Shown here: positions 1 through 64,000 of the stretch, piece after piece | Layout of the letters: each line of letters starts with the position of its first letter | Position numbering within the stretch: the first letter of the stretch is position 1 | Assembly (NCBI GenBank): GCA_947167515.1 | Contig: CAMVIM010000014.1 | Span: 1 to 64,000 of the forward strand | DNA from: an uncultured Prevotellaceae bacterium | GTDB lineage: Bacteria; Bacteroidota; Bacteroidia; Bacteroidales; Bacteroidaceae | Length of the DNA stretch: 64,000 bases | Direction: 5' to 3' | Program-made: the position numbers and the translations under genes | The notes under the pieces: model-generated | Told to the model about the DNA's origin: nothing | Database searches by the model: none | Seen by the model: only the letters and a program-made list of their open reading frames with translations

Positions 1-860
1 AAATCGTTATAGGGATTGAATCTGTGCGTTTCATCAATGACAATATCACCAAGAACATCTTTTATTGATTCAAATGTCCGTTTGCCACCATCGTCATTGT
101 CAAGGAAAGAATGTATGTGCTTGTATGAACTTAACTCTGTTAAAGCCTTGTCGAGGCAGTTGATAGAGTTCAATATCATATAATCACATTGATAGGGCAG
201 ACAAATACGACTGCTATTAATATCATACAGCATCAGGTAGGAAAGGAAATCCATAAAGCCCTCGAATATGATGATACGTTCTTGAATATCCTCTTTATTT
301 TGTCTGATAATCGTAATGTCCTTATGTCCTATACATCCTTTATAATAAGGGTTCCTTACTTCAAACCCTCCACCCATGTTGCGGAAGGCAATACCAAAAT
401 AGTGCTTGTCGCGTAGTTCATAATGAACTTCGCAACAATACACACGGCTGAGGTTCACATCAATTTTCCGTTTCATCATATAAGACAGTAAAGCTTGATG
501 CACGAGTGGACGATATGACACATTACGCATCTGTCCGGAATCCTGCCTAATAGGAAGTGCATCCTTTCGATGATACATAGCGTTGATGAAAGTATTGCAC
601 TTTGGCGCAAGAATAGTAAGAGCTTCACTGGTTGACTTCACATTGTACAGTCCCTTAATTAGGTCGAGAATGTCACCACCTTCTCCAATGCCATAGTCAT
701 ACCATTCGTTGCGTCTGGAGTCAACCTTGAATGATGCTGTTTTCTGACTTCGGATAGGGGAGATATACCAATGGCTGTTTCCCTTTTGCTTTATAGCTTT
801 GTGTCCCTCCTTTTCGAGAAAGTCCACCAAGCTGATAAGTTTAGCTTGTGATATATTCAT
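1..860 (-). CDS. CHC2/Toprim primase-like protein, partial (3' end outside window)
   Basis: I translated this open frame by hand; it begins at an ATG at 860 and runs off the left edge, so the C-terminus is missing. The N-terminal part has the degenerate CHC2 zinc-finger-like fold of Bacteroides element primases (HWYISP, SFKVDSRRNEWYDYG, GEGGDILDL). The later part has a Toprim core: an acidic FEGFMDFLSYL segment and the FLDNDDGGKRT motif with its DxD-type acidic residues. It closely resembles the next gene upstream (945-1829) and the TraP-like gene at 43344-44339. The role is probably priming of element DNA replication after mobilisation. It sits 84 bp downstream of its paralogue in the same operon. 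Confidence 0.85.
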   Translation of the reverse strand, partial: MNISQAKLISLVDFLEKEGHKAIKQKGNSHWYISPIRSQKTASFKVDSRRNEWYDYGIGEGGDILDLIKGLYNVKSTSEALTILAPKCNTFINAMYHRKDALPIRQDSGQMRNVSYRPLVHQALLSYMMKRKIDVNLSRVYCCEVHYELRDKHYFGIAFRNMGGGFEVRNPYYKGCIGHKDITIIRQNKEDIQERIIIFEGFMDFLSYLMLYDINSSRICLPYQCDYMILNSINCLDKALTELSSYKHIHSFLDNDDGGKRTFESIKDVLGDIVIDETHRFNPYND

Positions 861-944
861 CGTTTACATCAATTTATCAATTGTCTGATTACGATGTAAT
901 ATCATCGTAATAGTCTGTATGTGCAAATTGTATGTCTTGAATTT

Positions 945-1829
945 TCATTTTACGCCACATTTTAACATATCGTTCAGGTCATTATGCGGATGATAAAGGT
1001 GGCTTTCATCGATTACCTTGTCTGGATAGAGGCAACAAAGTTTCTCGGTTGCTTTGTGCCCAGCATCGTCATTGTCAAGATAACAATGAATATAATCGTA
1101 TTGACTGACAACAGAACAAGCTTTGTTTAAGTTGCTTACAGAGTTCAGTATAATGCAGTCGTATTCTTGTGCATTGCAAATACCTTTTATCCCTTGTTTC
1201 TTCAGTGTCATATAGGACAGGAAATTGAAGAAGCCTTCAAAGACGCAACATTGATTGGCTACATTGCCCTGTATAGAATGTACTATGGAAATATCCTTGC
1301 CTCCTTCACACCCCTTGAAGAACGGATTACGTATTTCCATTCCACCAGAACGGTTAAGAAAGGCGATTCCGTAATAAGACCGACCTCGCACCTGATAGTG
1401 TATTTCCCTACAATATGTCTTGGCTACTTCAATGTCAACCCCTCTGTCTCTTACATAATATAGTAGCGCAGGATGTGATAATGGCAATAGCTGAATATAG
1501 CTCTTGGATGTGTCTTCAACATGAACTTGCTTAGAAGGGGATTCCTTCTCATTTGGAATCTTGGCAGCATAGGCTTCTATATGACGCAGAATCTCTGGTA
1601 TATAGGTAGTGTTATACAGCAGTTTCCCAAGCTCAATGATATTGCCACCCCTGCCAATCCCGAAATCAAACCATTCATTACGCTCGGAATTAACCTTAAA
1701 TGAGGCATCATGTTCATCCCTGAAAGGGGAACGATACCAGTGATTACGGCCACGAGTCTTGACTTCCCTGCAATCTATAGCCGTAAGAAATTCTCTGAGG
1801 TCAATAGCTTTTGCTTCTTCTATTGTCAT
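945..1829 (-). CDS. CHC2/Toprim primase-like protein
   Basis: The 294-residue protein has the two-part layout of Bacteroidetes mobile-element primases. A CHC2-type N-terminal domain (about residues 1-75, with HWYRSPFRDE and NEWFDFGIGRGGNI) is followed by a Toprim-type domain (CVFEGFFNFLSYM, then CYLDNDDAGHKATEKL). The zinc-binding cysteines of classical DnaG are not obvious, as is usual in this subfamily. It is a paralogue of the partial gene at 1-860 and lies 68 bp downstream of the RepA-like ATPase. Tandem primase genes are unusual and suggest a duplication within the element. I infer that it primes synthesis of the complementary strand of the transferred element. Confidence 0.88.
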   Translation of the reverse strand: MTIEEAKAIDLREFLTAIDCREVKTRGRNHWYRSPFRDEHDASFKVNSERNEWFDFGIGRGGNIIELGKLLYNTTYIPEILRHIEAYAAKIPNEKESPSKQVHVEDTSKSYIQLLPLSHPALLYYVRDRGVDIEVAKTYCREIHYQVRGRSYYGIAFLNRSGGMEIRNPFFKGCEGGKDISIVHSIQGNVANQCCVFEGFFNFLSYMTLKKQGIKGICNAQEYDCIILNSVSNLNKACSVVSQYDYIHCYLDNDDAGHKATEKLCCLYPDKVIDESHLYHPHNDLNDMLKCGVK

Positions 1830-1897
1830 ACCTTTTACTTGTATTAGTCCACATTACATTATATATACACTGTACCAAACTAAACTGAAATTTGAAC

Positions 1898-2989
1898 TTA
1901 TTTATCATCTTCCTGTTCGCACATTTCAAAGTCGGGATTAAATTGATATCCATTATGACCTTTTACAATTGCGCCCTGAGATACAAGGAATTTGTAAACC
2001 TCTGTCATGCAACTCCGACTACGCTGGAATCCAATCTCTGAATATCCCTTGATGAGTGCATTGATAAGATCAACATACCTCGGAATCTCACTGTCAGAAA
2101 ATGCAATTTGTAATGCTTCTCTGTGTTTTGACTCTGGTAAGTCCTGGATGGTTGCACCAGCCTTTGGCTGTTCCCAGTTATACTGCTCGACCAAAACTGG
2201 TAGTCCTTCAGAATTGATAGTGATGGCGAATGGGTCAAATTCTTTTGATCTCATGTGCATTGGCTTCAACTCGCTAACTGCCTTGTTCGTCTTGCTGTTG
2301 CTGATGACAAGTACGGATTCTGCCTTGTTGTTCAATTCTGTGCCAATGTGACCTCTGGTATTGTCATCTCCTTTGTTCAAATGTAGAACACAGTGAATAT
2401 GAAGGTTATAACGGCTTGACCATGCCATCATCTTGGTTATTAAATCTATACTTTCTCTCGCACTGTTGATGTCATACATCAGGTCACGTATGCCGTCAAT
2501 GACGACAAGGCCATATCCTTTGCTCGTTTTCAAAGCATAATCAATGAGCTGGAGGCGAAGTGTAGGAGAATATTCTCTAAGACCTATGAACTTCATGTTC
2601 TGAGGGTCTTTGTCTATCGGAAGGTTTGCCAGTTTCAATATTCTTGTCAGAACGTTATGACAATGATACCGGCTTTGTTCAGTGTCGAAATATAGTATTT
2701 TCCGTTGTTTGGCAGGGAGACAAGCCCTGTATTTCAGAATGGTTCCATTAACCAATGAAGCTGCCACAATGGCAGAGACATTAAATGTCTTGCGGCTTTT
2801 TGCCTTTCCCGTCGATGCACTGAAGTTCCCGAAAGTCGCAATGGTCGAATCTCCCACCCAAAGAATCTCTGGTGGAACGTCAAACTTGTCGGTTGCCTTA
2901 ATCGTGGCGTTCTGAAGGAGGAGGGCAAGCTCTGTTTCTGACCATTGGTTTTGTCCTCCCATCTTCTGTTCTATTATTTCTTCTTCCAT
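1898..2989 (-). CDS. RepA-like AAA/RecA-fold ATPase
   Basis: The 363-residue protein has a RecA-fold ATPase core: a P-loop-like STGKAKSRKTF segment (about residues 58-68) and a Walker B strand LVVIDGIRDLM (about 160-170), followed by a loop rich in S/R and an HxN segment (HCVLHLNKGDDNTRGH). This arrangement matches the RepA/DnaB-like hexameric helicase family found beside primases in mobilisable Bacteroides elements. The C-terminal 80 residues look like a small winged-helix. The start at 2989 gives an acidic N-terminus; an internal ATG at 2962 is an alternative. A short frame upstream (2898-3104) overlaps its 5' end and may be a displaced N-terminus. Confidence 0.8.
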   Translation of the reverse strand: MEEEIIEQKMGGQNQWSETELALLLQNATIKATDKFDVPPEILWVGDSTIATFGNFSASTGKAKSRKTFNVSAIVAASLVNGTILKYRACLPAKQRKILYFDTEQSRYHCHNVLTRILKLANLPIDKDPQNMKFIGLREYSPTLRLQLIDYALKTSKGYGLVVIDGIRDLMYDINSARESIDLITKMMAWSSRYNLHIHCVLHLNKGDDNTRGHIGTELNNKAESVLVISNSKTNKAVSELKPMHMRSKEFDPFAITINSEGLPVLVEQYNWEQPKAGATIQDLPESKHREALQIAFSDSEIPRYVDLINALIKGYSEIGFQRSRSCMTEVYKFLVSQGAIVKGHNGYQFNPDFEMCEQEDDK

Positions 2990-3104
2990 GAATGTCTTGT
3001 TTATGAGGATATTCAGTCACACTGATGGTTGAGAACTTGATGAGTGCTTCAAGCTCTTCCTCATTTGGACTGTCTATCTCTATGAGTCTTTTTCTTCTAT
3101 TCAT
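2898..3104 (-). CDS. Small overlapping frame; possible displaced N-terminus of the ATPase
   Basis: A 68-codon frame starts at an ATG (3104) that overlaps the stop of the preceding helix-turn-helix gene by 8 bp, as expected for translational coupling. Its first 38 residues (starting MNRRKRLIEIDSPNEEELEA) look like real protein, while the rest is simply the wrong frame of the downstream ATPase gene. Two readings fit. It may be a short coupled gene ending inside the ATPase gene, or the true N-terminus of the ATPase separated from it by a single frameshift near 2990. I cannot decide between them from sequence alone. Confidence 0.4.
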   Translation of the reverse strand: MNRRKRLIEIDSPNEEELEALIKFSTISVTEYPHKQDIHGRRNNRTEDGRTKPMVRNRACPPPSERHD

Positions 3105-3417
3105 TGTCGGCGATAACGTCAGGCCCGTTGTGGTTTTGTAATAGCCATGCGTCAAGTTCCTTCCTTTCGAAATAGCACATCTTGCCTCTAGGCTTATAAT
3201 GTGGAATGCTATGCGTACTGGTCATCTTGTATAGCTGGCTCAGCGAAACGCCAATATAAACCGCAGTTTCCTGTGACGTAAGGATTTCCTTGGAGGAGAT
3301 GGCTTGCCTTTCCAGATTGTTCAGCCTCTCTTCCATAGGACTGACTTTGTCTGTCACTTTCTGGATACGATCTACTTTCCTTTGTAATTCAAGGATTGCT
3401 CTTTCTTTTTCATCCAT
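3097..3417 (-). CDS. Helix-turn-helix DNA-binding protein (excisionase-like)
   Basis: The start at 3417 was chosen because upstream codons overlap the previous gene and the ATG opens a good N-terminus (MDEKERAILELQRKVDRIQ). Residues about 1-40 predict a coiled coil and about 45-90 contain a MerR/excisionase-type winged helix (LTSQETAVYIGVSLSQLYKM, then HYKPRGKMCYFERKELDAWL), the Pfam HTH_17 pattern. It has 106 residues, typical of the second of two paired HTH proteins carried by Bacteroides mobilisable elements, where they control excision or replication genes. It is 5 bp from the preceding HTH gene and overlaps the frame downstream. Confidence 0.85.
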   Translation of the reverse strand: MDEKERAILELQRKVDRIQKVTDKVSPMEERLNNLERQAISSKEILTSQETAVYIGVSLSQLYKMTSTHSIPHYKPRGKMCYFERKELDAWLLQNHNGPDVIADNE

Positions 3418-3422
3418 TTTAA

Positions 3423-3803
3423 TTATTCTTTTGTTAATTCTCTTATGTTCTTTGTGATTGTCGTATTCTTGAACTCGTCCATCCGTTTGATGGTTGTTTC
3501 CTTTGAACATCCCTGTACACGAATCTGACAGCACCGTAATGCTGTATAGATTTCTTCAAACTTGAATCGTAGTTCACCAGAGGGCATGATGATGGTCTGG
3601 ATCTTACCGTCTCTCCGCCACCTGAAGAGGGTGGACTGTGAAACCTGAAGTGTTTCCATTACATCACGTGTTGTCATCAGCAGTGCCTTGCCTATACTAT
3701 GTTCCATGTTGGCTGCTCGTTCGATATATTTTTCAATTCTATCCAAACGTTCTTTGAATAGCTGATATACCTCACTATCTACTGTTATTACTTCCATTGT
3801 CAT
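3423..3803 (-). CDS. Helix-turn-helix DNA-binding protein
   Basis: The 126-residue protein has an N-terminal amphipathic helix (LFKERLDRIEKYIERAAN) followed by an HTH_17 domain (LMTTRDVMETLQVSQSTLFR, then a wing with WRRDGKIQTIIMPSGELRFK). This is the first of the paired HTH proteins in the operon. The gene overlaps the 3' end of the upstream XRE gene by 29 bp if the ATG at 3803 is used; an in-frame ATG at 3797 is equally good. The role is presumably control of element excision or replication, inferred from context. Confidence 0.82.
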   Translation of the reverse strand: MTMEVITVDSEVYQLFKERLDRIEKYIERAANMEHSIGKALLMTTRDVMETLQVSQSTLFRWRRDGKIQTIIMPSGELRFKFEEIYTALRCCQIRVQGCSKETTIKRMDEFKNTTITKNIRELTKE

Positions 3804-4191
3804 CAGTATTTATGTTTATGACAAATCTACTCCTCTCCCAAAGTTCACACAATTCTGCTAGCAAGATTGCTTCTCTTGATTGGGTGCTAATAGAATCCTT
3901 TAAGATTTCCAACAAAATATTGGGCTTAATCTTGCCACGTTCATCTACAAGATGTGGCTCTTTTCCAGCATCCATCCATTTGGGAAGCGCAGTTGCTATT
4001 ACCAAATCAAGCCACGTACTTCCCATGGCATTTGCCAATTTTTCCAGTTGATCTTCTTTCTGAGTCGATTTGTCATTCTCTATATATACGACCTTCCCTC
4101 GCGAGATTCCTGCGAGTCTGCCGAGTGAAGCCTGATCATAATTGTGGGCTTCACGGTATTTCTTGATGATATATCCTATTCTGATTTTCAT
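3775..4191 (-). CDS. XRE-family transcriptional regulator
   Basis: The start at 4191 opens a classical Cro/CI helix-turn-helix: IGYIIKKYREAHNYDQASLG, then RLAGISRGKVVYIENDKST, within the first 60 residues of 138. The C-terminal half has no recognised domain and may mediate dimerisation or ligand sensing. It heads the minus-strand operon that includes the two HTH proteins and the replication genes. The ATG lies only 8-9 nt beyond a Bacteroidetes -7 box, so the mRNA may be nearly leaderless. A perfect 7+7 palindrome just upstream is a likely autoregulatory operator. Confidence 0.85.
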   Translation of the reverse strand: MKIRIGYIIKKYREAHNYDQASLGRLAGISRGKVVYIENDKSTQKEDQLEKLANAMGSTWLDLVIATALPKWMDAGKEPHLVDERGKIKPNILLEILKDSISTQSREAILLAELCELWERSRFVININTDDNGSNNSR

Positions 4192-4197
4192 TTGTTT

Positions 4198-4255
4198 TGC
4201 AAAGTTACACTTGTTTGACTGTTTGATTGTGCATACAAAATCGACACTTGTCGAT
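4198..4255 (-). promoter_or_regulatory. Promoter and palindromic operator of the XRE operon
   Basis: On the minus strand a TAACTTTG box (4207-4200) fits the Bacteroidetes -7 consensus. Upstream at 4240-4255 is the palindrome ATCGACA-CT-TGTCGAT, with perfect 7-bp arms, in the position expected for a repressor overlapping the -33 region. No good TTTG -33 element is at the ideal distance. The following stretch to 4558 contains no gene; it has only a short hairpin around 4322-4355. Confidence 0.5.
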
Positions 4256-4558
4256 ATTCTCGACTTTCGTGTCTTTTTACAGAAAATCAGGATAGAAGGT
4301 GAATGGTTATGTAAAAAAGAAAAGACTTCCATAGCATGTTTGCCATAGAAGTCTATTCTTGTTTTCAGATAGTCTCTATAAATATTGTTTAGCTACATAC
4401 GTTTTCTTTATGATGATTTTTCTGGCTTACTATCTGAACTTATGCAAATGTTTTACCCCCCAAAAAAGTCCGATAATACCAATACTTTCTGTGGTGGTTA
4501 TACTTTCTGTTCAATGTCTCCTTTATTGACTACTCGTAGAAAATGAATCATAGAAAAT

Positions 4559-6034
4559 TTAGAATCTAAGAATATAGCCATCTCCATCCTTGAAAGCATT
4601 ACATTCTTCAAGATATTTGCGAGTTGCATCAAAATCATCACCTGTAATGTTAGCACTGAATTGTCGGACTCTTGACAATGCCCGAATAATCACGCTTGGA
4701 TCGCCCCTGCGTGTCAACCTGCGTAAGGCATTGAGGTAATCTTCACGGAAAACAGTGGGAATGATTATCTTTGACTGGTCAGCTGCGACCAGTTCAGCAT
4801 TCATCATAACGCGCGATATTCTTCCATTACCGTCGTTGAAAGGATGAACCTCGCTCACCATGAAAAGCATGAAGAGTGACCGGGCAAAAGGATGCTCCAG
4901 TGCCTGATAGTATTCATATCCTTTCCGTAGGGTGCCTCTAACGAGGGTACAATCTACAAAATGCGTGTCTCCTGCATGGTTGTTTTGCATTTTGAACATT
5001 CCTGGCTCCTTGTCAGGACGCGCAGCCATCATGATACGGTGACGATCCTGTAATAATTCTATCAATTCGTCAGAGGATGATGGTGTGCGGCGCATTTCCC
5101 TTCGACTGGCCACCAATTGGAAGGTTCCAAGCACATCGTGTGAGTCTGCATTACGTGCAGGCATGGGCTGACCTGTTTCAATGATTTGTCTGGCATCTTC
5201 TATCTCAAATTCCGTACCCTCTATATAATTGGAGAAGTAACTTTCAAAGAAAGCGAAATTGCGGAATGCTGCATTCTCCACATTCGGTTCATCAATGAAT
5301 GGAAATTGCTCTCCATGAAGTGTTTCAAATAATGTTTTGAATAACTTCACCCTCCCATCGTCAAAAGGTTCACCTTTTGCTCTTGCTATAGCACTTGCAG
5401 AGGAGAGGACTCCAGATGGCTTAGTAGAAAGAAGGGCTCCTATTATAGCATTGAGGACGTCAAACTCAGCATCCATGCCTAACTCGGTAGCAATATTTCG
5501 TGCTTTGTCACGGAAGGTGTTTAATCCCGTCTCACCATTTACTTGAAGTATGCGTTCCAGCATTTCTTCTATATAAGTCCGAGGTAAACACTTGGACATG
5601 CTGTTGCGGGCACGACCTTTCTGTAGGTTTTCAAGTGCTCTGCGTTCTGCACTGGAAATATAAAGATTCTCAATGAAAGGCATATCATGTGCTGTTCCCA
5701 TTGGTCCCTGCATCAAGTGGACGGTGACACCAGGTAAAGAGACATTCTTGGTGTATGTATATGTTAGAAATATATCGCCGTCAGCAGTAGGCTTCAGTTC
5801 GTAGGCTGAACGGTGGCTTATGACCGCATGTGGATATAATTGTCCCAACACATAAAACAGATTTCTCTTTATAATAGTCTCTGGAGCTTCATCCATATTA
5901 GTCGTGTAAACCTTTGGGGCAATCTTTCGGAGAGTGCCTTCTTTTAACATTGCAGCCTTGTGTGTTAGCTCTGTTTTATCCGAAGTCGCCATTACAATTT
6001 CCTGCACATTCTGGAGCGAAGTATTCTTTGCCAT
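4559..6034 (-). CDS. AbiEi-like winged helix fused to Fic AMPylase
   Basis: The 491-residue protein has a C-terminal Fic/DOC domain with the full catalytic motif HPFNDGNGRISR (residues 397-408), so it should transfer AMP or a related group to a protein target. A class II auto-inhibitory motif of the (S/T)xxxE(G/N) type is visible as SNYIEG (268-273), N-terminal to the Fic core. The first 125 residues resemble the AbiEi antitoxin winged helix plus its following beta-rich segment (ISHRSAYELKPTADGDIFLT, VTVHLMQGPMGTAHD). An AbiEi-like sensor fused to Fic suggests a self-regulated toxin or phage-defence enzyme. It stands alone: no partner gene is adjacent. The TATCTTTG box at 6070-6063 is a plausible -7 element for it. 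Confidence 0.87.
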   Translation of the reverse strand: MAKNTSLQNVQEIVMATSDKTELTHKAAMLKEGTLRKIAPKVYTTNMDEAPETIIKRNLFYVLGQLYPHAVISHRSAYELKPTADGDIFLTYTYTKNVSLPGVTVHLMQGPMGTAHDMPFIENLYISSAERRALENLQKGRARNSMSKCLPRTYIEEMLERILQVNGETGLNTFRDKARNIATELGMDAEFDVLNAIIGALLSTKPSGVLSSASAIARAKGEPFDDGRVKLFKTLFETLHGEQFPFIDEPNVENAAFRNFAFFESYFSNYIEGTEFEIEDARQIIETGQPMPARNADSHDVLGTFQLVASRREMRRTPSSSDELIELLQDRHRIMMAARPDKEPGMFKMQNNHAGDTHFVDCTLVRGTLRKGYEYYQALEHPFARSLFMLFMVSEVHPFNDGNGRISRVMMNAELVAADQSKIIIPTVFREDYLNALRRLTRRGDPSVIIRALSRVRQFSANITGDDFDATRKYLEECNAFKDGDGYILRF

Positions 6035-6377
6035 TTTTTTCGATTAACTTATGAATTTGGTGCAAAGATACGACTTTTTTTCGAATAAGAAGTGTAAAAT
6101 CTGGAGTTTTTGTCGATTAAGGGTTGTTCCATAGCCATTTTGTCTGTGATTTAGACATGTGTTTATTATATCACTTATGTCTTGAAACCAAACAATGCTC
6201 TAACTGATCCTGTCAGAAACTTTTCCAAGTTGATTACACCTTATTATATTATATTGTGTAACACATGTAACACTATTCGTTCTGTCAAAAATCATGTGGA
6301 GATATATTGCAATCTGCGTTGAATATGTTAAAAATAGGTGTTTTTCAACCATCGTTAGAGTTTTTTAAGTCACTTCT

Positions 6378-6409
6378 TTTGGCAGTTTGTTCGTTTTTAT
6401 ATAATTTTG
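6378..6409 (+). promoter_or_regulatory. Bacteroidetes promoter for an orphan RNA
   Basis: TTTG (6378-6381), a 20-nt spacer and TAATTTTG (6402-6409) match the Bacteroidetes primary sigma consensus exactly, predicting a start near 6415. No protein-coding frame follows. The 300 bases to the left (6071-6377) hold no gene; they contain two GTAACAC words near 6260-6275. Confidence 0.75.
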
Positions 6410-6415
6410 CACCCA

Positions 6416-6620
6416 CGTAAGAAGACTACTGCGGTGGTTAAGTCGTGGTCAACGCGACTAACAGAAAAGTGTTACATTTTGTGTTACAGAAAGACATTGG
6501 CTGATTGCCAACTACCTGAGAATAAAGGCGGTTTGAATAGAGGTTCACAATCCTCTCCCTCCGCTGAGAAATCTCTGTAATTTTGTGAATTTCATAAAAT
6601 TACAGAGATTTTCTTTTTCT
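6416..6620 (+). ncRNA. Putative orphan small RNA, about 200 nt
   Basis: A consensus promoter ends just upstream and a 15-bp perfect terminator hairpin closes the region, yet there is no credible ORF between them. Visible structure includes a hairpin GTTA-A-GTCG / CGAC-TAAC at about 6437-6467, a TGGC/GCCA hairpin near 6500, a T-arm-like AGAGG/CCTCT hairpin near 6540-6556, and a possible closing stem GCGGTGG (about 6431) with CCTCCGC (about 6558). I do not recognise it as tmRNA, RNase P or SRP RNA. The T-arm-like segment resembles a tRNA-Ser 3' end, but no tRNA can be folded. Confidence 0.55.
6570..6620 (+). terminator. Strong intrinsic terminator
   Basis: A perfect 15-bp stem (arms 6570-6584 and 6596-6610) with an 11-nt loop is followed by the T-rich tail 6611-6620. 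It closes the orphan RNA on the plus strand. Confidence 0.85.
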
Positions 6621-6744
6621 CCGTTACCCAAAATCAGACCCAAAATTCATCCGAAATTCGGAGATACAGCAAAAACACGATTCCTAAAGTTTCCAAGGAG
6701 AAGCTAAATAAAGTTGTATATAAGAATCAATAGAATCTCCTGAC

Positions 6745-7050
6745 TCATTCATCATAATATTCTATCTGAAGTTCCTGGCTCACATCAAAATCTTTTTCCT
6801 CCTCGTCATAGTACACAAGTCTCAAACCTCTATACACTGACGGAACCTTCAGCACCTCCAACAAATGCCAGCGGGGTTTGCCGAAGTCGTAAGACGCACG
6901 GTCAAGGATGATTCGATTGGAGGTGTAATCAAACTGATAGTACCCTCCACCCAAACACGAATCGCCAGGCTTCAACAGGTCTTTATGCAGATGAACCATT
7001 CCAAGCCTGAAGAAGCCATCCATCGTAATGATGAACTTGGGCTGTTCCAT
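6745..7050 (-). CDS. Conserved hypothetical protein (intact copy)
   Basis: This 101-residue protein begins MEQPKFIITMDGFFRLG and contains a GDSCLGGGYYQFDY segment; I do not recognise the family. The start at 7050 lies 1 nt beyond the stop of the upstream flavin-reductase-like gene, so the two are probably coupled. A second copy at 13536-13997 is nearly identical over its first 80 residues but has lost this C-terminus (residues about 85-101, rich in D/E/Y). The intact copy supports the start and end chosen here. Confidence 0.75.
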   Translation of the reverse strand: MEQPKFIITMDGFFRLGMVHLHKDLLKPGDSCLGGGYYQFDYTSNRIILDRASYDFGKPRWHLLEVLKVPSVYRGLRLVYYDEEEKDFDVSQELQIEYYDE

Positions 7051-7051
7051 A

Positions 7052-7639
7052 TCATTTCTTCCAAGCGTTGATAACCTCTCCAATGTACATTGTGTGGACA
7101 CCGGCGGAGAAGTTTTGGTACATATTCTTTGGCACATCGCTTTTGAAGCCCTTAGGGTCGAAGGGTGCAGCATACATGATTTTGCACTCTATCACCATCG
7201 TGGCCTCTGTGTAGTAGGGCGTACCATTGGCGGTATAAGCCGTGTGAAGCCCGATAGCCTGGGCTTTGTCTCCGTCTCGTCCGCTGTTCGACCCCATGTA
7301 GTTCAAGACCTTTCTGTTATCCGCATCAAAGGACATCACCGTGAAATACTCGGATTTGTCCATAAACTCCTTGGTGTAGCGTTTCTCTGCGACATACACC
7401 GTGAGGGCAGTTCTTTGCCAGAGTGTGCCGATGCCACCCCATCCGAAGGTCATGGCGTTGCTTTTCTCCTTATTGCCAGCAGCCAAGAGCTGTGCATTGC
7501 GGAACCACTGGAATCCATTGTCGCTGAAATCCTCAACGACGTTGAACTTCTTGAAACCGTTCTCTTCCTGAGCCGTTGCAGAAATGGCGGTGAACATTAA
7601 TGCTGCCATGAAAAATGTGATAATGCCTTGAGTCTTCAT
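7052..7639 (-). CDS. Exported flavin reductase-like protein
   Basis: The 195-residue protein starts with a signal peptide (about 23 residues, ending ATAQ) and continues as an FMN-binding split-barrel domain of the flavin reductase-like family (NAMTFGWGGIGTLWQRTALT, then FTVMSFD and the GRDGDKAQAIGLH segment). Export of this fold is common in Bacteroidales. It probably binds FMN and takes part in reduction of a small molecule in the periplasm; the substrate is unknown. It is directly followed by the 101-residue gene. A cytoplasmic relative lies at 10900-11463. Confidence 0.8.
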   Translation of the reverse strand: MKTQGIITFFMAALMFTAISATAQEENGFKKFNVVEDFSDNGFQWFRNAQLLAAGNKEKSNAMTFGWGGIGTLWQRTALTVYVAEKRYTKEFMDKSEYFTVMSFDADNRKVLNYMGSNSGRDGDKAQAIGLHTAYTANGTPYYTEATMVIECKIMYAAPFDPKGFKSDVPKNMYQNFSAGVHTMYIGEVINAWKK

Positions 7640-7660
7640 ATCTAATGTTGTTTATTGTTG

Positions 7661-8488
7661 TTACCAAGGGAAATTCTCTGGGTCGTTCATGTCGCTTGAG
7701 CGCATGTTTTGGTTGAGCGAGTTCACGGCCTGCATGTCTTCGTCGCTCAAGGTGAAGTGCATTACCTCCAGATTCTCGGCAAAATGGTTGGGACGGCAAC
7801 GAGGAATGGTAATTAAGTCTCGTTGCACAATCCAGCGGAGCACAATCTGCGAGGCTGTCTTCTGATATTTTGCAGCCAAAGACTGGAGTAGGGGATGACC
7901 TGTCACATCGATGTCACCCTGTCCGAATGGTCCCCATCCTTCCACCTGAATGCCCAACTGACGGTTGTAGGCGATGTTCTCTTCCTGCGACATGAACGGA
8001 TGCACTTCAATCTGATTGATGACGGGACGTATTTCTGCATAAGTGAGCAGTTCGTCCAAATGATGAGGGTTGAAGTTACTTACACCAATGGAACGTACCT
8101 TCCCTTTTCTTACGAAATCCTCCATCACTTGCCAAGTGTGTCTGACACAATCCTTCACGGGCCAGTGAATCAGCAGCAAGTCGATGTAGTCCATCTTCAG
8201 TTTGGCAAGGCTCTCGTCGATAGACCGACGGACAGCTTGCTCCCCCTGCCGCATCACGTTAGGGACAATTTTAGTGGTGAGGAACACCTCGTTGCGTGGC
8301 ACACTACTGTCGGCAATCCCTTGTCCCACCTCCTCCTCGTTCTCATACATTTGGGCTGTATCGATGTGACGGAATCCGGCTTCAAGTGCCAAGCGCACAT
8401 TCTCTCGTGCTGTCTCTCCGCGAAGTGTCCATGTGCCAGCCCCCATTTGCGGAATCTCAATACCGTTGTTCAATATTAACTTCATCAT
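7661..8488 (-). CDS. Aldo/keto reductase
   Basis: This is a full-length 275-residue AKR of the 2,5-diketo-D-gluconate reductase type. The catalytic tetrad is visible: D43 and Y48 in HIDTAQMYEN, K73 in TTKI and H108 in LLIHWP. NADPH-binding motifs follow (GVSNFNPHHLDEL, NQIEVHPF, and the C-terminal IPRCRPNHFAENLEV). It should reduce aldehydes or ketones with NADPH in the cytoplasm. It lies 22 bp upstream of the exported flavin-binding gene on the same strand. Confidence 0.93.
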   Translation of the reverse strand: MMKLILNNGIEIPQMGAGTWTLRGETARENVRLALEAGFRHIDTAQMYENEEEVGQGIADSSVPRNEVFLTTKIVPNVMRQGEQAVRRSIDESLAKLKMDYIDLLLIHWPVKDCVRHTWQVMEDFVRKGKVRSIGVSNFNPHHLDELLTYAEIRPVINQIEVHPFMSQEENIAYNRQLGIQVEGWGPFGQGDIDVTGHPLLQSLAAKYQKTASQIVLRWIVQRDLITIPRCRPNHFAENLEVMHFTLSDEDMQAVNSLNQNMRSSDMNDPENFPW

Positions 8489-8581
8489 GTTGTTGTTTTA
8501 TTTAGTGTTTGAATGAATGGATTGTTTCAGTTGTTGGATTTCCTGATAGCTGATGGCTCGTGACCATTTATTCCATGATGT

Positions 8582-9307
8582 CTAAATGACAACCATTCTT
8601 ATTTCAATGTCATCCACAGGTCTGTCGCCATGTCCTGTGGCTGAACTCTGAATCATCTCAACCACATCAAGACCTTCTTCCACTTCGCCAAAGACGGTGT
8701 ATTGACCATCAAGGTGTGGAGTGCCACCAACCGTCGAGTATATCTTCAACTGTTCATCAGTCAATCCAGTTTTGCCAACCTTATGTTCTGCTTCTGCAAC
8801 CAGCTTCTCTTGCAGTTCCTGAAGTCCGTCACGATTCCTGTCTCGACGCATCTGCATGATTTCAGCACGATGTTCTGCTGCAAGAGCATTGAACTCAGCC
8901 TGCACTTTTTGCATTCTCAGTTGCTTGGAGAACTGACGAAGTTGTCCCTCATTATACACCTGTCCCCAAACAATATAGAACTGAGAACCGCTGCTTCGGC
9001 GCTCCGGATTAACTTTGTCGCCTTGTCTTGCAGCGGCTAATGCTCCACGCTTATGGAAGAGTCCATCCTTGATTTCGGCCTCAAGCGTATAATCAGGACC
9101 TCCTACCCCAAGCATCTTTCCGGCAGGTGCGCCTTTTGAATCCGAATCCCCTCCTTGAATCATGAAGTCCTTAATCACTCGATGGAACAATGTGCCATCA
9201 TAATACCCCTCCTTTGCCAACTTCAGGAAGTTGTCGCGGTGGATGGGTGTCTCGTCATACAGGCGAACTACGATGTCGCCCAGCATGGTTTGAATCTTAA
9301 CTTTCAT
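8582..9307 (-). CDS. Cyclophilin-type peptidyl-prolyl isomerase
   Basis: The cyclophilin core is clear: the DNFLKLAKEGYYDGTLFHRV stretch with the catalytic Arg, FMIQGGD, GSQFYIVWG and the late VFGEVEEGLDVVEMI. A 50-residue charged helical insertion (about residues 115-170) lies between the halves, as in many Bacteroidetes cyclophilins. I use the ATG at 9307; an earlier TTG would add five residues. There is no signal peptide, so it acts in the cytoplasm as a folding catalyst. It is the minus-strand gene served by copy 1 of the repeated divergent promoter module. Confidence 0.93.
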   Translation of the reverse strand: MKVKIQTMLGDIVVRLYDETPIHRDNFLKLAKEGYYDGTLFHRVIKDFMIQGGDSDSKGAPAGKMLGVGGPDYTLEAEIKDGLFHKRGALAAARQGDKVNPERRSSGSQFYIVWGQVYNEGQLRQFSKQLRMQKVQAEFNALAAEHRAEIMQMRRDRNRDGLQELQEKLVAEAEHKVGKTGLTDEQLKIYSTVGGTPHLDGQYTVFGEVEEGLDVVEMIQSSATGHGDRPVDDIEIRMVVI

Positions 9308-9325
9308 CTCCTTATATTTCAATTT

Positions 9326-9453
9326 CTGACAAAAGTACGAAAAAACGATGATATTCTTTCGATTTAAACATTAAGATGTGATGTCTGAGCATTATTCTCA
9401 TGAAAAAAGTGTAATTTTGTAACCGTTTTTTAGCATCATTGATATGGAATCAT
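9326..9453. repeat. Divergent promoter module, copy 1
   Basis: This 128-bp segment recurs at 15143-15269 (almost identical) and 17073-17192 (diverged). It carries TAATTTTG on the plus strand and TACTTTTG on the minus strand, both matching TAnnTTTG, so it can drive the cyclophilin gene leftward and carbonic anhydrase rightward. Confidence 0.85.
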
Positions 9454-9503
9454 ATGAGAATCAGCTACACAAAGACTATAACTTTATAAAGCCTCAGTCA
9501 TGA
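9444..9503 (+). CDS. Leader peptide duplicated from the PNPOx-like gene
   Basis: A 19-codon frame (begins MESYENQLHKDY) starts inside the repeat and ends with a TGA that overlaps the carbonic anhydrase ATG (ATGA). Its first residues match the N-terminus of the protein encoded at 15260 (MESFENQLYQD). It is either a translated, coupled leader or simply the duplicated 5' end of that gene. Confidence 0.45.
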   Translation: MESYENQLHKDYNFIKPQS

Positions 9504-10042
9504 TTGACCAAATTATTAACTACAACAAGACTTTCGTAGAGCAAAAGGGCTACGAGAAGTATATCACAGACAAGTACCCTGACAAAAAACTGGCTGTGCT
9601 TTCGTGTATGGACACCAGACTGACAGAGCTGCTTCCAGCGGCACTCGGGCTGAAGAACGGTGATGCGAAGATTATCAAGAACGCTGGAGGTTTGGTTATC
9701 TCCGCTTTCGACTCAGCTATGCGTAGCCTGATTGTGGCCATTTACGAGTTGGGTGTGCAAGAAATCATGGTGGTGGCTCACTCTCATTGTGGAGCCTGTC
9801 ATATGAGCTACGACCACTTCCACCACGAAATGATAGCAAGGGGCGTAACAGACGAAACGCTCGACACTATTCGCAAGTGTGGCATCGACCTCGACCAATG
9901 GTTAGAGGGGTTCAAAGACACCCCCACTTCTGTCCGAAAGACCGTTGAGACCATCAAGACCCATCCGCTGGTGCCGAAGGATATTGTGGTTCGTGGCTTT
10001 ATCATTGATTCGGAAACAGGTGAATTAGAAGAGATAAAATAA
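9500..10042 (+). CDS. Beta-class carbonic anhydrase
   Basis: The 180-residue protein carries the zinc-site motifs of beta carbonic anhydrases: C36-x-D38-x-R40 in SCMDTR and H94/C97 in HSHCGAC, with the NAGG loop between them. It interconverts CO2 and bicarbonate in the cytoplasm. The short length and the TSVRKTVETIKTHPL tail are typical of the small bacterial clade. The start overlaps the stop of the duplicated leader frame, so translation may be coupled to it. Transcription probably comes from the repeated promoter module. Confidence 0.93.
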   Translation: MIDQIINYNKTFVEQKGYEKYITDKYPDKKLAVLSCMDTRLTELLPAALGLKNGDAKIIKNAGGLVISAFDSAMRSLIVAIYELGVQEIMVVAHSHCGACHMSYDHFHHEMIARGVTDETLDTIRKCGIDLDQWLEGFKDTPTSVRKTVETIKTHPLVPKDIVVRGFIIDSETGELEEIK

Positions 10043-10056
10043 TCAAACTTCAAAAT

Positions 10057-10638
10057 ATGGATAACAAGATTTTTTGTTTAGAAACTGAATGGGAACAAAG
10101 CGTATCTGATATGAAATATGAGCCTCAGGCAAAGCCGATGCTTGAGTTTCTAAATAATTTAAATGGAATTGAATTTGCTTTCAGACAGGTGGCGACAAAA
10201 TCTGATTTCGACTATTACATCAGTCATCTGAAGCGGGCATCATACAAAGGCTATACAATCGTTTACCTCTGTTTTCATGGAGAGAAGTGTAGAATCGTTT
10301 TTGCCGATTCAGGCAAATATGGCGGAGAACGTCATTATGATTTAATAGAATTCGCAGAAGCCAACAATAATGTGTTTGATGGTAAGATTGTCCATTTTGG
10401 CAGTTGCAGCACATTAAAAATGAATGAACAAGAGATTAAAGAATTCAAAAGACTGACAGGTGCGTCAATGGTAACAGGTTATGAAAAGCCTGTCGAGATG
10501 ACCGAGAGTTTCATTTTTGAAGCCTGGTTGTTGAACACATTTTACAAGCACCCTGATTTTCGAGCTAAGCGAATGATAGATTTAGCCCGTAAAGAGATGC
10601 CTTATTTTGTAGAAAGATATAAATTTGTTGCTTATTAA
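10057..10638 (+). CDS. Caspase-fold-like hypothetical protein
   Basis: The 193-residue protein is not one I can name, but two motifs resemble the catalytic dyad of caspase-fold (CHAT/C14-like) peptidases. They are a hydrophobic strand ending in histidine and glycine (YLCFHG, H74) and a second strand ending in a cysteine (IVHFGSCSTL, C117), followed by TGASMVTGYEKPVEMTES. It lies 14 bp after carbonic anhydrase and may be cotranscribed. No partner or repeat domain is fused to it. It could equally be a non-peptidase member of the fold. Confidence 0.65.
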   Translation: MDNKIFCLETEWEQSVSDMKYEPQAKPMLEFLNNLNGIEFAFRQVATKSDFDYYISHLKRASYKGYTIVYLCFHGEKCRIVFADSGKYGGERHYDLIEFAEANNNVFDGKIVHFGSCSTLKMNEQEIKEFKRLTGASMVTGYEKPVEMTESFIFEAWLLNTFYKHPDFRAKRMIDLARKEMPYFVERYKFVAY

Positions 10639-10663
10639 TTACTCAACTTTCGGGAGTAATAAA

Positions 10664-10866
10664 AACCACAGATTAAGCAGATTACACGGATTATTTTGAC
10701 ACAAATTATGATGATTAAGCAGATTATGGCTTCTCGGCGAAGCCCCATGCGGCCAGAATACCCAAGAGTCGTCCACGACTCTCATACGTTAAATCCTTCA
10801 AGAATCGGCTAAATAGTTAAGACACCAGCAGAAGAAAAATCCGTTTAATCCGCTGAATCCGTGGTT
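10664..10866. repeat. Imperfect inverted repeat pair in an intergenic region
   Basis: A 29-bp arm at 10664-10692 (aaccacagattaagcagatt and onward) is matched in inverse orientation at 10838-10866 with about four mismatches. Between them lies 145 bp without a gene. Such arms are a familiar type of dispersed intergenic repeat in Bacteroidales. Confidence 0.7.
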
Positions 10867-10899
10867 GAAAAACGTCCGAAACTTTTATTGATTATAAAC

Positions 10900-11463
10900 A
10901 TGAAGAGTTTCAAATCAACTGCGTGGCTGTTACCACAACCGGTGCTGATTATCGGCACTTATGACAAAGAAGGTAAACCCAATGCGATGAACGCAGCTTG
11001 GGGTGGCCAATGGGATATGCATGAAATCATTATCTCACTTGGTTCACATCAGACGACGGACAATCTCGCTGTGAATCCTGAGTTCACTGTCGCCTTTGCA
11101 ACTGCTGAGACTATGGTAGCCTCTGACTATGTAGGCATCGTCAGTGGCAGGAACACACCTGACAAGATGGAGAAAACAGGCTGGACATCGGAGAAGGCTC
11201 CCAACGTGAATGCACCACTATTCAAGGACTTCCCCATGACGCTGGAATGCCGTGTGAAGCAGAAGATAGACGAGAGCGAGACAGGCTATTATCTCGTTGC
11301 AGAAATCGTCAATATACTTTGTGACGAGAAGTATCTGGCTGAAGATGGCAAGCCCGATGTGGAGAAAATGGAACTGATTATCTTCGACCCCATACACCAT
11401 ACTTACATCCAACTTGGCAAGAAAGTGGGCAAGGCATTCTCAGACGGTAAAAAAATGAAATAA
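10900..11463 (+). CDS. Flavin reductase family protein
   Basis: The protein (187 residues from the ATG at 10900) has the FMN-binding split-barrel fold of the flavin reductase/DIM6-NTAB family: LLPQPVLIIGTYDKEGKPNA, MNAAWGGQWDM, then NPEFTVAFATAETMVASDYV and NAPLFKDFPMTLECRV. No signal peptide is present. The upstream in-frame codons back to 10861 fall in the inverted repeat and are not used. It probably reduces or binds FMN for an oxidoreductase; the nitroreductase downstream is a candidate neighbour in function. Confidence 0.9.
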   Translation: MKSFKSTAWLLPQPVLIIGTYDKEGKPNAMNAAWGGQWDMHEIIISLGSHQTTDNLAVNPEFTVAFATAETMVASDYVGIVSGRNTPDKMEKTGWTSEKAPNVNAPLFKDFPMTLECRVKQKIDESETGYYLVAEIVNILCDEKYLAEDGKPDVEKMELIIFDPIHHTYIQLGKKVGKAFSDGKKMK

Positions 11464-11518
11464 CTTCATCAAATACATAACGAACGAGACTCCGTTCCTA
11501 TGTGCCGAACTATGCTGT

Positions 11519-11986
11519 ATGAAGAAAATAATTAACCCCTGGCGCAAGCATCCTGGTTATAATTGCTTCGCCTGTTGTCCAGACAACCCCATCGGGCTTC
11601 ACTTAGAGTTCTATGAGGATGGTGACTATATTGTGAGTACCTGGCATCCAGAAAAGAACTATCAGGGTTGGATAGACACGATGCATGGCGGCATACTGAG
11701 CACGCTGATTGATGAAGTGTGCGGTTGGGTAGTCACCCGCAAATTGCAGACCAGCGGCTATACCGTGCAGCTAAATGTGAAGTTCCGCAAGGCAGTTCCT
11801 ACGACTGAGCCAGAGCTGACCATACGGGCCAAAATCGCGAAACAGGTGCGGAACCTTGCCTATATCAATGCGGAGATTACCAACAGCAAAGGCGAAGTCT
11901 GCAACGAGGGGGAAGCCATATACTTCCTGATGAACGAAGAAAAGGCTAAGGAAATGGGATTCTTACATTGCGAGGTTGAAGAATGA
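11519..11986 (+). CDS. PaaI-type hotdog thioesterase
   Basis: The 155-residue protein fits the hotdog acyl-CoA thioesterase family: an N-terminal CFACCPDNPIGLHL segment, the HGGILSTLIDEVCGW helix (residues 56-70) that holds the catalytic site, and the YTVQLNVKFRKAVP strand. It would hydrolyse a small acyl-CoA or aryl-CoA thioester in the cytoplasm. It precedes the nitroreductase by 14 bp and likely shares its transcript. Confidence 0.88.
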   Translation: MKKIINPWRKHPGYNCFACCPDNPIGLHLEFYEDGDYIVSTWHPEKNYQGWIDTMHGGILSTLIDEVCGWVVTRKLQTSGYTVQLNVKFRKAVPTTEPELTIRAKIAKQVRNLAYINAEITNSKGEVCNEGEAIYFLMNEEKAKEMGFLHCEVEE

Positions 11987-12000
11987 TTTTACCATAATAT

Positions 12001-12696
12001 ATGTTGACAATGACACTACAAGAAGCTATTGAAGCCCGTCACAGTGTAAGGGCATATAAGGAGCAGCCGTTGACAGAGGATGTTGTTAGACTGCTTGAAG
12101 AGCAGATTGCGCTTTTGAACCGTGACTGCAATTTGCATATTCAGCTTATCCAGAACGAGCCAAAGGCGTTCCAAGGTACTATGGCGAAATACGGCAAGTT
12201 CCGTAATGTCTGCAACTACATCGTCATGGCAGGTAAGAAGTCCGAAAACCTTGATGAGCGTGTTGGCTATTACGGCGAGCACCTTGTCCTTCTGTCTCAG
12301 ACGCTGGGATTGAATACCTGTTGGGTAGGTCTCTCTTACTCGAAGGTGCCAGGAACCTACGTGCTTGATGACGGCGAAAAGATTGCCTGTTATATTGCCA
12401 TCGGTTATGGCGAGACACAGGGAGTCGGTCATAAAATCAAGACCGTCAGGCAAGTGAGCAATGCCAGTGACATCACTCCGTCATGGTTCAAGAAGGGAGT
12501 TCAAGCAGCCTTGCTTGCTCCAACAGCCGTGAACCAGCAGAAGTTCTCGTTTGAATATGTAGGCATGGAGAACAATCGTCCAAAGATACGAGCAAAGAAA
12601 GGGTTCTCCATAATTGGATATACTCAGATGGATTTGGGCATTGCCAAATATCATTTCGAGATTGGAGCAGGAAAGGACAACATCATTTGGGAATGA
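12001..12696 (+). CDS. Nitroreductase family protein
   Basis: The FMN-dependent nitroreductase fold is shown by EAIEARHSVRAYKEQPL at the N-terminus, the ERVGYYGEHLVLLSQTLGLN helix with WVGLSYSK, and the second-half LLAPTAVNQQKFSFEY motif. The order matches the putative TM-nitroreductase branch, in which the FMN site is built from both halves. The start could be 12001 or the ATG at 12010. Its stop overlaps the start of the following acetyltransferase by 4 bp, indicating one operon. Confidence 0.9.
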   Translation: MLTMTLQEAIEARHSVRAYKEQPLTEDVVRLLEEQIALLNRDCNLHIQLIQNEPKAFQGTMAKYGKFRNVCNYIVMAGKKSENLDERVGYYGEHLVLLSQTLGLNTCWVGLSYSKVPGTYVLDDGEKIACYIAIGYGETQGVGHKIKTVRQVSNASDITPSWFKKGVQAALLAPTAVNQQKFSFEYVGMENNRPKIRAKKGFSIIGYTQMDLGIAKYHFEIGAGKDNIIWE

Positions 12697-13145
12697 ACAG
12701 CGAACTGCAACTACATAAGAAATCGTTTCAGGAACTGACCACAGAAGAACTATACGAACTCCTAAGAGTGCGTAGCGAGGTGTTCGTGGTCGAGCAGAAC
12801 TGCGTCTATCAGGACATGGACGGCGATGACCAGCAAGCCATTCATCTATGGTTGACCGTAGAAGAAATAGTCGTTGCCTTGGCTCGTGTATGTCCTGCCG
12901 GTACCCACATGAAGGAAATATCAATCGGTAGGGTCATCACTACAGAACGAGGCAAAGGATATGGCAAGCAAATCATGCTTCATGCTATTGATGCTGCCAT
13001 CGAACATTTTGGAGCGACTATCATTGATATTGAGGCACAGGAGTATGCCAGAGGATTCTATGAAAGCGTTGGATTCAGAAAATCATCCGAGACTTTCATG
13101 CTTGATGGTATCCCTCACATTAAAATGACTTGGACAAGAAAATGA
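12693..13145 (+). CDS. GNAT acetyltransferase, ElaA-like
   Basis: I start this gene at the ATG at 12693, which overlaps the nitroreductase stop (ATGA). The product resembles ElaA-type GNAT proteins: LYELLRVRSEVFVVEQNC, then the acetyl-CoA loop motif RVITTERGKGYGKQIM, and the C-terminal YARGFYESVGFRK. It would transfer an acetyl group from acetyl-CoA to an unknown amine. It is in turn overlapped by the hydrolase gene, so four genes from 11519 to 13735 appear to form one transcription unit. Confidence 0.9.
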   Translation: MNSELQLHKKSFQELTTEELYELLRVRSEVFVVEQNCVYQDMDGDDQQAIHLWLTVEEIVVALARVCPAGTHMKEISIGRVITTERGKGYGKQIMLHAIDAAIEHFGATIIDIEAQEYARGFYESVGFRKSSETFMLDGIPHIKMTWTRK

Positions 13146-13735
13146 AGAAGATATTGTTCCTACACGGCTTCTATGCCAGTGGCCAGTGCGTACCAGCGAT
13201 GGCTTTGCGTGAGTCCTTCGAGGGTCGTGCAGAGGTACTTACGCCTGACCTGCCCATGCACCCGAGAGAGGCTATCGATTTTATCTGTGAACTGATAGAC
13301 CGCGAGAAGCCAGACCTTCTGGTGGGCAATAGCTGCGGAGCGTTCTATGCTCAGATGCTGGCTCCCATTGTGGGCATCCCTGCATTGCTTGGTAATCCTC
13401 ACTTCCAGATGACGGAGTTCCTGAAGCAGCGCATTGGCGAACATCGGTACAAATCGCCACGAAAGGACGGCAAACAAGATTTCACCATCAATGAAGCCTT
13501 GATTGAAGAGTTTGCCGAACTGGAGACCGCACAGTTCAACTACTGCAATCCTTACTACAAAGACCGGATCTGGGGTTTATTTGGCGAACAGGACACACTG
13601 GCACACTTCGAACCGCTCTTCTTGGAGCACTACAACCTGTCGTTCCACTTCCCTGGAGGTCACACTCCGACAGCAGAAGAAGTCCGTGACTGGTATGTGC
13701 CGTTAGTTGAAAAACTGCTGATGAAAATGGGTTAA
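13142..13735 (+). CDS. YqiA-like alpha/beta hydrolase
   Basis: The 197-residue protein has an alpha/beta-hydrolase core with LFLHGFYASG at the oxyanion side, the nucleophile elbow GNSCG (S64), an acidic residue in FGEQDTL (D151) and the terminal histidine in PGGHTPTAEE (H174). This matches the YqiA/UPF0227 esterase group. The start at 13142 overlaps the preceding stop (ATGA). Its 3' end overlaps, on the opposite strand, the aberrant C-terminus of the truncated gene 13536-13997. Confidence 0.88.
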   Translation: MKKILFLHGFYASGQCVPAMALRESFEGRAEVLTPDLPMHPREAIDFICELIDREKPDLLVGNSCGAFYAQMLAPIVGIPALLGNPHFQMTEFLKQRIGEHRYKSPRKDGKQDFTINEALIEEFAELETAQFNYCNPYYKDRIWGLFGEQDTLAHFEPLFLEHYNLSFHFPGGHTPTAEEVRDWYVPLVEKLLMKMG

Positions 13736-13997
13736 ACTCTTCTCCCTCCTCATCATAGTACACCAGTCGCATGATTCTATATGTCGCAGGAACTTTCAGC
13801 ACCTCCAGCAAATGCCAGCGAGGTTTGCCAAAGTCGTAAGATGCACGGTCAAGGATGATTCGATTGGAGGTGTAATCAAACTGATAGTACCCTCCACCCA
13901 AACATGAATCGCCAGGCTTCAACAGGTCTTTATGCAGATGAACTATTCCAAGCCTGAAGAAGCCATCCATAGTGATGATGAATTTGGGTTGTTCCAT
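13536..13997 (-). pseudogene. Truncated second copy of the 6745-7050 gene
   Basis: The first 80 residues from the ATG at 13997 are almost identical to the protein encoded at 6745-7050, and even the 1-nt spacing to the upstream stop is kept. At about residue 85 the homology ends and the frame continues for about 65 codons antisense to the end of the convergent hydrolase gene. That tail is unlikely to be real protein. The duplication therefore appears to have brought only the 5' part of the gene here, or the 3' part was lost by recombination at about 13736. Confidence 0.7.
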
Positions 13998-13998
13998 A

Positions 13999-14400
13999 TC
14001 ATCCCAGTTTTGACATGAACCGTTCTCTATCCACGATGAATCTCAGGTGTGTGCCCTCTCCAAGTAAGGTGTCGCCGGAATAAGCGGACACCTTGAACTC
14101 AATCTTCTTGCCGTCAACCTTGGTCACTTCGGCTGTGGCTGTTACATTGGCTCCAATCTTCGAGGGTTTCAGGTGTGACGATTCAATATGACCTCCAACG
14201 GTAGTGCAACCTTCTGGAAGTTCTGCCGCTACAGCAAACATGGCAGCGTGTTCCATCAAGGCCATCATGGCAGGCGTGGCTAAGACAGGCATGTCTCCAG
14301 ATCCCATCCGAATGGCGGTGACGGATTCATTCACTGTCAACTCACTTGTATGTTTCAATCCTACTTCTATCATGTGTTCATTTTCTTTAATTTGCTTCAT
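13999..14400 (-). CDS. FlK-like hotdog thioesterase
   Basis: The product (133 residues from the ATG at 14400) has the compact hotdog fold of the fluoroacetyl-CoA-thioesterase-like family: VTAIRMGSGDMPVLATPAMM, the central EHAAMFAVAAELPEG helix, then TTVGGHIESSHLKPSKIG and KIEFKVSAYSGD. It would act on a small acyl-CoA in the cytoplasm. Upstream in-frame codons to 14526 overlap a small gene in another frame and are unlikely to be used. The truncated duplicate follows after 1 nt. Confidence 0.87.
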   Translation of the reverse strand: MKQIKENEHMIEVGLKHTSELTVNESVTAIRMGSGDMPVLATPAMMALMEHAAMFAVAAELPEGCTTVGGHIESSHLKPSKIGANVTATAEVTKVDGKKIEFKVSAYSGDTLLGEGTHLRFIVDRERFMSKLG

Positions 14401-14419
14401 AAGTACAAAAAGCGGCGAA

Positions 14420-14560
14420 TCAGCCGTTGATGTATCCCTTCGTGAGCATGTCGTAGTACACGGCCTCCAGTTCGGGCAATGTAAGTTTCTCCACAGAATG
14501 CTCAATGAGGCGGATGAGTTCGTCACGCCTGAGTTCTTCTGATTGGGTGAATCGTTCCAT
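14420..14560 (-). CDS. Small hypothetical protein, 46 residues
   Basis: I translated this by hand: it begins MERFTQSEELRRDELIRLIE and ends with DMLTKGYING. It is helical and charged, and the stop lies 19 bp before the thioesterase ATG, so it could be the first gene of that pair. An in-frame ATG at 14569 is an alternative start. The composition is protein-like, but I do not recognise a family. Confidence 0.5.
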   Translation of the reverse strand: MERFTQSEELRRDELIRLIEHSVEKLTLPELEAVYYDMLTKGYING

Positions 14561-14623
14561 AGATGACATATACTTTATTGGTGAGGGGCTTCAGCATGAT
14601 TCCTGTTTGCCGTATCATATCAT

Positions 14624-15064
14624 TCAGTCCTTAAAATCCCAGAATCCTGTACCTGTCTCTGGGTCAAACTTCCTACTGATGGCACCACCGATGGTTGGTC
14701 GCAGTTCTATCTCGGCCGTATAGAGAACCGTAGTGGCTTTCAAATGTCCACCCGCCATTCCGTGCTGACCGTCTTTTTTGAAAGAGAACAGGGCATGAGT
14801 ATGGTGAAAGAGTTGCCCGTCATTGTCTCTTACCACATTGCCATTGAGCGATACCAGTTCCAACATCCCTACCAGCCGTTCAGTCTCGAAACTGCCTGTC
14901 TCGGGGATGAACACCTGTAGCTCCGCACTCCGACAGCCACCAATGCCAGAGAAAACAGCTGATGGTATGGATTCCTTTTCGCAGATTTTGAGGAGGCTGC
15001 TGATGATTTCGTCCCCTCGGTCCATACGGACATAGTATGTCTCGCCTATCTTCTTGTATTCCAT
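14624..15064 (-). CDS. PPC domain (DUF296) protein
   Basis: The 146-residue protein is a stand-alone PPC/DUF296 domain: YYVRMDRGDEIISSLLKICE, SAVFSGIGGCRSAELQVF, HTHALFSFKKDGQHGMAGGHL and the closing EIELRPT strand. The family forms trimers; bacterial members are thought to bind DNA or a metal or ligand through the conserved histidines (the H-x-H in HTHA and the H in GGHL). Its function here is unknown. It is the leftward gene of promoter module copy 2. Confidence 0.9.
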   Translation of the reverse strand: MEYKKIGETYYVRMDRGDEIISSLLKICEKESIPSAVFSGIGGCRSAELQVFIPETGSFETERLVGMLELVSLNGNVVRDNDGQLFHHTHALFSFKKDGQHGMAGGHLKATTVLYTAEIELRPTIGGAISRKFDPETGTGFWDFKD

Positions 15065-15142
15065 CTCATTTAAATTTTGACAAGAATCGGTCTCTATCCC
15101 ACGACGACCTGATTCTTCCGTCAGTTCATTGCATCTGATTTG

Positions 15143-15269
15143 CTGACAAAAGTACGAAAAAACGATGATATTCTTTCGATTTAAACATTAAGATGTGATG
15201 TCTGAGCATTATTCTCATGAAAAAAGTGTAATTTTGTAACCGTTTTTAGCATCACTGATATGGAATCAT
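15143..15269. repeat. Divergent promoter module, copy 2
   Basis: This segment matches copy 1 (9326-9453) except for one T deletion in a T run and a single substitution in the last 20 bp. It contains the same TACTTTTG (minus) and TAATTTTG (plus) boxes, and ends at the ATG of the PNPOx-like gene. Confidence 0.88.
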
Positions 15270-15868
15270 TTGAAAATCAATTATACCAAGACTTGCAACC
15301 GAATAAGCAGCGAGAGCAGAGCCAAACTTGTTCGAGCTTTGCCGAGAGGCGAATGAGGAAGGCGAGTCGCCAAATGGATGCCGCCTTCGCATTGGAGGTG
15401 TTGGATAAGGCTCCATACGTAACAGTCAGCATGACCAGACCCGATGGGACACCATACGGATTGCCATTGTCACTGGCGCGTATAGATGAGAAAACCTTCT
15501 ATTTCCATTGTGCTTTGGAAGGTGACAAGTTAGACTGCATAGCACACTGTCCGACGGTATTCCTGTCGGCAGTTACCAAATGTGCGCCCACTGTTGGTCC
15601 GAAAGACGGGAGCTTTACGCTACAGTACAAATCGGCAACGGCTATCGGAATAGCTGAGATTGTGACAGACCGCGAAGAGAAGATCTCAGCATTGAGAGCC
15701 ATCTGCCAACGTTTCCTCCCTCACCACATGGATGCTTTCGATGATGCCATTGCCCGCAGTCTTGAACGGACGGCAGTAGTGCGTATCACCTTGACTGAAC
15801 CTCCTGTTGGTAAGCGCAAGCAGTATGACAAACAGGGAGAAGAGATGAAATGGGGACGAATGGAATGA
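15260..15868 (+). CDS. PNPOx-like FMN-binding protein
   Basis: From residue 32 onward the protein is a pyridoxamine-5'-phosphate-oxidase-like split barrel (MRKASRQMDAAFALEVLDKA, YVTVSMTRPDGTPYGLPLSL, FYFHCALEGDKLDCI, VFLSAVTKCAP), as in NimA-type 5-nitroimidazole-resistance relatives. The first 31 residues are an extension that originates in the repeated promoter module and is not typical of the family; the ATG at 15353 may be the functional start. The start shown is the ATG at the end of the repeat. Confidence 0.85.
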   Translation: MESFENQLYQDLQPNKQREQSQTCSSFAERRMRKASRQMDAAFALEVLDKAPYVTVSMTRPDGTPYGLPLSLARIDEKTFYFHCALEGDKLDCIAHCPTVFLSAVTKCAPTVGPKDGSFTLQYKSATAIGIAEIVTDREEKISALRAICQRFLPHHMDAFDDAIARSLERTAVVRITLTEPPVGKRKQYDKQGEEMKWGRME

Positions 15869-15873
15869 GTTTA

Positions 15874-17028
15874 TTACCGCTCCAGTTTCTGTTTGACATT
15901 CCAGCTCTTGCCATCCTCGACCAGCTTGCCGTTTGACCAACTTTTCTGGAGATAGGTATAGGAACCGTCGCGTGCCATGTAGTGACTGAAAATGCACCGG
16001 TAGGCAGCATCCACCTCTGCATTGGCGATGTCGCGGAAACTTGGATAGAGGGTGAAGGTCACGTTGCCCTCGTTCCAGTCGGCAATCCATGCGTCATAAT
16101 AGAGGAACGTCTGGTCAGTCACCTTCTGACCACCAAGACAAATGAGCAAATCGGGTGTACCATCGAAGTTCACGTCCTTCTCGATGACATTGCCGAATTT
16201 CGCCATGTCTCCTGGACGGTCTTCCACCTTTGTCTCCAGCACTTGAAATATTTTGCCGTCCCTATTACGGACAATTGCCTCGTAGCCAGGATTGGCACCA
16301 TTAGCATCGACGATGCGAAGGCTCACATCGTAGTCCTCCCATGTTTCCTTGGGACCAATAGGACCGTCCTTGAACGAGAGTTTCTGTCCATATTTGCTTT
16401 TTTGATGGAATCGCATGCCGTCCCATTGGCAGTCGATGACGATTTCTGTCTTGCCCTTATATTCATCCGATGGGAAAGCGGTGGCGATGATGTTTTTGTC
16501 GGTGATGGGCAACGAGAACTGTGCGACTTCGCGTCCAGGCACATCGATGTCCACGCCTAAGTCTTGGGTGCTTGCCCAGTTCATTCTGCGGGTCTTCGAG
16601 TCATAGATATAGAATGACAGTCCCGAATGTTCCGTGTCAACAGGACGTCCATCCCAGATGAGCCTCACACTGGTGGCAAAGAGTTTGTGGCGATTGTCAG
16701 CGCAGTTCCAGTAGCAGAACTCGCACGTGTTTTCGTCGCGCATTCCGTCCACCATGTTGATTTCCTCATATCGTACATATCCATTGGCAGTGTTCACCGT
16801 CCATGCGCCCTTGCTCTTCTTGCCCTGCTGACGAAGTTTCCATTGGTCACTCAGGTTGCCCAAATATTCGCCCAGCTCTTCCTGCGACAGGAGGGCACTT
16901 ACGAAGTCTGTAATGGTGGGACGTTCGCCCTTGAAGTTCACCGGGATGGAATAGTCTTCATCCTGAGCATGCATTGACAGGCACATGCCCATCATGATGG
17001 TCCATGCCATCAACATTCTCTTCATCAT
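15874..17028 (-). CDS. Exported hypothetical protein with an FG-GAP-like segment
   Basis: The product (384 residues from the ATG at 17028) has a signal peptide with a long hydrophobic core ending MHAQ. I do not recognise the family in the N-terminal 230 residues. Near residues 285-310 a DVNFDGTPDLLICLG segment is a calcium-binding-like FG-GAP/VCBS motif, similar to proteins that describe a recorded value versus an actual one. The upstream codons to 17064 lie almost on the predicted transcript start and are less likely. It is transcribed from module copy 3. Confidence 0.7.
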   Translation of the reverse strand: MMKRMLMAWTIMMGMCLSMHAQDEDYSIPVNFKGERPTITDFVSALLSQEELGEYLGNLSDQWKLRQQGKKSKGAWTVNTANGYVRYEEINMVDGMRDENTCEFCYWNCADNRHKLFATSVRLIWDGRPVDTEHSGLSFYIYDSKTRRMNWASTQDLGVDIDVPGREVAQFSLPITDKNIIATAFPSDEYKGKTEIVIDCQWDGMRFHQKSKYGQKLSFKDGPIGPKETWEDYDVSLRIVDANGANPGYEAIVRNRDGKIFQVLETKVEDRPGDMAKFGNVIEKDVNFDGTPDLLICLGGQKVTDQTFLYYDAWIADWNEGNVTFTLYPSFRDIANAEVDAAYRCIFSHYMARDGSYTYLQKSWSNGKLVEDGKSWNVKQKLER

Positions 17029-17072
17029 CTGATTTCTTTTCTGTATAGTTTCTTGTTGTATCATTTAATTTG

Positions 17073-17192
17073 CTGACAAAAGTACGAAAAAACGATGATA
17101 TTCTTCCGAATTAAACGTTAAGATGTGATGTTTGAACATGATTCTCATGAAAAAAGTGTAATTTTGTAGCGTTTTAGTATGATTGATATGGA
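17073..17192. repeat. Divergent promoter module, copy 3
   Basis: This is a diverged version of the modules at 9326 and 15143: the same order of blocks and the same two -7 boxes, with scattered substitutions and the loss of several bases near the end. The ATG at 17188 sits where the module ATG lies in the other copies. Confidence 0.82.
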
Positions 17193-17745
17193 TAATAAAG
17201 ACCCTATGGAATGGGAGGTGCTTGAGAGTGAGTACCTGTACCAAAGACCTTGGCTGACGGCAAGGCGGGAGCATGTCAAGTTGCCGACAGGCGCTGAGAT
17301 ACACGACTTCTATGTGTTGGAGTACCCGGAGTTCTGCAATGTGATTGCCATCACGCAGGAGGGCAAGTTCCTGATGGAGCGCCAGTACCGTCACGCCCAG
17401 CATCTGACGGGATATGAGATTCCTGCTGGATGCGTGGAGGAGGGCGAAGACCCGATGGAGGCCGCCAAGCGTGAACTCTATGAAGAGACGGGCTTCGGCG
17501 GTGGCGAATGGAGCCACTTCATGACCATCAGCCCCAATGCTGGAGCCTGCACCAACCATAGCCACACCTTTCTGGCCGTGGGCGTCGAACAGATTTCCAC
17601 TCAGCACCTCGAAGCCTCTGAGGACATCAAGATTGTGCTCATGGAGCAAGACGAGGTCATCCGGATGCTGAAGAATGACGATTTCCACCAAGCGATGATG
17701 GCAGCCCCATTGTGGAAATACTTCGCGATGAATAAGCTGATTTGA
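17188..17745 (+). CDS. Nudix hydrolase, ADP-ribose pyrophosphatase-like
   Basis: A full Nudix box is visible (GCVEEGEDPMEAAKREL then YEETGF), in a 185-residue protein of the ADP-ribose diphosphatase group; the preceding FYVLEYPEFCNVIAI and LMERQYRHAQHL strands fit. It would split ADP-ribose or a related nucleoside diphosphate into two phosphates. The start at 17188 corresponds by alignment to the ATG at the end of the repeated module; an ATG at 17179 in the same frame would add three residues. Confidence 0.9.
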   Translation: MDNKDPMEWEVLESEYLYQRPWLTARREHVKLPTGAEIHDFYVLEYPEFCNVIAITQEGKFLMERQYRHAQHLTGYEIPAGCVEEGEDPMEAAKRELYEETGFGGGEWSHFMTISPNAGACTNHSHTFLAVGVEQISTQHLEASEDIKIVLMEQDEVIRMLKNDDFHQAMMAAPLWKYFAMNKLI

Positions 17746-17839
17746 TATAAACTGAAAAATCATAGAGTTACATAAAATTGTTTGACGAATACTTTATTGA
17801 GAGAACACCTCGGAAATAACCCCTAAACCCTAACAATAT

Positions 17840-18478
17840 ATGACACCACAAGAACAAAGAAATGATTTGTTGGCTCAGAAGATGATTAAGAATTTGAACC
17901 GACGCAATATGGAAGCTTTCTATTGCCCGACGGGAGAAGAGGCTGTCCGGAAAGTGTCTGAACTGATTGAAGACGGGAGTTATGTGACATGGGGAGGCTC
18001 GATGAGCGTCCGCGACCTTGGCATTCCAGATGTGCTCAGAAAACGTAAAACCTTGGAGGTGCTGGACCGTGACTTGGCAAAGACTTCTGAGGAAGCACAA
18101 GCCATCTGTCTGAGGGCATTCTCGGCAGACGTCTATCTGACCAGCGCCAATGCCATTTCCGAAGATGGTGTCATCGTCAACATCGACGGCAACGGCAACC
18201 GGGTGGCAGCCATCACATGGGGCCCCAAGAAGGTCATCTTCATCATTGGCATGAACAAGGTGGCACAGACCGTGGAGGCGGCGCTTGCAAGGGCAAGAGG
18301 CACGGCATCTCCCATCAACGCCCAGCGTTTCGACATCAAGACCCCCTGCAAGGTGGACGGTATGTGTCACAACTGCAACTCTCCTGAGTGCATTTGCAGT
18401 TACGTCCATTTTCTGCGCAACTCCCGAAACAAAGGCCGCCATGTGGTCGTGCTGGTAGGGGAGGACCTTGGATATTGA
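17840..18478 (+). CDS. LUD domain protein
   Basis: The 212-residue protein is a single LUD (lactate-utilisation, LutC/YkgG-like) domain: VTWGGSMSVRDLGI, LTSANAISEDGVIVNIDGNG, NRVAAITWGPKKVIFIIGMN. A C-terminal cysteine cluster (CHNCNSPECIC) could bind a metal or an iron-sulfur centre. No lutA or lutB gene is adjacent, so a role in lactate oxidation is not supported by context. It is 94 bp from the Nudix gene. Confidence 0.88.
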   Translation: MTPQEQRNDLLAQKMIKNLNRRNMEAFYCPTGEEAVRKVSELIEDGSYVTWGGSMSVRDLGIPDVLRKRKTLEVLDRDLAKTSEEAQAICLRAFSADVYLTSANAISEDGVIVNIDGNGNRVAAITWGPKKVIFIIGMNKVAQTVEAALARARGTASPINAQRFDIKTPCKVDGMCHNCNSPECICSYVHFLRNSRNKGRHVVVLVGEDLGY

Positions 18479-18619
18479 TGCTGCATGGTCTTTAAACTTT
18501 ATTTTTTTCTCTGTCCGCATGGTCTTTAAACTTTAAACTCTAAACTTTAAACTTTATTTTTCTGTTGCAAATTTACGGCCTTTACCAGCCCCCTCGAAGA
18601 AAGTTTACCAATTTTTTTT

Positions 18620-18701
18620 ACACGCCGTTCTTTATTAAGTGTACACGCCGTATGAACTATAGTTCTTACGTCGTGTATAGGTTAACTCTACCGTCGTGTA
18701 C
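18620..18701. repeat. Cluster of four 9-11 bp words, two in each orientation
   Basis: TACACGCCGT occurs at 18620-18629 and 18643-18652, and the near-inverse ACGTCGTGTA and ACCGTCGTGTA occur at 18669-18678 and 18691-18701. The spacing is 23, 26 and 22 bp. It could be a regulator binding array. Confidence 0.6.
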
Positions 18702-18814
18702 CCTTTAATTCGCATAGTGTAACTTTGTAACTTTGTAATTTTGTAACTCTCGTGCGGAGGCGCGTATATAATATATAATATATAATAAAATATAATATAT
18801 AATATATATCCCCT

Positions 18815-18967
18815 TAAGAAACCCCCTATTTAGTATCCCCCAAACCACAACATGAAATGACAAAATGACAAAATTACAAAGTTACACATTGTTCTCATAA
18901 TTAATAAAATATAATATATATAAATATATATTTCCCTAAGAAACCCCCTATTTAGTATCCCCCAAAC
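18815..18967. repeat. 31-bp direct repeat, two copies
   Basis: The same 31 bases (taagaaaccccctatttagt and onward) occur at 18815-18845 and 18937-18967, each preceded by an AT-only run, giving a 122-bp period. Confidence 0.85.
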
Positions 18968-19307
18968 GACAATACAAAAAATGAAAAAATGAAAAAGTGA
19001 AAAAGAGATTTTTGTGCAACAAACTTTATATCAGAAAGTTATCATAAATAGCTTGTTTTTACTTACCTGCTTTTTGTGGTCATTTCTCCCATTTTTTTGC
19101 GATTCAGCCCCTCTTTTTTGACCTTTTCACACCCCATTTCCACCCCTCCAGCGCTCAAACTCTATTGTTTTTTGCAAAAAATCGTGTTCCTCCAGAGTGC
19201 CCAGTTGGGACAAAAAAGGGGGCAGAAATGGTGGGAAACACCCCCAAAATGACACTCCAAGCACTCAATTTCTGTCATAGAAAGGCAAAAAACACACCCA
19301 ATTTTAT

Positions 19308-19338
19308 TTTGTAGTGTGATGATTTTTTTGTAACTTTG
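19308..19338 (+). promoter_or_regulatory. Promoter of the restriction-methylation operon
   Basis: TTTG at 19308-19311, a 19-nt spacer and TAACTTTG at 19331-19338 match the Bacteroidetes consensus; the ATG of the enzyme follows 46 bp later. Confidence 0.75.
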
Positions 19339-19384
19339 CAAGTGAAAAACCTAATGTAATACCAATAATTCAGTACACACATAT

Positions 19385-22309
19385 ATGAAGACGGAGAAAC
19401 AGATGGCGGTAGCAGCTGCGGAGTTTGCAGAGCGTTGGAAAGGCAGGGGATATGAAAGAGGTGAATCGCAACCCTTTTGGATTGATTTGCTTTCGAATGT
19501 GTTTGGGATAGAGACACCTTCTGATGGCTTTATCACTTTTGAAGACCATCGAATGGTGGATGCTTCCAACTTCATTGATGGTCGCATCCTTTCCACGCGT
19601 GTGCTGATTGAACAGAAATCTTTGGGGGTGGATTTGCGTGCAGGAAGACGACAAAGTGATGGTTCTGTGCTCAATCCGTTCCAACAAGCTCGTCGTTATG
19701 TGGTTAGCTTACCTGTTTCTGAGCATCCTCGTTGGATTGTGACATGTAATTTCTCCGAATTCCTTGTCTATGATATGGAACACCCCAATGGAGAACCAGA
19801 ACAGATACTGCTTGAAAATTTGGGTAAAGAGTATTATCGCTTGTTGTTCCTTGTCGATGCAAAGAACGAACATTTAAGTAAGGAAATGCAAGTGTCGATG
19901 CAGGCAGGTGAGATAGTTGGCAAGATATATGAGGCTCTTCTGAAGCAATATGATGACGAGTCGCCCGAAGTTTTGCGATGGTTGAATATTCTTTGTGTAC
20001 GTATAGTGTTTTGTTTGTATGCAGAAGATGCAGGGGTGTTTGCTCACGACCAATTCCATGACTTCCTTGTGACTTATGAAGCGAAAGACTTGCGTCGTGC
20101 ATTGCGTGACTTGTTTGAGGTACTGAACACCCCAGTGGAAAAGCGAAGTAAGTATCTGCAAGAAGAATTAAAAGCCTTCCCATATACTAATGGCGGACTT
20201 TTTGAAGAAGAAATAGAGATTCCGCAGTTTACTGAAGAACTGAAAGAAATCTTGTTGCAGAACGCAAGTTTTGACTTCGACTGGAGCGAAATATCACCTA
20301 CCATATTTGGAGCTGTATTTGAAAGTACGCTCAACCCGGAAACTCGTCGTAGTGGTGGTATGCACTATACTTCAATTGAAAACATCCACAAGGTTATTGA
20401 CCCTCTATTCTTGAATGACTTGCGTCGAGAATTGGAAGAGATTTTGGAGGAAAAGGTTGAGAAGCAACGGCAGAAGAAACTTGATGCCTACCAAGACCGT
20501 TTGGCATCGTTGACATTCCTTGATCCTGCTTGTGGTTCGGGAAACTTCCTAACAGAAACATATCTTTCCCTTCGCCGTTTGGAGAATGAAGTTATCCGCG
20601 AACGTCACCATGGTCAGTCTTTCCTTGGATTTGAGGAAGTGAACCCTATCAAAGTGAGCATTCTGCAATTTTACGGCATTGAGATAAATGACTTCGCAGT
20701 AACTGTTGCCACGACAGCGCTTTGGATTAGTGAGGCTCAGATGCTCCGCGAAACAGAGAAGATAATTCGTCGTGATATAGATTTCCTGCCCTTGAAGTCT
20801 TATCATAACATCCGTGAAGGTAATGCCTTAAGAATGGATTGGGATGTGATAGAAGTTAAGAACGATGTCCCCACCATTCATGCTAAAAATGTGCATCTGA
20901 TTGTTGAACCAGAGCGGATGTTGGCTGGTGAACCAGTTGTAGAGTACAATGAAATCAATGTCGTGACTACCCATTTTGATGGCGAGGTAAAACCGAACAT
21001 GAGACGATATGAGGTTCGCTATGATTATATTATTGGCAATCCTCCATTTGTGGGATATTCTTTACAAAGTAAGGAACAGAAAGATGATATTTTAAAAATA
21101 TTTGTTGATAGAAAAGGAAAACCATATAAAACAGCAGGAAAGATAGACTATGTAGCTGGCTGGTATTATAAAGCAGCTCAATTGGTTCACAGACACAAAA
21201 CTCGTGCGGCTCTTGTATCAACAAATAGTATTACTCAGGGTGAACAGGTTGCAGCAATATGGAAACCATTGAAGGAACTATTTAATATTCATATAGATTT
21301 TGCTCATCGTACATTCCGATGGGATAGTGAGGCTTCACTGAAAGCCCATGTACATTGTGTTATTATCGGCTTCAGTAATTTAGATGTTCCAAAAGTCATT
21401 TATGATAATGAGAAACAAAAGAATGCAGAAAATATTAATGCATATTTGATTGATGCACCAAGTTTTTTCGCTGAAAGTCGTAAATTGCCAATATGTGAAG
21501 TTCCAGAAATGGTAACAGGAAATAGACCTGCAGATGGTGGTCACCTGATTATAGAAGCAGAAGATTATGCTGATTTTGTAAGGCAAGAGCCAGCTTCTAT
21601 ACCATATATTAAGAAATTGCTGGGAGCAGCAGAGTTTATTAATAACAAAGAAAGATGGTGCTTGTGGCTTGTTGGTGTTTCTCCTTCTGAATTGCGTCAA
21701 ATGCCCCTTGTAATGAAGCGTATTCAAGCATGCAAAGAAGATAGAGAAAATGCCCCTGACGAAGGAAGAAGAAAACTTGCTTTGATTCCACATCTGTTTA
21801 GAGAACAGCTGAATCCTGTAGCTTACATAATTGTTCCAGCTGTTTCTTCTGAACGTCGTCGCTATATACCTATGGGTTTTTTAGACGCAAATACAATTCC
21901 TACGAATCTGGTTCAGATTATTCCCGATGCTACACTATACCATTTCGGCATACTCGAAAGCAATGTTCACATGGCTTGGATGAGGACTGTATGTGGAAGA
22001 TTAAAGAGTGATTATCGCTACTCAAAAGATGTGGTTTACAACAACTTCCCTTGGCCTAATCCTACAGAAGAACAGAAGGCAAAGATAGAGCAGACAGCGC
22101 AAGCTATTCTTGATGCTCGTGCCAAATATCCAGACAGTTCTTTGGCAGACCTGTATGATGAACTGACAATGCCTGTAGAGTTGCGAAAAGCACATCAAGA
22201 AAATGATAGAGCAGTTATGCAAGCATACGGATTCCCTGTGAAGTCCACCTTTACGGAAAGTCAATGCGTAGCCGAGTTGTTCAAGTTGTATCAGAATCTG
22301 TCAAAATAA
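19385..22309 (+). CDS. MmeI-like (type IIL/IIG) restriction-methylation enzyme
   Basis: A single 974-residue polypeptide with a nuclease-like N-terminus (D65 and E76-Q-K78, the PD-ExK pattern) followed by a helical spacer, then an adenine methyltransferase: SAM motif FLDPACGSGNF (residues 378-388) and catalytic motif NPPF (552-555). The C-terminal third should carry the target-recognition domain. This architecture and length agree with MmeI-family enzymes, in which one protein both cuts and modifies. It heads an operon with an ATPase and a DUF3841 protein. It does not look truncated. Confidence 0.92.
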   Translation: MKTEKQMAVAAAEFAERWKGRGYERGESQPFWIDLLSNVFGIETPSDGFITFEDHRMVDASNFIDGRILSTRVLIEQKSLGVDLRAGRRQSDGSVLNPFQQARRYVVSLPVSEHPRWIVTCNFSEFLVYDMEHPNGEPEQILLENLGKEYYRLLFLVDAKNEHLSKEMQVSMQAGEIVGKIYEALLKQYDDESPEVLRWLNILCVRIVFCLYAEDAGVFAHDQFHDFLVTYEAKDLRRALRDLFEVLNTPVEKRSKYLQEELKAFPYTNGGLFEEEIEIPQFTEELKEILLQNASFDFDWSEISPTIFGAVFESTLNPETRRSGGMHYTSIENIHKVIDPLFLNDLRRELEEILEEKVEKQRQKKLDAYQDRLASLTFLDPACGSGNFLTETYLSLRRLENEVIRERHHGQSFLGFEEVNPIKVSILQFYGIEINDFAVTVATTALWISEAQMLRETEKIIRRDIDFLPLKSYHNIREGNALRMDWDVIEVKNDVPTIHAKNVHLIVEPERMLAGEPVVEYNEINVVTTHFDGEVKPNMRRYEVRYDYIIGNPPFVGYSLQSKEQKDDILKIFVDRKGKPYKTAGKIDYVAGWYYKAAQLVHRHKTRAALVSTNSITQGEQVAAIWKPLKELFNIHIDFAHRTFRWDSEASLKAHVHCVIIGFSNLDVPKVIYDNEKQKNAENINAYLIDAPSFFAESRKLPICEVPEMVTGNRPADGGHLIIEAEDYADFVRQEPASIPYIKKLLGAAEFINNKERWCLWLVGVSPSELRQMPLVMKRIQACKEDRENAPDEGRRKLALIPHLFREQLNPVAYIIVPAVSSERRRYIPMGFLDANTIPTNLVQIIPDATLYHFGILESNVHMAWMRTVCGRLKSDYRYSKDVVYNNFPWPNPTEEQKAKIEQTAQAILDARAKYPDSSLADLYDELTMPVELRKAHQENDRAVMQAYGFPVKSTFTESQCVAELFKLYQNLSK

Positions 22310-22315
22310 AATAAT

Positions 22316-23134
22316 ATGTATCTGGAGAACTTCCAATTCCCAAACGAAGACAAAAGGTCTTATCCTTATGATCTGCTGACACAGAAAGGTTTGGAGCATG
22401 TGAACTTTGCTCCCATCACCATCTTCTATGGGAATAACGGGTCAGGTAAGAGCACCCTGCTCAATATCATAGCAGAGTGTATCGGAATTCACGACAAGAC
22501 CTTAGGTAACACGAATGAGTATTTTAACGGCTATGCTCGGAAGTGTACATATACAGCAGGGGTGAATGGTATACCCAACGATAGCACGATGATCCGTTCT
22601 GAGGACATTATGCATCACATCTCCAATATTCGTAAACGGAATGCGGACATCGACAAACTGGTGCTGGGATGGCTAATGAAAGGTATGTCTCCTTCAATGC
22701 GAGGAACATTGCGAGGACGAATGCAAGTACAGGAAGAAATGGAAAATGTGTTCGAACATGGTGGTGATTCATTCCATAGCGTGATGGTGGGTAAGTTGAT
22801 GGAGAAAACCGATGAACAGTCCAATGGTGAAACTTCCATCAACTACTTCAAGGACAGGCTTATGCCCGACAACCTCTATTTGCTTGATGAGCCAGAGAAC
22901 TCTATGGCACCAGAGTTCCAACAGGAACTGGCGGATTTTATCTGCATTTTGGCATATCGGCTCAACTGCCAGTTCATTATTGCCTCGCATTCTCCCTTTA
23001 TGCTGTCCATACCAGATGCCCGCATCTATGACCTCGACCATAGTCCTGCACGGCAACGTGAATGGTACGAGTTGGAGAACATGAAAACTTATTACCAGTT
23101 GTTCCACAGATTTAGCGACAAGTTTGAGAAATGA
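22316..23134 (+). CDS. AAA family ATPase (ABC-like)
   Basis: The 272-residue protein has the Walker A motif YGNNGSGKST (residues 38-47), the Walker B/D-loop LYLLDEPEN (187-195) and the H-loop ASHSP (223-227), the ABC/RecF-type layout. No fused TOPRIM or nuclease domain is visible. It starts 6 bp after the restriction-methylation gene and overlaps the DUF3841 gene by 4 bp, so the three are one operon. I infer an accessory role in the defence function; similar stand-alone ATPases also occur outside defence loci. Confidence 0.88.
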   Translation: MYLENFQFPNEDKRSYPYDLLTQKGLEHVNFAPITIFYGNNGSGKSTLLNIIAECIGIHDKTLGNTNEYFNGYARKCTYTAGVNGIPNDSTMIRSEDIMHHISNIRKRNADIDKLVLGWLMKGMSPSMRGTLRGRMQVQEEMENVFEHGGDSFHSVMVGKLMEKTDEQSNGETSINYFKDRLMPDNLYLLDEPENSMAPEFQQELADFICILAYRLNCQFIIASHSPFMLSIPDARIYDLDHSPARQREWYELENMKTYYQLFHRFSDKFEK

Positions 23135-23757
23135 GACTTTGGACAATACAAGGAATAGTCATCTATGAACAGTTGCAACGTGAGGGTGTGGCATATTGTA
23201 CCAAACCCATCGTGTGGGACGACCCCATTTTTGTACGTGCTTATCATTGGATGGCAGAGCAGATGAGAAAGCGGATTGGAGAGCCACCCATCAAAGGCAT
23301 AGAATACCCCATGTGGGCATGGTATCAATATAATTCAGCCAAAGATAACAAACCGCCAAGAAGTCCGAAGGATATGATAGAGGGTGTGAATGCTTATATG
23401 GAAATAGAGATTCCCGACAACGAGGTGCTTTTATCAGACCTTGGTTCATGGCACGCTCCATTGAACGAATGCCCCCTTGATAATTGGAAAGAAATAGAAA
23501 AGGAAACAGACAAGTTAGATAAGGAAGCTGGGCGTATGTTGAGATTTGACGAGTATCCACTACATATTCAGAAAATGATAGAGAAGAGTTGGGAAGCAGT
23601 GTTTGACATCAATCGCCGCGACAAGACTGTTGGACGTACTCATCGACGTAATCGAAGCATTCAAGCTACATTCTGGGTGTTGAAGCCCGAGCACATCATA
23701 TCCGTTGAGTTTCTGGAGAAGAAAGGTGACGTGGTGAAAAGGATAAATTATGGATAG
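23131..23757 (+). CDS. DUF3841 domain protein
   Basis: The 208-residue protein begins MRLWTIQ, the hallmark start of DUF3841, and carries the family's PPIKGIEYPMWAWYQYN segment and the late LSDLGSWHAPLNECPL. The family has no established activity. Overlap of its ATG with the ATPase stop (ATGA) indicates coupled translation with the restriction-methylation and ATPase genes. Confidence 0.85.
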   Translation: MRLWTIQGIVIYEQLQREGVAYCTKPIVWDDPIFVRAYHWMAEQMRKRIGEPPIKGIEYPMWAWYQYNSAKDNKPPRSPKDMIEGVNAYMEIEIPDNEVLLSDLGSWHAPLNECPLDNWKEIEKETDKLDKEAGRMLRFDEYPLHIQKMIEKSWEAVFDINRRDKTVGRTHRRNRSIQATFWVLKPEHIISVEFLEKKGDVVKRINYG

Positions 23758-23787
23758 ATGTGTTGTTCTGTATGCAACGGAGAGAAA

Positions 23788-23808
23788 GATTCGGAAAATC
23801 ACCGAATC
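23788..23808 (+). terminator. Possible weak terminator after the defence operon
   Basis: A perfect 7-bp stem GATTCGG / CCGAATC with a 7-nt loop lies 30 bp after the DUF3841 stop; the T-tail behind it is poor. Confidence 0.4.
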
Positions 23809-23855
23809 AAGAATGTTTTCTGATGAAAAATGAGTAACTTTGTAGCAGATTTAAA

Positions 23856-24272
23856 ATGATAAGACCCATGATGAAAGTCATAGACGAACAGTTATTGAAT
23901 GGATTGGCAGAGCAAGCCAAGCAGTCGCCGAGGCTGAGGATGAACTACAACTTCCACCAGAGCCTTCAGGACAAGTGCCACCGTTTCCTCAATGCTTTGG
24001 AGCCTGGCACGCAGATTCCCGTGCACCATCATCCCACCAAGGACGAGACCTTTGTGATTCTGAAGGGTAGGGTGAAGGTGTCAACCTACAATGACGAGGG
24101 TGAAGTATTGGAGTCTTGCGTCCTGTGTCAGGCAGATGGCCGATACGGCGTTGACATACCCAAGAATGTCTGGCATGGTCTGGAATGCCTGGAGCCGAGT
24201 GTGCTGCTGGAGTGCAAGGAAGGCCCATTCGTCGAGCATGAAGTGGACGGGATATTGGAGATAAAGTCATAA
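23856..24272 (+). CDS. WbuC family cupin
   Basis: The product is a WbuC-like cupin: RLRMNYNFHQSLQDKCHRFL in the N-terminus, then the cupin motif HHHPTKDETFVILKGRVKV and the second motif with NVWHGLE. Metal binding by the histidines is expected. Such proteins are often found with sugar or lipopolysaccharide genes, but none is nearby. A TAACTTTG -7 box lies at 23835-23842. The start might be 23868 or 23871, which would give the family's usual MKVIDE start. Confidence 0.9.
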   Translation: MIRPMMKVIDEQLLNGLAEQAKQSPRLRMNYNFHQSLQDKCHRFLNALEPGTQIPVHHHPTKDETFVILKGRVKVSTYNDEGEVLESCVLCQADGRYGVDIPKNVWHGLECLEPSVLLECKEGPFVEHEVDGILEIKS

Positions 24273-24281
24273 AAGGAAAGC

Positions 24282-24548
24282 ATGACGGAGGCATTGCTAT
24301 ACTACTTGATAGGCATCAACGTCGTGGCTTTCATGGTTTATGGCATCGACAAGGTCAAAGCCAGGAAGAGTAAGTGGCGCATCTCGGAGGCTACCTTGCT
24401 GATGTTGGCTATTGTTGGTGGCAGCATCGGGGCGTGGTTGGGCATGAAAGTCTGGCATCATAAGACCCTGCACAAGAAGTTCAAGTACGGACTCCCGTTG
24501 ATACTGATGGCGCAGATAGCATTGTTCATCTGGATATACAGCAAATAG
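24282..24548 (+). CDS. DUF1294 small membrane protein
   Basis: This 88-residue protein has three hydrophobic helices and the DUF1294 signature (YGIDKVKARKSKWRISE, GGSIGAWLGMKVWHHKT). It should lie in the inner membrane. Its function is unknown. It follows WbuC by 9 bp. Confidence 0.9.
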   Translation: MTEALLYYLIGINVVAFMVYGIDKVKARKSKWRISEATLLMLAIVGGSIGAWLGMKVWHHKTLHKKFKYGLPLILMAQIALFIWIYSK

Positions 24549-24564
24549 GGCAAAATGATAAGTA

Positions 24565-25026
24565 ATGATTAGAAAAGCAAACAAAAGTGATATCAAAGGG
24601 CTAATCGCCCTGTTGTATCAGGCGGATGCGGTGCATCATGGCATCCGCCCGGATTTGTTCAAGGGGAACACGCCCAAGTATGGCGGGCAGGAACTTGAAG
24701 CCATCATCGATGATGACAGCAAGCCCATCTTCGTCTTTGACGACGGGAATATTCTGGGTCATGCTTTCTGCCAGATTGTTGAGGTGCGCAACCACAGGCT
24801 GCTTCAGGACATCAAGACACTCTACATTGATGATATCTGTGTGGAGGAGACGGCACGTGGACGGCACATCGGGAAGGCCTTGTATGAGTTTGTCCGTGAT
24901 TATGCCCAGTCAATCGGCTGCTATAACATTACCCTCAATGTCTGGGAGGAAAATGCCCCCGCATACTGTTTCTATCAGAACATGGGCATGCGGATACAGA
25001 AGACTACGATGGAAGTGCTGTTGTGA
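24565..25026 (+). CDS. GNAT acetyltransferase
   Basis: The 153-residue protein is a typical GNAT: IRKANKSDIKGLIALLY at the start, the acetyl-CoA motif ICVEETARGRHIGKALYEFV, and ITLNVWEENAPAYCFYQNMG near the end. The substrate is unknown. Its 3' end overlaps the convergent DUF819 gene by 23 bp. Confidence 0.9.
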   Translation: MIRKANKSDIKGLIALLYQADAVHHGIRPDLFKGNTPKYGGQELEAIIDDDSKPIFVFDDGNILGHAFCQIVEVRNHRLLQDIKTLYIDDICVEETARGRHIGKALYEFVRDYAQSIGCYNITLNVWEENAPAYCFYQNMGMRIQKTTMEVLL

Positions 25027-26188
25027 TTAAGAGTTTGGCGAGACCGAAACCCATGTAGGTGCCGATGGCGTAGCCGAAGAGACCGACCGCGATGCCTGGC
25101 CCTATGACGGCTTTGTTGCCCAGCGCACTCCCCATCACGGGGGCGAAGGGTGGGGAGCAGATGAGCGAGATGCTGGTGGTGAGGGTGGTGTCGGTGTCGA
25201 TGCGGAACAGGGCACTCAGCAGCACGTGGAAGAAGAGTGTTCCCAGCGTGGCGACGGTGATGAAGAGGAACACGTCGGGATTGATGTCGGTGAGGGTTTT
25301 CAGGCTCACTTGCGAGGCTACTGCCAAACTGAAGATGAGGATGAAGAAGGTGCCAGCCTCGAAGGTACGCTTCAGACTCCTTACTCGCGGATGGAGCGAG
25401 GAGAGGATGGCCAGCAGGCTGATGCTGAGGATGAAGACACTCTGAAAGGCATCTTTCGGGAAAAGGTAGGCGATGCCTGCGCCGAGGGCGATGATGCCTG
25501 CGGTGAGGAGGAGGCTGATGCCGAGGTGCTTCAGATTGTCGCGGCGGAAAAGGCCGAGGAACAGCTCGGCTTCGTGACCTTCCACCACGGATGCATCGAG
25601 CACTCCGCTTTCTGCCGTCTTGTCGCCACGAAAGTCGGGCATGAACAGCCTGAGCACCCGTTTCCCCACGATGATGACAAAAAACAGATAGACAGCGCTC
25701 ATCACGGTGCTGTAAGCAGAGGTGAGGATGTAGGTGGCATCATCCACGCCGAGGGCAATCTTCAGCGAAGCCAGATTGGCGTTGCCGCCCGTGTAAAGCC
25801 CTGTCAGCATGCCGCCAATGTTGGCAAAGAGTTGTGGGTCGCTCTTTCCATAGAGCAGAAAGCCGATGAAGATGGCCAGTGCACATCCCAGAAGTCCGAA
25901 AAGGGTGCTCTTGATAAATGAAGGAGCCAGCCGCGCCCATGCCTTCAGGTCGGCAGAGAATAGCAGCAGGGGGATGGCAAACGGAATGGCTGCCGATGCC
26001 ACCGTGGTTTGCAGGGTGTGCATCTCCTCCGTGTCGGGAATGAGCCCCGTCAACCCCAATGTGCAGCCGATGATGTAGGCGATGATGATGCTTCCGACCT
26101 TGCGGAGGGTGGTGCTCTTGTTGGTCAGCCATAGGATGCCGAGCGGCCCCAGCACACAGATCAGTATGACTATGATGCTCATGGACAT
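25004..26188 (-). CDS. DUF819 family membrane protein
   Basis: The 394-residue protein has about ten hydrophobic segments and the DUF819 signatures (IANIGGMLTGLYTGGNANLA-type region and SLICSPPFAPVMGSALGNK). The family is thought to include transporter-like proteins, unproven here. It lies 14 bp downstream of the RelA/SpoT-domain gene and is probably cotranscribed. The alternative start at residue 3 is possible. Confidence 0.87.
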   Translation of the reverse strand: MSMSIIVILICVLGPLGILWLTNKSTTLRKVGSIIIAYIIGCTLGLTGLIPDTEEMHTLQTTVASAAIPFAIPLLLFSADLKAWARLAPSFIKSTLFGLLGCALAIFIGFLLYGKSDPQLFANIGGMLTGLYTGGNANLASLKIALGVDDATYILTSAYSTVMSAVYLFFVIIVGKRVLRLFMPDFRGDKTAESGVLDASVVEGHEAELFLGLFRRDNLKHLGISLLLTAGIIALGAGIAYLFPKDAFQSVFILSISLLAILSSLHPRVRSLKRTFEAGTFFILIFSLAVASQVSLKTLTDINPDVFLFITVATLGTLFFHVLLSALFRIDTDTTLTTSISLICSPPFAPVMGSALGNKAVIGPGIAVGLFGYAIGTYMGFGLAKLLITTALPS

Positions 26189-26202
26189 TGGGACTGAGGT
26201 GA

Positions 26203-27291
26203 CTACATGAAGGGGAGGGTGGATGCTTGCTGCATCATCATTTCCACTAAAGGCTCGTTGTCGTGGTGGGCACCATTGATGATGTCGAAGAATCGTCGGA
26301 GTCCAGGTCTTCCTCCTCCATTTTTCAGGATGTGGACGATGCAGAGGTTCTGTAAGCCTACATTCTCCGAGATGATGTCGAGGTCGGTCAGCGCCAGTTG
26401 CGAGATGGCCAGCTGGTAGGCATCGTCGGAGTTCTCCAAGATGAAGCGTTCCACATCTCCCACCGTGTTGAACTTAAACTCTTGCAGGAATACCGTCAGG
26501 AAGGGCAGGAGAGGTGCATGGACAATTTCGGCCTGATTGGTGGATGCGATGCGTTGATTCAGACGGTCGAAGGGATGCACCTTCAGATAGCTGCGGTAGG
26601 ATTCGGCATCAAGCAGCACTTCGTCCAGATGGCCAGAGGCAACAAGCGCCTGCATATGCCGGCGGTATTCGGTCAGTTCGTTGCGCAGACGGCTGAATTC
26701 GTCATCCACCAGTTCGAGCATGCCTGCCAGACGGCTGAACTGTCGGCGGTATTCATTGGGGATTTTCACGCCTCCCTTGTAGCCCGTGTCGTGCTCGATG
26801 GTGGACCATACGTGCTGGAGTGCGGTGCGCATTTGCAGTTCAAAGCGGTACTCGTTCAGTTCGGGCATGTCGGGGTCATCGACCAGGCTCTTGGGCAGGC
26901 GGCAGATGTAGTGCAGGGAGTTGTAGCCGAAGCTGTTGAGCTGGTGCACCTTGCGCTTGTCCACCGACTCTTTCCAGTCGATGTCGAACGTGTTCTTGGC
27001 GATGGCAGCCACCTTGTCCACGTCGTCCGTGTAGAAGGTGATGACGCGTATGCCGAGAATGTCGGTGATGTCTTCGAGCGCATGGTACTTGGCACCTTTC
27101 AGCTCCACCTTTCCAGCCAGCGATTCTTCTTCCTTCACGCGGTGCTCGATGGAGGTGACATACAGTCCCTGCTGCTGCAGCGACTGCTGCAAATGGTCAA
27201 ATGCCAACTTCTCTATGCGTTGAAAGATGGGGAGGCGTTCCCTGTATTGTTGGAGAAGCATTTCTCCGTGTGAATCCAAATGATATTTCAT
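26203..27291 (-). CDS. RelA/SpoT-domain (p)ppGpp synthetase-like protein
   Basis: The first 230 residues carry the synthetase fold: HRVKEEESL (R51 and K53), DITDILGIRV (74-83), FGYNSLHYIC (121-130) and ELQMRTALQHVWSTIEHD (151-168). No HD hydrolase domain precedes it, so it is a short alarmone-synthetase type, followed by a 130-residue helical extension of unknown role. Relatives make (p)ppGpp or pyrophosphorylate tRNA as toxins; the activity here is not predictable. Upstream by 6 bp lies a small acidic protein gene. Confidence 0.88.
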   Translation of the reverse strand: MKYHLDSHGEMLLQQYRERLPIFQRIEKLAFDHLQQSLQQQGLYVTSIEHRVKEEESLAGKVELKGAKYHALEDITDILGIRVITFYTDDVDKVAAIAKNTFDIDWKESVDKRKVHQLNSFGYNSLHYICRLPKSLVDDPDMPELNEYRFELQMRTALQHVWSTIEHDTGYKGGVKIPNEYRRQFSRLAGMLELVDDEFSRLRNELTEYRRHMQALVASGHLDEVLLDAESYRSYLKVHPFDRLNQRIASTNQAEIVHAPLLPFLTVFLQEFKFNTVGDVERFILENSDDAYQLAISQLALTDLDIISENVGLQNLCIVHILKNGGGRPGLRRFFDIINGAHHDNEPLVEMMMQQASTLPFM

Positions 27292-27297
27292 TTCTTT

Positions 27298-27543
27298 TTA
27301 TAACAAGTTTTCTAATGTGTTGACGGCCTGTGTGATGTCCTCCTGAAAGTGTTGGTGGTCTCTCAGAAAGTCTTTCCGTCCTCCGGCAATCAGTTCGTAC
27401 AGTTCGGGGTTCATGTCATCTACATACGACTCAATCGCATACTCGATGTCGTCCCGTTGCCAGCCGAGCGTCGAGTGCAGATAAATCCGCTCCTTCTGAT
27501 GAAAGAAGCTGTAAGCCGTTTCGATGGAATCTTTCGTTATCAT
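27298..27543 (-). CDS. Small acidic hypothetical protein
   Basis: The 81-residue protein is rich in D and E and predicted helical (IYLHSTLGWQRDDIEYAIES, then YVDDMNPELYELIAGG). I do not recognise a family. It is placed 6 bp before the RelA/SpoT-domain gene on the same strand and 11 bp after the DUF4250 gene, so all four minus-strand genes from 27755 to 25004 may be cotranscribed. Confidence 0.65.
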   Translation of the reverse strand: MITKDSIETAYSFFHQKERIYLHSTLGWQRDDIEYAIESYVDDMNPELYELIAGGRKDFLRDHQHFQEDITQAVNTLENLL

Positions 27544-27554
27544 GCCCTATGTGC

Positions 27555-27755
27555 TCAGTCGTTGTAACCCTCAGGCCGCATCTGCTTCTGCTCCTCGCTA
27601 TAGACAAAGCCGTGCTTCAGCAGTTCTGCCTTCACTTCCTCGGGCTCGCGGTCAAAACTATGGCACAACTCCTCCAGCGAATCATATTCTTCATCTCTCA
27701 ACAGCATGTTGATGCTCGACACCAGCATGAACGGGTCTTTCGGTAACCTTTCCAT
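27555..27755 (-). CDS. DUF4250 domain protein
   Basis: Starting at the ATG at 27755, the 66-residue product matches DUF4250: LPKDPFMLVSSINMLLRDEE and YDSLEELCHSFDREPEEV. The longer frame upstream reads through the tandem repeat and is not coding. The role is unknown. Confidence 0.85.
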   Translation of the reverse strand: MERLPKDPFMLVSSINMLLRDEEYDSLEELCHSFDREPEEVKAELLKHGFVYSEEQKQMRPEGYND

Positions 27756-27780
27756 TTCTTTTCTTCTTCTTGTCTTCTTT

Positions 27781-27825
27781 GCTAACGTCTTCTTCTTTGC
27801 TAACGTCTTCTTCTTTGCTAACGTC
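27781..27825. repeat. 18-bp tandem repeat in the DUF4250 leader
   Basis: The unit gctaacgtcttcttcttt occurs two and a half times in a row, between the DUF4250 start and its TAATTTTG -7 box (27860-27853 on the minus strand). Confidence 0.85.
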
Positions 27826-28093
27826 AGCAATCGTTCCTTCTCAAATTCGTTGCAAAATTACGGCTTTTTTTTTGCTTCATCATATAAAAGGAGTGCAAGT
27901 TTCGCCATCTGTGCCCGAATTTCAATGATTTTCCCTGCATTTGTCTTTTTTTTGTGCTACCTTTGCAACCCGAAATATGTTAGTATCCATCATCGCTTGC
28001 TGCTTGGGTTGCATGATGCAACTGATGGGATGTTCTGTGGGGACATCCCGATGTGAGGCTGTGGAGGTGATGGATAGCGTAAATCAAAGGAAT

Positions 28094-28615
28094 ATGGAAG
28101 AATACAGGTATCATTACAAGTATCCGCGTCCGAGTGTGACAACAGATAACGTCATTTTCGGGTTTGACGGCGAACGGCTGAAGGTCTTGCTGATAGAGCG
28201 GGGTGACCAGCCTTTTCAGGGTTGTTGGGCATTTCCTGGCGGCTTTCTGGAGATGGACGAGTCGGCTGATGAGGGGGCGAAGCGTGAGCTGATGGAGGAG
28301 ACAGGACTGACAGCTCCGTTTGTCAAGCAGTTCCACACGTTCTCCACTCCTGATAGAGATCCGCGCGGACGGGTGCTGACGGTGGCTTACTATGCGTTGG
28401 TGCGCATGAGCGAGGTGAAGGGCATGGACGATGCGGTTCAGGCAAAGTGGTTTGCGCTGGATGAAATACCGAAGTTGGCTTTTGACCACGATGAGATTCT
28501 GCGTGTGGCAAAGGAGGAAATCAGCAAGGACATCCGTCTGAAGACGAAGGATTGGCAGCGAATGACGGAGGGTTTTTCGAAGGAAGAAGTGGAGAAGATT
28601 GAGTGTGAGTTTTGA
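28094..28615 (+). CDS. Nudix hydrolase
   Basis: The Nudix box is complete (GGFLEMDESADEGAKREL then MEETGL), and the SVTTDNVIFGFDGERLKVLL start and late KWFALDEIPKLAFDH fit the group that includes NrtR-like and NadM-like Nudix domains. The start at 28094 (or 28070) was chosen because codons upstream of 27977 precede the likely transcript start set by the TACCTTTG box at 27958-27965. No DNA-binding domain follows, so it is an enzyme rather than an NrtR regulator. Confidence 0.87.
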   Translation: MEEYRYHYKYPRPSVTTDNVIFGFDGERLKVLLIERGDQPFQGCWAFPGGFLEMDESADEGAKRELMEETGLTAPFVKQFHTFSTPDRDPRGRVLTVAYYALVRMSEVKGMDDAVQAKWFALDEIPKLAFDHDEILRVAKEEISKDIRLKTKDWQRMTEGFSKEEVEKIECEF

Positions 28616-28693
28616 GTGAAGAGTTGAGAATTACGAATTATGAGTTTAAGGTTAAGAGATAAGAGTTTAGGATTAAAAAGGTAGGGTAAGAAG

Positions 28694-29449
28694 ATGGATA
28701 GAAAAGAGATACAGGTTGCTGTAGAGAAGTATTTGGCGCAGAAAGGATATGGGCGGATGGCATTGAAGGCGGCGATGTTTGACATGGACGGAGTGCTCTT
28801 CGATTCGATGAAGAACCATGCGAAGTGTTGGCATGAGACAATGGCGCATTTCGGCTTAGAACTGCCCGAATGGGAGGCTTACATGCATGAGGGACGTACG
28901 GGCGCTGGTACCATCAATCTGGTTTCCATCCGTCAGCGAGGATATGAAGCGACAGAAGAGGATATTGAACGTATCTATCAGTATAAGAGTGATTTATTCA
29001 ACAAGTGTCCGAAGGCTGAAAGAATGCCTGGTGCATATGAACTGCTGATGAAAGTAAAGGGGAGTGGCGTCGTGCCTATGGTGGTGACCGGTAGTGGACA
29101 GAAGACGCTGCTGGAGCGATTGAACAGAAATTTTCCAGACATCTTCAGACCCGAACTGATGGTGACGGCTTTCGATGTGAAGTATGGGAAGCCGAATCCC
29201 GAACCCTATCTCATGGGGATGGAGAAAGCGAAGAAGGAGTTGGGCGCACTGGCTCCCAGCAACTTCATCGTGGTGGAGAATGCGCCGCTGGGAGTAGCGG
29301 CAGGCGTGGCGGCAGGCGTGTTCACCATTGCTGTCAACACAGGTCCTTTGCCCGACGATGCGCTGCTGAGTCAAGGAGCCCACCTGCTGTTCCATTCGAT
29401 GCAGGAGTTTTGCGACGAGTGGGAGCACGTGGTTGCGTGTCTGAGATGA
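28694..29449 (+). CDS. HAD family hydrolase (beta-phosphoglucomutase-like)
   Basis: The 251-residue protein has the HAD motifs: FDMDGVLFDS (nucleophile and acid/base Asp), the MVVTGSGQKTLLERL motif II region, K in KYGKPNPEPYL and the acidic FIVVENAPLGVAAG. The helical cap lies between, as in phosphoglucomutase/phosphatase members. The first 25 residues before the motif are an extension. It would act on a phosphorylated sugar or similar compound. Confidence 0.9.
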   Translation: MDRKEIQVAVEKYLAQKGYGRMALKAAMFDMDGVLFDSMKNHAKCWHETMAHFGLELPEWEAYMHEGRTGAGTINLVSIRQRGYEATEEDIERIYQYKSDLFNKCPKAERMPGAYELLMKVKGSGVVPMVVTGSGQKTLLERLNRNFPDIFRPELMVTAFDVKYGKPNPEPYLMGMEKAKKELGALAPSNFIVVENAPLGVAAGVAAGVFTIAVNTGPLPDDALLSQGAHLLFHSMQEFCDEWEHVVACLR

Positions 29450-29513
29450 ACAAAAGGGGGATGTACGAAAACAACATGGAAAAGGGTGGATTCTCGCCAT
29501 ATTATACACGAGA

Positions 29514-29546
29514 AAGAGGATGTGCCTATTACACATCCTCTTTTTT
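29514..29546 (+). terminator. Intrinsic terminator
   Basis: A perfect 11-bp stem (29514-29524 with 29532-29542), a 7-nt loop and a T-run follow the HAD gene. Because the stem also begins with A residues, it can serve the convergent RNase G gene from the other side. Confidence 0.85.
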
Positions 29547-29591
29547 CTTTCTGTGCGTCTTGACTCCGCGAAGTCCTATGCGGTCAGTTCT

Positions 29592-31166
29592 TTATTTGGT
29601 TTCCATTTCTTCTGTCATGTCTATTTCATTACCCTTGGGGTCAATGAACTTGTATTGTAGGAAACCGAGTTCCTGACTCGGATAGATTTTCACGCCAAAC
29701 CCGTATGTCATCTGCCAACGTAAGTAGAGGCTGATGAGCCCTTTGGTGATGTAGGCTTCCACGTAGGGGTTGACGTAGAGCTTGAATTTTTTCTGACCAA
29801 GATGATTGACAATGTAGTCGATTTTGCGCTCCAAAGTGTCGGTGAAGAGGATGGAGGGCTGGACTGTTCCTTTGCCAAAACAAGTGGGGCATAACTCTTC
29901 CACATGCATGTCCATGGCTGGGCGTACTCGCTGACGGGTGATCTGCATGAGTCCAAACTTGCTCAGAGGCAGGATGTTGTGACGTGCACGGTCGCTTTTC
30001 ATGATTTGTGTCATGTGCTCGTAGAGCTTCTGGTTGTGCTCGGCGCTGTCCATGTCGATGAAATCGACCACGATGATGCCGCCCATGTCGCGCAGACGTA
30101 GTTGTCGTGCCAGTTCTTCGGCGGCTTCCATGTTGACAGCGAAGGCATTCTCCTCCTGGTTGTCGAGTCCTCGGCTTCGGTTGCCGGAGTTCACATCCAC
30201 CACGTGCAGGGCTTCGGTGTGCTCGATGATGAGGTAGGCGCCATGCTTGAAGCTGACTGTGCGTCCCAGTCCCGACTTGATTTGTTTCGTCACTCCGAAA
30301 TTGTCGAAGATGGGTACGTTGCCTTTGTAGAGTTTTACGATGGAGTCGCATTCGGGGGCAATAAGGCTGACGTATCTTTTCACTTCATTGTACACATCCT
30401 CGTCGTTCACATGGATGCTCTCGTAGGATGGATTGAAAAGGTCACGCAGCATGGAGACAGTGCGGCCAGTTTCCTCGTGTGCAAGTACTGGCAGACTTGT
30501 AGATTTTTGGACTTTCCCGATGCAGTCGTTCCAGGCGGAAACGAGCAGACTCATCTCGTTGTTCAGTTCGGCAGCGCGTTTGCCTTCTGCCACTGTGCGG
30601 ACAATGACTCCGAAGTTTCGGGGTTTGATGCTCTGGATGAGCTGTTTCAGACGTGCGCGTTCCTCTTTCGACTTGATTTTGGTGCTGACGTTCACTTTAT
30701 CGTCGAATGGAATCAGTACGATATAACGTCCTGCGAAAGAGAGTTCTGCCGTGAGTCGTGGGCCTTTCGTGTTGATGGGCTCTTTGGTGATTTGCACCAT
30801 CACTTCCTGTCCCAGCTCCAGTACGTCCTGAATACTTCCTACTTTCTCCAGCGATGACTGTCCTGCAGCCTTTGCCATGGGTGCGAGCTTCCGTCGGTCG
30901 CTCACCACTTGTTTCACATATTTCTCTAAGGCGAGAAAATGTTTGCCTAAATCTTGGTAGTGCAGAAATGCTTCGCGTTCATGACCCACATCGACGAAAC
31001 ATGCATTGAGTGCCGGCATGATTTTCTTCACTTTTCCGGCGTAGATGTTGCCTACGGAGTACTTGCTGTCTTGACCTTCCTTCTGGAACTCAACGAGCTT
31101 TTGGTCTTCGAGCAGCGCAATGGTTACTTCCTTGGGCTGGGCATCGATGATAAGTTCGCTGGTCAT
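29592..31166 (-). CDS. rng: Ribonuclease G
   Basis: The 524-residue protein has the S1-type RNA-binding start (YSVGNIYAGKVKKIMPALNA, CFVDVGHEREAFLHYQDL), the DFIDMD catalytic segment (residues 368-373) and the zinc-link cysteines CPTC (426-429). This matches RNase E/G, and the length fits RNase G, without the long RNase E tail. It processes rRNA precursors and cuts mRNA in the cytoplasm. The ATG at 31166 was preferred over upstream codons that would add a non-homologous leader. Confidence 0.93.
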   Translation of the reverse strand: MTSELIIDAQPKEVTIALLEDQKLVEFQKEGQDSKYSVGNIYAGKVKKIMPALNACFVDVGHEREAFLHYQDLGKHFLALEKYVKQVVSDRRKLAPMAKAAGQSSLEKVGSIQDVLELGQEVMVQITKEPINTKGPRLTAELSFAGRYIVLIPFDDKVNVSTKIKSKEERARLKQLIQSIKPRNFGVIVRTVAEGKRAAELNNEMSLLVSAWNDCIGKVQKSTSLPVLAHEETGRTVSMLRDLFNPSYESIHVNDEDVYNEVKRYVSLIAPECDSIVKLYKGNVPIFDNFGVTKQIKSGLGRTVSFKHGAYLIIEHTEALHVVDVNSGNRSRGLDNQEENAFAVNMEAAEELARQLRLRDMGGIIVVDFIDMDSAEHNQKLYEHMTQIMKSDRARHNILPLSKFGLMQITRQRVRPAMDMHVEELCPTCFGKGTVQPSILFTDTLERKIDYIVNHLGQKKFKLYVNPYVEAYITKGLISLYLRWQMTYGFGVKIYPSQELGFLQYKFIDPKGNEIDMTEEMETK

Positions 31167-31207
31167 TTTTGCTTGCCTTGATATGGTTTTTTGTGTGTAA
31201 TACAGAA

Positions 31208-31270
31208 AAAAGAGCATACCACATCATGAAGTCCCTTGCAGGATGGTTCATGTATAGGGCTTGCTCTTTT
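31208..31270 (-). terminator. Possible terminator with a long loop
   Basis: AAAAGAGCA (9 bp) at the end of the COX24-like gene pairs with TGCTCTTTT downstream, followed by more T residues on the minus strand. The 45-nt loop makes the call weak. Confidence 0.4.
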
Positions 31271-31291
31271 GTTCTGTCGCCAACGGGAGCC

Positions 31292-31381
31292 TTACTTGCT
31301 CTTGTGGCGGTTCTTTCTCAGTCTCTTCTTACGCTTGTGAGTAGAGATCTTGTGTCTTTTCTTCTTCTTACCGTTTGGCAT
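31292..31381 (-). CDS. AURKAIP1/COX24-domain small basic protein
   Basis: The 29-residue protein (MPNGKKKKRHKISTHKRKKR and LRKNRHKSK) is almost entirely K, R and H and matches the AURKAIP1/COX24 domain proteins of Bacteroidetes, related to the mitochondrial ribosomal protein mS38 and the actinobacterial bS22. It should bind rRNA of the small subunit. Such genes are too short for most annotations. It is 125 bp upstream of RNase G on the same strand. Confidence 0.88.
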   Translation of the reverse strand: MPNGKKKKRHKISTHKRKKRLRKNRHKSK

Positions 31382-31581
31382 AGTCGTTGAAAATTTAGTT
31401 GTTTATAATCAGTTTATTCTTATCTTTTTGTGGGCATAAGAGTATGCCTACGCTCATTTGAAGTGCAAATTTAGGCTTTTTTATTGAATGGAGGAAATTT
31501 TTATCCTTGAAAATGTAAATGATGCTATGAATAATCGCTGAAAACCCCTAAATTTGCAAAAAAAATGGTCTGAAAAGAATC

Positions 31582-32931
31582 ATGAACAAATATATTATAT
31601 ATGTAATAGCCCTCCTGCTCGCCCTTTTGTCCCAGCCCGTGCTGGCACAGCGGAGTGGGGGAGCCTACAGCAGAACGGCTACATCCATCGTGAGTCGATA
31701 TAAGAGAGACTTGACACAGAAGGCGAAGAAAATGAGAGTGCTGCCCCCCGACTCGGTGGAAGTGGTCATGTCGCCCTATCTCTATCGGCTCGTCGGCCCA
31801 GGCGTTTTCTATCGCTCGGTCGTGACAGACCGTTTCCGGCTGAATGGTGGCGAAAAGAACTTCATGCAGGAGGCAACGACAGATGTGCTGGAACGGCAGC
31901 GAAGCATGGATGACGTGATTGAGGGAGCCTTGTTCGATGTCTATGGTTCACGACCAGAACTCATCCACTACTATGACGCACAGATAGAATCGGAGAAAAT
32001 CGTGACACCTGCCACGACTGCTGGAGCCAAGAAGGAGGACTTGGATCCGATTTATCAGAAGACGGAAGGCATCAAGGATGTGACTGAGGTTGTCGGCGAT
32101 GTTGATGTGGACATTCAGATTGTAAAGCCAAACTTCTGGACCACCAAGGGAATGTTCAAACTCCAGTTCACCCAGAATTACTTTTCGGATAACTGGTACA
32201 AGGGCGGTAACAATAACGTGACGATGCTCTCCAATTTGGTGCTCGAAGCCAACTACAACGACCAGAACCGCGTGACTTGGGACAACAAACTTGACCTGCG
32301 TCTGGGCTTTGTCACAGCTACCTCCGACTCCATCCACCGCTACCTGACCAACAACGACAAGATTTATCTCTATTCCAAGTTGGGCATTAAAGCTGCAAAA
32401 AATTGGTACTACACCATCTCCACCGAAGCCAACACGCAGTTCCTGCCTGGCCACAAAGCCAATGACCGCCGCACCTACTCCAAGTTCCTCGCCCCGTTGG
32501 ATGTCTATGTGTCGCTCGGTATGGACTGGAAACCCAAGTTCAAGAACGGCAACACCTTTTCCTTAGCTTTGCTCCCCTTCTCCTACAAAATGCGCTACAT
32601 CAACGACGAGGAAGAAACCATCCACGCCTCCTATAACATGCGCGATAAGGACTTCCAGCAGGACTTCGGTTCCAAAATCGAGTTCAACTCCCGTATCTCC
32701 ATCGTGAAGAACCTCACGTGGCGTTGCCGCTTCTACTACTTCACCTCCTACAAGTATTGCGAATCCGAAATGGAGAATGTCTTTTCCTTCCAGTTCAACA
32801 AGTACATCTCCAGCGAAGTCTATACCCTCTGGCGATTCGACGACAACCGCGACAAGAAGTTCTACGACGACACCCTCGGCTACTTCCAGTTCAAGGAATA
32901 CTTCACCCTCGGCCTGGCCTACAACTTCTAA
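31582..32931 (+). CDS. DUF3078 outer-membrane-type protein
   Basis: The 449-residue protein has a signal peptide (about 23 residues, ending LAQ), a variable 150-residue segment, and the DUF3078 domain (FWTTKGMFKLQFTQNYFSDN, WYKGGNNNVTMLSNLVLEAN, LDLRLGFVT) with alternating beta-strands ending in YNF, as expected of an outer-membrane beta-barrel. A TAAATTTG -7 box lies at 31549-31556. The function is unknown. Confidence 0.9.
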   Translation: MNKYIIYVIALLLALLSQPVLAQRSGGAYSRTATSIVSRYKRDLTQKAKKMRVLPPDSVEVVMSPYLYRLVGPGVFYRSVVTDRFRLNGGEKNFMQEATTDVLERQRSMDDVIEGALFDVYGSRPELIHYYDAQIESEKIVTPATTAGAKKEDLDPIYQKTEGIKDVTEVVGDVDVDIQIVKPNFWTTKGMFKLQFTQNYFSDNWYKGGNNNVTMLSNLVLEANYNDQNRVTWDNKLDLRLGFVTATSDSIHRYLTNNDKIYLYSKLGIKAAKNWYYTISTEANTQFLPGHKANDRRTYSKFLAPLDVYVSLGMDWKPKFKNGNTFSLALLPFSYKMRYINDEEETIHASYNMRDKDFQQDFGSKIEFNSRISIVKNLTWRCRFYYFTSYKYCESEMENVFSFQFNKYISSEVYTLWRFDDNRDKKFYDDTLGYFQFKEYFTLGLAYNF

Positions 32932-33003
32932 AGACCTTCATCTCTTCCTTCCGACAGGAAATCCCGAATCGTACAAAAAGACCAACTCAAAATCCCTAAA
33001 ATT

Positions 33004-33066
33004 GGTCTGAGTCACACCCCTACCATCGGTGTGAGTCACACCCCCTCCATAGGTGTGAGTCACACC
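33004..33066. repeat. Three 15-bp palindromic units with 24-bp period
   Basis: Units at 33004-33018, 33028-33042 and 33052-33066 each read GGTGTGAGTCACACC or one base from it, a palindrome around the central G. They lie between two convergent genes. A separate hairpin (33130-33140 with 33154-33164) may terminate one or both transcripts. Confidence 0.85.
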
Positions 33067-33191
33067 GATTTTGTGGCAGTGGAAGCGTACTAATTGACCA
33101 ATTCCCGCATTCATCCATCTAACAACAGCACGCCGCCTGTTACCCCAACGGCCACAGGCGGTGTGTCCTTGTTCATGTATGTCCGAAATGC

Positions 33192-35201
33192 TTACTTCAC
33201 CAGCACCTTCTTCATCGTCCCATCCGAGTAGCGGATAATGTTCACACCCTTCTGAGGAGTCGTGATGCGCTGGCCGTTCAGGTTGTAGCGAGCCACCTCA
33301 ACGGCTGCTGTTCTCTCAGTTCCAGCCTCTGCTTCCACCTCTACTATGCCTGTCGGGTCATCACCCGTGCTGAAGGACTGCTCCTCGCCATAGAAGGTCT
33401 CATTCTCCTCGGTGGTGACAAACGCCACAAAGTGGTAGGTTGAGTTATAGTTCAAGCCCTTCAGGTTGGCGCTCATCATCTGCTGACCACCACCGATGAT
33501 GTCCACCTCTTCCGTCATGGCATCGCCCGGCACGGCAGCCGCCCTGCGCTGTGCGGTCTCGCGAAGGTTGGCCCCAGCAGCCGTCTTCCAGTACTTGAAG
33601 CCCTGCACCTTCACCTTGTCCGTGCCTCTCATGGCATAGCCCTTCACCAATGCGCCGTTGCCCTCCACCGAAATCTTGGCATACGTGTGGACGGTCGGCT
33701 CGAAATAAGAGGTGTTCGATGGGTCTATACCCACCCAGTCGCCATAATGATGTATATCCTCCGATTCCCTATAGTAATAAGGACGAACTTTCCAGAGTTT
33801 TTCTGTGTTCAAATTACGGATGTATCCTTCCATCTGCTCTTCGTAAAGAATACCTTTCCCATACTGCGAACCAAATTCGTTAGTCCAGTCCGTTCGCCTC
33901 CATTCGAATCCGAAGTTGGTTTCATCTTCGTCAATGTTCGTATTTGCGGCAACGATGACATTGCCAGCCGAAATCACTTTAGGCTGTTGCATGTTGAGAA
34001 CAAGTTCCTTTGTTTTCACGTATTTGATGTCACTTGAGTAAGTCTCTGGCTCCCCATCTCCGTATGGCACGTCAATGAGATATTCGCAACCATACGTAAA
34101 GTTTGGTCTAAGACCAAGGACCTTATGAGAACTGCCCGTCAGCGGAATGGTGTCTTCATAGAGCACAAACACGATGCGGGGATTCTGTACCTTGGCATCC
34201 CCTTTTGTGTATGAGCAGTTCATTGTGATGGAAGAGGCAGTCGTGTTCGCATCTAATGTAGGCGCAAGACTTGCTGTCTCAAACGTCGTCTCATCAAGCG
34301 CATAAGAGACTTCTCCCAGCGAAATCTTCATGTTGACCACTTGCGTCCATTCTGGCTTCAGTCCTGTCAACTTGGTCTTCTCGCCCTTGATGGTATTGTC
34401 GTTGCTATGCCATTCAATATATTTTTGGCCTTCTTTATTATAATTTATTGTACCTATATTATAACAGTATGTGTACTCCTTATACTTGTTCTTCACGTTT
34501 ATCACAGCCGTGGTCTGTGTGATGTCCGTGAACTCTGGTGAAGGTTTCTCTATGAGATTCTTCGTGCTGACATTATACACATCATAGCCCGCTTTCCACA
34601 AGGTCAACAGGCTCACATTGCCAGGTTTCGTATAAACTGTTGCCTCGCCAAAGGCGGCGCTGCCTACATTTTGTACATTGTCGGGGACGGTGAAAGAGGG
34701 TATGTTGGTGCAGCCATTGAAAGCAGAACTACCGATGCTTGTCACGCTGTTGGGTATGGTGATGGAAGTCAGTCCGCTGCAGTTCCAGAAAGCACCATCG
34801 CCGATGCTTGTCACGCTGTTGGGGATGGTGACGGATGTCAGTCCGCTGCAGCCATAGAAAGCATAATACTTGATGCTTGTCACGCTGTTGGGGATAACAA
34901 GGTCTTTCACTTCTTCTCCATTTAGAAATAGGTGATGAGCATAATACAATGGGTTGCTTTTAGTGTCTTCAAAATGAATATTGCACCATGAAGCGAGGTC
35001 TGTGATGTTGACGGCTGTCAGTCCGCTGCAGTCATAGAAAGCATAATACTTGATCCTTGTCACGCTGTTGGGGATGGTGACGGATGTCAGGCCTTTGCAG
35101 CCATAGAAAGCATATTCGCCGATGCTTGTCACGCTGTTGGGGATGGTGACGGATGTCAGGCCTTTGCAGCCATAGAAAGCATATTCCCCGATAGTTGTTA
35201 C
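33192..35201 (-). pseudogene. BspA-like leucine-rich-repeat surface protein, 5' end lost
   Basis: The reading frame encodes LRR_5-type repeats (GLTSVTIPNSVTSIG, YAFYGCSGLTSVTIPN, several copies), a 350-residue middle part with fibronectin-like strands, and a C-terminal sorting segment (YNLNGQRITTPQKGVNIIRY) of the kind used by Prevotella for surface secretion. It has no signal peptide and no ATG: repeat homology stops abruptly at about 35201, after which an in-frame stop appears at 35220-35222. This is best explained by insertion of the transposon that starts there. The last repeats that remain are clearly homologous up to the junction. Confidence 0.82.
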
Positions 35202-35465
35202 GGGGAAAATTACAACTCTTTAGAAATCATTTCGTTACCTCAATTTGGATGGTAATTAGGTAACGATTTAGAAACGAGCTGAATTACATATTCTGTCTCG
35301 TTATACACATTTCCAAAGAACGCTTCTTAGTGAGTGCAAAGATAATCATTTATTCTGTTACCACCAAAGAAATGGGCAGAAACTTAACGTTTTTATAGGT
35401 TTTTGTTACCTTTTCCTTGGCTATTTTATGTCTTTTAGTTACCTGTTTCCATTTGGTAACGATTT
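35197..35465. other. Putative transposon end with integrase arm sites
   Basis: GTTAC at 35197-35201 coincides with the break in the surface-protein gene. Within the next 265 bp GTTACC or GGTAAC occurs six times (35234, 35259, 35357, 35405, 35438 and 35455), and GGTAACGATTT occurs twice. Clustered short sites near an element end are typical of tyrosine-recombinase arm sites. Confidence 0.65.
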
Positions 35466-35504
35466 CCTTTTTCTTACGATAGGTTCATTGTCCGTCCATT
35501 ATCC

Positions 35505-35870
35505 CCACGGCAGACTGCTTCGTTATTGGGCTGTCCTTTTATTGCCATAACATACTCTTGGGCAAGCCGAAGAGAATGCTATGGCAATGGAGCGACGAGA
35601 AGATAGCCTGCTAACTTCTCCTGATGTCACTCCTTTCGGACGGTCTCAATGACGGCAGTCTGTCATGGTGATAAGGCGGAAGATGAAAAGCATTCAGGCA
35701 TCCGACATTCTGTATTTTGCTCATCCCACTGGTGTGAAGGGCAAGATACAGAGAGTTAGATGCTGGAGGGGGCAATCCCTGCCAAGAATGCGTTGGAAAG
35801 GCAGACGAGCAGGCTTGCCCACCTTTCCAATGCACACTTGTCTTTAGGGCTTGCTGTCCCTGCTTTCTCA
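35505..35870. repeat. R1 repeat, diverged copy 0
   Basis: This is a shortened, diverged version of the R1 repeats at 36008 and 38261, recognisable from the cggcagactgcttcgtt start, through the tctgtattttgc / gcaagatacaga stem (35709-35720 and 35741-35752), to the ttgctgtccctgcttt end. I see no TAnnTTTG box upstream on the minus strand. Confidence 0.75.
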
Positions 35871-36007
35871 TATCCTTTTGTTTATGCTGTCCATTTGACA
35901 CAGAAGTCCATTTGGCACTAAACACGCTTTGTTTCCATTTTCTTTCCTGTTCTTGTCTATCCGTAGATGTTTTCCATTTCACGTATTTTGCTTTTGTAGA
36001 GGTATTT

Positions 36008-36452
36008 CAAGTTCCTCCAGTTACCTCATGGCCGACGGCTTCGTCGTTGGTGCTGTCCTTTTCTGCCATCTCATACTCTGGGGACGAGCCTCAGAGAATG
36101 ACATGGCAGCGGATTGGCGAGAAGATAGCGAAGCGAATACCTGCCTGAAAGTATTCGGGCAGACTCTCCCGCTTGGCTCACTTCTCTTGTTGCCACTCCT
36201 AAAAGGACACCCCTCAATGACGGCTGTCGGCTATGAGGTTTAGGAGGAACTAACGGAAAAGCATTCAGGCATCCAACATTCCATGTCTTTCTCTTCGCCC
36301 ACGGTCAAAGGGAGAGACATAGAGAGTTGTCTGCTGATGGGCAATCCCCACAAGAGTACGTCGGAAGTGCCGGGCAGATGACAAGCATTTGTCCGTCCCT
36401 TCCGATGCACACTTGCTTCATGGTCTTGCCGTCCCTGCTTTTCTCTGTTCAT
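36008..36452. repeat. R1 repeat, copy A (445 bp)
   Basis: Nearly the whole of this segment recurs as copy B at 38261-38705 with the same length. Visible hairpins include CTCTGGGG/GCCTCAGAG, TGCCTGAA/TTCGGGCA, ATGTCTTTCTCT/AGGGAGAGACAT and GACAA/TTGTC. On the plus strand a frame is shared with copy B, but the differences do not show the bias expected of coding sequence. With R2, a minus-strand transcript is likely. Confidence 0.85.
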
Positions 36453-36611
36453 CGTTAGGGGTGTTCCTTTTCAGTATGCCGTTCTTGTATTCACTCTTTG
36501 ACATTCCTCTCGTTTTCTCAGGCATTGCCAGAAGGTGGGCAAGCCACTTGATTGCAATCCGACCCGTGAACCTTCGCAGGTATTTCAGTACGCCCGTTAG
36601 ATACGTTCCCG

Positions 36612-36789
36612 TGGCAAAGGTAAAACCGCAAATTGGAATGGCAAGTTCAGACCACAAGGGTTTTCGGGAAAATCTCCACACCGCAAGGGGTAGTATTTTG
36701 CCGAAAAAACTTGCCGTATCCAATCTGCAACCTTTGATGTAGCCACAGGAACGAAACAAACGGCGATAGAAATACGCAAAAAAAAAACG
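36612..36789. repeat. R2 repeat, copy A
   Basis: The segment shares ordered blocks with 38911-39097: ggcaaaggta, aaaatctccacac, ggtagtatttt, cgaaaaacttg and gacgcaaaaaaaa-like ends. On the minus strand it has TACCTTTG at 36622-36615, a -7 box that would drive transcription leftward through R1 copy A. It also ends about 100 bp before the phosphoribosyltransferase gene. Confidence 0.75.
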
Positions 36790-36886
36790 AAGGATTCACG
36801 GAGTACGGATTTGATTCAGTAGGAACTCACTTCACAGCTCCTGAATCCGCAAAAAACAAAAGTTGAACATCAAAAGCAATCTGAAT

Positions 36887-37420
36887 ATGTTTAAGTACGC
36901 CCTTCTCGACTATGTGCCACAGCGTTACCTCCGTCGTGCATCATTCGACACACTGGAGAACGACCGCTTCATCCTTGACTTCAAGTCAGGCAGACGCTAT
37001 GCTACCGACAAGGCTTCACGGCTCATCGGCAAGGCTCTCTCATTGATGGACTTGAAGGACACTGTGATAGTCTGCATCCCTGCAAGTTGCCAACAGACCT
37101 ATACCCGCAGGTTCCGCAGTTTCTCTGCCAAGTTGTCCGCCCTATGTGGAGCAATAGACGGGTTCGAGCATATCCATGTCATCGGAAAGAGAGAGAAGGT
37201 ACACATTTGCGGAGAATACGCAGCCGAGGACAACGTGTGGATAGACGAGGATTTCTTCAAGGGCAAGCGCATCCTGCTCATTGACGACATCTGCACATCG
37301 GGCAGGACATCAGACGCATTCAAGGAGCGGATGGAATCGGCAGGGGCACACGTCAGAATGGCTATGTTCCTCGCCAAGACAAAGAACTATCGTAGAACAA
37401 ACAATTATAAATACAACTGA
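36887..37420 (+). CDS. Phosphoribosyltransferase-like protein
   Basis: From the ATG at 36887 the 177-residue product contains the 13-residue PRPP-binding motif in the form ILLIDDICTSGRTS (residues 129-142), as in type I phosphoribosyltransferases and ComF-like proteins. The N-terminal hood region is not matched to a known base. On such transposons it is commonly paired with radC, 2 bp downstream. The reaction is probably salvage of a base or a repair-linked function; the substrate is unknown. Confidence 0.87.
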   Translation: MFKYALLDYVPQRYLRRASFDTLENDRFILDFKSGRRYATDKASRLIGKALSLMDLKDTVIVCIPASCQQTYTRRFRSFSAKLSALCGAIDGFEHIHVIGKREKVHICGEYAAEDNVWIDEDFFKGKRILLIDDICTSGRTSDAFKERMESAGAHVRMAMFLAKTKNYRRTNNYKYN

Positions 37421-37422
37421 TT

Positions 37423-38118
37423 ATGAACACAGCATTAAGAATGAGCATTAAGCAGTGGGCACCCGAAGACCGACCCACCGAGAGATTACAGCGTTTAGGC
37501 GCAGAGTCACTGACCGATGCAGAACTACTTGCCATCCTCATTGGCAGCGGTACACAGCAGTACAGCGCAGTGGATATTGGCAACCAAGTGTTGGGCAAGT
37601 TCAACCACAACCTCAACACATTGGGCAAGGCTCGTTTCGATGAAATACTCGACATCGAGGGAGTTGGCACACAGACTGCCTGCAAGATACTCGCAGCCGT
37701 TGAGTTGGGCAAGCGCAGGCAGATAGCGACACCCGAACTGCATCCCGAAATGAGCACCGCCACCCGTATCTACAACTATATGCTGCCCAAGATGCAAGAC
37801 CTCGCAACGGAAGAGTTTCACATCCTGCTGATAAATCAGAACTTCCGCCTTATCAAGTCCGAGCGCATCAGCCAAGGAGGTATAACCGAGGTGAGCGCAG
37901 ATATACGGATTATGATACGTGAGGCAGTTCTTAACAATGCAACCATCATGGCAGTCTGCCATAACCACCCCAGCGGCAGCACACGTCCCAGCAGAATTGA
38001 CGATACACTGACGCAGAGCGTGAAGAAGGCTTGTGAGGTCATGCGCATTCATTTCCTCGACCATGTTATCGTGACGGATGGAGCATACTATAGCTATCAC
38101 GAGCAGGGAAAGATATAA
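37423..38118 (+). CDS. radC: RadC family JAB/JAMM-domain protein
   Basis: The 231-residue protein has the RadC layout: a helix-hairpin-helix-like N-terminus (ESLTDAELLAILIGSGTQQY), the LDIEGVGTQTACKILAA region and the JAMM metal site H180-N-H182-P-S-G-S with D193. This fold is metalloprotease-like; its role in repair is not proven. It is common on Bacteroides conjugative transposons as cargo. The gene follows the phosphoribosyltransferase by 2 bp and is closed by the double-hairpin repeat R3. Confidence 0.93.
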   Translation: MNTALRMSIKQWAPEDRPTERLQRLGAESLTDAELLAILIGSGTQQYSAVDIGNQVLGKFNHNLNTLGKARFDEILDIEGVGTQTACKILAAVELGKRRQIATPELHPEMSTATRIYNYMLPKMQDLATEEFHILLINQNFRLIKSERISQGGITEVSADIRIMIREAVLNNATIMAVCHNHPSGSTRPSRIDDTLTQSVKKACEVMRIHFLDHVIVTDGAYYSYHEQGKI

Positions 38119-38134
38119 CCAACAAGTGAGCAGG

Positions 38135-38232
38135 GAAGTCGGACGGACGAAAAGTGCCGCCCGACTTCGTTTCTTTCATGAGCAGATGGCGAGAAAGAAA
38201 CGAAGCAAAAGAAACCCTGTTCCATTCTTTAC
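38135..38232 (+). repeat. R3 double hairpin, copy 1, after radC
   Basis: Two adjoining stems are visible: GAAGTCGG (38135-38142) with CCGACTTC (38161-38168), then CGTTTCTTTC (38168-38177) with GAAAGAAACG (38193-38202). The same arrangement follows the DUF3873 gene at 42255. It probably terminates or stabilises the transcript of the upstream cassette. Confidence 0.85.
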
Positions 38233-38260
38233 AGTTGTTGCTAATACCATAATTGTTTTC

Positions 38261-38705
38261 AAGTTCCTCCAGTTACCTCACGGCAGACGGCTTCGTCGTT
38301 GGTGCAGTCCTTTTCTGCCATCTCATACTCTGGGGACGAGCCTCAGAGAATGACACGACAGCGGATTGGCGAGAAGAAAGTCATACGAATACCTGCCTGA
38401 AAGTCTTCGGGCAGACTCTTCCGTATGGCTCACTTCTCCAGATGCCACTCCTTTTCGGACTGCAATCAATGACGGCTGTCAGTCGTGAGGTTTGGGAAGA
38501 ACAGATAGAAAAGCGTCCAGGCATACAACATTCTGTATTTCTCGCATCGTAGCAGGTACGACGGGAAAAATACAGAGAGTTGTCTGCTGATGGGCAATCC
38601 CCACAAGAGTACGTCAGAAGTGCCAGACAGATGATGAACATTTGTCCGTCCCTCCCGATGCACACTTGCTTAACGGGCTTGCCGTCCCTGCTTTTCTCTG
38701 TTCAT
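38261..38705. repeat. R1 repeat, copy B (445 bp)
   Basis: Same length and order of blocks as copy A at 36008, with about 15 percent differences. The long stem is TCTGTATTT (38532-38540) with AAATACAGA (ending 38576), where copy A has a different sequence that pairs equally well. It is preceded on the right by R2 copy B, which again carries a leftward TACCTTTG box. Confidence 0.85.
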
Positions 38706-38910
38706 TGGCACGTTGTTCCCTTTTACAAAGTGATTCATTCAGTACGTTTATACCTTCTTATAATAATAGTCTGTTTCAAGTACCTTTTTCTTCAGTGACC
38801 TTTGACATCGGCTTCCCACTAAGTCGGAGAGCCGAGTTCCAGCCTCATATATGTCTCACTACCGCGAATTGCCACTTTTTCCTGTCCCGTCCCCGATCGT
38901 TCCGTTTGGG

Positions 38911-39097
38911 CGGCAAAGGTACGGACACCTGATTTCGGCAATCCAAGTTCGGGGCGCAGGCGTTTCGCAAAAAATCTCCACACTCCGCTAAAGGAAGGTA
39001 GTATTTTTCACGAAAAACTTGTATAGCCGACCTCGTGTCAGTGATGGAGCCGCCGAAACGAAACGACAACGGCGACAGGACAGACGCAAAAAAAAAT
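38911..39097. repeat. R2 repeat, copy B
   Basis: Ordered blocks shared with 36612-36789, including the ggcaaaggta word that reads TACCTTTG on the minus strand (38921-38914). The intervening bases are diverged. It lies just before the second cargo cassette. Confidence 0.72.
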
Positions 39098-39197
39098 GGC
39101 AAGTTCAACGGTTCATACATATAGGGCAAAGGCAGGAAACTCACTTCCTCCGACTTATGGAAACCGCAATATCATACAAACCAAACCCAAGCGCAAT

Positions 39198-39395
39198 ATG
39201 AGACAAATGGCTATTTCAACAACAATCCTAATGGCTCTGATGCCCCTCCGCATCGTGAACTGGCTGATGAGCCTTGTATGCAACCTGATGGCTGTAGTCA
39301 TCGAGTCCGTCATCACCATCATCATCACTTGGGTGGCGATAGCAATCACCATCCTGCTACTTATCGGCACATTCCTTTGGATACTGTCACTCTGA
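39198..39395 (+). CDS. Small membrane protein
   Basis: The 65-residue product from the ATG at 39198 is almost wholly hydrophobic (IVNWLMSLVCNLMAVVIESV and ITIIITWVAIAITILL), predicting two transmembrane helices. It lies 32 bp upstream of the PcfK-like gene. Its function is unknown. The frame extends further upstream, but the codons there lie in repeat R2. Confidence 0.6.
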   Translation: MRQMAISTTILMALMPLRIVNWLMSLVCNLMAVVIESVITIIITWVAIAITILLLIGTFLWILSL

Positions 39396-39427
39396 AAAGA
39401 AAACAAACAATTAAACACCATACGATT

Positions 39428-39850
39428 ATGAAAGGAACAGAAAGTTTCAAGCAGACCATCCACTCCTATCTGGAGCAGAGAGCAAGCGAGGACACGCTCT
39501 TCGCAGAGAAGTACCACGCAGTGAACCGCAGCATCGACGACATCGTGACCTACATCCTCAACCAAGTGATGAAGAGCGAGTGTCACGGCTTCGACGATGA
39601 TGAAATCTACTCACTGGCTATCCACGCAGCCGAGGAAAAGGATTTGGAGGTGGGCAAGCCGATGGAGTGCGACGTCAGAGTGAACCACATCGTGGAACTC
39701 ACCGAGGAAGAAAAGCAGGAGGCAAGGCGCAACGCAATCCGCAGACTGGAGAACGAGACCTACAACCGCATTTCCCAACGCAGCAAGCCCAAGGCAAGGA
39801 CGGCACAGACCTCCACCATTCAGCAGCCATCATTATTCGACAACTTCTAA
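39428..39850 (+). CDS. PcfK-like protein
   Basis: The 140-residue protein begins MKGTESFKQTIHSYLEQRAS and contains DDIVTYILNQVMKSECHGFD-like and DDDEIYSLAIHAAEEKDLEVG segments, the pattern of the PcfK family, named for enterococcal conjugation genes and common on Bacteroides transposons next to PcfJ. It ends with a QPSLFDNF tail. The exact role in transfer is not known. It lies 11 bp before the PcfJ-like gene. Confidence 0.87.
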   Translation: MKGTESFKQTIHSYLEQRASEDTLFAEKYHAVNRSIDDIVTYILNQVMKSECHGFDDDEIYSLAIHAAEEKDLEVGKPMECDVRVNHIVELTEEEKQEARRNAIRRLENETYNRISQRSKPKARTAQTSTIQQPSLFDNF

Positions 39851-39861
39851 CACCGAGCATT

Positions 39862-41148
39862 ATGAAACCAAGAACGCAATACCAAAAGATGGTGTGCCAG
39901 TCCGACAAGGGCACGGCACCCATCGCCAAGAGAGTAATCAAGTGGGCAGCCGAAGAACTCACCGACCACTTTGCCTACCATCATCCCAACTCCCTCCGCC
40001 ATACCTGTATGGACTGCGGACACCAGTGGACTATCTCAGACGCTGAAAAGAAAAACAAGACCCTCGTATGCCCCCACTGCGAACGCAGGTTGGACGTGAA
40101 AGAGACCCGTGACCGCACCCTCCGCCAGTCTGCCTACTTCACCATGCTCACCACGAGGAAAGGCTTTCAGGTACTCCGTGTAGCCCTGCTGAACACCGAA
40201 CACCGCAAGGGGGAACAAGCCACAAGCACCTGCCGAGAGATATGCCGCTACTACATCAACGGGCAAGGCAAGTGTGAGGTGATAGGACTGAAGCGCACGA
40301 TGGGACCATACCTTGACTGCTTCTCCTACTATGCAGGAATGGAACTCCGCAACGACAACGACACCTTCAGCCACCTTGCCACGTTCCCCCTCTACCCCAA
40401 GATGGACGTCATCCCCGAACTGGAGCGCAACGGCTTCACGGGTGACCTCTACGGACTGGCACCATTGACGATGTTCAAGTCGATACTCCGTGACAACCGC
40501 TACGAGACCCTTCTCAAATCGGGACGCATCGACCACTTCCGCCACTTCATGACGCACTCCACCGACCTCGAAGTCTGTTGGAACTCATACAAGATTGCCA
40601 AGCGCAACCACTACCATATCGGCAATATCAGCCTATGGTGCGACACCATCCGTATGCTCCGCAAGGTTGGCAAGGACATTCGCAATGCCCACTATGTTTG
40701 CCCCACCGACCTCCAAGCCGTACACGACAAGTTGGTGAAGAAGATTGAGGAAAAGGCAGAGCGTGAGCGCAGAGCCGAGGAAATGGAGAGAGCAGCCAAG
40801 AGCGAAGCCAAGTTCAAGGCAATGAAAGGCAAGTTCTTCGGTCTGTTGTTCACCGATGGACTCATCAATGTCCGTGTGTTAGAGAGTGTGGAGGAACACC
40901 GCCAAGAGGGAAGCCACATGCACCATTGTGTATTCAGCGCATCCTACTATCTCAACGAGGAAAGCCTAATCTTCTCTGCTACCATCAATGGGGAGCGAGT
41001 GGAAACAGTGGAATTTAGCCTTGACGAGTTCCGAGTAGTACAGAGCCGAGGTGTCTGCAACAAGAACACCGAGTATCACGACCGCATTGTGAGCCTTGTA
41101 AACAGCAACGCAGATGCCATAAGGCAGAGAATGAGAAAGGCAGCATAA
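39862..41148 (+). CDS. PcfJ-domain protein with zinc ribbon
   Basis: The 428-residue product has an N-terminal zinc ribbon (CMDCGHQW then CPHCERRL, about residues 50-85) and a long C-terminal part with the PcfJ-type motif EEHRQEGSHMHHCVFSASYY. The gene is one of the largest in the cargo cassette. The start at 39862 is 11 bp after the PcfK stop. I infer a DNA- or RNA-binding accessory function in conjugation, unproven. Confidence 0.87.
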   Translation: MKPRTQYQKMVCQSDKGTAPIAKRVIKWAAEELTDHFAYHHPNSLRHTCMDCGHQWTISDAEKKNKTLVCPHCERRLDVKETRDRTLRQSAYFTMLTTRKGFQVLRVALLNTEHRKGEQATSTCREICRYYINGQGKCEVIGLKRTMGPYLDCFSYYAGMELRNDNDTFSHLATFPLYPKMDVIPELERNGFTGDLYGLAPLTMFKSILRDNRYETLLKSGRIDHFRHFMTHSTDLEVCWNSYKIAKRNHYHIGNISLWCDTIRMLRKVGKDIRNAHYVCPTDLQAVHDKLVKKIEEKAERERRAEEMERAAKSEAKFKAMKGKFFGLLFTDGLINVRVLESVEEHRQEGSHMHHCVFSASYYLNEESLIFSATINGERVETVEFSLDEFRVVQSRGVCNKNTEYHDRIVSLVNSNADAIRQRMRKAA

Positions 41149-41203
41149 GTTTAACCAAGGTGGGAGGAAGCAAAGAGCCTCCCACCACTAAAAACAGACA
41201 ATT

Positions 41204-41458
41204 ATGACTATCAAGATTGAAAGCATTATCAACCAGTGGGACAGCGAGACGAACGATGTGATAGTCCGTTTCCTCAACCTACTGACGCTTGCCAAGACAC
41301 GCAAGGAGTTAGAGCAATCACTGGATTTCACTCCGTTCAAGGAGCAGTACAAGAAGCACCTCCTATGGGGATGGGGAAGCAGACACCTTTGGGTGAAACA
41401 AGTCTGCCCCTACAACGGCAGCGTAGCCGAGAACAGATTACTGATTGTTGAATTTTAA
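41204..41458 (+). CDS. Hypothetical protein, 84 residues
   Basis: The product begins MTIKIESIINQWDSETNDVI and is mixed helical and strand; it resembles no family I can name. It lies 55 bp after the PcfJ gene and 12 bp before the next gene, in the same direction, so it is probably part of the cassette. Confidence 0.7.
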   Translation: MTIKIESIINQWDSETNDVIVRFLNLLTLAKTRKELEQSLDFTPFKEQYKKHLLWGWGSRHLWVKQVCPYNGSVAENRLLIVEF

Positions 41459-41470
41459 CGAGAGCGCATT

Positions 41471-41710
41471 ATGGCACACTTTGCAGGAACATACCTTATC
41501 CCCTTGTTCGCTATCGTACCCTTGGAGTATGGCGATTACAGCGGACTTGATGATTTGGACACAGAACTAATCCAGTCGTTCATTGACGCGAACTTTCCTC
41601 ACGGCTATGTGATGGACATCAGAGACGCAGACAATCCTTTCTTCTGTTCGCATCCCGACATCGGAGGACTGGCAACCGAGGTAGTTGAAGCCGACTTCTA
41701 CCACGCATAA
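41471..41710 (+). CDS. Hypothetical protein, 79 residues
   Basis: The product (GTYLIPLFAIVPLEYGDYSG, LIQSFIDANFPHGYVMDIRD) is acidic and compact. I do not recognise the family. Codon use and spacing match its neighbours in the cassette, which supports it as a real gene. Confidence 0.7.
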   Translation: MAHFAGTYLIPLFAIVPLEYGDYSGLDDLDTELIQSFIDANFPHGYVMDIRDADNPFFCSHPDIGGLATEVVEADFYHA

Positions 41711-41766
41711 TAATAACAAGGTGGGAGTAATCGGCACTCCCACCGCTTAAAGAACAGACAATAGCA

Positions 41767-42018
41767 ATGACACAAGAGACATTCAAACTGATTGATGCCG
41801 TTTGCCGTGAAGGTGTGGCAAACGATGTTTGGGGAGTAGCCGAGGACTTCAACACCTCAGTACACCTTGGTTCAATAGAGAACATAGACCTATTGGGCAA
41901 GTTCCTTTTTGTATATCGTGAGAGAAGGGAGCATTTCCCGTTTATCGGCAAGTATACGCCGACCCATTCCCTCCACTATGACGAGGACACCATCATCGAC
42001 CTTTATCAACTCAACTAA
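41767..42018 (+). CDS. Hypothetical protein, 83 residues
   Basis: The product begins MTQETFKLIDAVCREGVAND and contains a FLFVYRERREHFPFIG segment. No family is recognised. It precedes the DUF3873 gene by 12 bp in the same direction. Confidence 0.7.
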   Translation: MTQETFKLIDAVCREGVANDVWGVAEDFNTSVHLGSIENIDLLGKFLFVYRERREHFPFIGKYTPTHSLHYDEDTIIDLYQLN

Positions 42019-42030
42019 ATACACAGCACT

Positions 42031-42249
42031 ATGACAACGAAAATGACCGTGAACGGAGTAAGCACCACTCAGAAAGGGCAAGAGCAGTATGAGACCTTTT
42101 CAGTCAGCACCCGACCAAAGCGGACGGCAGTGCAATATGACTACCGCAGCGCAGAGACTGGCGAGTTGTTCACATGTGTCCGCCCGACCTTGGCACAATG
42201 CAGGTTGCAGCGCGACCAGTGGCTAAGACAAAAAGGACTGACCAACTGA
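42031..42249 (+). CDS. DUF3873 domain protein
   Basis: The 72-residue protein fits DUF3873, a family of short proteins of Bacteroides mobile elements: MTTKMTVNGVSTTQKGQEQY, QYDYRSAETGELFTCVRPTL and AQCRLQRDQWLRQKG. Function is unknown. It is the last gene of the cassette, followed 6 bp later by repeat R3 copy 2. Confidence 0.87.
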   Translation: MTTKMTVNGVSTTQKGQEQYETFSVSTRPKRTAVQYDYRSAETGELFTCVRPTLAQCRLQRDQWLRQKGLTN

Positions 42250-42254
42250 CCGAT

Positions 42255-42350
42255 GAAGTCGGACGGACGAAAATTCCGCCCGACTTCGTTTCTTTCATGA
42301 GCAGGGGGCGAGAAAGAAACGAAGCAAAAGAAACCTTGTTCCGTTCTTGC
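42255..42350 (+). repeat. R3 double hairpin, copy 2, after DUF3873
   Basis: Same two stems as at 38135: GAAGTCGG (42255-42262) with CCGACTTC (42280-42287) and CGTTTCTTTC (42287-42296) with GAAAGAAACG (42312-42321). The loops differ in sequence between copies, the stems do not. Confidence 0.85.
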
Positions 42351-42417
42351 AGAATGCCAGTATTTTGTATATGCAAAAATCCCCGACGTTATCAGCGTCA
42401 GGGAAATATAGTAGTTG

Positions 42418-42966
42418 TTATCTGATATACAGCAGCGAGAACTCCACATATCTCCGTCGCTCTATGGACTTCACTTTCCTGCCCTTGTATCGGCAGAAGC
42501 GCATGTAGTCATGGAAGATATTGCGGTTACCTGCATCCAGTTTCCTCAGCAGCGTACTTCGTGGGCGTTTGCTTGTGCCGAGTATGGCGTATGGCCCCAC
42601 ATTGTAGGCAAGGACAGCCAAGAGCATCTGATCTTTGCCGTAGCCATCGAATAGTCGGTACATCTTCATCAAGTCCTGGCGCAGCAGCCTGTCACCCTGT
42701 GCCTTCGTCATTGTCCTTGCACTGTACCGTTCCACAGGCTGCAACTGGTGACCCCATCCGACATAGGGATAGTTGCGGACGGTGTGCCAGCCCTCGAAGT
42801 GCTTGATGATTTCCACCGCCAGATTGAAACGCTGCCATTCCGTCATCCGTTCCTGATTGCTTGGCGGTCTCATGTCCTGCGCCATCGTCACCGACGGGCA
42901 GAGCATCAGCAGGACGGCTATAACCAGCCCTGCCAATGCACGTTGATGGTTACTGCCTACTCTCAA
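42418..42966 (-). CDS. Lysozyme-like glycoside hydrolase of the transfer system
   Basis: The product has a signal-type hydrophobic stretch followed by a lysozyme-like fold: EIIKHFEGWHTVRNYPYVGW (catalytic Glu in FEGW), then GHQLQPVERYS and LLAVLAYNVGPYAILG. Its role is to open the peptidoglycan for the transfer apparatus. The start is uncertain: a TTG at 42966 fits the signal peptide best, while a longer frame to 43029 would overlap traQ by 80 bp. It is the terminal gene of the tra operon. Confidence 0.85.
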   Translation of the reverse strand: MRVGSNHQRALAGLVIAVLLMLCPSVTMAQDMRPPSNQERMTEWQRFNLAVEIIKHFEGWHTVRNYPYVGWGHQLQPVERYSARTMTKAQGDRLLRQDLMKMYRLFDGYGKDQMLLAVLAYNVGPYAILGTSKRPRSTLLRKLDAGNRNIFHDYMRFCRYKGRKVKSIERRRYVEFSLLYIR

Positions 42967-43420
42967 TGCCTTGCCCTCCTTTCTCTGCGGTTTCCTTTTC
43001 CTCGTCCTCGTTGTTGAACTTGAACTCAAGTTGCTCGCTCTGCCCGTGATTGTCCTCTATGACCACGATGAAGCTGTGCGAGTCAGACGATGCCGAGGTG
43101 TAGTACAGACGGAACTCGCTCGTCAGCAGCGGATAGCGGTCGTTGGCTTTCAGGGCTTTCTTGTTGTATTTGAGCGTACCCTTGCCGTCGTAGAGGAACC
43201 AGCGGATGGTGTACTTAGTGTCGTCCGTTCTGCCCTCCGCAAGCAGTGAACAGCGGATTTCCACCGTCTCGCCCTGCGTCACCCTCAGAGGGACTGGCAT
43301 AGTCTCGACATGAAACGGATAAGCTGTCTGAATATCCAGATCGCTATCGCAAGCAGCGATGCAAAACACGGCGGTTGCCATGCAGCCCAGCCCCACAATC
43401 TTCTTGATTACCTTCTTCAT
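42950..43420 (-). CDS. traQ: Conjugative transfer protein TraQ (DUF3872)
   Basis: The 156-residue product (from the ATG at 43420) is DUF3872. It has a lipoprotein signal with cysteine in the lipobox (CIAAC), then VPLRVTQGETVEIRC and SFIVVIEDNHGQSEQLEF strands of an Ig-like fold. The position between traP and the lysozyme gene fits the CTnDOT order. An alternative ATG at 43438 would add six residues. The 3' end of traP overlaps it in another frame. Confidence 0.88.
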   Translation of the reverse strand: MKKVIKKIVGLGCMATAVFCIAACDSDLDIQTAYPFHVETMPVPLRVTQGETVEIRCSLLAEGRTDDTKYTIRWFLYDGKGTLKYNKKALKANDRYPLLTSEFRLYYTSASSDSHSFIVVIEDNHGQSEQLEFKFNNEDEEKETAEKGGQGIESRQ

Positions 43421-44339
43421 TGTTGATGTTACTTTCATTGTTCGTTGTTTTTTGGTTGTTGTTTACTTTTTGTTGATTCTTCACAAGGAACTCGTTGAGA
43501 TCCTTGTTGCCTGAGTAGTCGGCAGTGTGGTCTATGACCTTTTCACCCAGACTGTCCTTCAGCGTCTGCACTGCCTTCTTCCCTGCATCGTCATTGTCAA
43601 GGTAGGCGTGAACGTGCTCGTACTGCTTCAGCAAGTCCGTCGATTTCCGCAGGTAGATGATGCTGTTAAGTACCAGATTGTCCTTTTGTGCTGCATTATG
43701 ATTGATGGTAACCGCTGAAAGGAAGTCAAAGAATCCCTCAAACACGTTACACTCCCTGCTTGGTTGTTCACCGCATTGTATAAACGTCGTTCCCTTCGGT
43801 GCAATGCAGCCTTTGAAGAACTTGTTGCGCACCTCATAGCCGCCCTTGTCGTTGGGAAAGCCGATGGCAAAGTAACGCTTACTGCGCAAGTCGTAGTGTA
43901 CCTCCTTGCAGTACCGAGCAGCCACCTCAAAGGGCATCGCCCTTTCCGCAAGGTACTGACGCAGGGCATAGTGTCCGAGTGGCAGCACCTCTACGTTCGC
44001 AAACTGCGGCTCCGTGTCTTCCGCCATCTTCTGGTACTCCATTCCCTTTATCTCCAGCATCGGCAGTTTCATGGTCTCTGCAATGTACTGAGCCTGACGG
44101 ATGAAGTCGTTAGACGGAATCAGTTTCCCAGCCAGTGTAAAGATGTCGCCACCCTCACCCATGCCGAAGTCAAACCACTTTTCCTTTCGGGTGTCGAGTT
44201 TGAACGACGGGCTTTTGTCGTTGCGGTAAGGCGAATGATACCATAGTACCGTACCACGCTTTTTGACGGGATGGAAACCGAGCCGACTCAAAAAGTCGGC
44301 TATCGGTGTATCCTTGATTTTCTCGATGTCCATTGCCAT
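43344..44339 (-). CDS. traP: Conjugative transfer protein TraP (CHC2/Toprim primase)
   Basis: The 331-residue protein has the CHC2-like domain (RGTVLWYHSPYRNDKSPSFK, KEKWFDFGMGEGGDIFTLAG) and Toprim-like segments (CNVFEGFFDFLSA, VHAYLDNDDAGKKA). It is the transposon-encoded primase and is a paralogue of the two genes at 1-1829. The last 25-30 residues overlap traQ out of frame and may be non-homologous. It lies 4 bp after traO on the minus strand. Confidence 0.9.
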   Translation of the reverse strand: MAMDIEKIKDTPIADFLSRLGFHPVKKRGTVLWYHSPYRNDKSPSFKLDTRKEKWFDFGMGEGGDIFTLAGKLIPSNDFIRQAQYIAETMKLPMLEIKGMEYQKMAEDTEPQFANVEVLPLGHYALRQYLAERAMPFEVAARYCKEVHYDLRSKRYFAIGFPNDKGGYEVRNKFFKGCIAPKGTTFIQCGEQPSRECNVFEGFFDFLSAVTINHNAAQKDNLVLNSIIYLRKSTDLLKQYEHVHAYLDNDDAGKKAVQTLKDSLGEKVIDHTADYSGNKDLNEFLVKNQQKVNNNQKTTNNESNINNEEGNQEDCGAGLHGNRRVLHRCLR

Positions 44340-44343
44340 AGCG

Positions 44344-44916
44344 TCAGTTGATGATGAACTTCAGCCCGATGCCGTACTGCGTATGGTTCAGCCCGGAAGT
44401 GTTGCCCCACAGGAAACGCTCACGCACATTCCCCATCACCACCACCTTGTCGGACAGATACCACTCCACGTTTAGCGTGGCAGCACAGCCATACACGAAG
44501 CCGCCCTTTTCCTTCAGCCGTGAGCCGTCATCCAATAGTTTCTCATTCCAGTTCACCGTCTCATAACCTGCCAGTGCCGATGCACCGACATAGACAAAGA
44601 ACGACTTCGAGGCATCAGACAGCACCTGCTTGTAAAAGCCGCCCTCTGCCGTGAACTGCGCCATGGGGATAGTCTGCTTTTCATCCTCACCATACTCATA
44701 CTTGTGGTTGCGCTGCAGGTACTCCGCACCGAACACCCACTTGTTGCCACCCTTGGCGTAGGTCTCAGCCGTCACACCGCCATAGAACGAATCGCCCTTG
44801 CCGTCCACCATGCCACCACCGATGGCGATGCCCTGCATCTTCGGGAGCACTCTCTGAGCCGTGGCCTGCCCCATAGTCAGAGCAAGCACGGCAATCGTCA
44901 GCATAATCTTCTTCAT
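44344..44916 (-). CDS. traO: Conjugative transfer protein TraO
   Basis: The 190-residue protein has a signal peptide (about 20 residues ending ATAQ) and beta-rich repeats with glycine-aromatic pattern (GIAIGGGMVDGKGDSFYGGV, WVFGAEYLQRNH), as in TraO of CTnDOT-like systems, which is an outer-membrane-associated component. The position between traN and traP supports this. Confidence 0.92.
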   Translation of the reverse strand: MKKIMLTIAVLALTMGQATAQRVLPKMQGIAIGGGMVDGKGDSFYGGVTAETYAKGGNKWVFGAEYLQRNHKYEYGEDEKQTIPMAQFTAEGGFYKQVLSDASKSFFVYVGASALAGYETVNWNEKLLDDGSRLKEKGGFVYGCAATLNVEWYLSDKVVVMGNVRERFLWGNTSGLNHTQYGIGLKFIIN

Positions 44917-44934
44917 AGTTTTCAGTCTCTCGTT

Positions 44935-45870
44935 TTACTGGTTAGACACTTTCAGTTCCGAAATCACTCTCGCCCTTACAAGGTCGGTGTTCTCAATGGT
45001 GAAGGACTGGTGACGCCCACCGTTCTTCTCCGCCAGTTCCACCACTAAGCACTTGTCGTCGGGGATGGTGAACTTGTCCATCGTCCATACCGTGCGCTCC
45101 TTGCTGTTACCTGCCACGTTCAGCACGAAGTTCTGTGTGCGCAGGGGCTGAACGACCTGCTCCTGAATGGCGGTACGCTTTGCCACCTTCTTATCAACAA
45201 TCTTCCATGTGATGAAGTCCACGTCGAAGGGCACGTTGCTGGAGTTCCTGATCTCCGTGTGGAAGTACAGCAGACCGTTGTGTGTGTAGATGCCTTTCAA
45301 GAGGAACTGGATACCAAAGCTCTTACTGCCGATGTGCTTCACACGACGCTTGTTCTCCTTCCAGATGCTCTTCATCACCAGTCGCACCAGCACGGGACTC
45401 TCCGAGCCGAGTTCCTTCAGGTAGATGTTCATGGAGTTGTTGGGACGGTTCACCGCCTCCCCGTCGTGGATGAAGTCCGTCATCTCCACATTGAGGATTC
45501 GAGGCTCACGGGCATACTTCACGTTGAAACTGTAGTAGGCACCATCCTCAGTGATGACGCTCATGTTCGTTTCGCCCTTGAAACCACGCTTGGCGGCTTT
45601 CACACGGATGACGTTCTCCGCACCATCAGCCTTTCCGGCAATGATGTTGGCTGAGCCTAAATCCACGTAGGCGATGGCGGCAGGGAAAATGACGTGACAG
45701 GTCTTGTCAAACGTCACCTCCAGCCCGTGAGGGGGAATCATGCGGTCGTAGGTGATCTTCTTGGTATAGCCTTCAAAGAGGTCACCCGTGTTGTCACTTG
45801 TCTGTGCCATAGCCACAGACACCATGCCCATCATCAGGGCGAAAACAGAAAAAACTTTCTTCATTGTCAT
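44935..45870 (-). CDS. traN: Conjugative transfer protein TraN (DUF4138)
   Basis: The product (311 residues from 45870, or 309 from 45864) has a signal peptide with a GMVSVAMAQ end, then the DUF4138 strands: LEVTFDKTCHVIFPAAIAYV, DLGSANIIAGKADGAENVIR and IEIR-type segments. The protein is a VirB9-like outer component of the transfer channel. Upstream codons to 45945 are probably not used. Confidence 0.92.
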   Translation of the reverse strand: MTMKKVFSVFALMMGMVSVAMAQTSDNTGDLFEGYTKKITYDRMIPPHGLEVTFDKTCHVIFPAAIAYVDLGSANIIAGKADGAENVIRVKAAKRGFKGETNMSVITEDGAYYSFNVKYAREPRILNVEMTDFIHDGEAVNRPNNSMNIYLKELGSESPVLVRLVMKSIWKENKRRVKHIGSKSFGIQFLLKGIYTHNGLLYFHTEIRNSSNVPFDVDFITWKIVDKKVAKRTAIQEQVVQPLRTQNFVLNVAGNSKERTVWTMDKFTIPDDKCLVVELAEKNGGRHQSFTIENTDLVRARVISELKVSNQ

Positions 45871-45916
45871 ACAGATTTTTGTTTGTGAATAAATGGATTG
45901 GTTGTTACTTGGTTGA

Positions 45917-47224
45917 CTATTGTTTGTTTGCATAGAGTATGACACGGTAGTTGGACTTCAGGTGTACCTTGACGGTTCGCATCTTCTTGGCAATATACTG
46001 GCTCGTTCCCTGTATCAGCCCCTTGCCTAAGTCCGATGCCAGTTGCGCACCAGCATCCGATGATATATTGATGCTGCTGCCCATCGACGTGCCCATGTTG
46101 GCGGCTACCTCCTTGGCGGCATTCAGTTCCATCGAGCCGGGAATGAAGATGCCCTGCTGTCCGTCGGTGTCATACACGCTCAGCTTCACGTTGTAGATGC
46201 TTCCTGCATACTCTATCGAGGTGACGCTGATGCCCAGACGTTCGCCAGTGATCCTTGCTAAGCCAGTCACTACGGAGTTGGCAGGGATGATGATGTCACC
46301 CACACGCATCTGCTCCAACAGCCTGAGCCGTACCTTCTGTCCGTCAGTGACGGTCTGATTGCCATAGATACAGGCGGAAATGGTGTTCTTGTCGAGTGCC
46401 GATACGATGCCGACGGCAGTATTGAAAGCCATGTTTCGCTCCACGGAATAGTCTGCCATAAATTCCTCGTTGCTCTGCTCCTGCTGGAGAGCCGACACCA
46501 CCGACTTGTGTACGTTCCTGACGGGAGCCACCTGCACCTTGTCGCCCGATGTTGACGTAGCATCCTGCCCCTGCTGTTGAGTACCGCCCGGCATGTACTT
46601 TGCAGCCATCTGGTACGACTTTTCCATCAGTTCCAGTTGTTCGTCAACGGTGCTTTTCGGGTTCTGCAACTCATTGGCCCTTTCCTCCAGTTCTGCGACA
46701 CGCTGTCGCAGTTCCTCGTTCTCACGGCTCTGGTCGTTCTGATAGAAGCCGCCCAATGTTGTGTTGAGGTTGTTGTAGGCAGCAGCCGACGAGGTGATTT
46801 TCTCCTTGGCCTTGCGGCTGGCATCGTCCTCATACGCCTGTGCCGTACTGTCTGAAATCAGGCTGAAGTCGCCAGTCTGTGACTTGGCGGAGGAACTGTT
46901 GTAGAGTTCTCCCAGACTGCCTATGGCCTGTTCCCTTGCCTGTTGCTTGTCCTCCATCAGACTGGCCTCGTATGCCTTGGTCTTGTCGCCGATGATGTCA
47001 CCGCTGTTGGCATCGGGCATCTCCGTATTGAAGCCCTTGGCACCGAGCAGTCCCCTCCTGCCGTCGCCCGACGGGGCGAATATCAGCCACATCACGATGA
47101 TGAAGACCAGTCCCATCAGTGCATACACAATCATTTTCTTGCGCTTGATGCGCTCTGCCTCCGTGAGCGGTTCCTTGCCCTCAACGGGAGGCGTCAGATT
47201 CTTCTTTTCTTCTTCCTTGTTCAT
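45917..47224 (-). CDS. traM: Conjugative transfer protein TraM
   Basis: The 435-residue protein has an N-terminal cytoplasmic tail, a transmembrane helix (MIVYALMGLVFIIVMWLIFA, residues about 31-50), a long coiled coil (RENEELRQRVAELEERANEL) and a VirB10-like C-terminal domain with AVGIVSALDKNTISACIYG and GDIIIPANSVVTGLARITG. It spans from the inner membrane towards the outer part of the channel. Confidence 0.92.
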   Translation of the reverse strand: MNKEEEKKNLTPPVEGKEPLTEAERIKRKKMIVYALMGLVFIIVMWLIFAPSGDGRRGLLGAKGFNTEMPDANSGDIIGDKTKAYEASLMEDKQQAREQAIGSLGELYNSSSAKSQTGDFSLISDSTAQAYEDDASRKAKEKITSSAAAYNNLNTTLGGFYQNDQSRENEELRQRVAELEERANELQNPKSTVDEQLELMEKSYQMAAKYMPGGTQQQGQDATSTSGDKVQVAPVRNVHKSVVSALQQEQSNEEFMADYSVERNMAFNTAVGIVSALDKNTISACIYGNQTVTDGQKVRLRLLEQMRVGDIIIPANSVVTGLARITGERLGISVTSIEYAGSIYNVKLSVYDTDGQQGIFIPGSMELNAAKEVAANMGTSMGSSINISSDAGAQLASDLGKGLIQGTSQYIAKKMRTVKVHLKSNYRVILYANKQ

Positions 47225-47249
47225 TCTTCTTTGATTGTTGTTAATGGTT

Positions 47250-47399
47250 TCACATGCTTGTTGCCACGTCCCATATAGTCCAAAGCGTCAACAGTCCCAG
47301 CACTGCCAGCATCGCCCACGCCACCACACGGCTCTCCTTGCTTGACAGTCCCTTACACCACCTGTAGGCGCTGGCCCTAATAGTTCTTGCTGCTTTCAT
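47250..47399 (-). CDS. traL: Small transfer protein TraL-like (DUF3989)
   Basis: I translated this by hand: a 49-residue product that begins MKAARTIRASAYRWCKGLSS and has one transmembrane helix (VVAWAMLAVLGLLTLWTIW). The start overlaps the end of traK by 4 bp and the stop lies 25 bp before traM, the exact position of traL in related transposons. Its short length explains why it is easily missed. Confidence 0.85.
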   Translation of the reverse strand: MKAARTIRASAYRWCKGLSSKESRVVAWAMLAVLGLLTLWTIWDVATSM

Positions 47400-48019
47400 C
47401 GCTTCACGGTTTGAAGGTCTTTGTTCTCAACGATTGTAAAGCCCTCGATGGTGAATCCGTTGGGATTGTCATCCGAGCGGCTGGAGTTGAGCAGTCGGCA
47501 GGTCGTCACAAGCGACCTCTCCGTCACGTTACTGGAGCGGATGATCATCTGCCGTGCGTAGGTCGTTGCCGAATACGGGTAATTGTCGAAGTCGCAAACC
47601 ACGCTGTCAACCCTCACCGTCTGGTTGATGTTGCCTGCTATGATGCGGTTGTAGTAGCCTTTCTCGGCAAAGTCCTGGTAATAGTGGTAGGCACTCTTGT
47701 CCGCCAGCAGCAGGGCACGCTTCACGTTGTGTTCAATGGCACTCTTCTCTGGTGAGAGCGTGAAAAACAGCTCATGGAAGCGGCGCACATGCTCACGCGC
47801 CTCTGCCGGACGGTTCTGCGAGAGGTCTTGCGACAGGGCAAGCATCAGCGACTTGCCTTTGTCGAGGACGTAGATTTTCTCCCTCTGCTTCTCCGCGAAG
47901 GCGTAGGAGCTGTAAACGCTCCATACGACCACCACGGCACACAGCACGAGAAAGACGATGGCAAAGAGACGTATCTGTCTGAAAGAGGTCTCGATGTTCT
48001 TCAATGACTTAAATTCCAT
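47396..48019 (-). CDS. traK: Conjugative transfer protein TraK
   Basis: The 207-residue protein has an N-terminal transmembrane helix (LFAIVFLVLCAVVVVWSVYS) followed by a VirB8-like periplasmic domain (SLMLALSQDLSQNRPAEARE, DFDNYPYSATTYARQMIIRS). It is an inner-membrane scaffold of the channel. The stop overlaps the traL start by 4 bp. Confidence 0.92.
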   Translation of the reverse strand: MEFKSLKNIETSFRQIRLFAIVFLVLCAVVVVWSVYSSYAFAEKQREKIYVLDKGKSLMLALSQDLSQNRPAEAREHVRRFHELFFTLSPEKSAIEHNVKRALLLADKSAYHYYQDFAEKGYYNRIIAGNINQTVRVDSVVCDFDNYPYSATTYARQMIIRSSNVTERSLVTTCRLLNSSRSDDNPNGFTIEGFTIVENKDLQTVKR

Positions 48020-48049
48020 TTCTTTCTTGTTTCATTTACGGTTTTACAT

Positions 48050-49072
48050 TCAGAAGATTTTCCTAAGGCGACCGGCAACGTTTCCGGCTGTCGCACCCAC
48101 GGCCCCCCCGGCCAATGCACCGCTTCTGTTGGTGACGTTGTTCACGTTGCGGTTATAGTTGCCCATGCCTCCGGCCTGAATCACCCAGCTTGCAACGGTC
48201 GGCACGGTGAAGTAGCCGATGATGCCGATGATCATGAAGATGATATAGACACCGTCACTGGAGTCCAGCGAGAAGTTCGGGTCTGCTTGCATACGCTCAA
48301 TGTCGTTCTGTAGCATCAGCACCTGAATCTTCGCCAGAATACAGCTGAACAGGTCACAGACGGGTAGCCACAGGTACACTTGGATATAGCGGCAGAGCCA
48401 TTGGGTGAGCGTACTCTGAAAGCCGTCCCACACCGATATGGCGAATGCCAGCGGCCCCAATATCGCAAGCACGATGAGGAAGAACGTGCGCAGGGTGTCG
48501 ATGACCAGTGACGCAGAGTCGAACATCAGTTCAAGCACCTCACGGAACCAGTCACGGATGCCTTTTTTCAGGTTGTACATCCCACGCTCCACATACATGC
48601 CCGTCATCGTCATGAGGTCGCCCGGCGACCATCCGAGTTCGTCCAGTTGCTTGTCAAACTCTTCATTGCTGACGAGGTAGGCGGTTTCGGGATTCCGCTT
48701 CATGGCCTCATATTCCAGCTTGTCCTTCTGTTCACGGTACTGCTGCATGTTGAGCGTTTCGCCCTCCAGCATCGTCGCCACGCCTTGCACTATCGGGGTC
48801 ATCACCGCATTGAGCGTACCCAATACCACCGTCGGGAACATCAGGATGCACAGCCCGATGGCAAAGGGACGGAGCAACGGGAACACGTCGATGGCCTCCG
48901 CACGGGCGAGGGACTGCCAGACACGGTAGGCGATATAGAAGAGTGCCCCCAATCCGGCTATCGCCCTCGCCACGCCCGCCATATTCGAGCAGAGCGGCAT
49001 CATCTCCCCGTAGAGACTGTGCAGCAGCGTGTGCAGGTTCTCGAAGTCGATGGCTAATAACAGGTTCATCAT
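48050..49072 (-). CDS. traJ: Conjugative transfer protein TraJ
   Basis: The 340-residue protein is a multi-pass inner-membrane protein, VirB6-like (AIAGLGALFYIAYRVWQSLA, IGLCILMFPTVVLGTLNAVM, DTLRTFFLIVLAILGPLAFA, IIFMIIGIIGYFTVPTVASW). The size and hydrophobicity fit TraJ of CTnDOT. It is followed by traK and preceded by traI. Confidence 0.92.
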   Translation of the reverse strand: MMNLLLAIDFENLHTLLHSLYGEMMPLCSNMAGVARAIAGLGALFYIAYRVWQSLARAEAIDVFPLLRPFAIGLCILMFPTVVLGTLNAVMTPIVQGVATMLEGETLNMQQYREQKDKLEYEAMKRNPETAYLVSNEEFDKQLDELGWSPGDLMTMTGMYVERGMYNLKKGIRDWFREVLELMFDSASLVIDTLRTFFLIVLAILGPLAFAISVWDGFQSTLTQWLCRYIQVYLWLPVCDLFSCILAKIQVLMLQNDIERMQADPNFSLDSSDGVYIIFMIIGIIGYFTVPTVASWVIQAGGMGNYNRNVNNVTNRSGALAGGAVGATAGNVAGRLRKIF

Positions 49073-49096
49073 AGTCTGTCTGTTCCTTTTGAGGGT

Positions 49097-49729
49097 TTAC
49101 CAGTAACGCTGACTTGCATCGCCATAGAGTCCGAACACACGGTCGAGGTCGTTCTTCTTCTTGGCACGGAGGTACGACACGGAGATGTTCTTGTTCGTGT
49201 AGTATGACACGAGGTTGCGGTAGCGCTTCATGTCGTTGTAGCACTTGTCAACGATTTCCATGCGCTCCTTGTCGGTCATCGACATGGTGGTGACGTTCAC
49301 CACGTTCTTCAGTTCCGTGAGCACGTCCGTCGATTCCTCCAGCAGTTTCGTGTAGCCGAAGGCAATGGCGGAAAGTTCCTCCACGGTGAAGTTCTCATCC
49401 TGCATCATCTTCTGGAAGTTGGTCACATAGATGTCGGTGATGTCGCCCACCATGACGATGGTCTGCTGCACCTTACGGGCATCCTTGATGAGATTGTTCA
49501 CCGACTTCAGGGCATCGTAGTATTTCTTGCCCTGCTCGTAAATCTTCACGGTCTCTTGAAAATTCCGAATCATGTTCTGCGCCGTTGTCGAGGTCTGCAC
49601 GATCTCACGGGTGGAGTTCACGATGCCCTGCGCCAGATTGGTGGGGTCAACGACCGTCCACTGCGCACTTGCCCTGCCGACGCACAGTGTCATGCAGAGG
49701 CTGATAATCACTAATGCTTTCTTTCTCAT
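49097..49729 (-). CDS. traI: Conjugative transfer protein TraI (DUF4141)
   Basis: The 210-residue protein has a signal peptide (ending ASAQ) and a helical domain (MIRNFQETVKIYEQGKKYYD, TVEELSAIAFGYTKLLEEST), the DUF4141 pattern. It is probably VirB5-like, a periplasmic or surface component. The gene order traG-traI-traJ is the CTnDOT order. Confidence 0.9.
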   Translation of the reverse strand: MRKKALVIISLCMTLCVGRASAQWTVVDPTNLAQGIVNSTREIVQTSTTAQNMIRNFQETVKIYEQGKKYYDALKSVNNLIKDARKVQQTIVMVGDITDIYVTNFQKMMQDENFTVEELSAIAFGYTKLLEESTDVLTELKNVVNVTTMSMTDKERMEIVDKCYNDMKRYRNLVSYYTNKNISVSYLRAKKKNDLDRVFGLYGDASQRYW

Positions 49730-49771
49730 TCTTACTTTGTTTTAATGGGTGAATAAATAATGTTGATTGAC

Positions 49772-52276
49772 TCACTGCCTGTTTCTTCTTTCATCAGCCA
49801 ACCTTTTAATGGCCAGTTCCATGTCGCCGCCGAGGTCTTCGGCAAGTGCCTGTACCTCCATCTTCTCCGTCTCTTCCGTCGTATAGGCAAGGTACTCTTC
49901 GGGGCTTACCTCAGTGGCATAGACAGCGGACTGCGTACCGCCCAGACCTATCCATACTTCCTTGTAGAGCCGTGACGGGTCGTTGGCCTGGTTGATGCTC
50001 AGAATCTGAGCCTTCTCCTTGTCCGTCAGCCCGAGCAGTGTCTGGATCTGGTCGAACTTGTTCATGTACTTGCGCTGGTCAAGGAGTATCTTACAGTCGG
50101 AGTTGTTGATGATGGACTCCTTCACGACGGGCGAGGATATGATGTCGTCCACCTCCTGCGTCACCACGATGGCCTCGCCGAAATACTTTCTCACGGTCTT
50201 GTAGAGATAGAGCATGTACTCCGCCATGTTCTCAGATGCCAGCGCCTTCCATGCCTCTTCCACGATAAGGACTTTGCGGATGCCCTTCAGACGGCGCATC
50301 TTGTTGATGAAGGCTTCCATGATGATGATGGTCACCACGGGGAAAAGCTCCTTGTTGTCCTTCACCGTGTCCACGTCGAAGACCACGAAGCGCTTGTTCA
50401 GCAGGTCGATGTTCTCCTTCGAGTTCAGCAGGAAGTCATAGCGACCGCCCTTGTAGTACTGCCGGAGGGTCGTCAGGAAGTTGTCGATGTTGAAGTCGTC
50501 GCGCTCCACCTTGATGTCGCGCTCTGCCATCTGCTGACGGTACACGTCGCGCATATACTCATAGAAGGTGTCGAAGCACGGCACGATGTCCCTGTTCGTC
50601 TGTATCAGTTCTATGTAGGCGTTCAGCGCACTGCCCAACTCGCCCGATTCCGTCTTGGTCACCTTCTCGTTGTCGCTCTTCCAGAGTGTCAGCAGCAGCG
50701 TCTTGATGCTGTCTTTCTTCTCCACGCTGAAAACCATGTCCTCGACGTAGAACGGGTTGAACGAGATGGGCCTGTCATCCGAATAGGTGTAGTAGATGCC
50801 GTCCTGTCCGTGCGTCTTGCGGTTGATCATGGCGCACAGCCCCGAATAGGAGTGTCCCGTATCCACCAGCACGATATGGGCACCCTGCTCATAGTACTGG
50901 CGCACAATATGGTTCATAAAGAAACTTTTACCGCTGCCCGAAGGCCCCAGCACGAACTTGTTGCGGTTGGTGATGATGCCCTGCTTCATGGGCAGGTCAC
51001 TGATGTCGAGGTGCAGGGGCTTCCCCGTCAGCCTGTCCACCATCTTGATGCCGAAGGGCGAGAGCGAACTGCGGTAGTTCGTTTCCTCGATGAAGAGGCA
51101 TGTAGCCTGCTCGATGAAAGTATAAAAACTTTCCTCGGCAGGGAAGTCCGCCTGATTGCCGGGGATGCCTGCCCAGTAGAGTGTCGGGCAGTCCACGGTG
51201 TTGTGCCTCGGCATGCACTCCATGCTTGCCAACTGGCTTCCGATGTCGTTCTTGGCACGCTTCAGTTCCTCGCTGTCGTCGCTCCATGCAATGACGTTGT
51301 AGTGGGCACGGACGCTGATGAGTCCGTTGGAGTGCGCTTCGTTCAGGTATTCCTCTATCCACTCGCTGTTGATGGCATTGCTACGGCTGTAACGGCTGAG
51401 CGACTGCATGTTTCTTGATGACTTCTCGAAGCGCTGCAGGTTTTCATCGCTGTTGTCGAGTATCACATACTGGTTATAGATGTGGTTGCAGGGCAGCAGC
51501 AGTCCCACGGGACTGGCGAACGACAGTCGGCAGTCGCTCCGGTCTGTGCTCAGTCTCTCATAGCGTACATCCGTTCCGACTTTTGCGGGGAGGTCTGCCA
51601 CGTCAGAGAGCGTGAAGAGGCACAGACTATTGTCGCCCACGCGCATCTCCGCAGGGTCGAGGTCGATGTCCTGCAGGGACTTGTCGCCCTCTGGCTGCAG
51701 GGATAGGTAGCGCTCTATGATGCCTGCCTTCTCTTTCGTGCCGACGATTTCCGCATCCGACAGTCTGCGGAGCCTGACAAAACCGGAGTCGTTCATGATA
51801 TGCTCAAACTGATCCACAGCCTCCAGATAGCGTGCAGCCGTTTCACGGTTCACCTCCCTGGGGATGATATGCCCACGGCAGAGAGTTGAAAAGTTGCTCT
51901 GCATACGGTTACGCTCCTTCGTGGTCTTCGTCAGGTAGAGGTAGCACGAATGGTTCAGGAAGGGACGCTCGTTGAAGTGCCGTTCAAAACTGCGGGAGAG
52001 GAAGCTCATGCCGTCCTTGTGCAGTTCCGGCTCATACCTTTCACGGACAAACCAGTCCTGCTTGTGCAGGATGCTGTAGTCGGGCAGCACCTTGATAGCC
52101 TTGCACCAGCAGCCGTGAATGGCCTCGTACTCGGCAGAGGTCACGGTGTAGAGTTCGGGCAGCGTCACCTCATAGCAGACGGTGATGTCCGCATCCTTGG
52201 AGACGATGCAGCCGTTCTCCACAGCCAGCAGGGGCAGCTTGTTCTCAACGGTCGTTGCTTTCAGGATATTTCTCAT
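49772..52276 (-). CDS. traG: Conjugative transfer ATPase TraG (VirB4-like)
   Basis: The 834-residue protein is a VirB4-type ATPase with Walker A GPSGSGKS (residues 444-451), the Walker B region (RKVLIVEEAWKALASENMAE) and the conserved VVTQEVDDIISSPVVKESII. It powers assembly of the channel from the cytoplasmic face. The start overlaps the end of traF by 32 bp. Confidence 0.93.
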   Translation of the reverse strand: MRNILKATTVENKLPLLAVENGCIVSKDADITVCYEVTLPELYTVTSAEYEAIHGCWCKAIKVLPDYSILHKQDWFVRERYEPELHKDGMSFLSRSFERHFNERPFLNHSCYLYLTKTTKERNRMQSNFSTLCRGHIIPREVNRETAARYLEAVDQFEHIMNDSGFVRLRRLSDAEIVGTKEKAGIIERYLSLQPEGDKSLQDIDLDPAEMRVGDNSLCLFTLSDVADLPAKVGTDVRYERLSTDRSDCRLSFASPVGLLLPCNHIYNQYVILDNSDENLQRFEKSSRNMQSLSRYSRSNAINSEWIEEYLNEAHSNGLISVRAHYNVIAWSDDSEELKRAKNDIGSQLASMECMPRHNTVDCPTLYWAGIPGNQADFPAEESFYTFIEQATCLFIEETNYRSSLSPFGIKMVDRLTGKPLHLDISDLPMKQGIITNRNKFVLGPSGSGKSFFMNHIVRQYYEQGAHIVLVDTGHSYSGLCAMINRKTHGQDGIYYTYSDDRPISFNPFYVEDMVFSVEKKDSIKTLLLTLWKSDNEKVTKTESGELGSALNAYIELIQTNRDIVPCFDTFYEYMRDVYRQQMAERDIKVERDDFNIDNFLTTLRQYYKGGRYDFLLNSKENIDLLNKRFVVFDVDTVKDNKELFPVVTIIIMEAFINKMRRLKGIRKVLIVEEAWKALASENMAEYMLYLYKTVRKYFGEAIVVTQEVDDIISSPVVKESIINNSDCKILLDQRKYMNKFDQIQTLLGLTDKEKAQILSINQANDPSRLYKEVWIGLGGTQSAVYATEVSPEEYLAYTTEETEKMEVQALAEDLGGDMELAIKRLADERRNRQ

Positions 52277-52604
52277 TCACTCTTTGGTTTAACTTGTTTT
52301 TAATGGTCTGGTATGGCTTTTTGCGGTTGATGAGGAAACGGGGCCTGCTTCTCTTTGCCATCAGCTTCATCAGTCCGTACTCCCCGAAGCGTCGGTTGAG
52401 GGCGAAGGTCTGCCACACAAGCAGCGAGGCAGACACTACACCCGTACCGATGCACACCCACTGGTTTACTCCAGCGAGGAAGAGGATGACGAACAGGACG
52501 AAGATGGCGAGCAGCCCACCTGCGAAGATAAACAGGTACTGCGCTTTGAGTCCCTTGAACTCAACCGACTGGCCTATACCCTTGTTGATGTTGTACTCTG
52601 CCAT
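52245..52604 (-). CDS. traF: Conjugative transfer protein TraF (DUF4133)
   Basis: The 119-residue protein is DUF4133: YNINKGIGQSVEFKGLKAQY, two transmembrane helices (YLFIFAGGLLAIFVLFVILF) and NRRFGEYGLMKLMAKRSRPR, similar to VirB3. The gene follows traE by 42 bp. Confidence 0.92.
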   Translation of the reverse strand: MAEYNINKGIGQSVEFKGLKAQYLFIFAGGLLAIFVLFVILFLAGVNQWVCIGTGVVSASLLVWQTFALNRRFGEYGLMKLMAKRSRPRFLINRKKPYQTIKNKLNQRVNEKYPESNDR

Positions 52605-52646
52605 CTTCCCTTTCCTCCTATACCTTATTATTATATGCGTATAGGG

Positions 52647-52955
52647 TTAGAGGAAGAAGGAGCGGAGGATGGTTGCAGCCACGATGAGGAAGATGCAGGC
52701 ACCAAACCAGCTTGCAGCGGTCTTCGAGGTGTCGGGGTCACCACTGGAGAACTTACCGTACACCTTCACGCCGCCGATGAGTCCCACGACGGCACCGATG
52801 GCATACACAAGTTTCGTGGCGGGCTCAAAGTAGGAACTGACCATTGACGTGGCTTCGTTGATACCAGCCAGTCCGTTGCCCTGGGCCATTGCGTTCACAC
52901 TTGCAGCAACTACGAGTGCTGCGATCATTCCGATTCTCTTGTTGTTCTTTGTCAT
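52647..52955 (-). CDS. traE: Conjugative transfer protein TraE (DUF4134)
   Basis: The 102-residue protein has a cleavable signal followed by two transmembrane helices (LVYAIGAVVGLIGGVKVYGK, GACIFLIVAATILRSFFL), the VirB2-like pilin type DUF4134. It would be the major structural subunit of the mating channel. Confidence 0.92.
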   Translation of the reverse strand: MTKNNKRIGMIAALVVAASVNAMAQGNGLAGINEATSMVSSYFEPATKLVYAIGAVVGLIGGVKVYGKFSSGDPDTSKTAASWFGACIFLIVAATILRSFFL

Positions 52956-53035
52956 AAAAATAAGTTTTGTTGTTAATGCCCCGGACGTTGCCGCCCGAGG
53001 CGGGTTAATGTTTAATGGTTGATGATTCTTTGGTA

Positions 53036-53323
53036 TTAGTCTTCAAATACAGATAGGACTTTCTCCTGATGCTCCTTGAAGATGGTCGTAATGACATCAC
53101 TATATTCCGATAGATGGTCTTCAAGGACGGAAGACACGAAACTTCCTTTTGTAAGACCAACATCTTCAGCAGTCTCGACTACAGCCTTCATCTTGTCGAA
53201 AAGGTTTTTGTCGATATAGACAGCGACCTTTCTCTTGGCTGGACGCTCCGTGAGGAACTGGTTCTTGTACTCTGTTGTTGCACTCTCCTGATTCTTAATC
53301 TGAATCTTGTTGTTCTTTGTCAT
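53036..53323 (-). CDS. DUF3408-like/RHH small protein of the transfer operon
   Basis: The 95-residue protein has a ribbon-helix-helix-like region (RKVAVYIDKNLFDKMKAVVE then GLTKGSFVSSVLEDHLSEY), resembling DUF3408 proteins such as the one at 54089-54577. It lies between traE and traD. The role is probably DNA binding at the element's own sites, an inference. Confidence 0.7.
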   Translation of the reverse strand: MTKNNKIQIKNQESATTEYKNQFLTERPAKRKVAVYIDKNLFDKMKAVVETAEDVGLTKGSFVSSVLEDHLSEYSDVITTIFKEHQEKVLSVFED

Positions 53324-53358
53324 AATGAATTTAATTTTTAATTGTTGTTTAATAATTG

Positions 53359-54063
53359 TTATACGAAGTCACGGATATTGAACTCCGTGGGATTCTCTGG
53401 TAACTTGAAGGGCTTTCTGCCGTTATCAGGAGTTTCTTCTCCACTTGCCGTATTGCCCCCGTCTTGGCTCTTGTACTTCTCTATGATGGAGCGTACCCGT
53501 TTTGAGAAATCTGCCTGATTCTTTTCAAGCACGTTTAGAAGTTCCGTTCCATCAAGATAATCGAGCACCTTGCCAGCCTTGGCTTCCTCAGACTTTGTGG
53601 CTTCAGGTTTCTTCGCCACTTTCATTGCCTCAACCATGTCCTCGTAGGTATAGCCCTCTGCATAGATTTCGGCTGGTGTCTCATCAGCATTTTCTTCCTT
53701 GGAATACCTAAAGCTCTTGAAAGCCTCTTCTTCTTCCTCTGGTGTCATCTGCCTGAGTCCGCTGTCATGCTTTGGCGGTGCAAAAGTAACGTCTTTCTCG
53801 TCCACCTCTTCACCTTCTTCCGAAATGGCTGCAACTGGCTGTGAATTGGCTGCAACTGGCTTAGTTGCGTTTGCCCTGACAAGGCTTTTGCCCATGAAAT
53901 CACTCTCTTTTACCTGTGGTACGCTTTGCTTCACCTGTATGGTCTTTTGGGGCTTTCTGCCAATGTTCCTTATCAAGTCCGAAGGCTTGATGTCGAACCA
54001 TACAAGATGCAGGAAGACTATCATCCATACCAGCAGGATTATTAAAATTGTATTCATTTCCAT
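53359..54063 (-). CDS. traD: TraD-like conjugative transfer protein
   Basis: The 234-residue protein has one transmembrane helix at the start (LIILLVWMIVFLHLVWFD) and a long, charged, low-complexity cytoplasmic tail (EEEEAFKSFRYSKEENADET). This is the TraD of CTnDOT-like operons, of unknown role. The name is based on position and pattern, not on an activity. Confidence 0.75.
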   Translation of the reverse strand: MEMNTILIILLVWMIVFLHLVWFDIKPSDLIRNIGRKPQKTIQVKQSVPQVKESDFMGKSLVRANATKPVAANSQPVAAISEEGEEVDEKDVTFAPPKHDSGLRQMTPEEEEEAFKSFRYSKEENADETPAEIYAEGYTYEDMVEAMKVAKKPEATKSEEAKAGKVLDYLDGTELLNVLEKNQADFSKRVRSIIEKYKSQDGGNTASGEETPDNGRKPFKLPENPTEFNIRDFV

Positions 54064-54088
54064 ATGTCTCTTTGGTTGTGATAAAAGT

Positions 54089-54577
54089 TCATATCAGTTC
54101 ATCGGTGGTTTTCTTCGCACGGTAGAGGGCATTGATCCTGTCACGGTATTGTTCCAGATGTGCCGTCACAATCAGGTCAAGATAGCCACCGACGGAGAGC
54201 TGCCCGTTTCCAAGTTCCTTCACAATCCGGCTGATGGCATCATGATTGGCAACACTCAGATAGGCAGCCTTGCGAAATCTTATCTCATTACGCACGAGGA
54301 AGAACTGGTCATAGTCACAGCCGCTCGTCGAAGAACGTCTCGGTGACGGTTCTCTTTTATTGCGTGATGAAGTGGATGGTGTCTGTGTCTCTGACAGGGC
54401 ATCTTGGTCTTGTGAGGCAAGAGCATTCCCTGCATCGGCAGGGGTTTCTTGCACACTCTGCTCCTTGTCTTCCTCAACTGGTGCCTGTCGCTGAAATGGC
54501 ACACCTCCCTTGGTTCTCATGTGGACGCTGTTGATGAGAAATTCCTCGTCCACATTACTGGCAGTTCTCTTTCCCAT
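54089..54577 (-). CDS. DUF3408 protein (TraB-like)
   Basis: The 162-residue protein has a disordered N-terminal half, rich in Q, S and P, and a C-terminal ribbon-helix-helix-like domain (FRKAAYLSVANHDAISRIVK, SVGGYLDLIVTAHLEQYRDR), the DUF3408 pattern. It follows traA by 5 bp and would be traB by position. Confidence 0.82.
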   Translation of the reverse strand: MGKRTASNVDEEFLINSVHMRTKGGVPFQRQAPVEEDKEQSVQETPADAGNALASQDQDALSETQTPSTSSRNKREPSPRRSSTSGCDYDQFFLVRNEIRFRKAAYLSVANHDAISRIVKELGNGQLSVGGYLDLIVTAHLEQYRDRINALYRAKKTTDELI

Positions 54578-54582
54578 TGTCT

Positions 54583-55359
54583 CTACTGGTTAATGGTTGC
54601 TAAGAACTCTTCTGCCAGTTCCTTGATATTGCTGCCTTTCAGAAGGGCCATATCAGGAGGGAAGAGAGTGGAACGGAATACTGCCTTTTGGCTGTCCGTC
54701 AGTTCACGGCGGAAGCGTACGCTGTTTGGCAATCGGGTGTTCAGGATGCGGAAGCCCATTTCTGGGATCACCTTGTCATACATGTCATAGATTTCTGTCC
54801 GCTCGCGCCTGTCGGTCATTGTCCAGAACAGGACAATATCCTTTGTCCTTGCCTTGCCTGTAGTCATCAGCTTGTCACGGAACAGTTCCACGAATTGCAG
54901 GGCACTGTCAATGACGAAGGGGTCTGCACTTATCGGCACGAAGATGTAATCCATCTGTGAGAGTGTCTTCAGCACTCCGTTGGAGTTGATGGTGCCGGGC
55001 AGGTCGAAGAAAACGATGTCCAAGTCCTCGTCCTCAGTCATGACCTCTGCCTGGTCGAGTGCATCAACGGGGTTGGTGTCTGTAATCACAAAGGCTTTCT
55101 TGCCTGTCTTGCGGAACACGTCACACGCCTGGGCTTTCAGTTCCTCGTCATGCTCTATCAGTTCCAACTCGCGTACTCGCTCCAAGTAGATGCTGTGCTG
55201 TGGATGGTCACAGTCAAGCACGCCCACGTTGTAGCCTGCTACATTGTGGAGGTAGTTCGACAGCAGGGTCGTGATGGTGGATTTCCCGATGCCTCCCTTC
55301 TGGGATGAGATGGCAACGAAGATTTCATTTCCTGGTTCTTTGCTTGTTTCTTTGTTCAT
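54583..55359 (-). CDS. traA: ParA-family ATPase TraA
   Basis: The 258-residue product (from the ATG at 55359) carries the deviant Walker A KGGIGKST (residues 21-28), the DLPGT Walker B-like segment and a conserved VLDCDHPQHS motif, as in ParA/MinD ATPases. It probably positions the element or its transfer machinery. It is the first gene of the tra operon. No promoter with the full consensus is visible in the 100 bp upstream. Confidence 0.92.
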   Translation of the reverse strand: MNKETSKEPGNEIFVAISSQKGGIGKSTITTLLSNYLHNVAGYNVGVLDCDHPQHSIYLERVRELELIEHDEELKAQACDVFRKTGKKAFVITDTNPVDALDQAEVMTEDEDLDIVFFDLPGTINSNGVLKTLSQMDYIFVPISADPFVIDSALQFVELFRDKLMTTGKARTKDIVLFWTMTDRRERTEIYDMYDKVIPEMGFRILNTRLPNSVRFRRELTDSQKAVFRSTLFPPDMALLKGSNIKELAEEFLATINQ

Positions 55360-56263
55360 TATCTTGATTCTTTTAATTGTTGATACTTCCAATATCTGGA
55401 TATGGGTTTATCTGGTATGTCGATGTCCTGATGACCTGAGTTGTCGGTATTTCGGTTCTTCGAAGCAGTGAGTTGTTAATGTCTTACCGTTCTGACATCT
55501 CAGTACAACCAACATTCGACTGTTTCAATAATCCTGTCCTTAGTGTGTTGATGTGTTCATGAGTTAATGCATTCATGATTGCATGGGTTACTCAAAGCAC
55601 CGACACACTGATGTTTCGGTGCATCGCGTATTCGGTTTGTTGATGTTTTGAATGTGTTCATACTCGCATTGTTAAAGTGTTAATGACTCGATTTGTCGAT
55701 GCAAAGGAACATTGATTTTTCCATGATTCAATGGCTGTTGCCTCAGTTGGCTGTAAGTGGCGGTGAACTGGCTGCAAGTGGCGGTTCGTGCCTATTCCGC
55801 AGCCCGTAAAATCACCGTAATTTTGCAGCCGGATTCAGACGTGATACGCAGGTGAGCGACACCTGACAAGTCCATCCTGCTTCCTGTCGGGAAGGTTCCT
55901 ACCTCTCACGCAAGGCGGAAACGGTCTTTTTCTTTTCACAGAACAGAGAGATGTCCAACCGCCAATGTCGGTAGAAAGAACTAATCCAACCGCATCATGC
56001 GGTATAGGGAGCAATCCATCTGACTTGTCTTTAAGACCTGTCAGAGCACGTCCGCTTTTGCAAGCGGATTTTAATGTTCTCAAGAACATAGCAAGGTATG
56101 TTTTCTGCTGCATGAAACTCCGTTTGCAGCATAAAACCCCTTGCTCTGCCGAGGGCTGGGGCTGTCCTCCGAAGTCGGACTGCCTGTTGATACTGCCGTA
56201 GGCGCACATTGTTCATGCAAGCAGTGAGTGATAACCATATTGTCAAACAAAACAGATTCAAGA
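55360..56263. other. Divergent tra/mob intergenic region, probable oriT
   Basis: About 900 bases without a convincing gene separate traA from mobA. Visible content: many short runs containing tgttgatg/gttaatg words (55400-55700), a direct repeat at 55748-55785, several hairpins (for example ccgcttttgcaagcgg near 56050), and a ccgaagtcggactgcct segment near 56170, just before mobA. Transfer origins of CTnDOT-like elements lie upstream of mobA, so this is the likely place; the nick site is not identified. Confidence 0.6.
55748..55785. repeat. 17-bp direct repeat, 21-bp period, in the oriT region
   Basis: TGGCTGTAAGTGGCGGT (55748-55764) is followed by TGGCTGCAAGTGGCGGT (55769-55785), one mismatch apart. 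Direct repeats of this kind are typical accessory-protein sites. Confidence 0.85.
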
Positions 56264-56683
56264 ATGAACAGAAAACAGAATAAGGGAGGAAGAAATCCCA
56301 AGGCTGATCCAGCGACAAACCGCTATTCAGTCAACTTCACCAGTCAGGAACACATGCGTTTTCTGAAGATGTATGACCGTTCCGGCATGACGAGCAAGTC
56401 ATCTTTCATCAAGGCGCAGTTCTTCGGTGAGACTTTCCATGTGGTCACTTTCGACAAGGGACTGCACGAATACTACACTAAACTGAGCGATTTTCACGCG
56501 CAGTTCCGCATGGTTGGCAACAACTACAACCAGACTTTGAAGGAACTGAGGAGCCACTTTTCCGAGCGCAGGGCAATGGCTCTGACCTACAAACTGGAGA
56601 AGTACATGCAGCAGTTAGTAGAGATTGCTTCGAAGATTGTGGAACTGACAAACGAGTATCAGCAGAAATGGTCGCAAAGATAA
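56264..56683 (+). CDS. mobA: Mobilisation accessory protein MobA
   Basis: The product (139 residues from the ATG at 56264) has a ribbon-helix-helix-like start (NRYSVNFTSQEHMRFLKMYD, GMTSKSSFIKAQFFGETF) and the LSDFHAQFRMVGNNYNQTLK helix of Bacteroides relaxosome accessory proteins. It should bind oriT and help the relaxase. Its end overlaps mobB by 16 bp. Confidence 0.9.
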   Translation: MNRKQNKGGRNPKADPATNRYSVNFTSQEHMRFLKMYDRSGMTSKSSFIKAQFFGETFHVVTFDKGLHEYYTKLSDFHAQFRMVGNNYNQTLKELRSHFSERRAMALTYKLEKYMQQLVEIASKIVELTNEYQQKWSQR

Positions 56684-57984
56684 GTTTCGGAAACTCGCTG
56701 TTTGGCGCACTGGCGTACAACGGGGAGAAGATCAACAAGGACGAGGGCAAGCTGCTTGCCACCAACCGCATCTTTGATGACGGTACGGGCAAGGTGAACA
56801 TCCGGAAGGCAATGGAGGATTTCATGCACTTCATTCCAGACCGATGCCGCACGGAGAATCCTGTGGTGCATATCTCCCTCAATCCGCATCCCGATGACAG
56901 GCTGACGGATACGGACATGGAGAACATTGCCCGTGAGTACATGGAGAAGATTGGATTTGGCGGTCAGCCCTATATGGTCTATAAGCACGAGGACATTGAC
57001 CGCCACCACATGCACATCGTTACCATCCGTGTAAAGGAGGACGGCAAGGCCATCAGTTCCAGTAATAACTTCTACCAGAGCAAGAGGGCGACACGCGAAC
57101 TGGAGAAGAAGTACAACCTGCACACGGCAGAACGTGGGCAGGCTATTTCCGAGATTCCTCTCCGCAAGGTGAATGCCAGTGAGGGTGATGTGAAGAAGCA
57201 GATAGCCAACACCGTCAAGGCGGTTGTCCGTGGCTACCACTATCAGACTTTGGGAGAACTCCGTGCCGTCCTTTCCTTATATAATATAGATGTGGAGGAA
57301 ACACGGGGCATGGCCCGTAATCGGGAATATCACGGTCTGGTTTATTCCGCCACCGATGACAACGGCAACCGAGTTGGCAATCCGTTTAAGGCATCCAAAA
57401 TTGGGCCGTCCGTCGGTTATGAGGCAGTGCAAAAGCGTTTCGCATGGTCGAAGAAACAGATTGCAGACAAGGGCATAGCCGCTTCGCTGAAAGAAAAGAT
57501 ACTGCCCATATTGGCGGCATCATCCAACGTTGAGAATTTCAAAAGCCGCTTGCAGGCTCAGGGTATGGACGTGGTTTTCCGCTACACGGACACGGGACGC
57601 ATCTATGGTGCCACCTTCATTGACCACGACAGCCGCAGTGTTCTGAATGGTTCGCGCATGTGCAAGGAACTTTCCGCCAATGCACTGGAACAGTTCTTCA
57701 ACAGTCCTCACGACCACACCCAGACGCAGCAGGGACAGACAACCGACCAAGGACAGTCCACACAAGAAGTTGCAGGACATGGAACTGGTGGAGGGCAGCA
57801 GTCGTCTGGTTCCGACCATTGGCAGAGCCAGTCAACCCCAGTTTCAGACTACGACCACTCTCATTCCGACTTCGACGGCTTCGGCTTGTTCACCACTGAT
57901 AACCCAGCGGTTGATCCTGCCGAAGAAGAGTTCAGAAGACGGATGCAGAGGAAGAAGAAGAAACGTCGTGGTCCGAGACTCTGA
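56668..57984 (+). CDS. mobB: Relaxase MobB
   Basis: The 438-residue relaxase has the motif III HHMHIV (residues 113-118) that binds the metal, preceded by VVHISLNPHP, and a candidate catalytic tyrosine Y17 in ALAYNGEK. The C-terminal 100 residues are Q/G/S rich and may be flexible, ending in a basic tail. It nicks oriT and leads the DNA strand into the channel. The start overlaps mobA by 16 bp. Confidence 0.92.
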   Translation: MVAKISFGNSLFGALAYNGEKINKDEGKLLATNRIFDDGTGKVNIRKAMEDFMHFIPDRCRTENPVVHISLNPHPDDRLTDTDMENIAREYMEKIGFGGQPYMVYKHEDIDRHHMHIVTIRVKEDGKAISSSNNFYQSKRATRELEKKYNLHTAERGQAISEIPLRKVNASEGDVKKQIANTVKAVVRGYHYQTLGELRAVLSLYNIDVEETRGMARNREYHGLVYSATDDNGNRVGNPFKASKIGPSVGYEAVQKRFAWSKKQIADKGIAASLKEKILPILAASSNVENFKSRLQAQGMDVVFRYTDTGRIYGATFIDHDSRSVLNGSRMCKELSANALEQFFNSPHDHTQTQQGQTTDQGQSTQEVAGHGTGGGQQSSGSDHWQSQSTPVSDYDHSHSDFDGFGLFTTDNPAVDPAEEEFRRRMQRKKKKRRGPRL

Positions 57985-58034
57985 TTATCTATTATTCAAA
58001 TGCACTTTAATCACAATTCAAATTCCATTTTACT

Positions 58035-60047
58035 ATGCAACAAGAAGACGATTTGAGGGCACTGGCGAAAATCATGGACTTTCTCCGTGCCGTGAGCATC
58101 ATCCTTGTGGTGATGAATGTTTATTGGTATTGTTATGCTACCGTAGAGGGGCACGGCATCAATATAGGTGTTGTTGACCGCATCCTGCTCAACTTCAACC
58201 GTGAGGCAGGGCTGTTTCACTCCGTCCTCTACACCAAACTTTTTGCACTGCTCCTGCTTGCCCTCTCATGCCTCGGCACGAAGGGAGTCATCAACGAGAA
58301 GATTACTTGGTCGAGAATCTGGGCAGTCCTTGGTGCAGGCTTTGTGTTCTACTTCATCATTAACTGGTGGATGCTGCTGTTACCCATCCACGCAGATGTG
58401 GTGACGGCACTCTACATCCTCACGATTTCCATTGGCTACATCTGCCTGATGATGGCTAGTCTGTGGATGAGCAGACTGTTGAAGTACCATCTGATGGAGG
58501 ACGTTTTCAACAACGAAAACGAGAGCTTTCAGCAGGAAACACGGCTGATGGAGAACGAGTATTCCGTCAACCTTCCAACCCGTTTCTACTACAAGAAGAA
58601 ATGGAACAGAGGTTGGATTAACGTAGTCAACCCGTTTCGTGCCACTATCGTACTCGGAACACCGGGTAGCGGCAAGTCTTATGCCGTGGTGAACAACTTC
58701 ATCAAGCAGCAGATTGAGAAGGGGTATTCGCTCTACTGCTACGACTACAAGTACCCTGACCTTTCTACCATTGCCTTCAACCATCTGCTGAAGCACTCAG
58801 ACGGTTACAAGGTCAAGCCGAAGTTTTATGTCATCAACTTCGACGACCCACGGCGCAGCCATCGTTGTAATCCCATTCATCCCGACTTCATGACAGACAT
58901 TGCCGATGCCTATGAGAGCGCATACACCATCATGCTCAATCTTAACCGGACGTGGGTGCAGAAGCAGGGTGACTTCTTCGTGGAGTCGCCTATCATCCTG
59001 TTTGCCGCAGTGATATGGTTCCTTCGTCTTTATCAGGGTGGCAAGTACTGCACCTTCCCCCATGCCATTGAACTGCTTAACCGCAGGTACGAGGATATTT
59101 TCCCAATTCTCACGTCCTACCCGGAACTGGAGAACTATCTTTCTCCCTTCATGGACGCATGGCTCGGTGGAGCGCAAGAGCAACTTCAGGGGCAGATAGC
59201 ATCTGCCAAGATTCCACTGTCCCGTATGATTTCCCCTCAACTCTATTGGGTGATGTCTGACAGCGAGTTTACGCTTGACATCAATAACCCCGATGAGCCG
59301 AAAATCCTCTGTGTCGGTAACAATCCCGACCGACAGAATATCTACGGTGCAGCCCTCGGACTGTATAACAGCCGTATCGTGAAGCTCATCAACAAGAAGG
59401 GTAAGTTGAAGTCGTCGGTCATCATCGACGAGTTACCCACCATCTATTTCAAGGGATTGGACAACCTCATTGCCACCGCCCGAAGCAATAAGGTGGCTGT
59501 CTGTCTCGGATTTCAGGACTTCAGCCAGTTAGTCCGCGACTATGGCGACAAGGAGGCAAAGGTGGTGATGAACACCGTCGGCAACATCTTCAGTGGGCAG
59601 GTAGTGGGTGAGACAGCCAAGCAACTCAGTGAGCGTTTCGGCAAAGTGCTCCAGAAACGCCAGTCGATTTCCATCAACCGACAGGATGTTTCCACCTCCA
59701 TCAATACGCAGATGGACAGCCTTATCCCGCCCAGCAAGATTTCCGGGCTCACGCAGGGAATGTTTGTCGGCTCTGTGTCCGACAACTTCAACGAGCGTAT
59801 TGAGCAGAAGATTTTCCATGCTGAGATTGTGGTGGACTCTGCCAAGGTGGATGCCGAGATGAAACATTATGAGCCTATTCCCATCATCGCAGACTTCACC
59901 GATGCCGACGGCAACGACATTATGGAGCAGACTATCCGCGAAAACTACAACCGCATCAAGGATGAGGTCAAGCAGATTGTACGTGATGAACTGGAACGCA
60001 TCAAGAACGACCCGACACTGCAACACCTGTTGCAGCAGAAAGGGTGA
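58035..60047 (+). CDS. mobC: Type IV coupling protein MobC (VirD4-like)
   Basis: The 670-residue protein has four transmembrane segments in the first 150 residues and an ATPase with Walker A GTPGSGKS (residues 208-215), a Walker B-like region (SSVIIDELPTIYFKGL) and GFQDFSQLVRDYG. This is the TraG/VirD4 coupling protein that presents the relaxase-DNA complex to the channel. It follows mobB by 50 bp and is closed by a strong terminator. Confidence 0.93.
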   Translation: MQQEDDLRALAKIMDFLRAVSIILVVMNVYWYCYATVEGHGINIGVVDRILLNFNREAGLFHSVLYTKLFALLLLALSCLGTKGVINEKITWSRIWAVLGAGFVFYFIINWWMLLLPIHADVVTALYILTISIGYICLMMASLWMSRLLKYHLMEDVFNNENESFQQETRLMENEYSVNLPTRFYYKKKWNRGWINVVNPFRATIVLGTPGSGKSYAVVNNFIKQQIEKGYSLYCYDYKYPDLSTIAFNHLLKHSDGYKVKPKFYVINFDDPRRSHRCNPIHPDFMTDIADAYESAYTIMLNLNRTWVQKQGDFFVESPIILFAAVIWFLRLYQGGKYCTFPHAIELLNRRYEDIFPILTSYPELENYLSPFMDAWLGGAQEQLQGQIASAKIPLSRMISPQLYWVMSDSEFTLDINNPDEPKILCVGNNPDRQNIYGAALGLYNSRIVKLINKKGKLKSSVIIDELPTIYFKGLDNLIATARSNKVAVCLGFQDFSQLVRDYGDKEAKVVMNTVGNIFSGQVVGETAKQLSERFGKVLQKRQSISINRQDVSTSINTQMDSLIPPSKISGLTQGMFVGSVSDNFNERIEQKIFHAEIVVDSAKVDAEMKHYEPIPIIADFTDADGNDIMEQTIRENYNRIKDEVKQIVRDELERIKNDPTLQHLLQQKG

Positions 60048-60052
60048 TAAAA

Positions 60053-60093
60053 CAAAATTTCGGCAATAAGTCCGCCTTATTGCCGAAATTTTG
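60053..60093. terminator. Strong bidirectional terminator
   Basis: An 18-bp perfect stem (60053-60070 with 60076-60093) with a 5-nt loop lies between mobC and the convergent RteC-like gene; A and T runs at both ends make it work in both directions. Confidence 0.9.
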
Positions 60094-60111
60094 CTTTTCT
60101 ATGAGAGATTG

Positions 60112-60696
60112 TTAACGCCTTGCCGCCTGTTTGCGGTCATCCTCTTTCATGCGCCAGTTCAGTTCATTTGTCATTTCCTGTAGGAAGGTGGCACGGTTAT
60201 CAAGTTTCCGCATCTTCACGTCCCTATAGGTGATATAGCAGTTTGCCAGAGGCTTCTCAAAGTCCAGGAACTGCATAAAGGTCGTGAGCATGTCCTTCAG
60301 TGACACCTCTCCGTCGTTGATGCACTTCTTGGTATGGAGTCCGTAGATCAATTCAATGAAATCCGTATTCTGTCCCGTCCATCGAAGCCCGGACGATATT
60401 CTTTTCTCTTCATGCGTGAAGGTGATTACCTTACCGTCTGTAATGAGTTTGAGCATCTTCTGAACAAAGGCTAAAGCCTTCTTTGTGCAGAGGTCTATCT
60501 CTGCCGAAACGCCACTCACGAACTGGAGTTCCGTTTCTGCACATGTCAGTGCCACCGCTTTATAACTGTCATCTGCATGTTTACAGAGGTCGATGACTTG
60601 CACAACAAAGTCCTGATAGGCTGCATTCGGGTCAATCTTTTCTTCGCCCCGTATCAGTCTGAACAAACTGGTTTCTGTCAATATGAAGTAGTCCAT
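60112..60696 (-). CDS. RteC-like protein
   Basis: The 194-residue protein has the RteC C-terminal pattern: RWTGQNTDFIELIYGLHTKK, then INDGEVSLKDMLTTFMQFLD and the NCYITYRDVKMRKLDNRATF stretch. RteC of CTnDOT is a winged-helix activator that controls excision. Here it is a little shorter than RteC (about 217 residues) and lies convergent to mobC, in the same direction as rteB but apart from it. Confidence 0.83.
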   Translation of the reverse strand: MDYFILTETSLFRLIRGEEKIDPNAAYQDFVVQVIDLCKHADDSYKAVALTCAETELQFVSGVSAEIDLCTKKALAFVQKMLKLITDGKVITFTHEEKRISSGLRWTGQNTDFIELIYGLHTKKCINDGEVSLKDMLTTFMQFLDFEKPLANCYITYRDVKMRKLDNRATFLQEMTNELNWRMKEDDRKQAARR

Positions 60697-60865
60697 TGCT
60701 ATTCTTTTTTGCTTGTTTGATAATGATGTTTTGTTGTGCGCACATCATTTCTATTAGCAATGCCAATACCAACGGCATGACACATCTGTATTAGTAGCCC
60801 TGTAAACCACTAATACACAATGGAATAAAAATTTTGAAAATTTTTCGGGTATCAAAAAGGGCAAG

Positions 60866-60915
60866 AAAAAAGTGTAAAGTTACTTTACAACATTGTAAAG
60901 AGACTTTACACTTTT
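60866..60915 (-). terminator. Nested hairpin after rteB
   Basis: AAAGTGTAAAGT (60869-60880) pairs with ACTTTACACTTT downstream, and inside the loop CTTTACAA / TTGTAAAG pair as well, so the word GTAAAG or its inverse appears four times. The outer stem is followed on the minus strand by a T run. It can terminate rteB and may bind a regulator. Confidence 0.7.
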
Positions 60916-60918
60916 GGG

Positions 60919-62211
60919 CTATTTCAGACCCAATGCTTCCATCTTCTTGTAGAGTGTCGGACGACTGACTCCTAGTATTTCAGCAGCTTTCGTTAGATTG
61001 TTTCCGGCTTTTACCAGTGCTTGTTCTATCTTGCGCTTCTCTTCCGCATCATCTTTGAGGGTGAAAACCTTTTCTTTCCTTGGGACTGCCTTTAATATGA
61101 TACTGTCAGCATCTATCATGCTGCCTGTTGTCTCTACTACGGCACAGCGTATGACGTTCTTCAACTCCCGTACATTTCCAGGCCATCTGTGGGACTGCAG
61201 TTTCTCCCTTGCTTCATCCGTGAAGCCCTCAATATTCTTATGAAACTCCCCGTTGAATCGTTTGAGCAGTTCAGCAGCAAGTGGCAGCACATCTTCGGGA
61301 CAGTCGCCAAGAGAAGGGACTTCAAGCGTATACTCATCCACCCGTTGCCACAGGTCAAAGCGGAAACGTCCTTCATCGACGGCTTTCTCTATCTCCTCAT
61401 TGGTGGCGGCAATGATACGGACATTGCAGCAGACCTCCTTTGTCCCACCCAATGGTATGTACTGCCGTTCCTGAAGGACACGCAACAATACCCGTTGTGC
61501 TTCGATAGGCAGATTACCGATCTCGTCAAAGTAAAGCGTACCACCCTCGGCTTCATGAAAGAGTCCCGTAGAGTTGGTTTCGGCACCAGTGAACGCACCT
61601 TTTTCGTGTCCGAAGAGGATGGATGTTGCCAAATCCTTGGTAATGGTAGCACAGTCCACTTTGACAAATGGCTTGTTTCTTCTGGCACTCTTATCATGCA
61701 GGATATGGGCAATATGTTCCTTTCCTGCACCGCTTTCACCACGTATCATTACCGAAAGGTCGTAGTTTGCAACGCGCTCCGCCCTTTCTACAAGTTCCTG
61801 ATACGCCCTGCTGACCCGCTTGATGATTTTCGAGTCGCCAGTATTCCGGCTCCTACCATCCAAAGCTTTCTGAATCGCTTCTACAAGCGGAATGTCATGG
61901 ACAGGCTTTTCGATAAACTCTACAGCACCTTTCTTCACGGCATCTACCGCAGTCGGCACATCACCGTACTTGGTCATGATGATAAAGGGAATCGGCTTCC
62001 TGTTCTCGTTTATCCAGTCGAGAATCTTGATGCCGCTTCCATCCGGCAAGCGGAGGTCACTCAGAATAAGGTCATAGTCCGTTTTCTTCAGACGGGTTAA
62101 ACCCTCACGGATGGATGTGACACATTCCGGTGTCATTCCCGCTTCTTCTAACCAGTTCACGACGAGACGGCTCAGAATGGTGTCATCTTCTACTATTAGA
62201 ATCCTTATCAC
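60919..62211 (-). CDS. rteB: Sigma-54-type response regulator RteB
   Basis: The 430-residue protein has a receiver domain (phospho-acceptor D52), an AAA+ domain with Walker A GESGAGKE (residues 158-165) and the GAFTGA loop (205-210), and a C-terminal Fis-type helix-turn-helix (ILGVSRPTLYKKMEALGLK). This is the RteB response regulator of CTnDOT-like elements. It should be phosphorylated by RteA and activate rteC. The start overlaps the end of rteA by 4 bp. Confidence 0.93.
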   Translation of the reverse strand: MIRILIVEDDTILSRLVVNWLEEAGMTPECVTSIREGLTRLKKTDYDLILSDLRLPDGSGIKILDWINENRKPIPFIIMTKYGDVPTAVDAVKKGAVEFIEKPVHDIPLVEAIQKALDGRSRNTGDSKIIKRVSRAYQELVERAERVANYDLSVMIRGESGAGKEHIAHILHDKSARRNKPFVKVDCATITKDLATSILFGHEKGAFTGAETNSTGLFHEAEGGTLYFDEIGNLPIEAQRVLLRVLQERQYIPLGGTKEVCCNVRIIAATNEEIEKAVDEGRFRFDLWQRVDEYTLEVPSLGDCPEDVLPLAAELLKRFNGEFHKNIEGFTDEAREKLQSHRWPGNVRELKNVIRCAVVETTGSMIDADSIILKAVPRKEKVFTLKDDAEEKRKIEQALVKAGNNLTKAAEILGVSRPTLYKKMEALGLK

Positions 62212-64000
62212 GCCTCACCTCCTTCCATCATCTCCTTTGCCTGACCTATCAATTGCTCTGCTGTAAGCACAACCTCATTGATAGCCTTGTCCAATTCTCC
62301 TTTTCCTTTCAGTGCATCTCGAAGCCTAAGCATGGGCCTGACGATTCCCAAGAATTCCCACCGTGATTCCAGTTTATGCTGTAAGAATGAGATAGAATCC
62401 ATGTTACCCGTTTCCATCGAAGATTTCAGTTCCTTCATTTCTGTCTCTGTCTGCTCAATAAGAAGGCTCAGCATTCCATTTACATCTTTCTCTCCCTTCA
62501 GAAGCATACTGAAATCTGCCTTGGGAATCTTCGGCGACTCAGTTTCTTTCTGGGATTCCTCATTAATGCTATTGGCGATGGCTCTTGTCAGTTCTGCATA
62601 TGAGAAAGGCTTTAGCAGACAGCCGCGGAAACCAGCCTTGATGAAGTCCTCAGCACTTCGTTCCGTCCTGCCAGTCATGGCAAGCATCGGCACTGTCTTT
62701 GAGTTTCCGATATTGGCATCACGTAACAGTTCCAGTAGGTCGAATCCGCTCATACCGCCAAGCATGATGTCGGTGATGATAAGATCGTAGTCATTCTTCC
62801 TCATACGTTCAAACAACTCGTCCACCGTATGACACCCGACTACCTGGACTTTCTTCTTGGCAAGCATTTCAACGGTCATCTTCAGCACGACGGTATCATC
62901 ATCCAATACCGCAATCCGCAATCCTTCGGGCAAGACGGTTGACTCCATGACAGTCCGCTGCAATACTTCTTCATCCCCCTCCATCAATGGGAGCGTGACC
63001 GTGAAAAGACTGCCAAAGCCAATGTGACTTTCCACATCGATTCTGCCACCCAGAAGTTCTGCAAGTGCCTTGGCGATACTTAGTCCGAGACCGAAGCCCT
63101 CCTGTGTATCTGCATTCTCCAGTCGGTTGAACGGCGCAAAGATACGTTTCATCTGCTCTTCACTCATTCCCGTGCCGGAATCTTGTACTTTGAGGGTTAG
63201 CGTATTGTCTCTGTAATCCACGCCAATGTTCACGGTGCCTTTCTTGGTGAACTTGATGGCATTTGACATGAGGTTGCTGCCTATCTGTATAATGCGCTTG
63301 CGGTCACCCACCACCACGGTGTCGTCACCACTGAAAGCTCCTTCTATCGCTATGTCCTTGACCGCTGCCAATGGCTCATATTCTGCCATCAGTGTACGCA
63401 ATACGTCCTTCACACGGAAGGGCATCATATCCACTTCGTCCTTGCCAGTATCAAGACGATAATAACTTAACAGGGAATTGAGAAGAGTAAGCATACGATC
63501 TGACGATTGCCGTATGGCATCCTCATACTGCTTGCACGTCTCATCCTTGGCTGTCTCTTTCAGCAAGTCGGCATAGCCCATAATGGCAGTAAGCGGAGAA
63601 CGGAGGTCGTGGCTCACCGTCAGCATCATGTTATGGCGCAGCGTGAGCAGTTCCTCGTTGTGCTGGTTGCTCTTTTCAAGTTGCAACTCATTCTCATGCC
63701 TCTTTTTGAGGTCACGATGTAGAAGCCAAAAGAAAACCACAGCCAAGATGAAGGCGGCAAACCCAAACAGCATAATCAGCCGAATGGTCTGTTTTTGGTG
63801 ATTCATCAGATGGGTAGAACCAGCCTTGCGCATCTGTGAATCCTCAGCATTGAACTCGCTGGCCAGTTGGCTGATTTTCTCATTGAGCTGACTCCCTTTC
63901 CTGATAAGGTCGTTCATGTGCAGGAACAGTTGACTGGCACTGCTTTCCTGCGAGTGCTCAATATCAGAAGCCAAAGATGCCAGAATTTTGTCTGTCTGCT
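62208..64000 (-). CDS. rteA: Hybrid sensor kinase RteA, partial (5' end outside window)
   Basis: The frame is open to the right edge, so the N-terminal sensor is missing. The visible 597 residues carry a transmembrane helix (LIMLFGFAAFILAVVFFWLL), the H-box HDLRSPLTAIMGYADLL, the ATPase G-boxes (VQDSGTGMSEEQMKRIFAPF, GFGLGLSIA) and a C-terminal receiver (IITDIMLGGMSGFD). A final helical part may be an Hpt-like domain. It is the sensor that activates RteB. Confidence 0.92.
   Translation of the reverse strand, partial: QTDKILASLASDIEHSQESSASQLFLHMNDLIRKGSQLNEKISQLASEFNAEDSQMRKAGSTHLMNHQKQTIRLIMLFGFAAFILAVVFFWLLHRDLKKRHENELQLEKSNQHNEELLTLRHNMMLTVSHDLRSPLTAIMGYADLLKETAKDETCKQYEDAIRQSSDRMLTLLNSLLSYYRLDTGKDEVDMMPFRVKDVLRTLMAEYEPLAAVKDIAIEGAFSGDDTVVVGDRKRIIQIGSNLMSNAIKFTKKGTVNIGVDYRDNTLTLKVQDSGTGMSEEQMKRIFAPFNRLENADTQEGFGLGLSIAKALAELLGGRIDVESHIGFGSLFTVTLPLMEGDEEVLQRTVMESTVLPEGLRIAVLDDDTVVLKMTVEMLAKKKVQVVGCHTVDELFERMRKNDYDLIITDIMLGGMSGFDLLELLRDANIGNSKTVPMLAMTGRTERSAEDFIKAGFRGCLLKPFSYAELTRAIANSINEESQKETESPKIPKADFSMLLKGEKDVNGMLSLLIEQTETEMKELKSSMETGNMDSISFLQHKLESRWEFLGIVRPMLRLRDALKGKGELDKAINEVVLTAEQLIGQAKEMMEGGEA

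Follow-up and report, generated by a model that had tools for sequence, protein, structure and literature searches.

In the F plasmid, Frpo1 and Frpo2 are 92% identical, lie ~5 kb apart before two leading operons, and are required for the early expression of these operons (PMC9849209). In ICEBs1, sso1 consists of several non-coding stem-loops within an integrative conjugative element, keeps its structure more than its sequence, and has a known function in second-strand synthesis (PMC4595007). STAXI is a tandem structured motif made of repeated pseudoknots with UUCG loops, found near genes of DNA-handling proteins; its authors discuss the possibility of single-stranded DNA but think RNA more likely (PMC2864571). 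CTnDOT has a non-coding feature of its own, RteR, a small RNA of 90 nt that acts on the tra operon (PMC7366714). A survey of leading regions (PMC11541004) used known Frpo and ssi sequences and boxes of the sigma-70 type, and the portion of its text consulted here has no word starting with “bacteroid”; promoters of the Bacteroidetes type would therefore have been missed by a survey limited to these features. Among the literature matches listed, none reported single-strand promoters with Bacteroides or PcfJ/PcfK.

We analyzed a window (the whole stretch of DNA under study) of 64,000 nucleotides from an uncultured Prevotellaceae bacterium, which contains a repeat, R1, and a second hairpin, S2, before two gene pairs. 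The initial annotation had described R1 as a three-copy repeat, and three copies do lie in the interval, all on one strand; the length of 445 bp given for copies A and B is slightly shorter than our redrawn limits, and the span 35505-38705 trims both ends. The features are as follows:

35490..35866, plus strand: R1 copy 0 (short type), with direct repeats D4-D7 and D9; fold z -12.0
36005..36471, plus strand: R1 copy A, with direct repeats D2 and D3; fold z -12.1; 182 bp 5′ of the S2 core, before PRTase-RadC
36595..36765, minus strand: S2 hairpin of unit A, a candidate single-strand promoter when this strand is folded; folding as DNA gives -39.5 kcal/mol (z -7.9, simple shuffles)
36615..36622, minus strand: -7 box TACCTTTG in an arm of S2(A)
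36672-36698: S2(A) core, ATCTCC..GGTAGTATTT, from the alignment
36863..37420, plus strand: phosphoribosyltransferase-like (PRTase) gene, Pfam PF00156
37423..38118, plus strand: RadC-like gene, Pfam PF04002 and PF20582
38257..38724, plus strand: R1 copy B, with direct repeats D2 and D3; fold z -8.1; 239 bp 5′ of the S2 core, before PcfK-PcfJ
38890..39075, minus strand: S2 hairpin of unit B; folding as DNA gives -41.6 kcal/mol (z -5.1, simple shuffles)
38914..38921, minus strand: -7 box TACCTTTG in an arm of S2(B)
38974-39006: S2(B) core
39278..39850, plus strand: PcfK-like gene, open frame, Pfam PF14058 (residues 52-188)
39667..41148, plus strand: PcfJ-like gene, open frame, Pfam PF14284

All three R1 copies sit in a conjugative element of the CTnDOT type, a class that carries genes between gut and rumen Bacteroidales; we know of no account of how such elements express genes on arrival. 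The genes after R1-S2 share a single orientation and are located beyond the tra operon relative to the mob genes. We searched for the oriT and the direction of transfer in the element and did not find them, and the CTnDOT and CTn341 literature did not settle the direction of oriT.

The locus resembles the Frpo system in that copies A and B are 85-86% identical (85% over 293 nt, 86% over 162 nt; copy 0 shares 68-80% with both, piecewise), lie 2.25 kb apart and also precede two operons; in its long folded non-coding DNA, for which the template, the transferred strand in F, would be the transferred strand here too; and in a hairpin with promoter boxes, here S2 (PMC9849209, PMC11541004). The likeness is one of plan. 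The boxes of this locus belong to the Bacteroidetes -7 type and are found in S2 instead of R1, and since R1 has no box, R1 alone is not classed as a single-strand promoter of the Frpo type. Like sso1, R1 has several stem-loops in a single strand, is non-coding, and keeps structure more than sequence, but its role is putative, and the two are likened by description. With STAXI it shares a tandem structured motif near genes of DNA-handling proteins; it differs in that its two multi-hairpin domains show no wobble signature of RNA. RteR belongs to the same class of element and is set apart by description, R1 being >370 nt long.

Related copies were aligned, giving 23 R1 copies from the window and ten contigs of Prevotella/Bacteroidaceae-type genomes; most of them precede PRTase-RadC or PcfK-PcfJ. 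Four partial copies (L014_1p, L026_2p, L022_yp, and L025_p) were excluded from the covariation simulation and the frame count; the 19-copy set includes two copies split by an inserted gene (L023_3 and L024_3), and the far fragments L023:1174-1260 and L024:2790-2873 lie outside the alignment. R1 was found in 10 of the 20 genome stretches, with none among the matches listed for the other 10, four of which were re-tested and again gave none. Two further genome searches scored only two candidates per genome, and their tallies are lower bounds. A 28-nt match to R1 in G168, with no further R1 similarity in L006, was taken as chance. Phage records held nothing matching R1-B plus S2; in plasmid records the query of copies 0 and A with S2 was matched in its S2 part only, with a like result in a second plasmid search; and the viral_contigs patterns occurred in 0 and 4 stretches, the latter absent among the R1 matches listed.

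R1 folds far better than its shuffles, none of which folded as well as the real sequence (0 of 100 each for copies 0, A, and B), and the minus strand of copy A folded as DNA has a z score of -9.7. The arms quoted in the initial annotation are present as inverted repeats in all three copies: those of the main hairpin are at 35698-35729/35732-35763 (copy 0), 36269-36300/36303-36334 (A), and 38521-38551/38557-38587 (B), and those of the second stem at 35783-35810/35813-35840 (copy 0) and 36351-36380/36386-36415 (A). This second stem is weaker in copy B, on which the annotation was silent, and is absent from the list of inverted repeats there. The compensatory change that had been proposed is borne out, in that pairing is maintained despite divergence: Watson-Crick pairs are kept above the expectation for independent substitution in 11 of 11 copy-to-copy comparisons (for example, 98 of 132 pairs kept against 67.0 expected from copy 0 to A), and double compensatory changes are in excess (p<0.05) in 10 of them (for example, 13 vs 4.7), the weakest being B to L028 (5 vs 2.3, p=0.08); the comparisons take the structure from one copy only and are not independent of each other. 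Covariation above the phylogenetic background, whose absence the initial annotation had named as a refutation, was not seen at any column pair in an R-scape-like, phylogeny-aware simulation of 19 sequences, which has little power (the top pair within the structure reached E=0.69). The main hairpin occurs in the alignment as two alleles swapped as blocks among copies, so its changes do not represent many independent events. The results support a conserved structure in R1. A protein is unlikely, as had been judged: at least one stop interrupts every frame in each of the 19 copies tested.

The structure is conserved, as the initial annotation held, but its RNA nature is not supported. In an RNA, the strand that is transcribed can keep G-U pairs in its helices, and mismatches of the G.T type are therefore expected to outnumber those of the A.C type. 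The conserved helices of R1 have G.T:A.C counts of 32:39 mismatch types (ratio 0.82, bootstrap 0.53-1.22; 23 copies, the four partial ones retained), whereas RNase P, counted with identical code, gives 28:14 in the same genus and 43:11 in the order (Fisher p=0.03 and 0.0001 against R1). With wobble pairs forbidden in the folds, R1 has 34:34 (the other 19 copies) vs 10:3 and 11:2 for RNase P, and leaving out the exchanged hairpin gives 28:31. Counted on the transferred strand, the known Frpo sequences give 11:6, statistically no departure from even (p=0.33), in a set of 13 sequences from F-like plasmids with a mean identity of 0.90 and too few changes to decide. The wobble test is thus stronger as evidence against RNA than as evidence for single-stranded DNA, and the count of G.T vs A.C offers a cheap check on RNA readings of other folded intergenic repeats.

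Promoter boxes point to S2 rather than R1. The strict -7 box TAnnTTTG is absent from all 23 R1 copies on either strand, and R1 itself is rejected as a promoter. At S2, the minus strand has TAnnTTTG in 15 of 22 clusters vs 1.1 expected from simple shuffles, located 51-62 nt (in one case 74) before the core and with varying middle bases, and the plus strand has it in none of the 22. In duplex DNA this box points away from the genes. When the minus strand is folded (four folds, z -5.1 to -7.9, simple shuffles), the box lies in the 3′ arm and is directed outward, to the gene side, and each of the four folds made has a TTG 19-22 nt ahead of it. S2 has even wobble counts too (G.T:A.C 12:15). An S2 core follows R1 on the same strand at 182-239 bp in 12 of the 23 copies, and 7 further copies, of the short type, are followed by another R1 at 89-113 bp. 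S2 is thus the likelier promoter candidate, its activity being predicted, and we infer a role for R1 beside it.

Quite possibly, and this is the reading we tentatively favor, R1 is not an RNA gene but a DNA-level structure, the upstream half of a single-strand control unit, R1+S2, repeated before two operons of the element. We assume that the minus strand, the template of the genes, is the one transferred; it would fold in the single-stranded form entering the recipient. S2 would form a duplex-like hairpin on which the RNA polymerase of the recipient would find a -33/-7 promoter, and transcription would leave the hairpin base and continue on the single-stranded template, so that PRTase-RadC and PcfK-PcfJ could be made before the second strand exists. 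Folded next to S2, R1 may shield the promoter from single-strand-binding protein, or provide a start for second-strand synthesis, in which a primase-like protein of the element might take part, or both; once the strand turned duplex, the fold would be lost and the unit would be off. The identity of the transferred strand, the promoter activity of S2, and R1's own contribution are our proposals. The sequences themselves show the repeats, their conserved, compensated pairing, the lack of the G.T surplus expected of an RNA, the way R1, S2, and the genes are linked and spaced, and the oriented, conserved -7 box of S2. Several observations stand against the R1-S2 reading: R1 has no promoter box, in 7 of the 22 S2 clusters there is no strict box either, the -33 element is TTG, unlike the consensus TTTG, and R1 differs from same-genus RNase P at p=0.03 only. 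In addition, R1 occurs without an S2 core within 7 kb in L025 and within 630 bp in L024_3, and S2 cores also precede DUF6266, DUF6943, and J-domain genes, which may not belong to conjugative elements.

A structured RNA, either a long plus-strand 5′ leader or small RNA or a minus-strand RNA started from the -7 boxes of S2, seems unlikely. The very strong and conserved fold would suit it, the energy part from RNAalifold slightly favors the plus strand (-136.8 vs -114.8), some pairs found only on the plus strand are rich in G.T, and transcription of duplex DNA from the minus-strand TACCTTTG boxes (36615 and 38914) would pass through copies A and 0, and through B, respectively. It is countered by the equal G.T and A.C counts, whichever strand is read, by the plus strand, which has no strict TAnnTTTG within 35100-37000 or 38100-39300, though promoters of other types may be present there, and by Rfam, which gave no match at gathering score in the window or in three related loci, in agreement with the earlier statement that no named family fits (at E<=10 there were only eight miRNA-precursor matches, all far below the cut-offs).

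Even wobble counts would also suit a structure used on both strands, and the 5′ domain of R1 is an imperfect palindrome, as for an element of duplex DNA with inverted repeats for protein dimers or with cruciforms under supercoiling; yet the sequence changes fast while the pairing stays, unlike a simple binding site, and the S2 promoter box facing away from the genes would be left unexplained, so we regard this reading, with its proposed use in regulation, in partition, or in replicating the excised circle, as distinctly unlikely. Most improbable to us is a passive, MITE-like or recombination-copied hairpin repeat without a function of its own, whose paired changes would stem from template switching in hairpins. 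The block exchange of the two hairpin alleles, the inserted gene that splits R1(B) in both L023 and L024, and the location of the L025 copy away from the usual genes would fit it, but related elements keep their copies at the same places with fixed spacing to S2 or the next R1, and the window's own genome has four R1 matches, all of them to the three window copies and none outside the region, rather than the copies dispersed at unrelated genomic places that mark a MITE.

Returning to the single-strand reading, it is possible, and we say so with reserve, that mobile elements of Bacteroidales have a single-strand promoter family of their own, S2, paired with R1 in Prevotella-type elements. Only on folding of the transferred strand would S2 then turn a Bacteroidetes -33/-7 promoter to the gene side, and R1 would be a 400-nt folded DNA module helping to keep the strand open or priming its copying; if so, PRTase, RadC, PcfK, and PcfJ would be early establishment genes. 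As a candidate defined by sequence, R1-S2 makes the question of early expression testable. The S2 hairpin occurs across the order, and in three of four other elements the DNA ahead of S2 folds unusually well too, with z scores of -3.7, -4.6, and -8.3 (the fourth has -2.0), compared with -1.1 to 0.2 for five pieces of the tra region (20 simple shuffles each).

The window makes up bases 1-64000 of the 84,692-base contig C14, and much of a CTnDOT-type conjugative element is present in it:

about 42418-55392, minus strand: TraG, TraJ, TraM, TraO, TraQ and other tra genes
43344-44339: primase-like gene of the element (Toprim_2 match; CHC2 finger slightly below the cut-off)
56228-60047, plus strand: MobC, relaxase and coupling protein
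past the end of the tra operon, plus strand: PRTase, RadC, PcfK and PcfJ block

The repeat R1 is placed within this last block, with copies 0 (35490-35866) and A (36005-36471) in tandem before PRTase-RadC and copy B (38257-38724) before PcfK-PcfJ. A second PRTase gene of the same genome (G000:C64:572-1096, locus L009) shares 35% identity with the window's PRTase, and no R1 similarity beyond 14-16 nt was found at it. A 79-nt repeat has two copies that are 92% identical (38151-38229 and 42270-42348), the first after RadC and immediately before R1 copy B; it carries a CTTCGTTTCTTTC/GAAAGAAACGAAG hairpin that looks terminator-like by eye. At 33001-33070, close to where the element's left edge is presumed to be, reading by eye showed a GTGTGAGTCACACC-like palindrome repeated in three close copies, of which the first has one change.

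At least three of 251 sampled genomes of the family gave a match to R1 (the own genome, one real copy in G152, and one match of 28 nt); of 45 genomes searched within the genus, the own genome alone gave one. A pattern scan of a genome collection returned 20 stretches, ten of them with R1; these ten are labelled Prevotella, Prevotellaceae, Bacteroidaceae or Bacteroidales, and a ruminant origin (roe deer, water buffalo, yak, red deer) is named for at least four. Together with the window, the ten loci gave an alignment set of 23 copies, four of them partial. The order R1-R1-PRTase-RadC-R1-PcfK-PcfJ is consistent with the visible genes in eight of the ten other loci, including two with the tandem pair only (L015, L029) and two in which the third R1 copy is interrupted (L023, L024); L028 stops at a contig edge, and at L025 none of the four genes was found within 7 kb. 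The interruption is a gene of 472 or 445 aa inserted inside R1 copy B in the opposite orientation (L023:1300-2718, L024:1396-2733); the L024 protein has no Pfam match, and copy B may be a cargo site. Divergent to the first R1 copy there is a BspA-like leucine-rich-repeat gene in the window (33192-35480; TAnnTTTG box on the minus strand at 35337) and in six other loci, though not in L022; the DNA upstream of it recurs, as judged by eye, in L028:590-1480, from another genus.

The initial annotation had described three R1 copies with stems that keep pairing through paired changes, and repeat, inverted-repeat and alignment comparison bore out the copies, the stems and the changes. The fold has two domains: the first consists of a long closing stem with hairpins within (one with about 44 extra nt in A and B), and the second, closed by GAAAAGC/GCTTTTC, contains both hairpins noted earlier. 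R1 folds much more stably than dinucleotide shuffles, with z-scores of -12.1 (A), -12.0 (0) and -8.1 (B). When the structure was taken from one copy alone and then applied to another, pairs were kept beyond the independent-substitution expectation in all 11 comparisons, and double compensatory changes were in excess (p<0.05) in 10 of them. A phylogeny-aware test of single column pairs gave no significant pair in R1 (best of the structure, E=0.69); this is a small set, in which two alleles of the main hairpin are swapped as blocks. The results support a conserved structure in R1, as first proposed.

The same annotation took the structure to be RNA, which the mismatch types do not support. A strand working as RNA tolerates G.T but not A.C, so we defined helices strand-blind from Watson-Crick pairs only and then counted departures. 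R1 has 32 G.T types and 39 A.C types (ratio 0.82, bootstrap 0.53-1.22), or 28:31 without the exchanged hairpin, whereas RNase P through the same code gave 28:14 for 17 same-genus sequences (Fisher p = 0.03 against R1) and 43:11 for 13 from the order (p = 0.0001); with wobble-forbidden folds the counts were 34:34 for R1 versus 10:3 and 11:2. The even counts mean that neither strand of R1 bears the mark of RNA. Counting against this, the plus-only RNAalifold pairs of R1 are G.T-rich (174 cells vs 8 A.C); RNAalifold tends to choose such pairs, and the minus-only pairs are the mirror image (60 vs 8). For Frpo of F-like plasmids (13 sequences), which is known to work as single-stranded DNA, the transferred strand gave 11:6, not different from even; the test is therefore stronger as an argument against RNA than as proof of single-stranded DNA.

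Between R1 and the genes sits a second hairpin, S2 (36595-36765 and 38890-39075), whose core, ATCTCC-hairpin-GGTAGTATTT, lies inside a longer stem and whose G.T and A.C counts are also even (12:15). The core is found 182-239 bp downstream of 12 of the 23 R1 copies, and seven short-type copies have a further R1 89-113 bp downstream; of the remaining four, L029_2 and L028 reach a contig end after 42 and 160 bp, L024_3 shows no S2 core in the 630 bp visible, and the last is L025. S2 is also found without R1: in the order as a whole, at least 34 of 295 genomes have a match at E<=0.001 (some over less than 30 nt), as do four plasmid records, with S2 before PcfK in both of the two examined. The core also precedes small gene sets in L112-L118, from other genomes of the order (a DUF6943 or DnaJ-like protein, then one to three DUF6266 genes), and S2 therefore appears to be portable and not confined to conjugative transposons.

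In Bacteroides, TAnnTTTG is described as the -7 box of promoters read by the primary sigma factor (PMC7366714). On the minus strand it occurs in the 5′ arm of S2 in 15 of 22 clusters, where simple shuffles predict 1.1; its distance to the core that follows is 51-62 nt (74 in one cluster), and its middle bases vary (TACC, TATC, TAAC, TATT, TAAT). The plus strand has it at this position in none of the 22, and downstream in two (1.3 expected). In duplex DNA this candidate promoter faces away from the genes; in four predicted folds of the minus strand the box is part of the 3′ arm and is directed outward, from the hairpin to the genes. Seven of its eight bases are paired in unit A (before PRTase-RadC) and two of eight in unit B (before PcfK-PcfJ). 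All four folds have TTG 19-22 nt before the box, the published -33 motif being TTTG (PMC7366714).

We consider R1 most likely a folded-DNA module of the conjugative element, a novel form of the single-strand promoter or origin systems. The minus strand would be the one entering the recipient; S2 would fold on it and be transcribed from the candidate promoter, and R1 would fold next to S2 and shield or prime. The routes described for second-strand start are host RNA polymerase, host primase, or the element's own primase (PMC4595007). In plasmid F, Frpo1 and Frpo2, reported as 92% identical and about 5 kb apart, stand before two leading operons and are required for their early expression (PMC9849209); R1-A and R1-B, 85-86% identical and 2.25 kb apart, fit the same plan. 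The DNA before S2 in the two plasmid loci compared has no blastn match to R1. For the 480 nt before S2 in four other elements, folding z-scores were -4.6, -8.3, -2.0 and -3.7, compared with -1.1 to 0.2 for five tra-region pieces (20 simple shuffles each).
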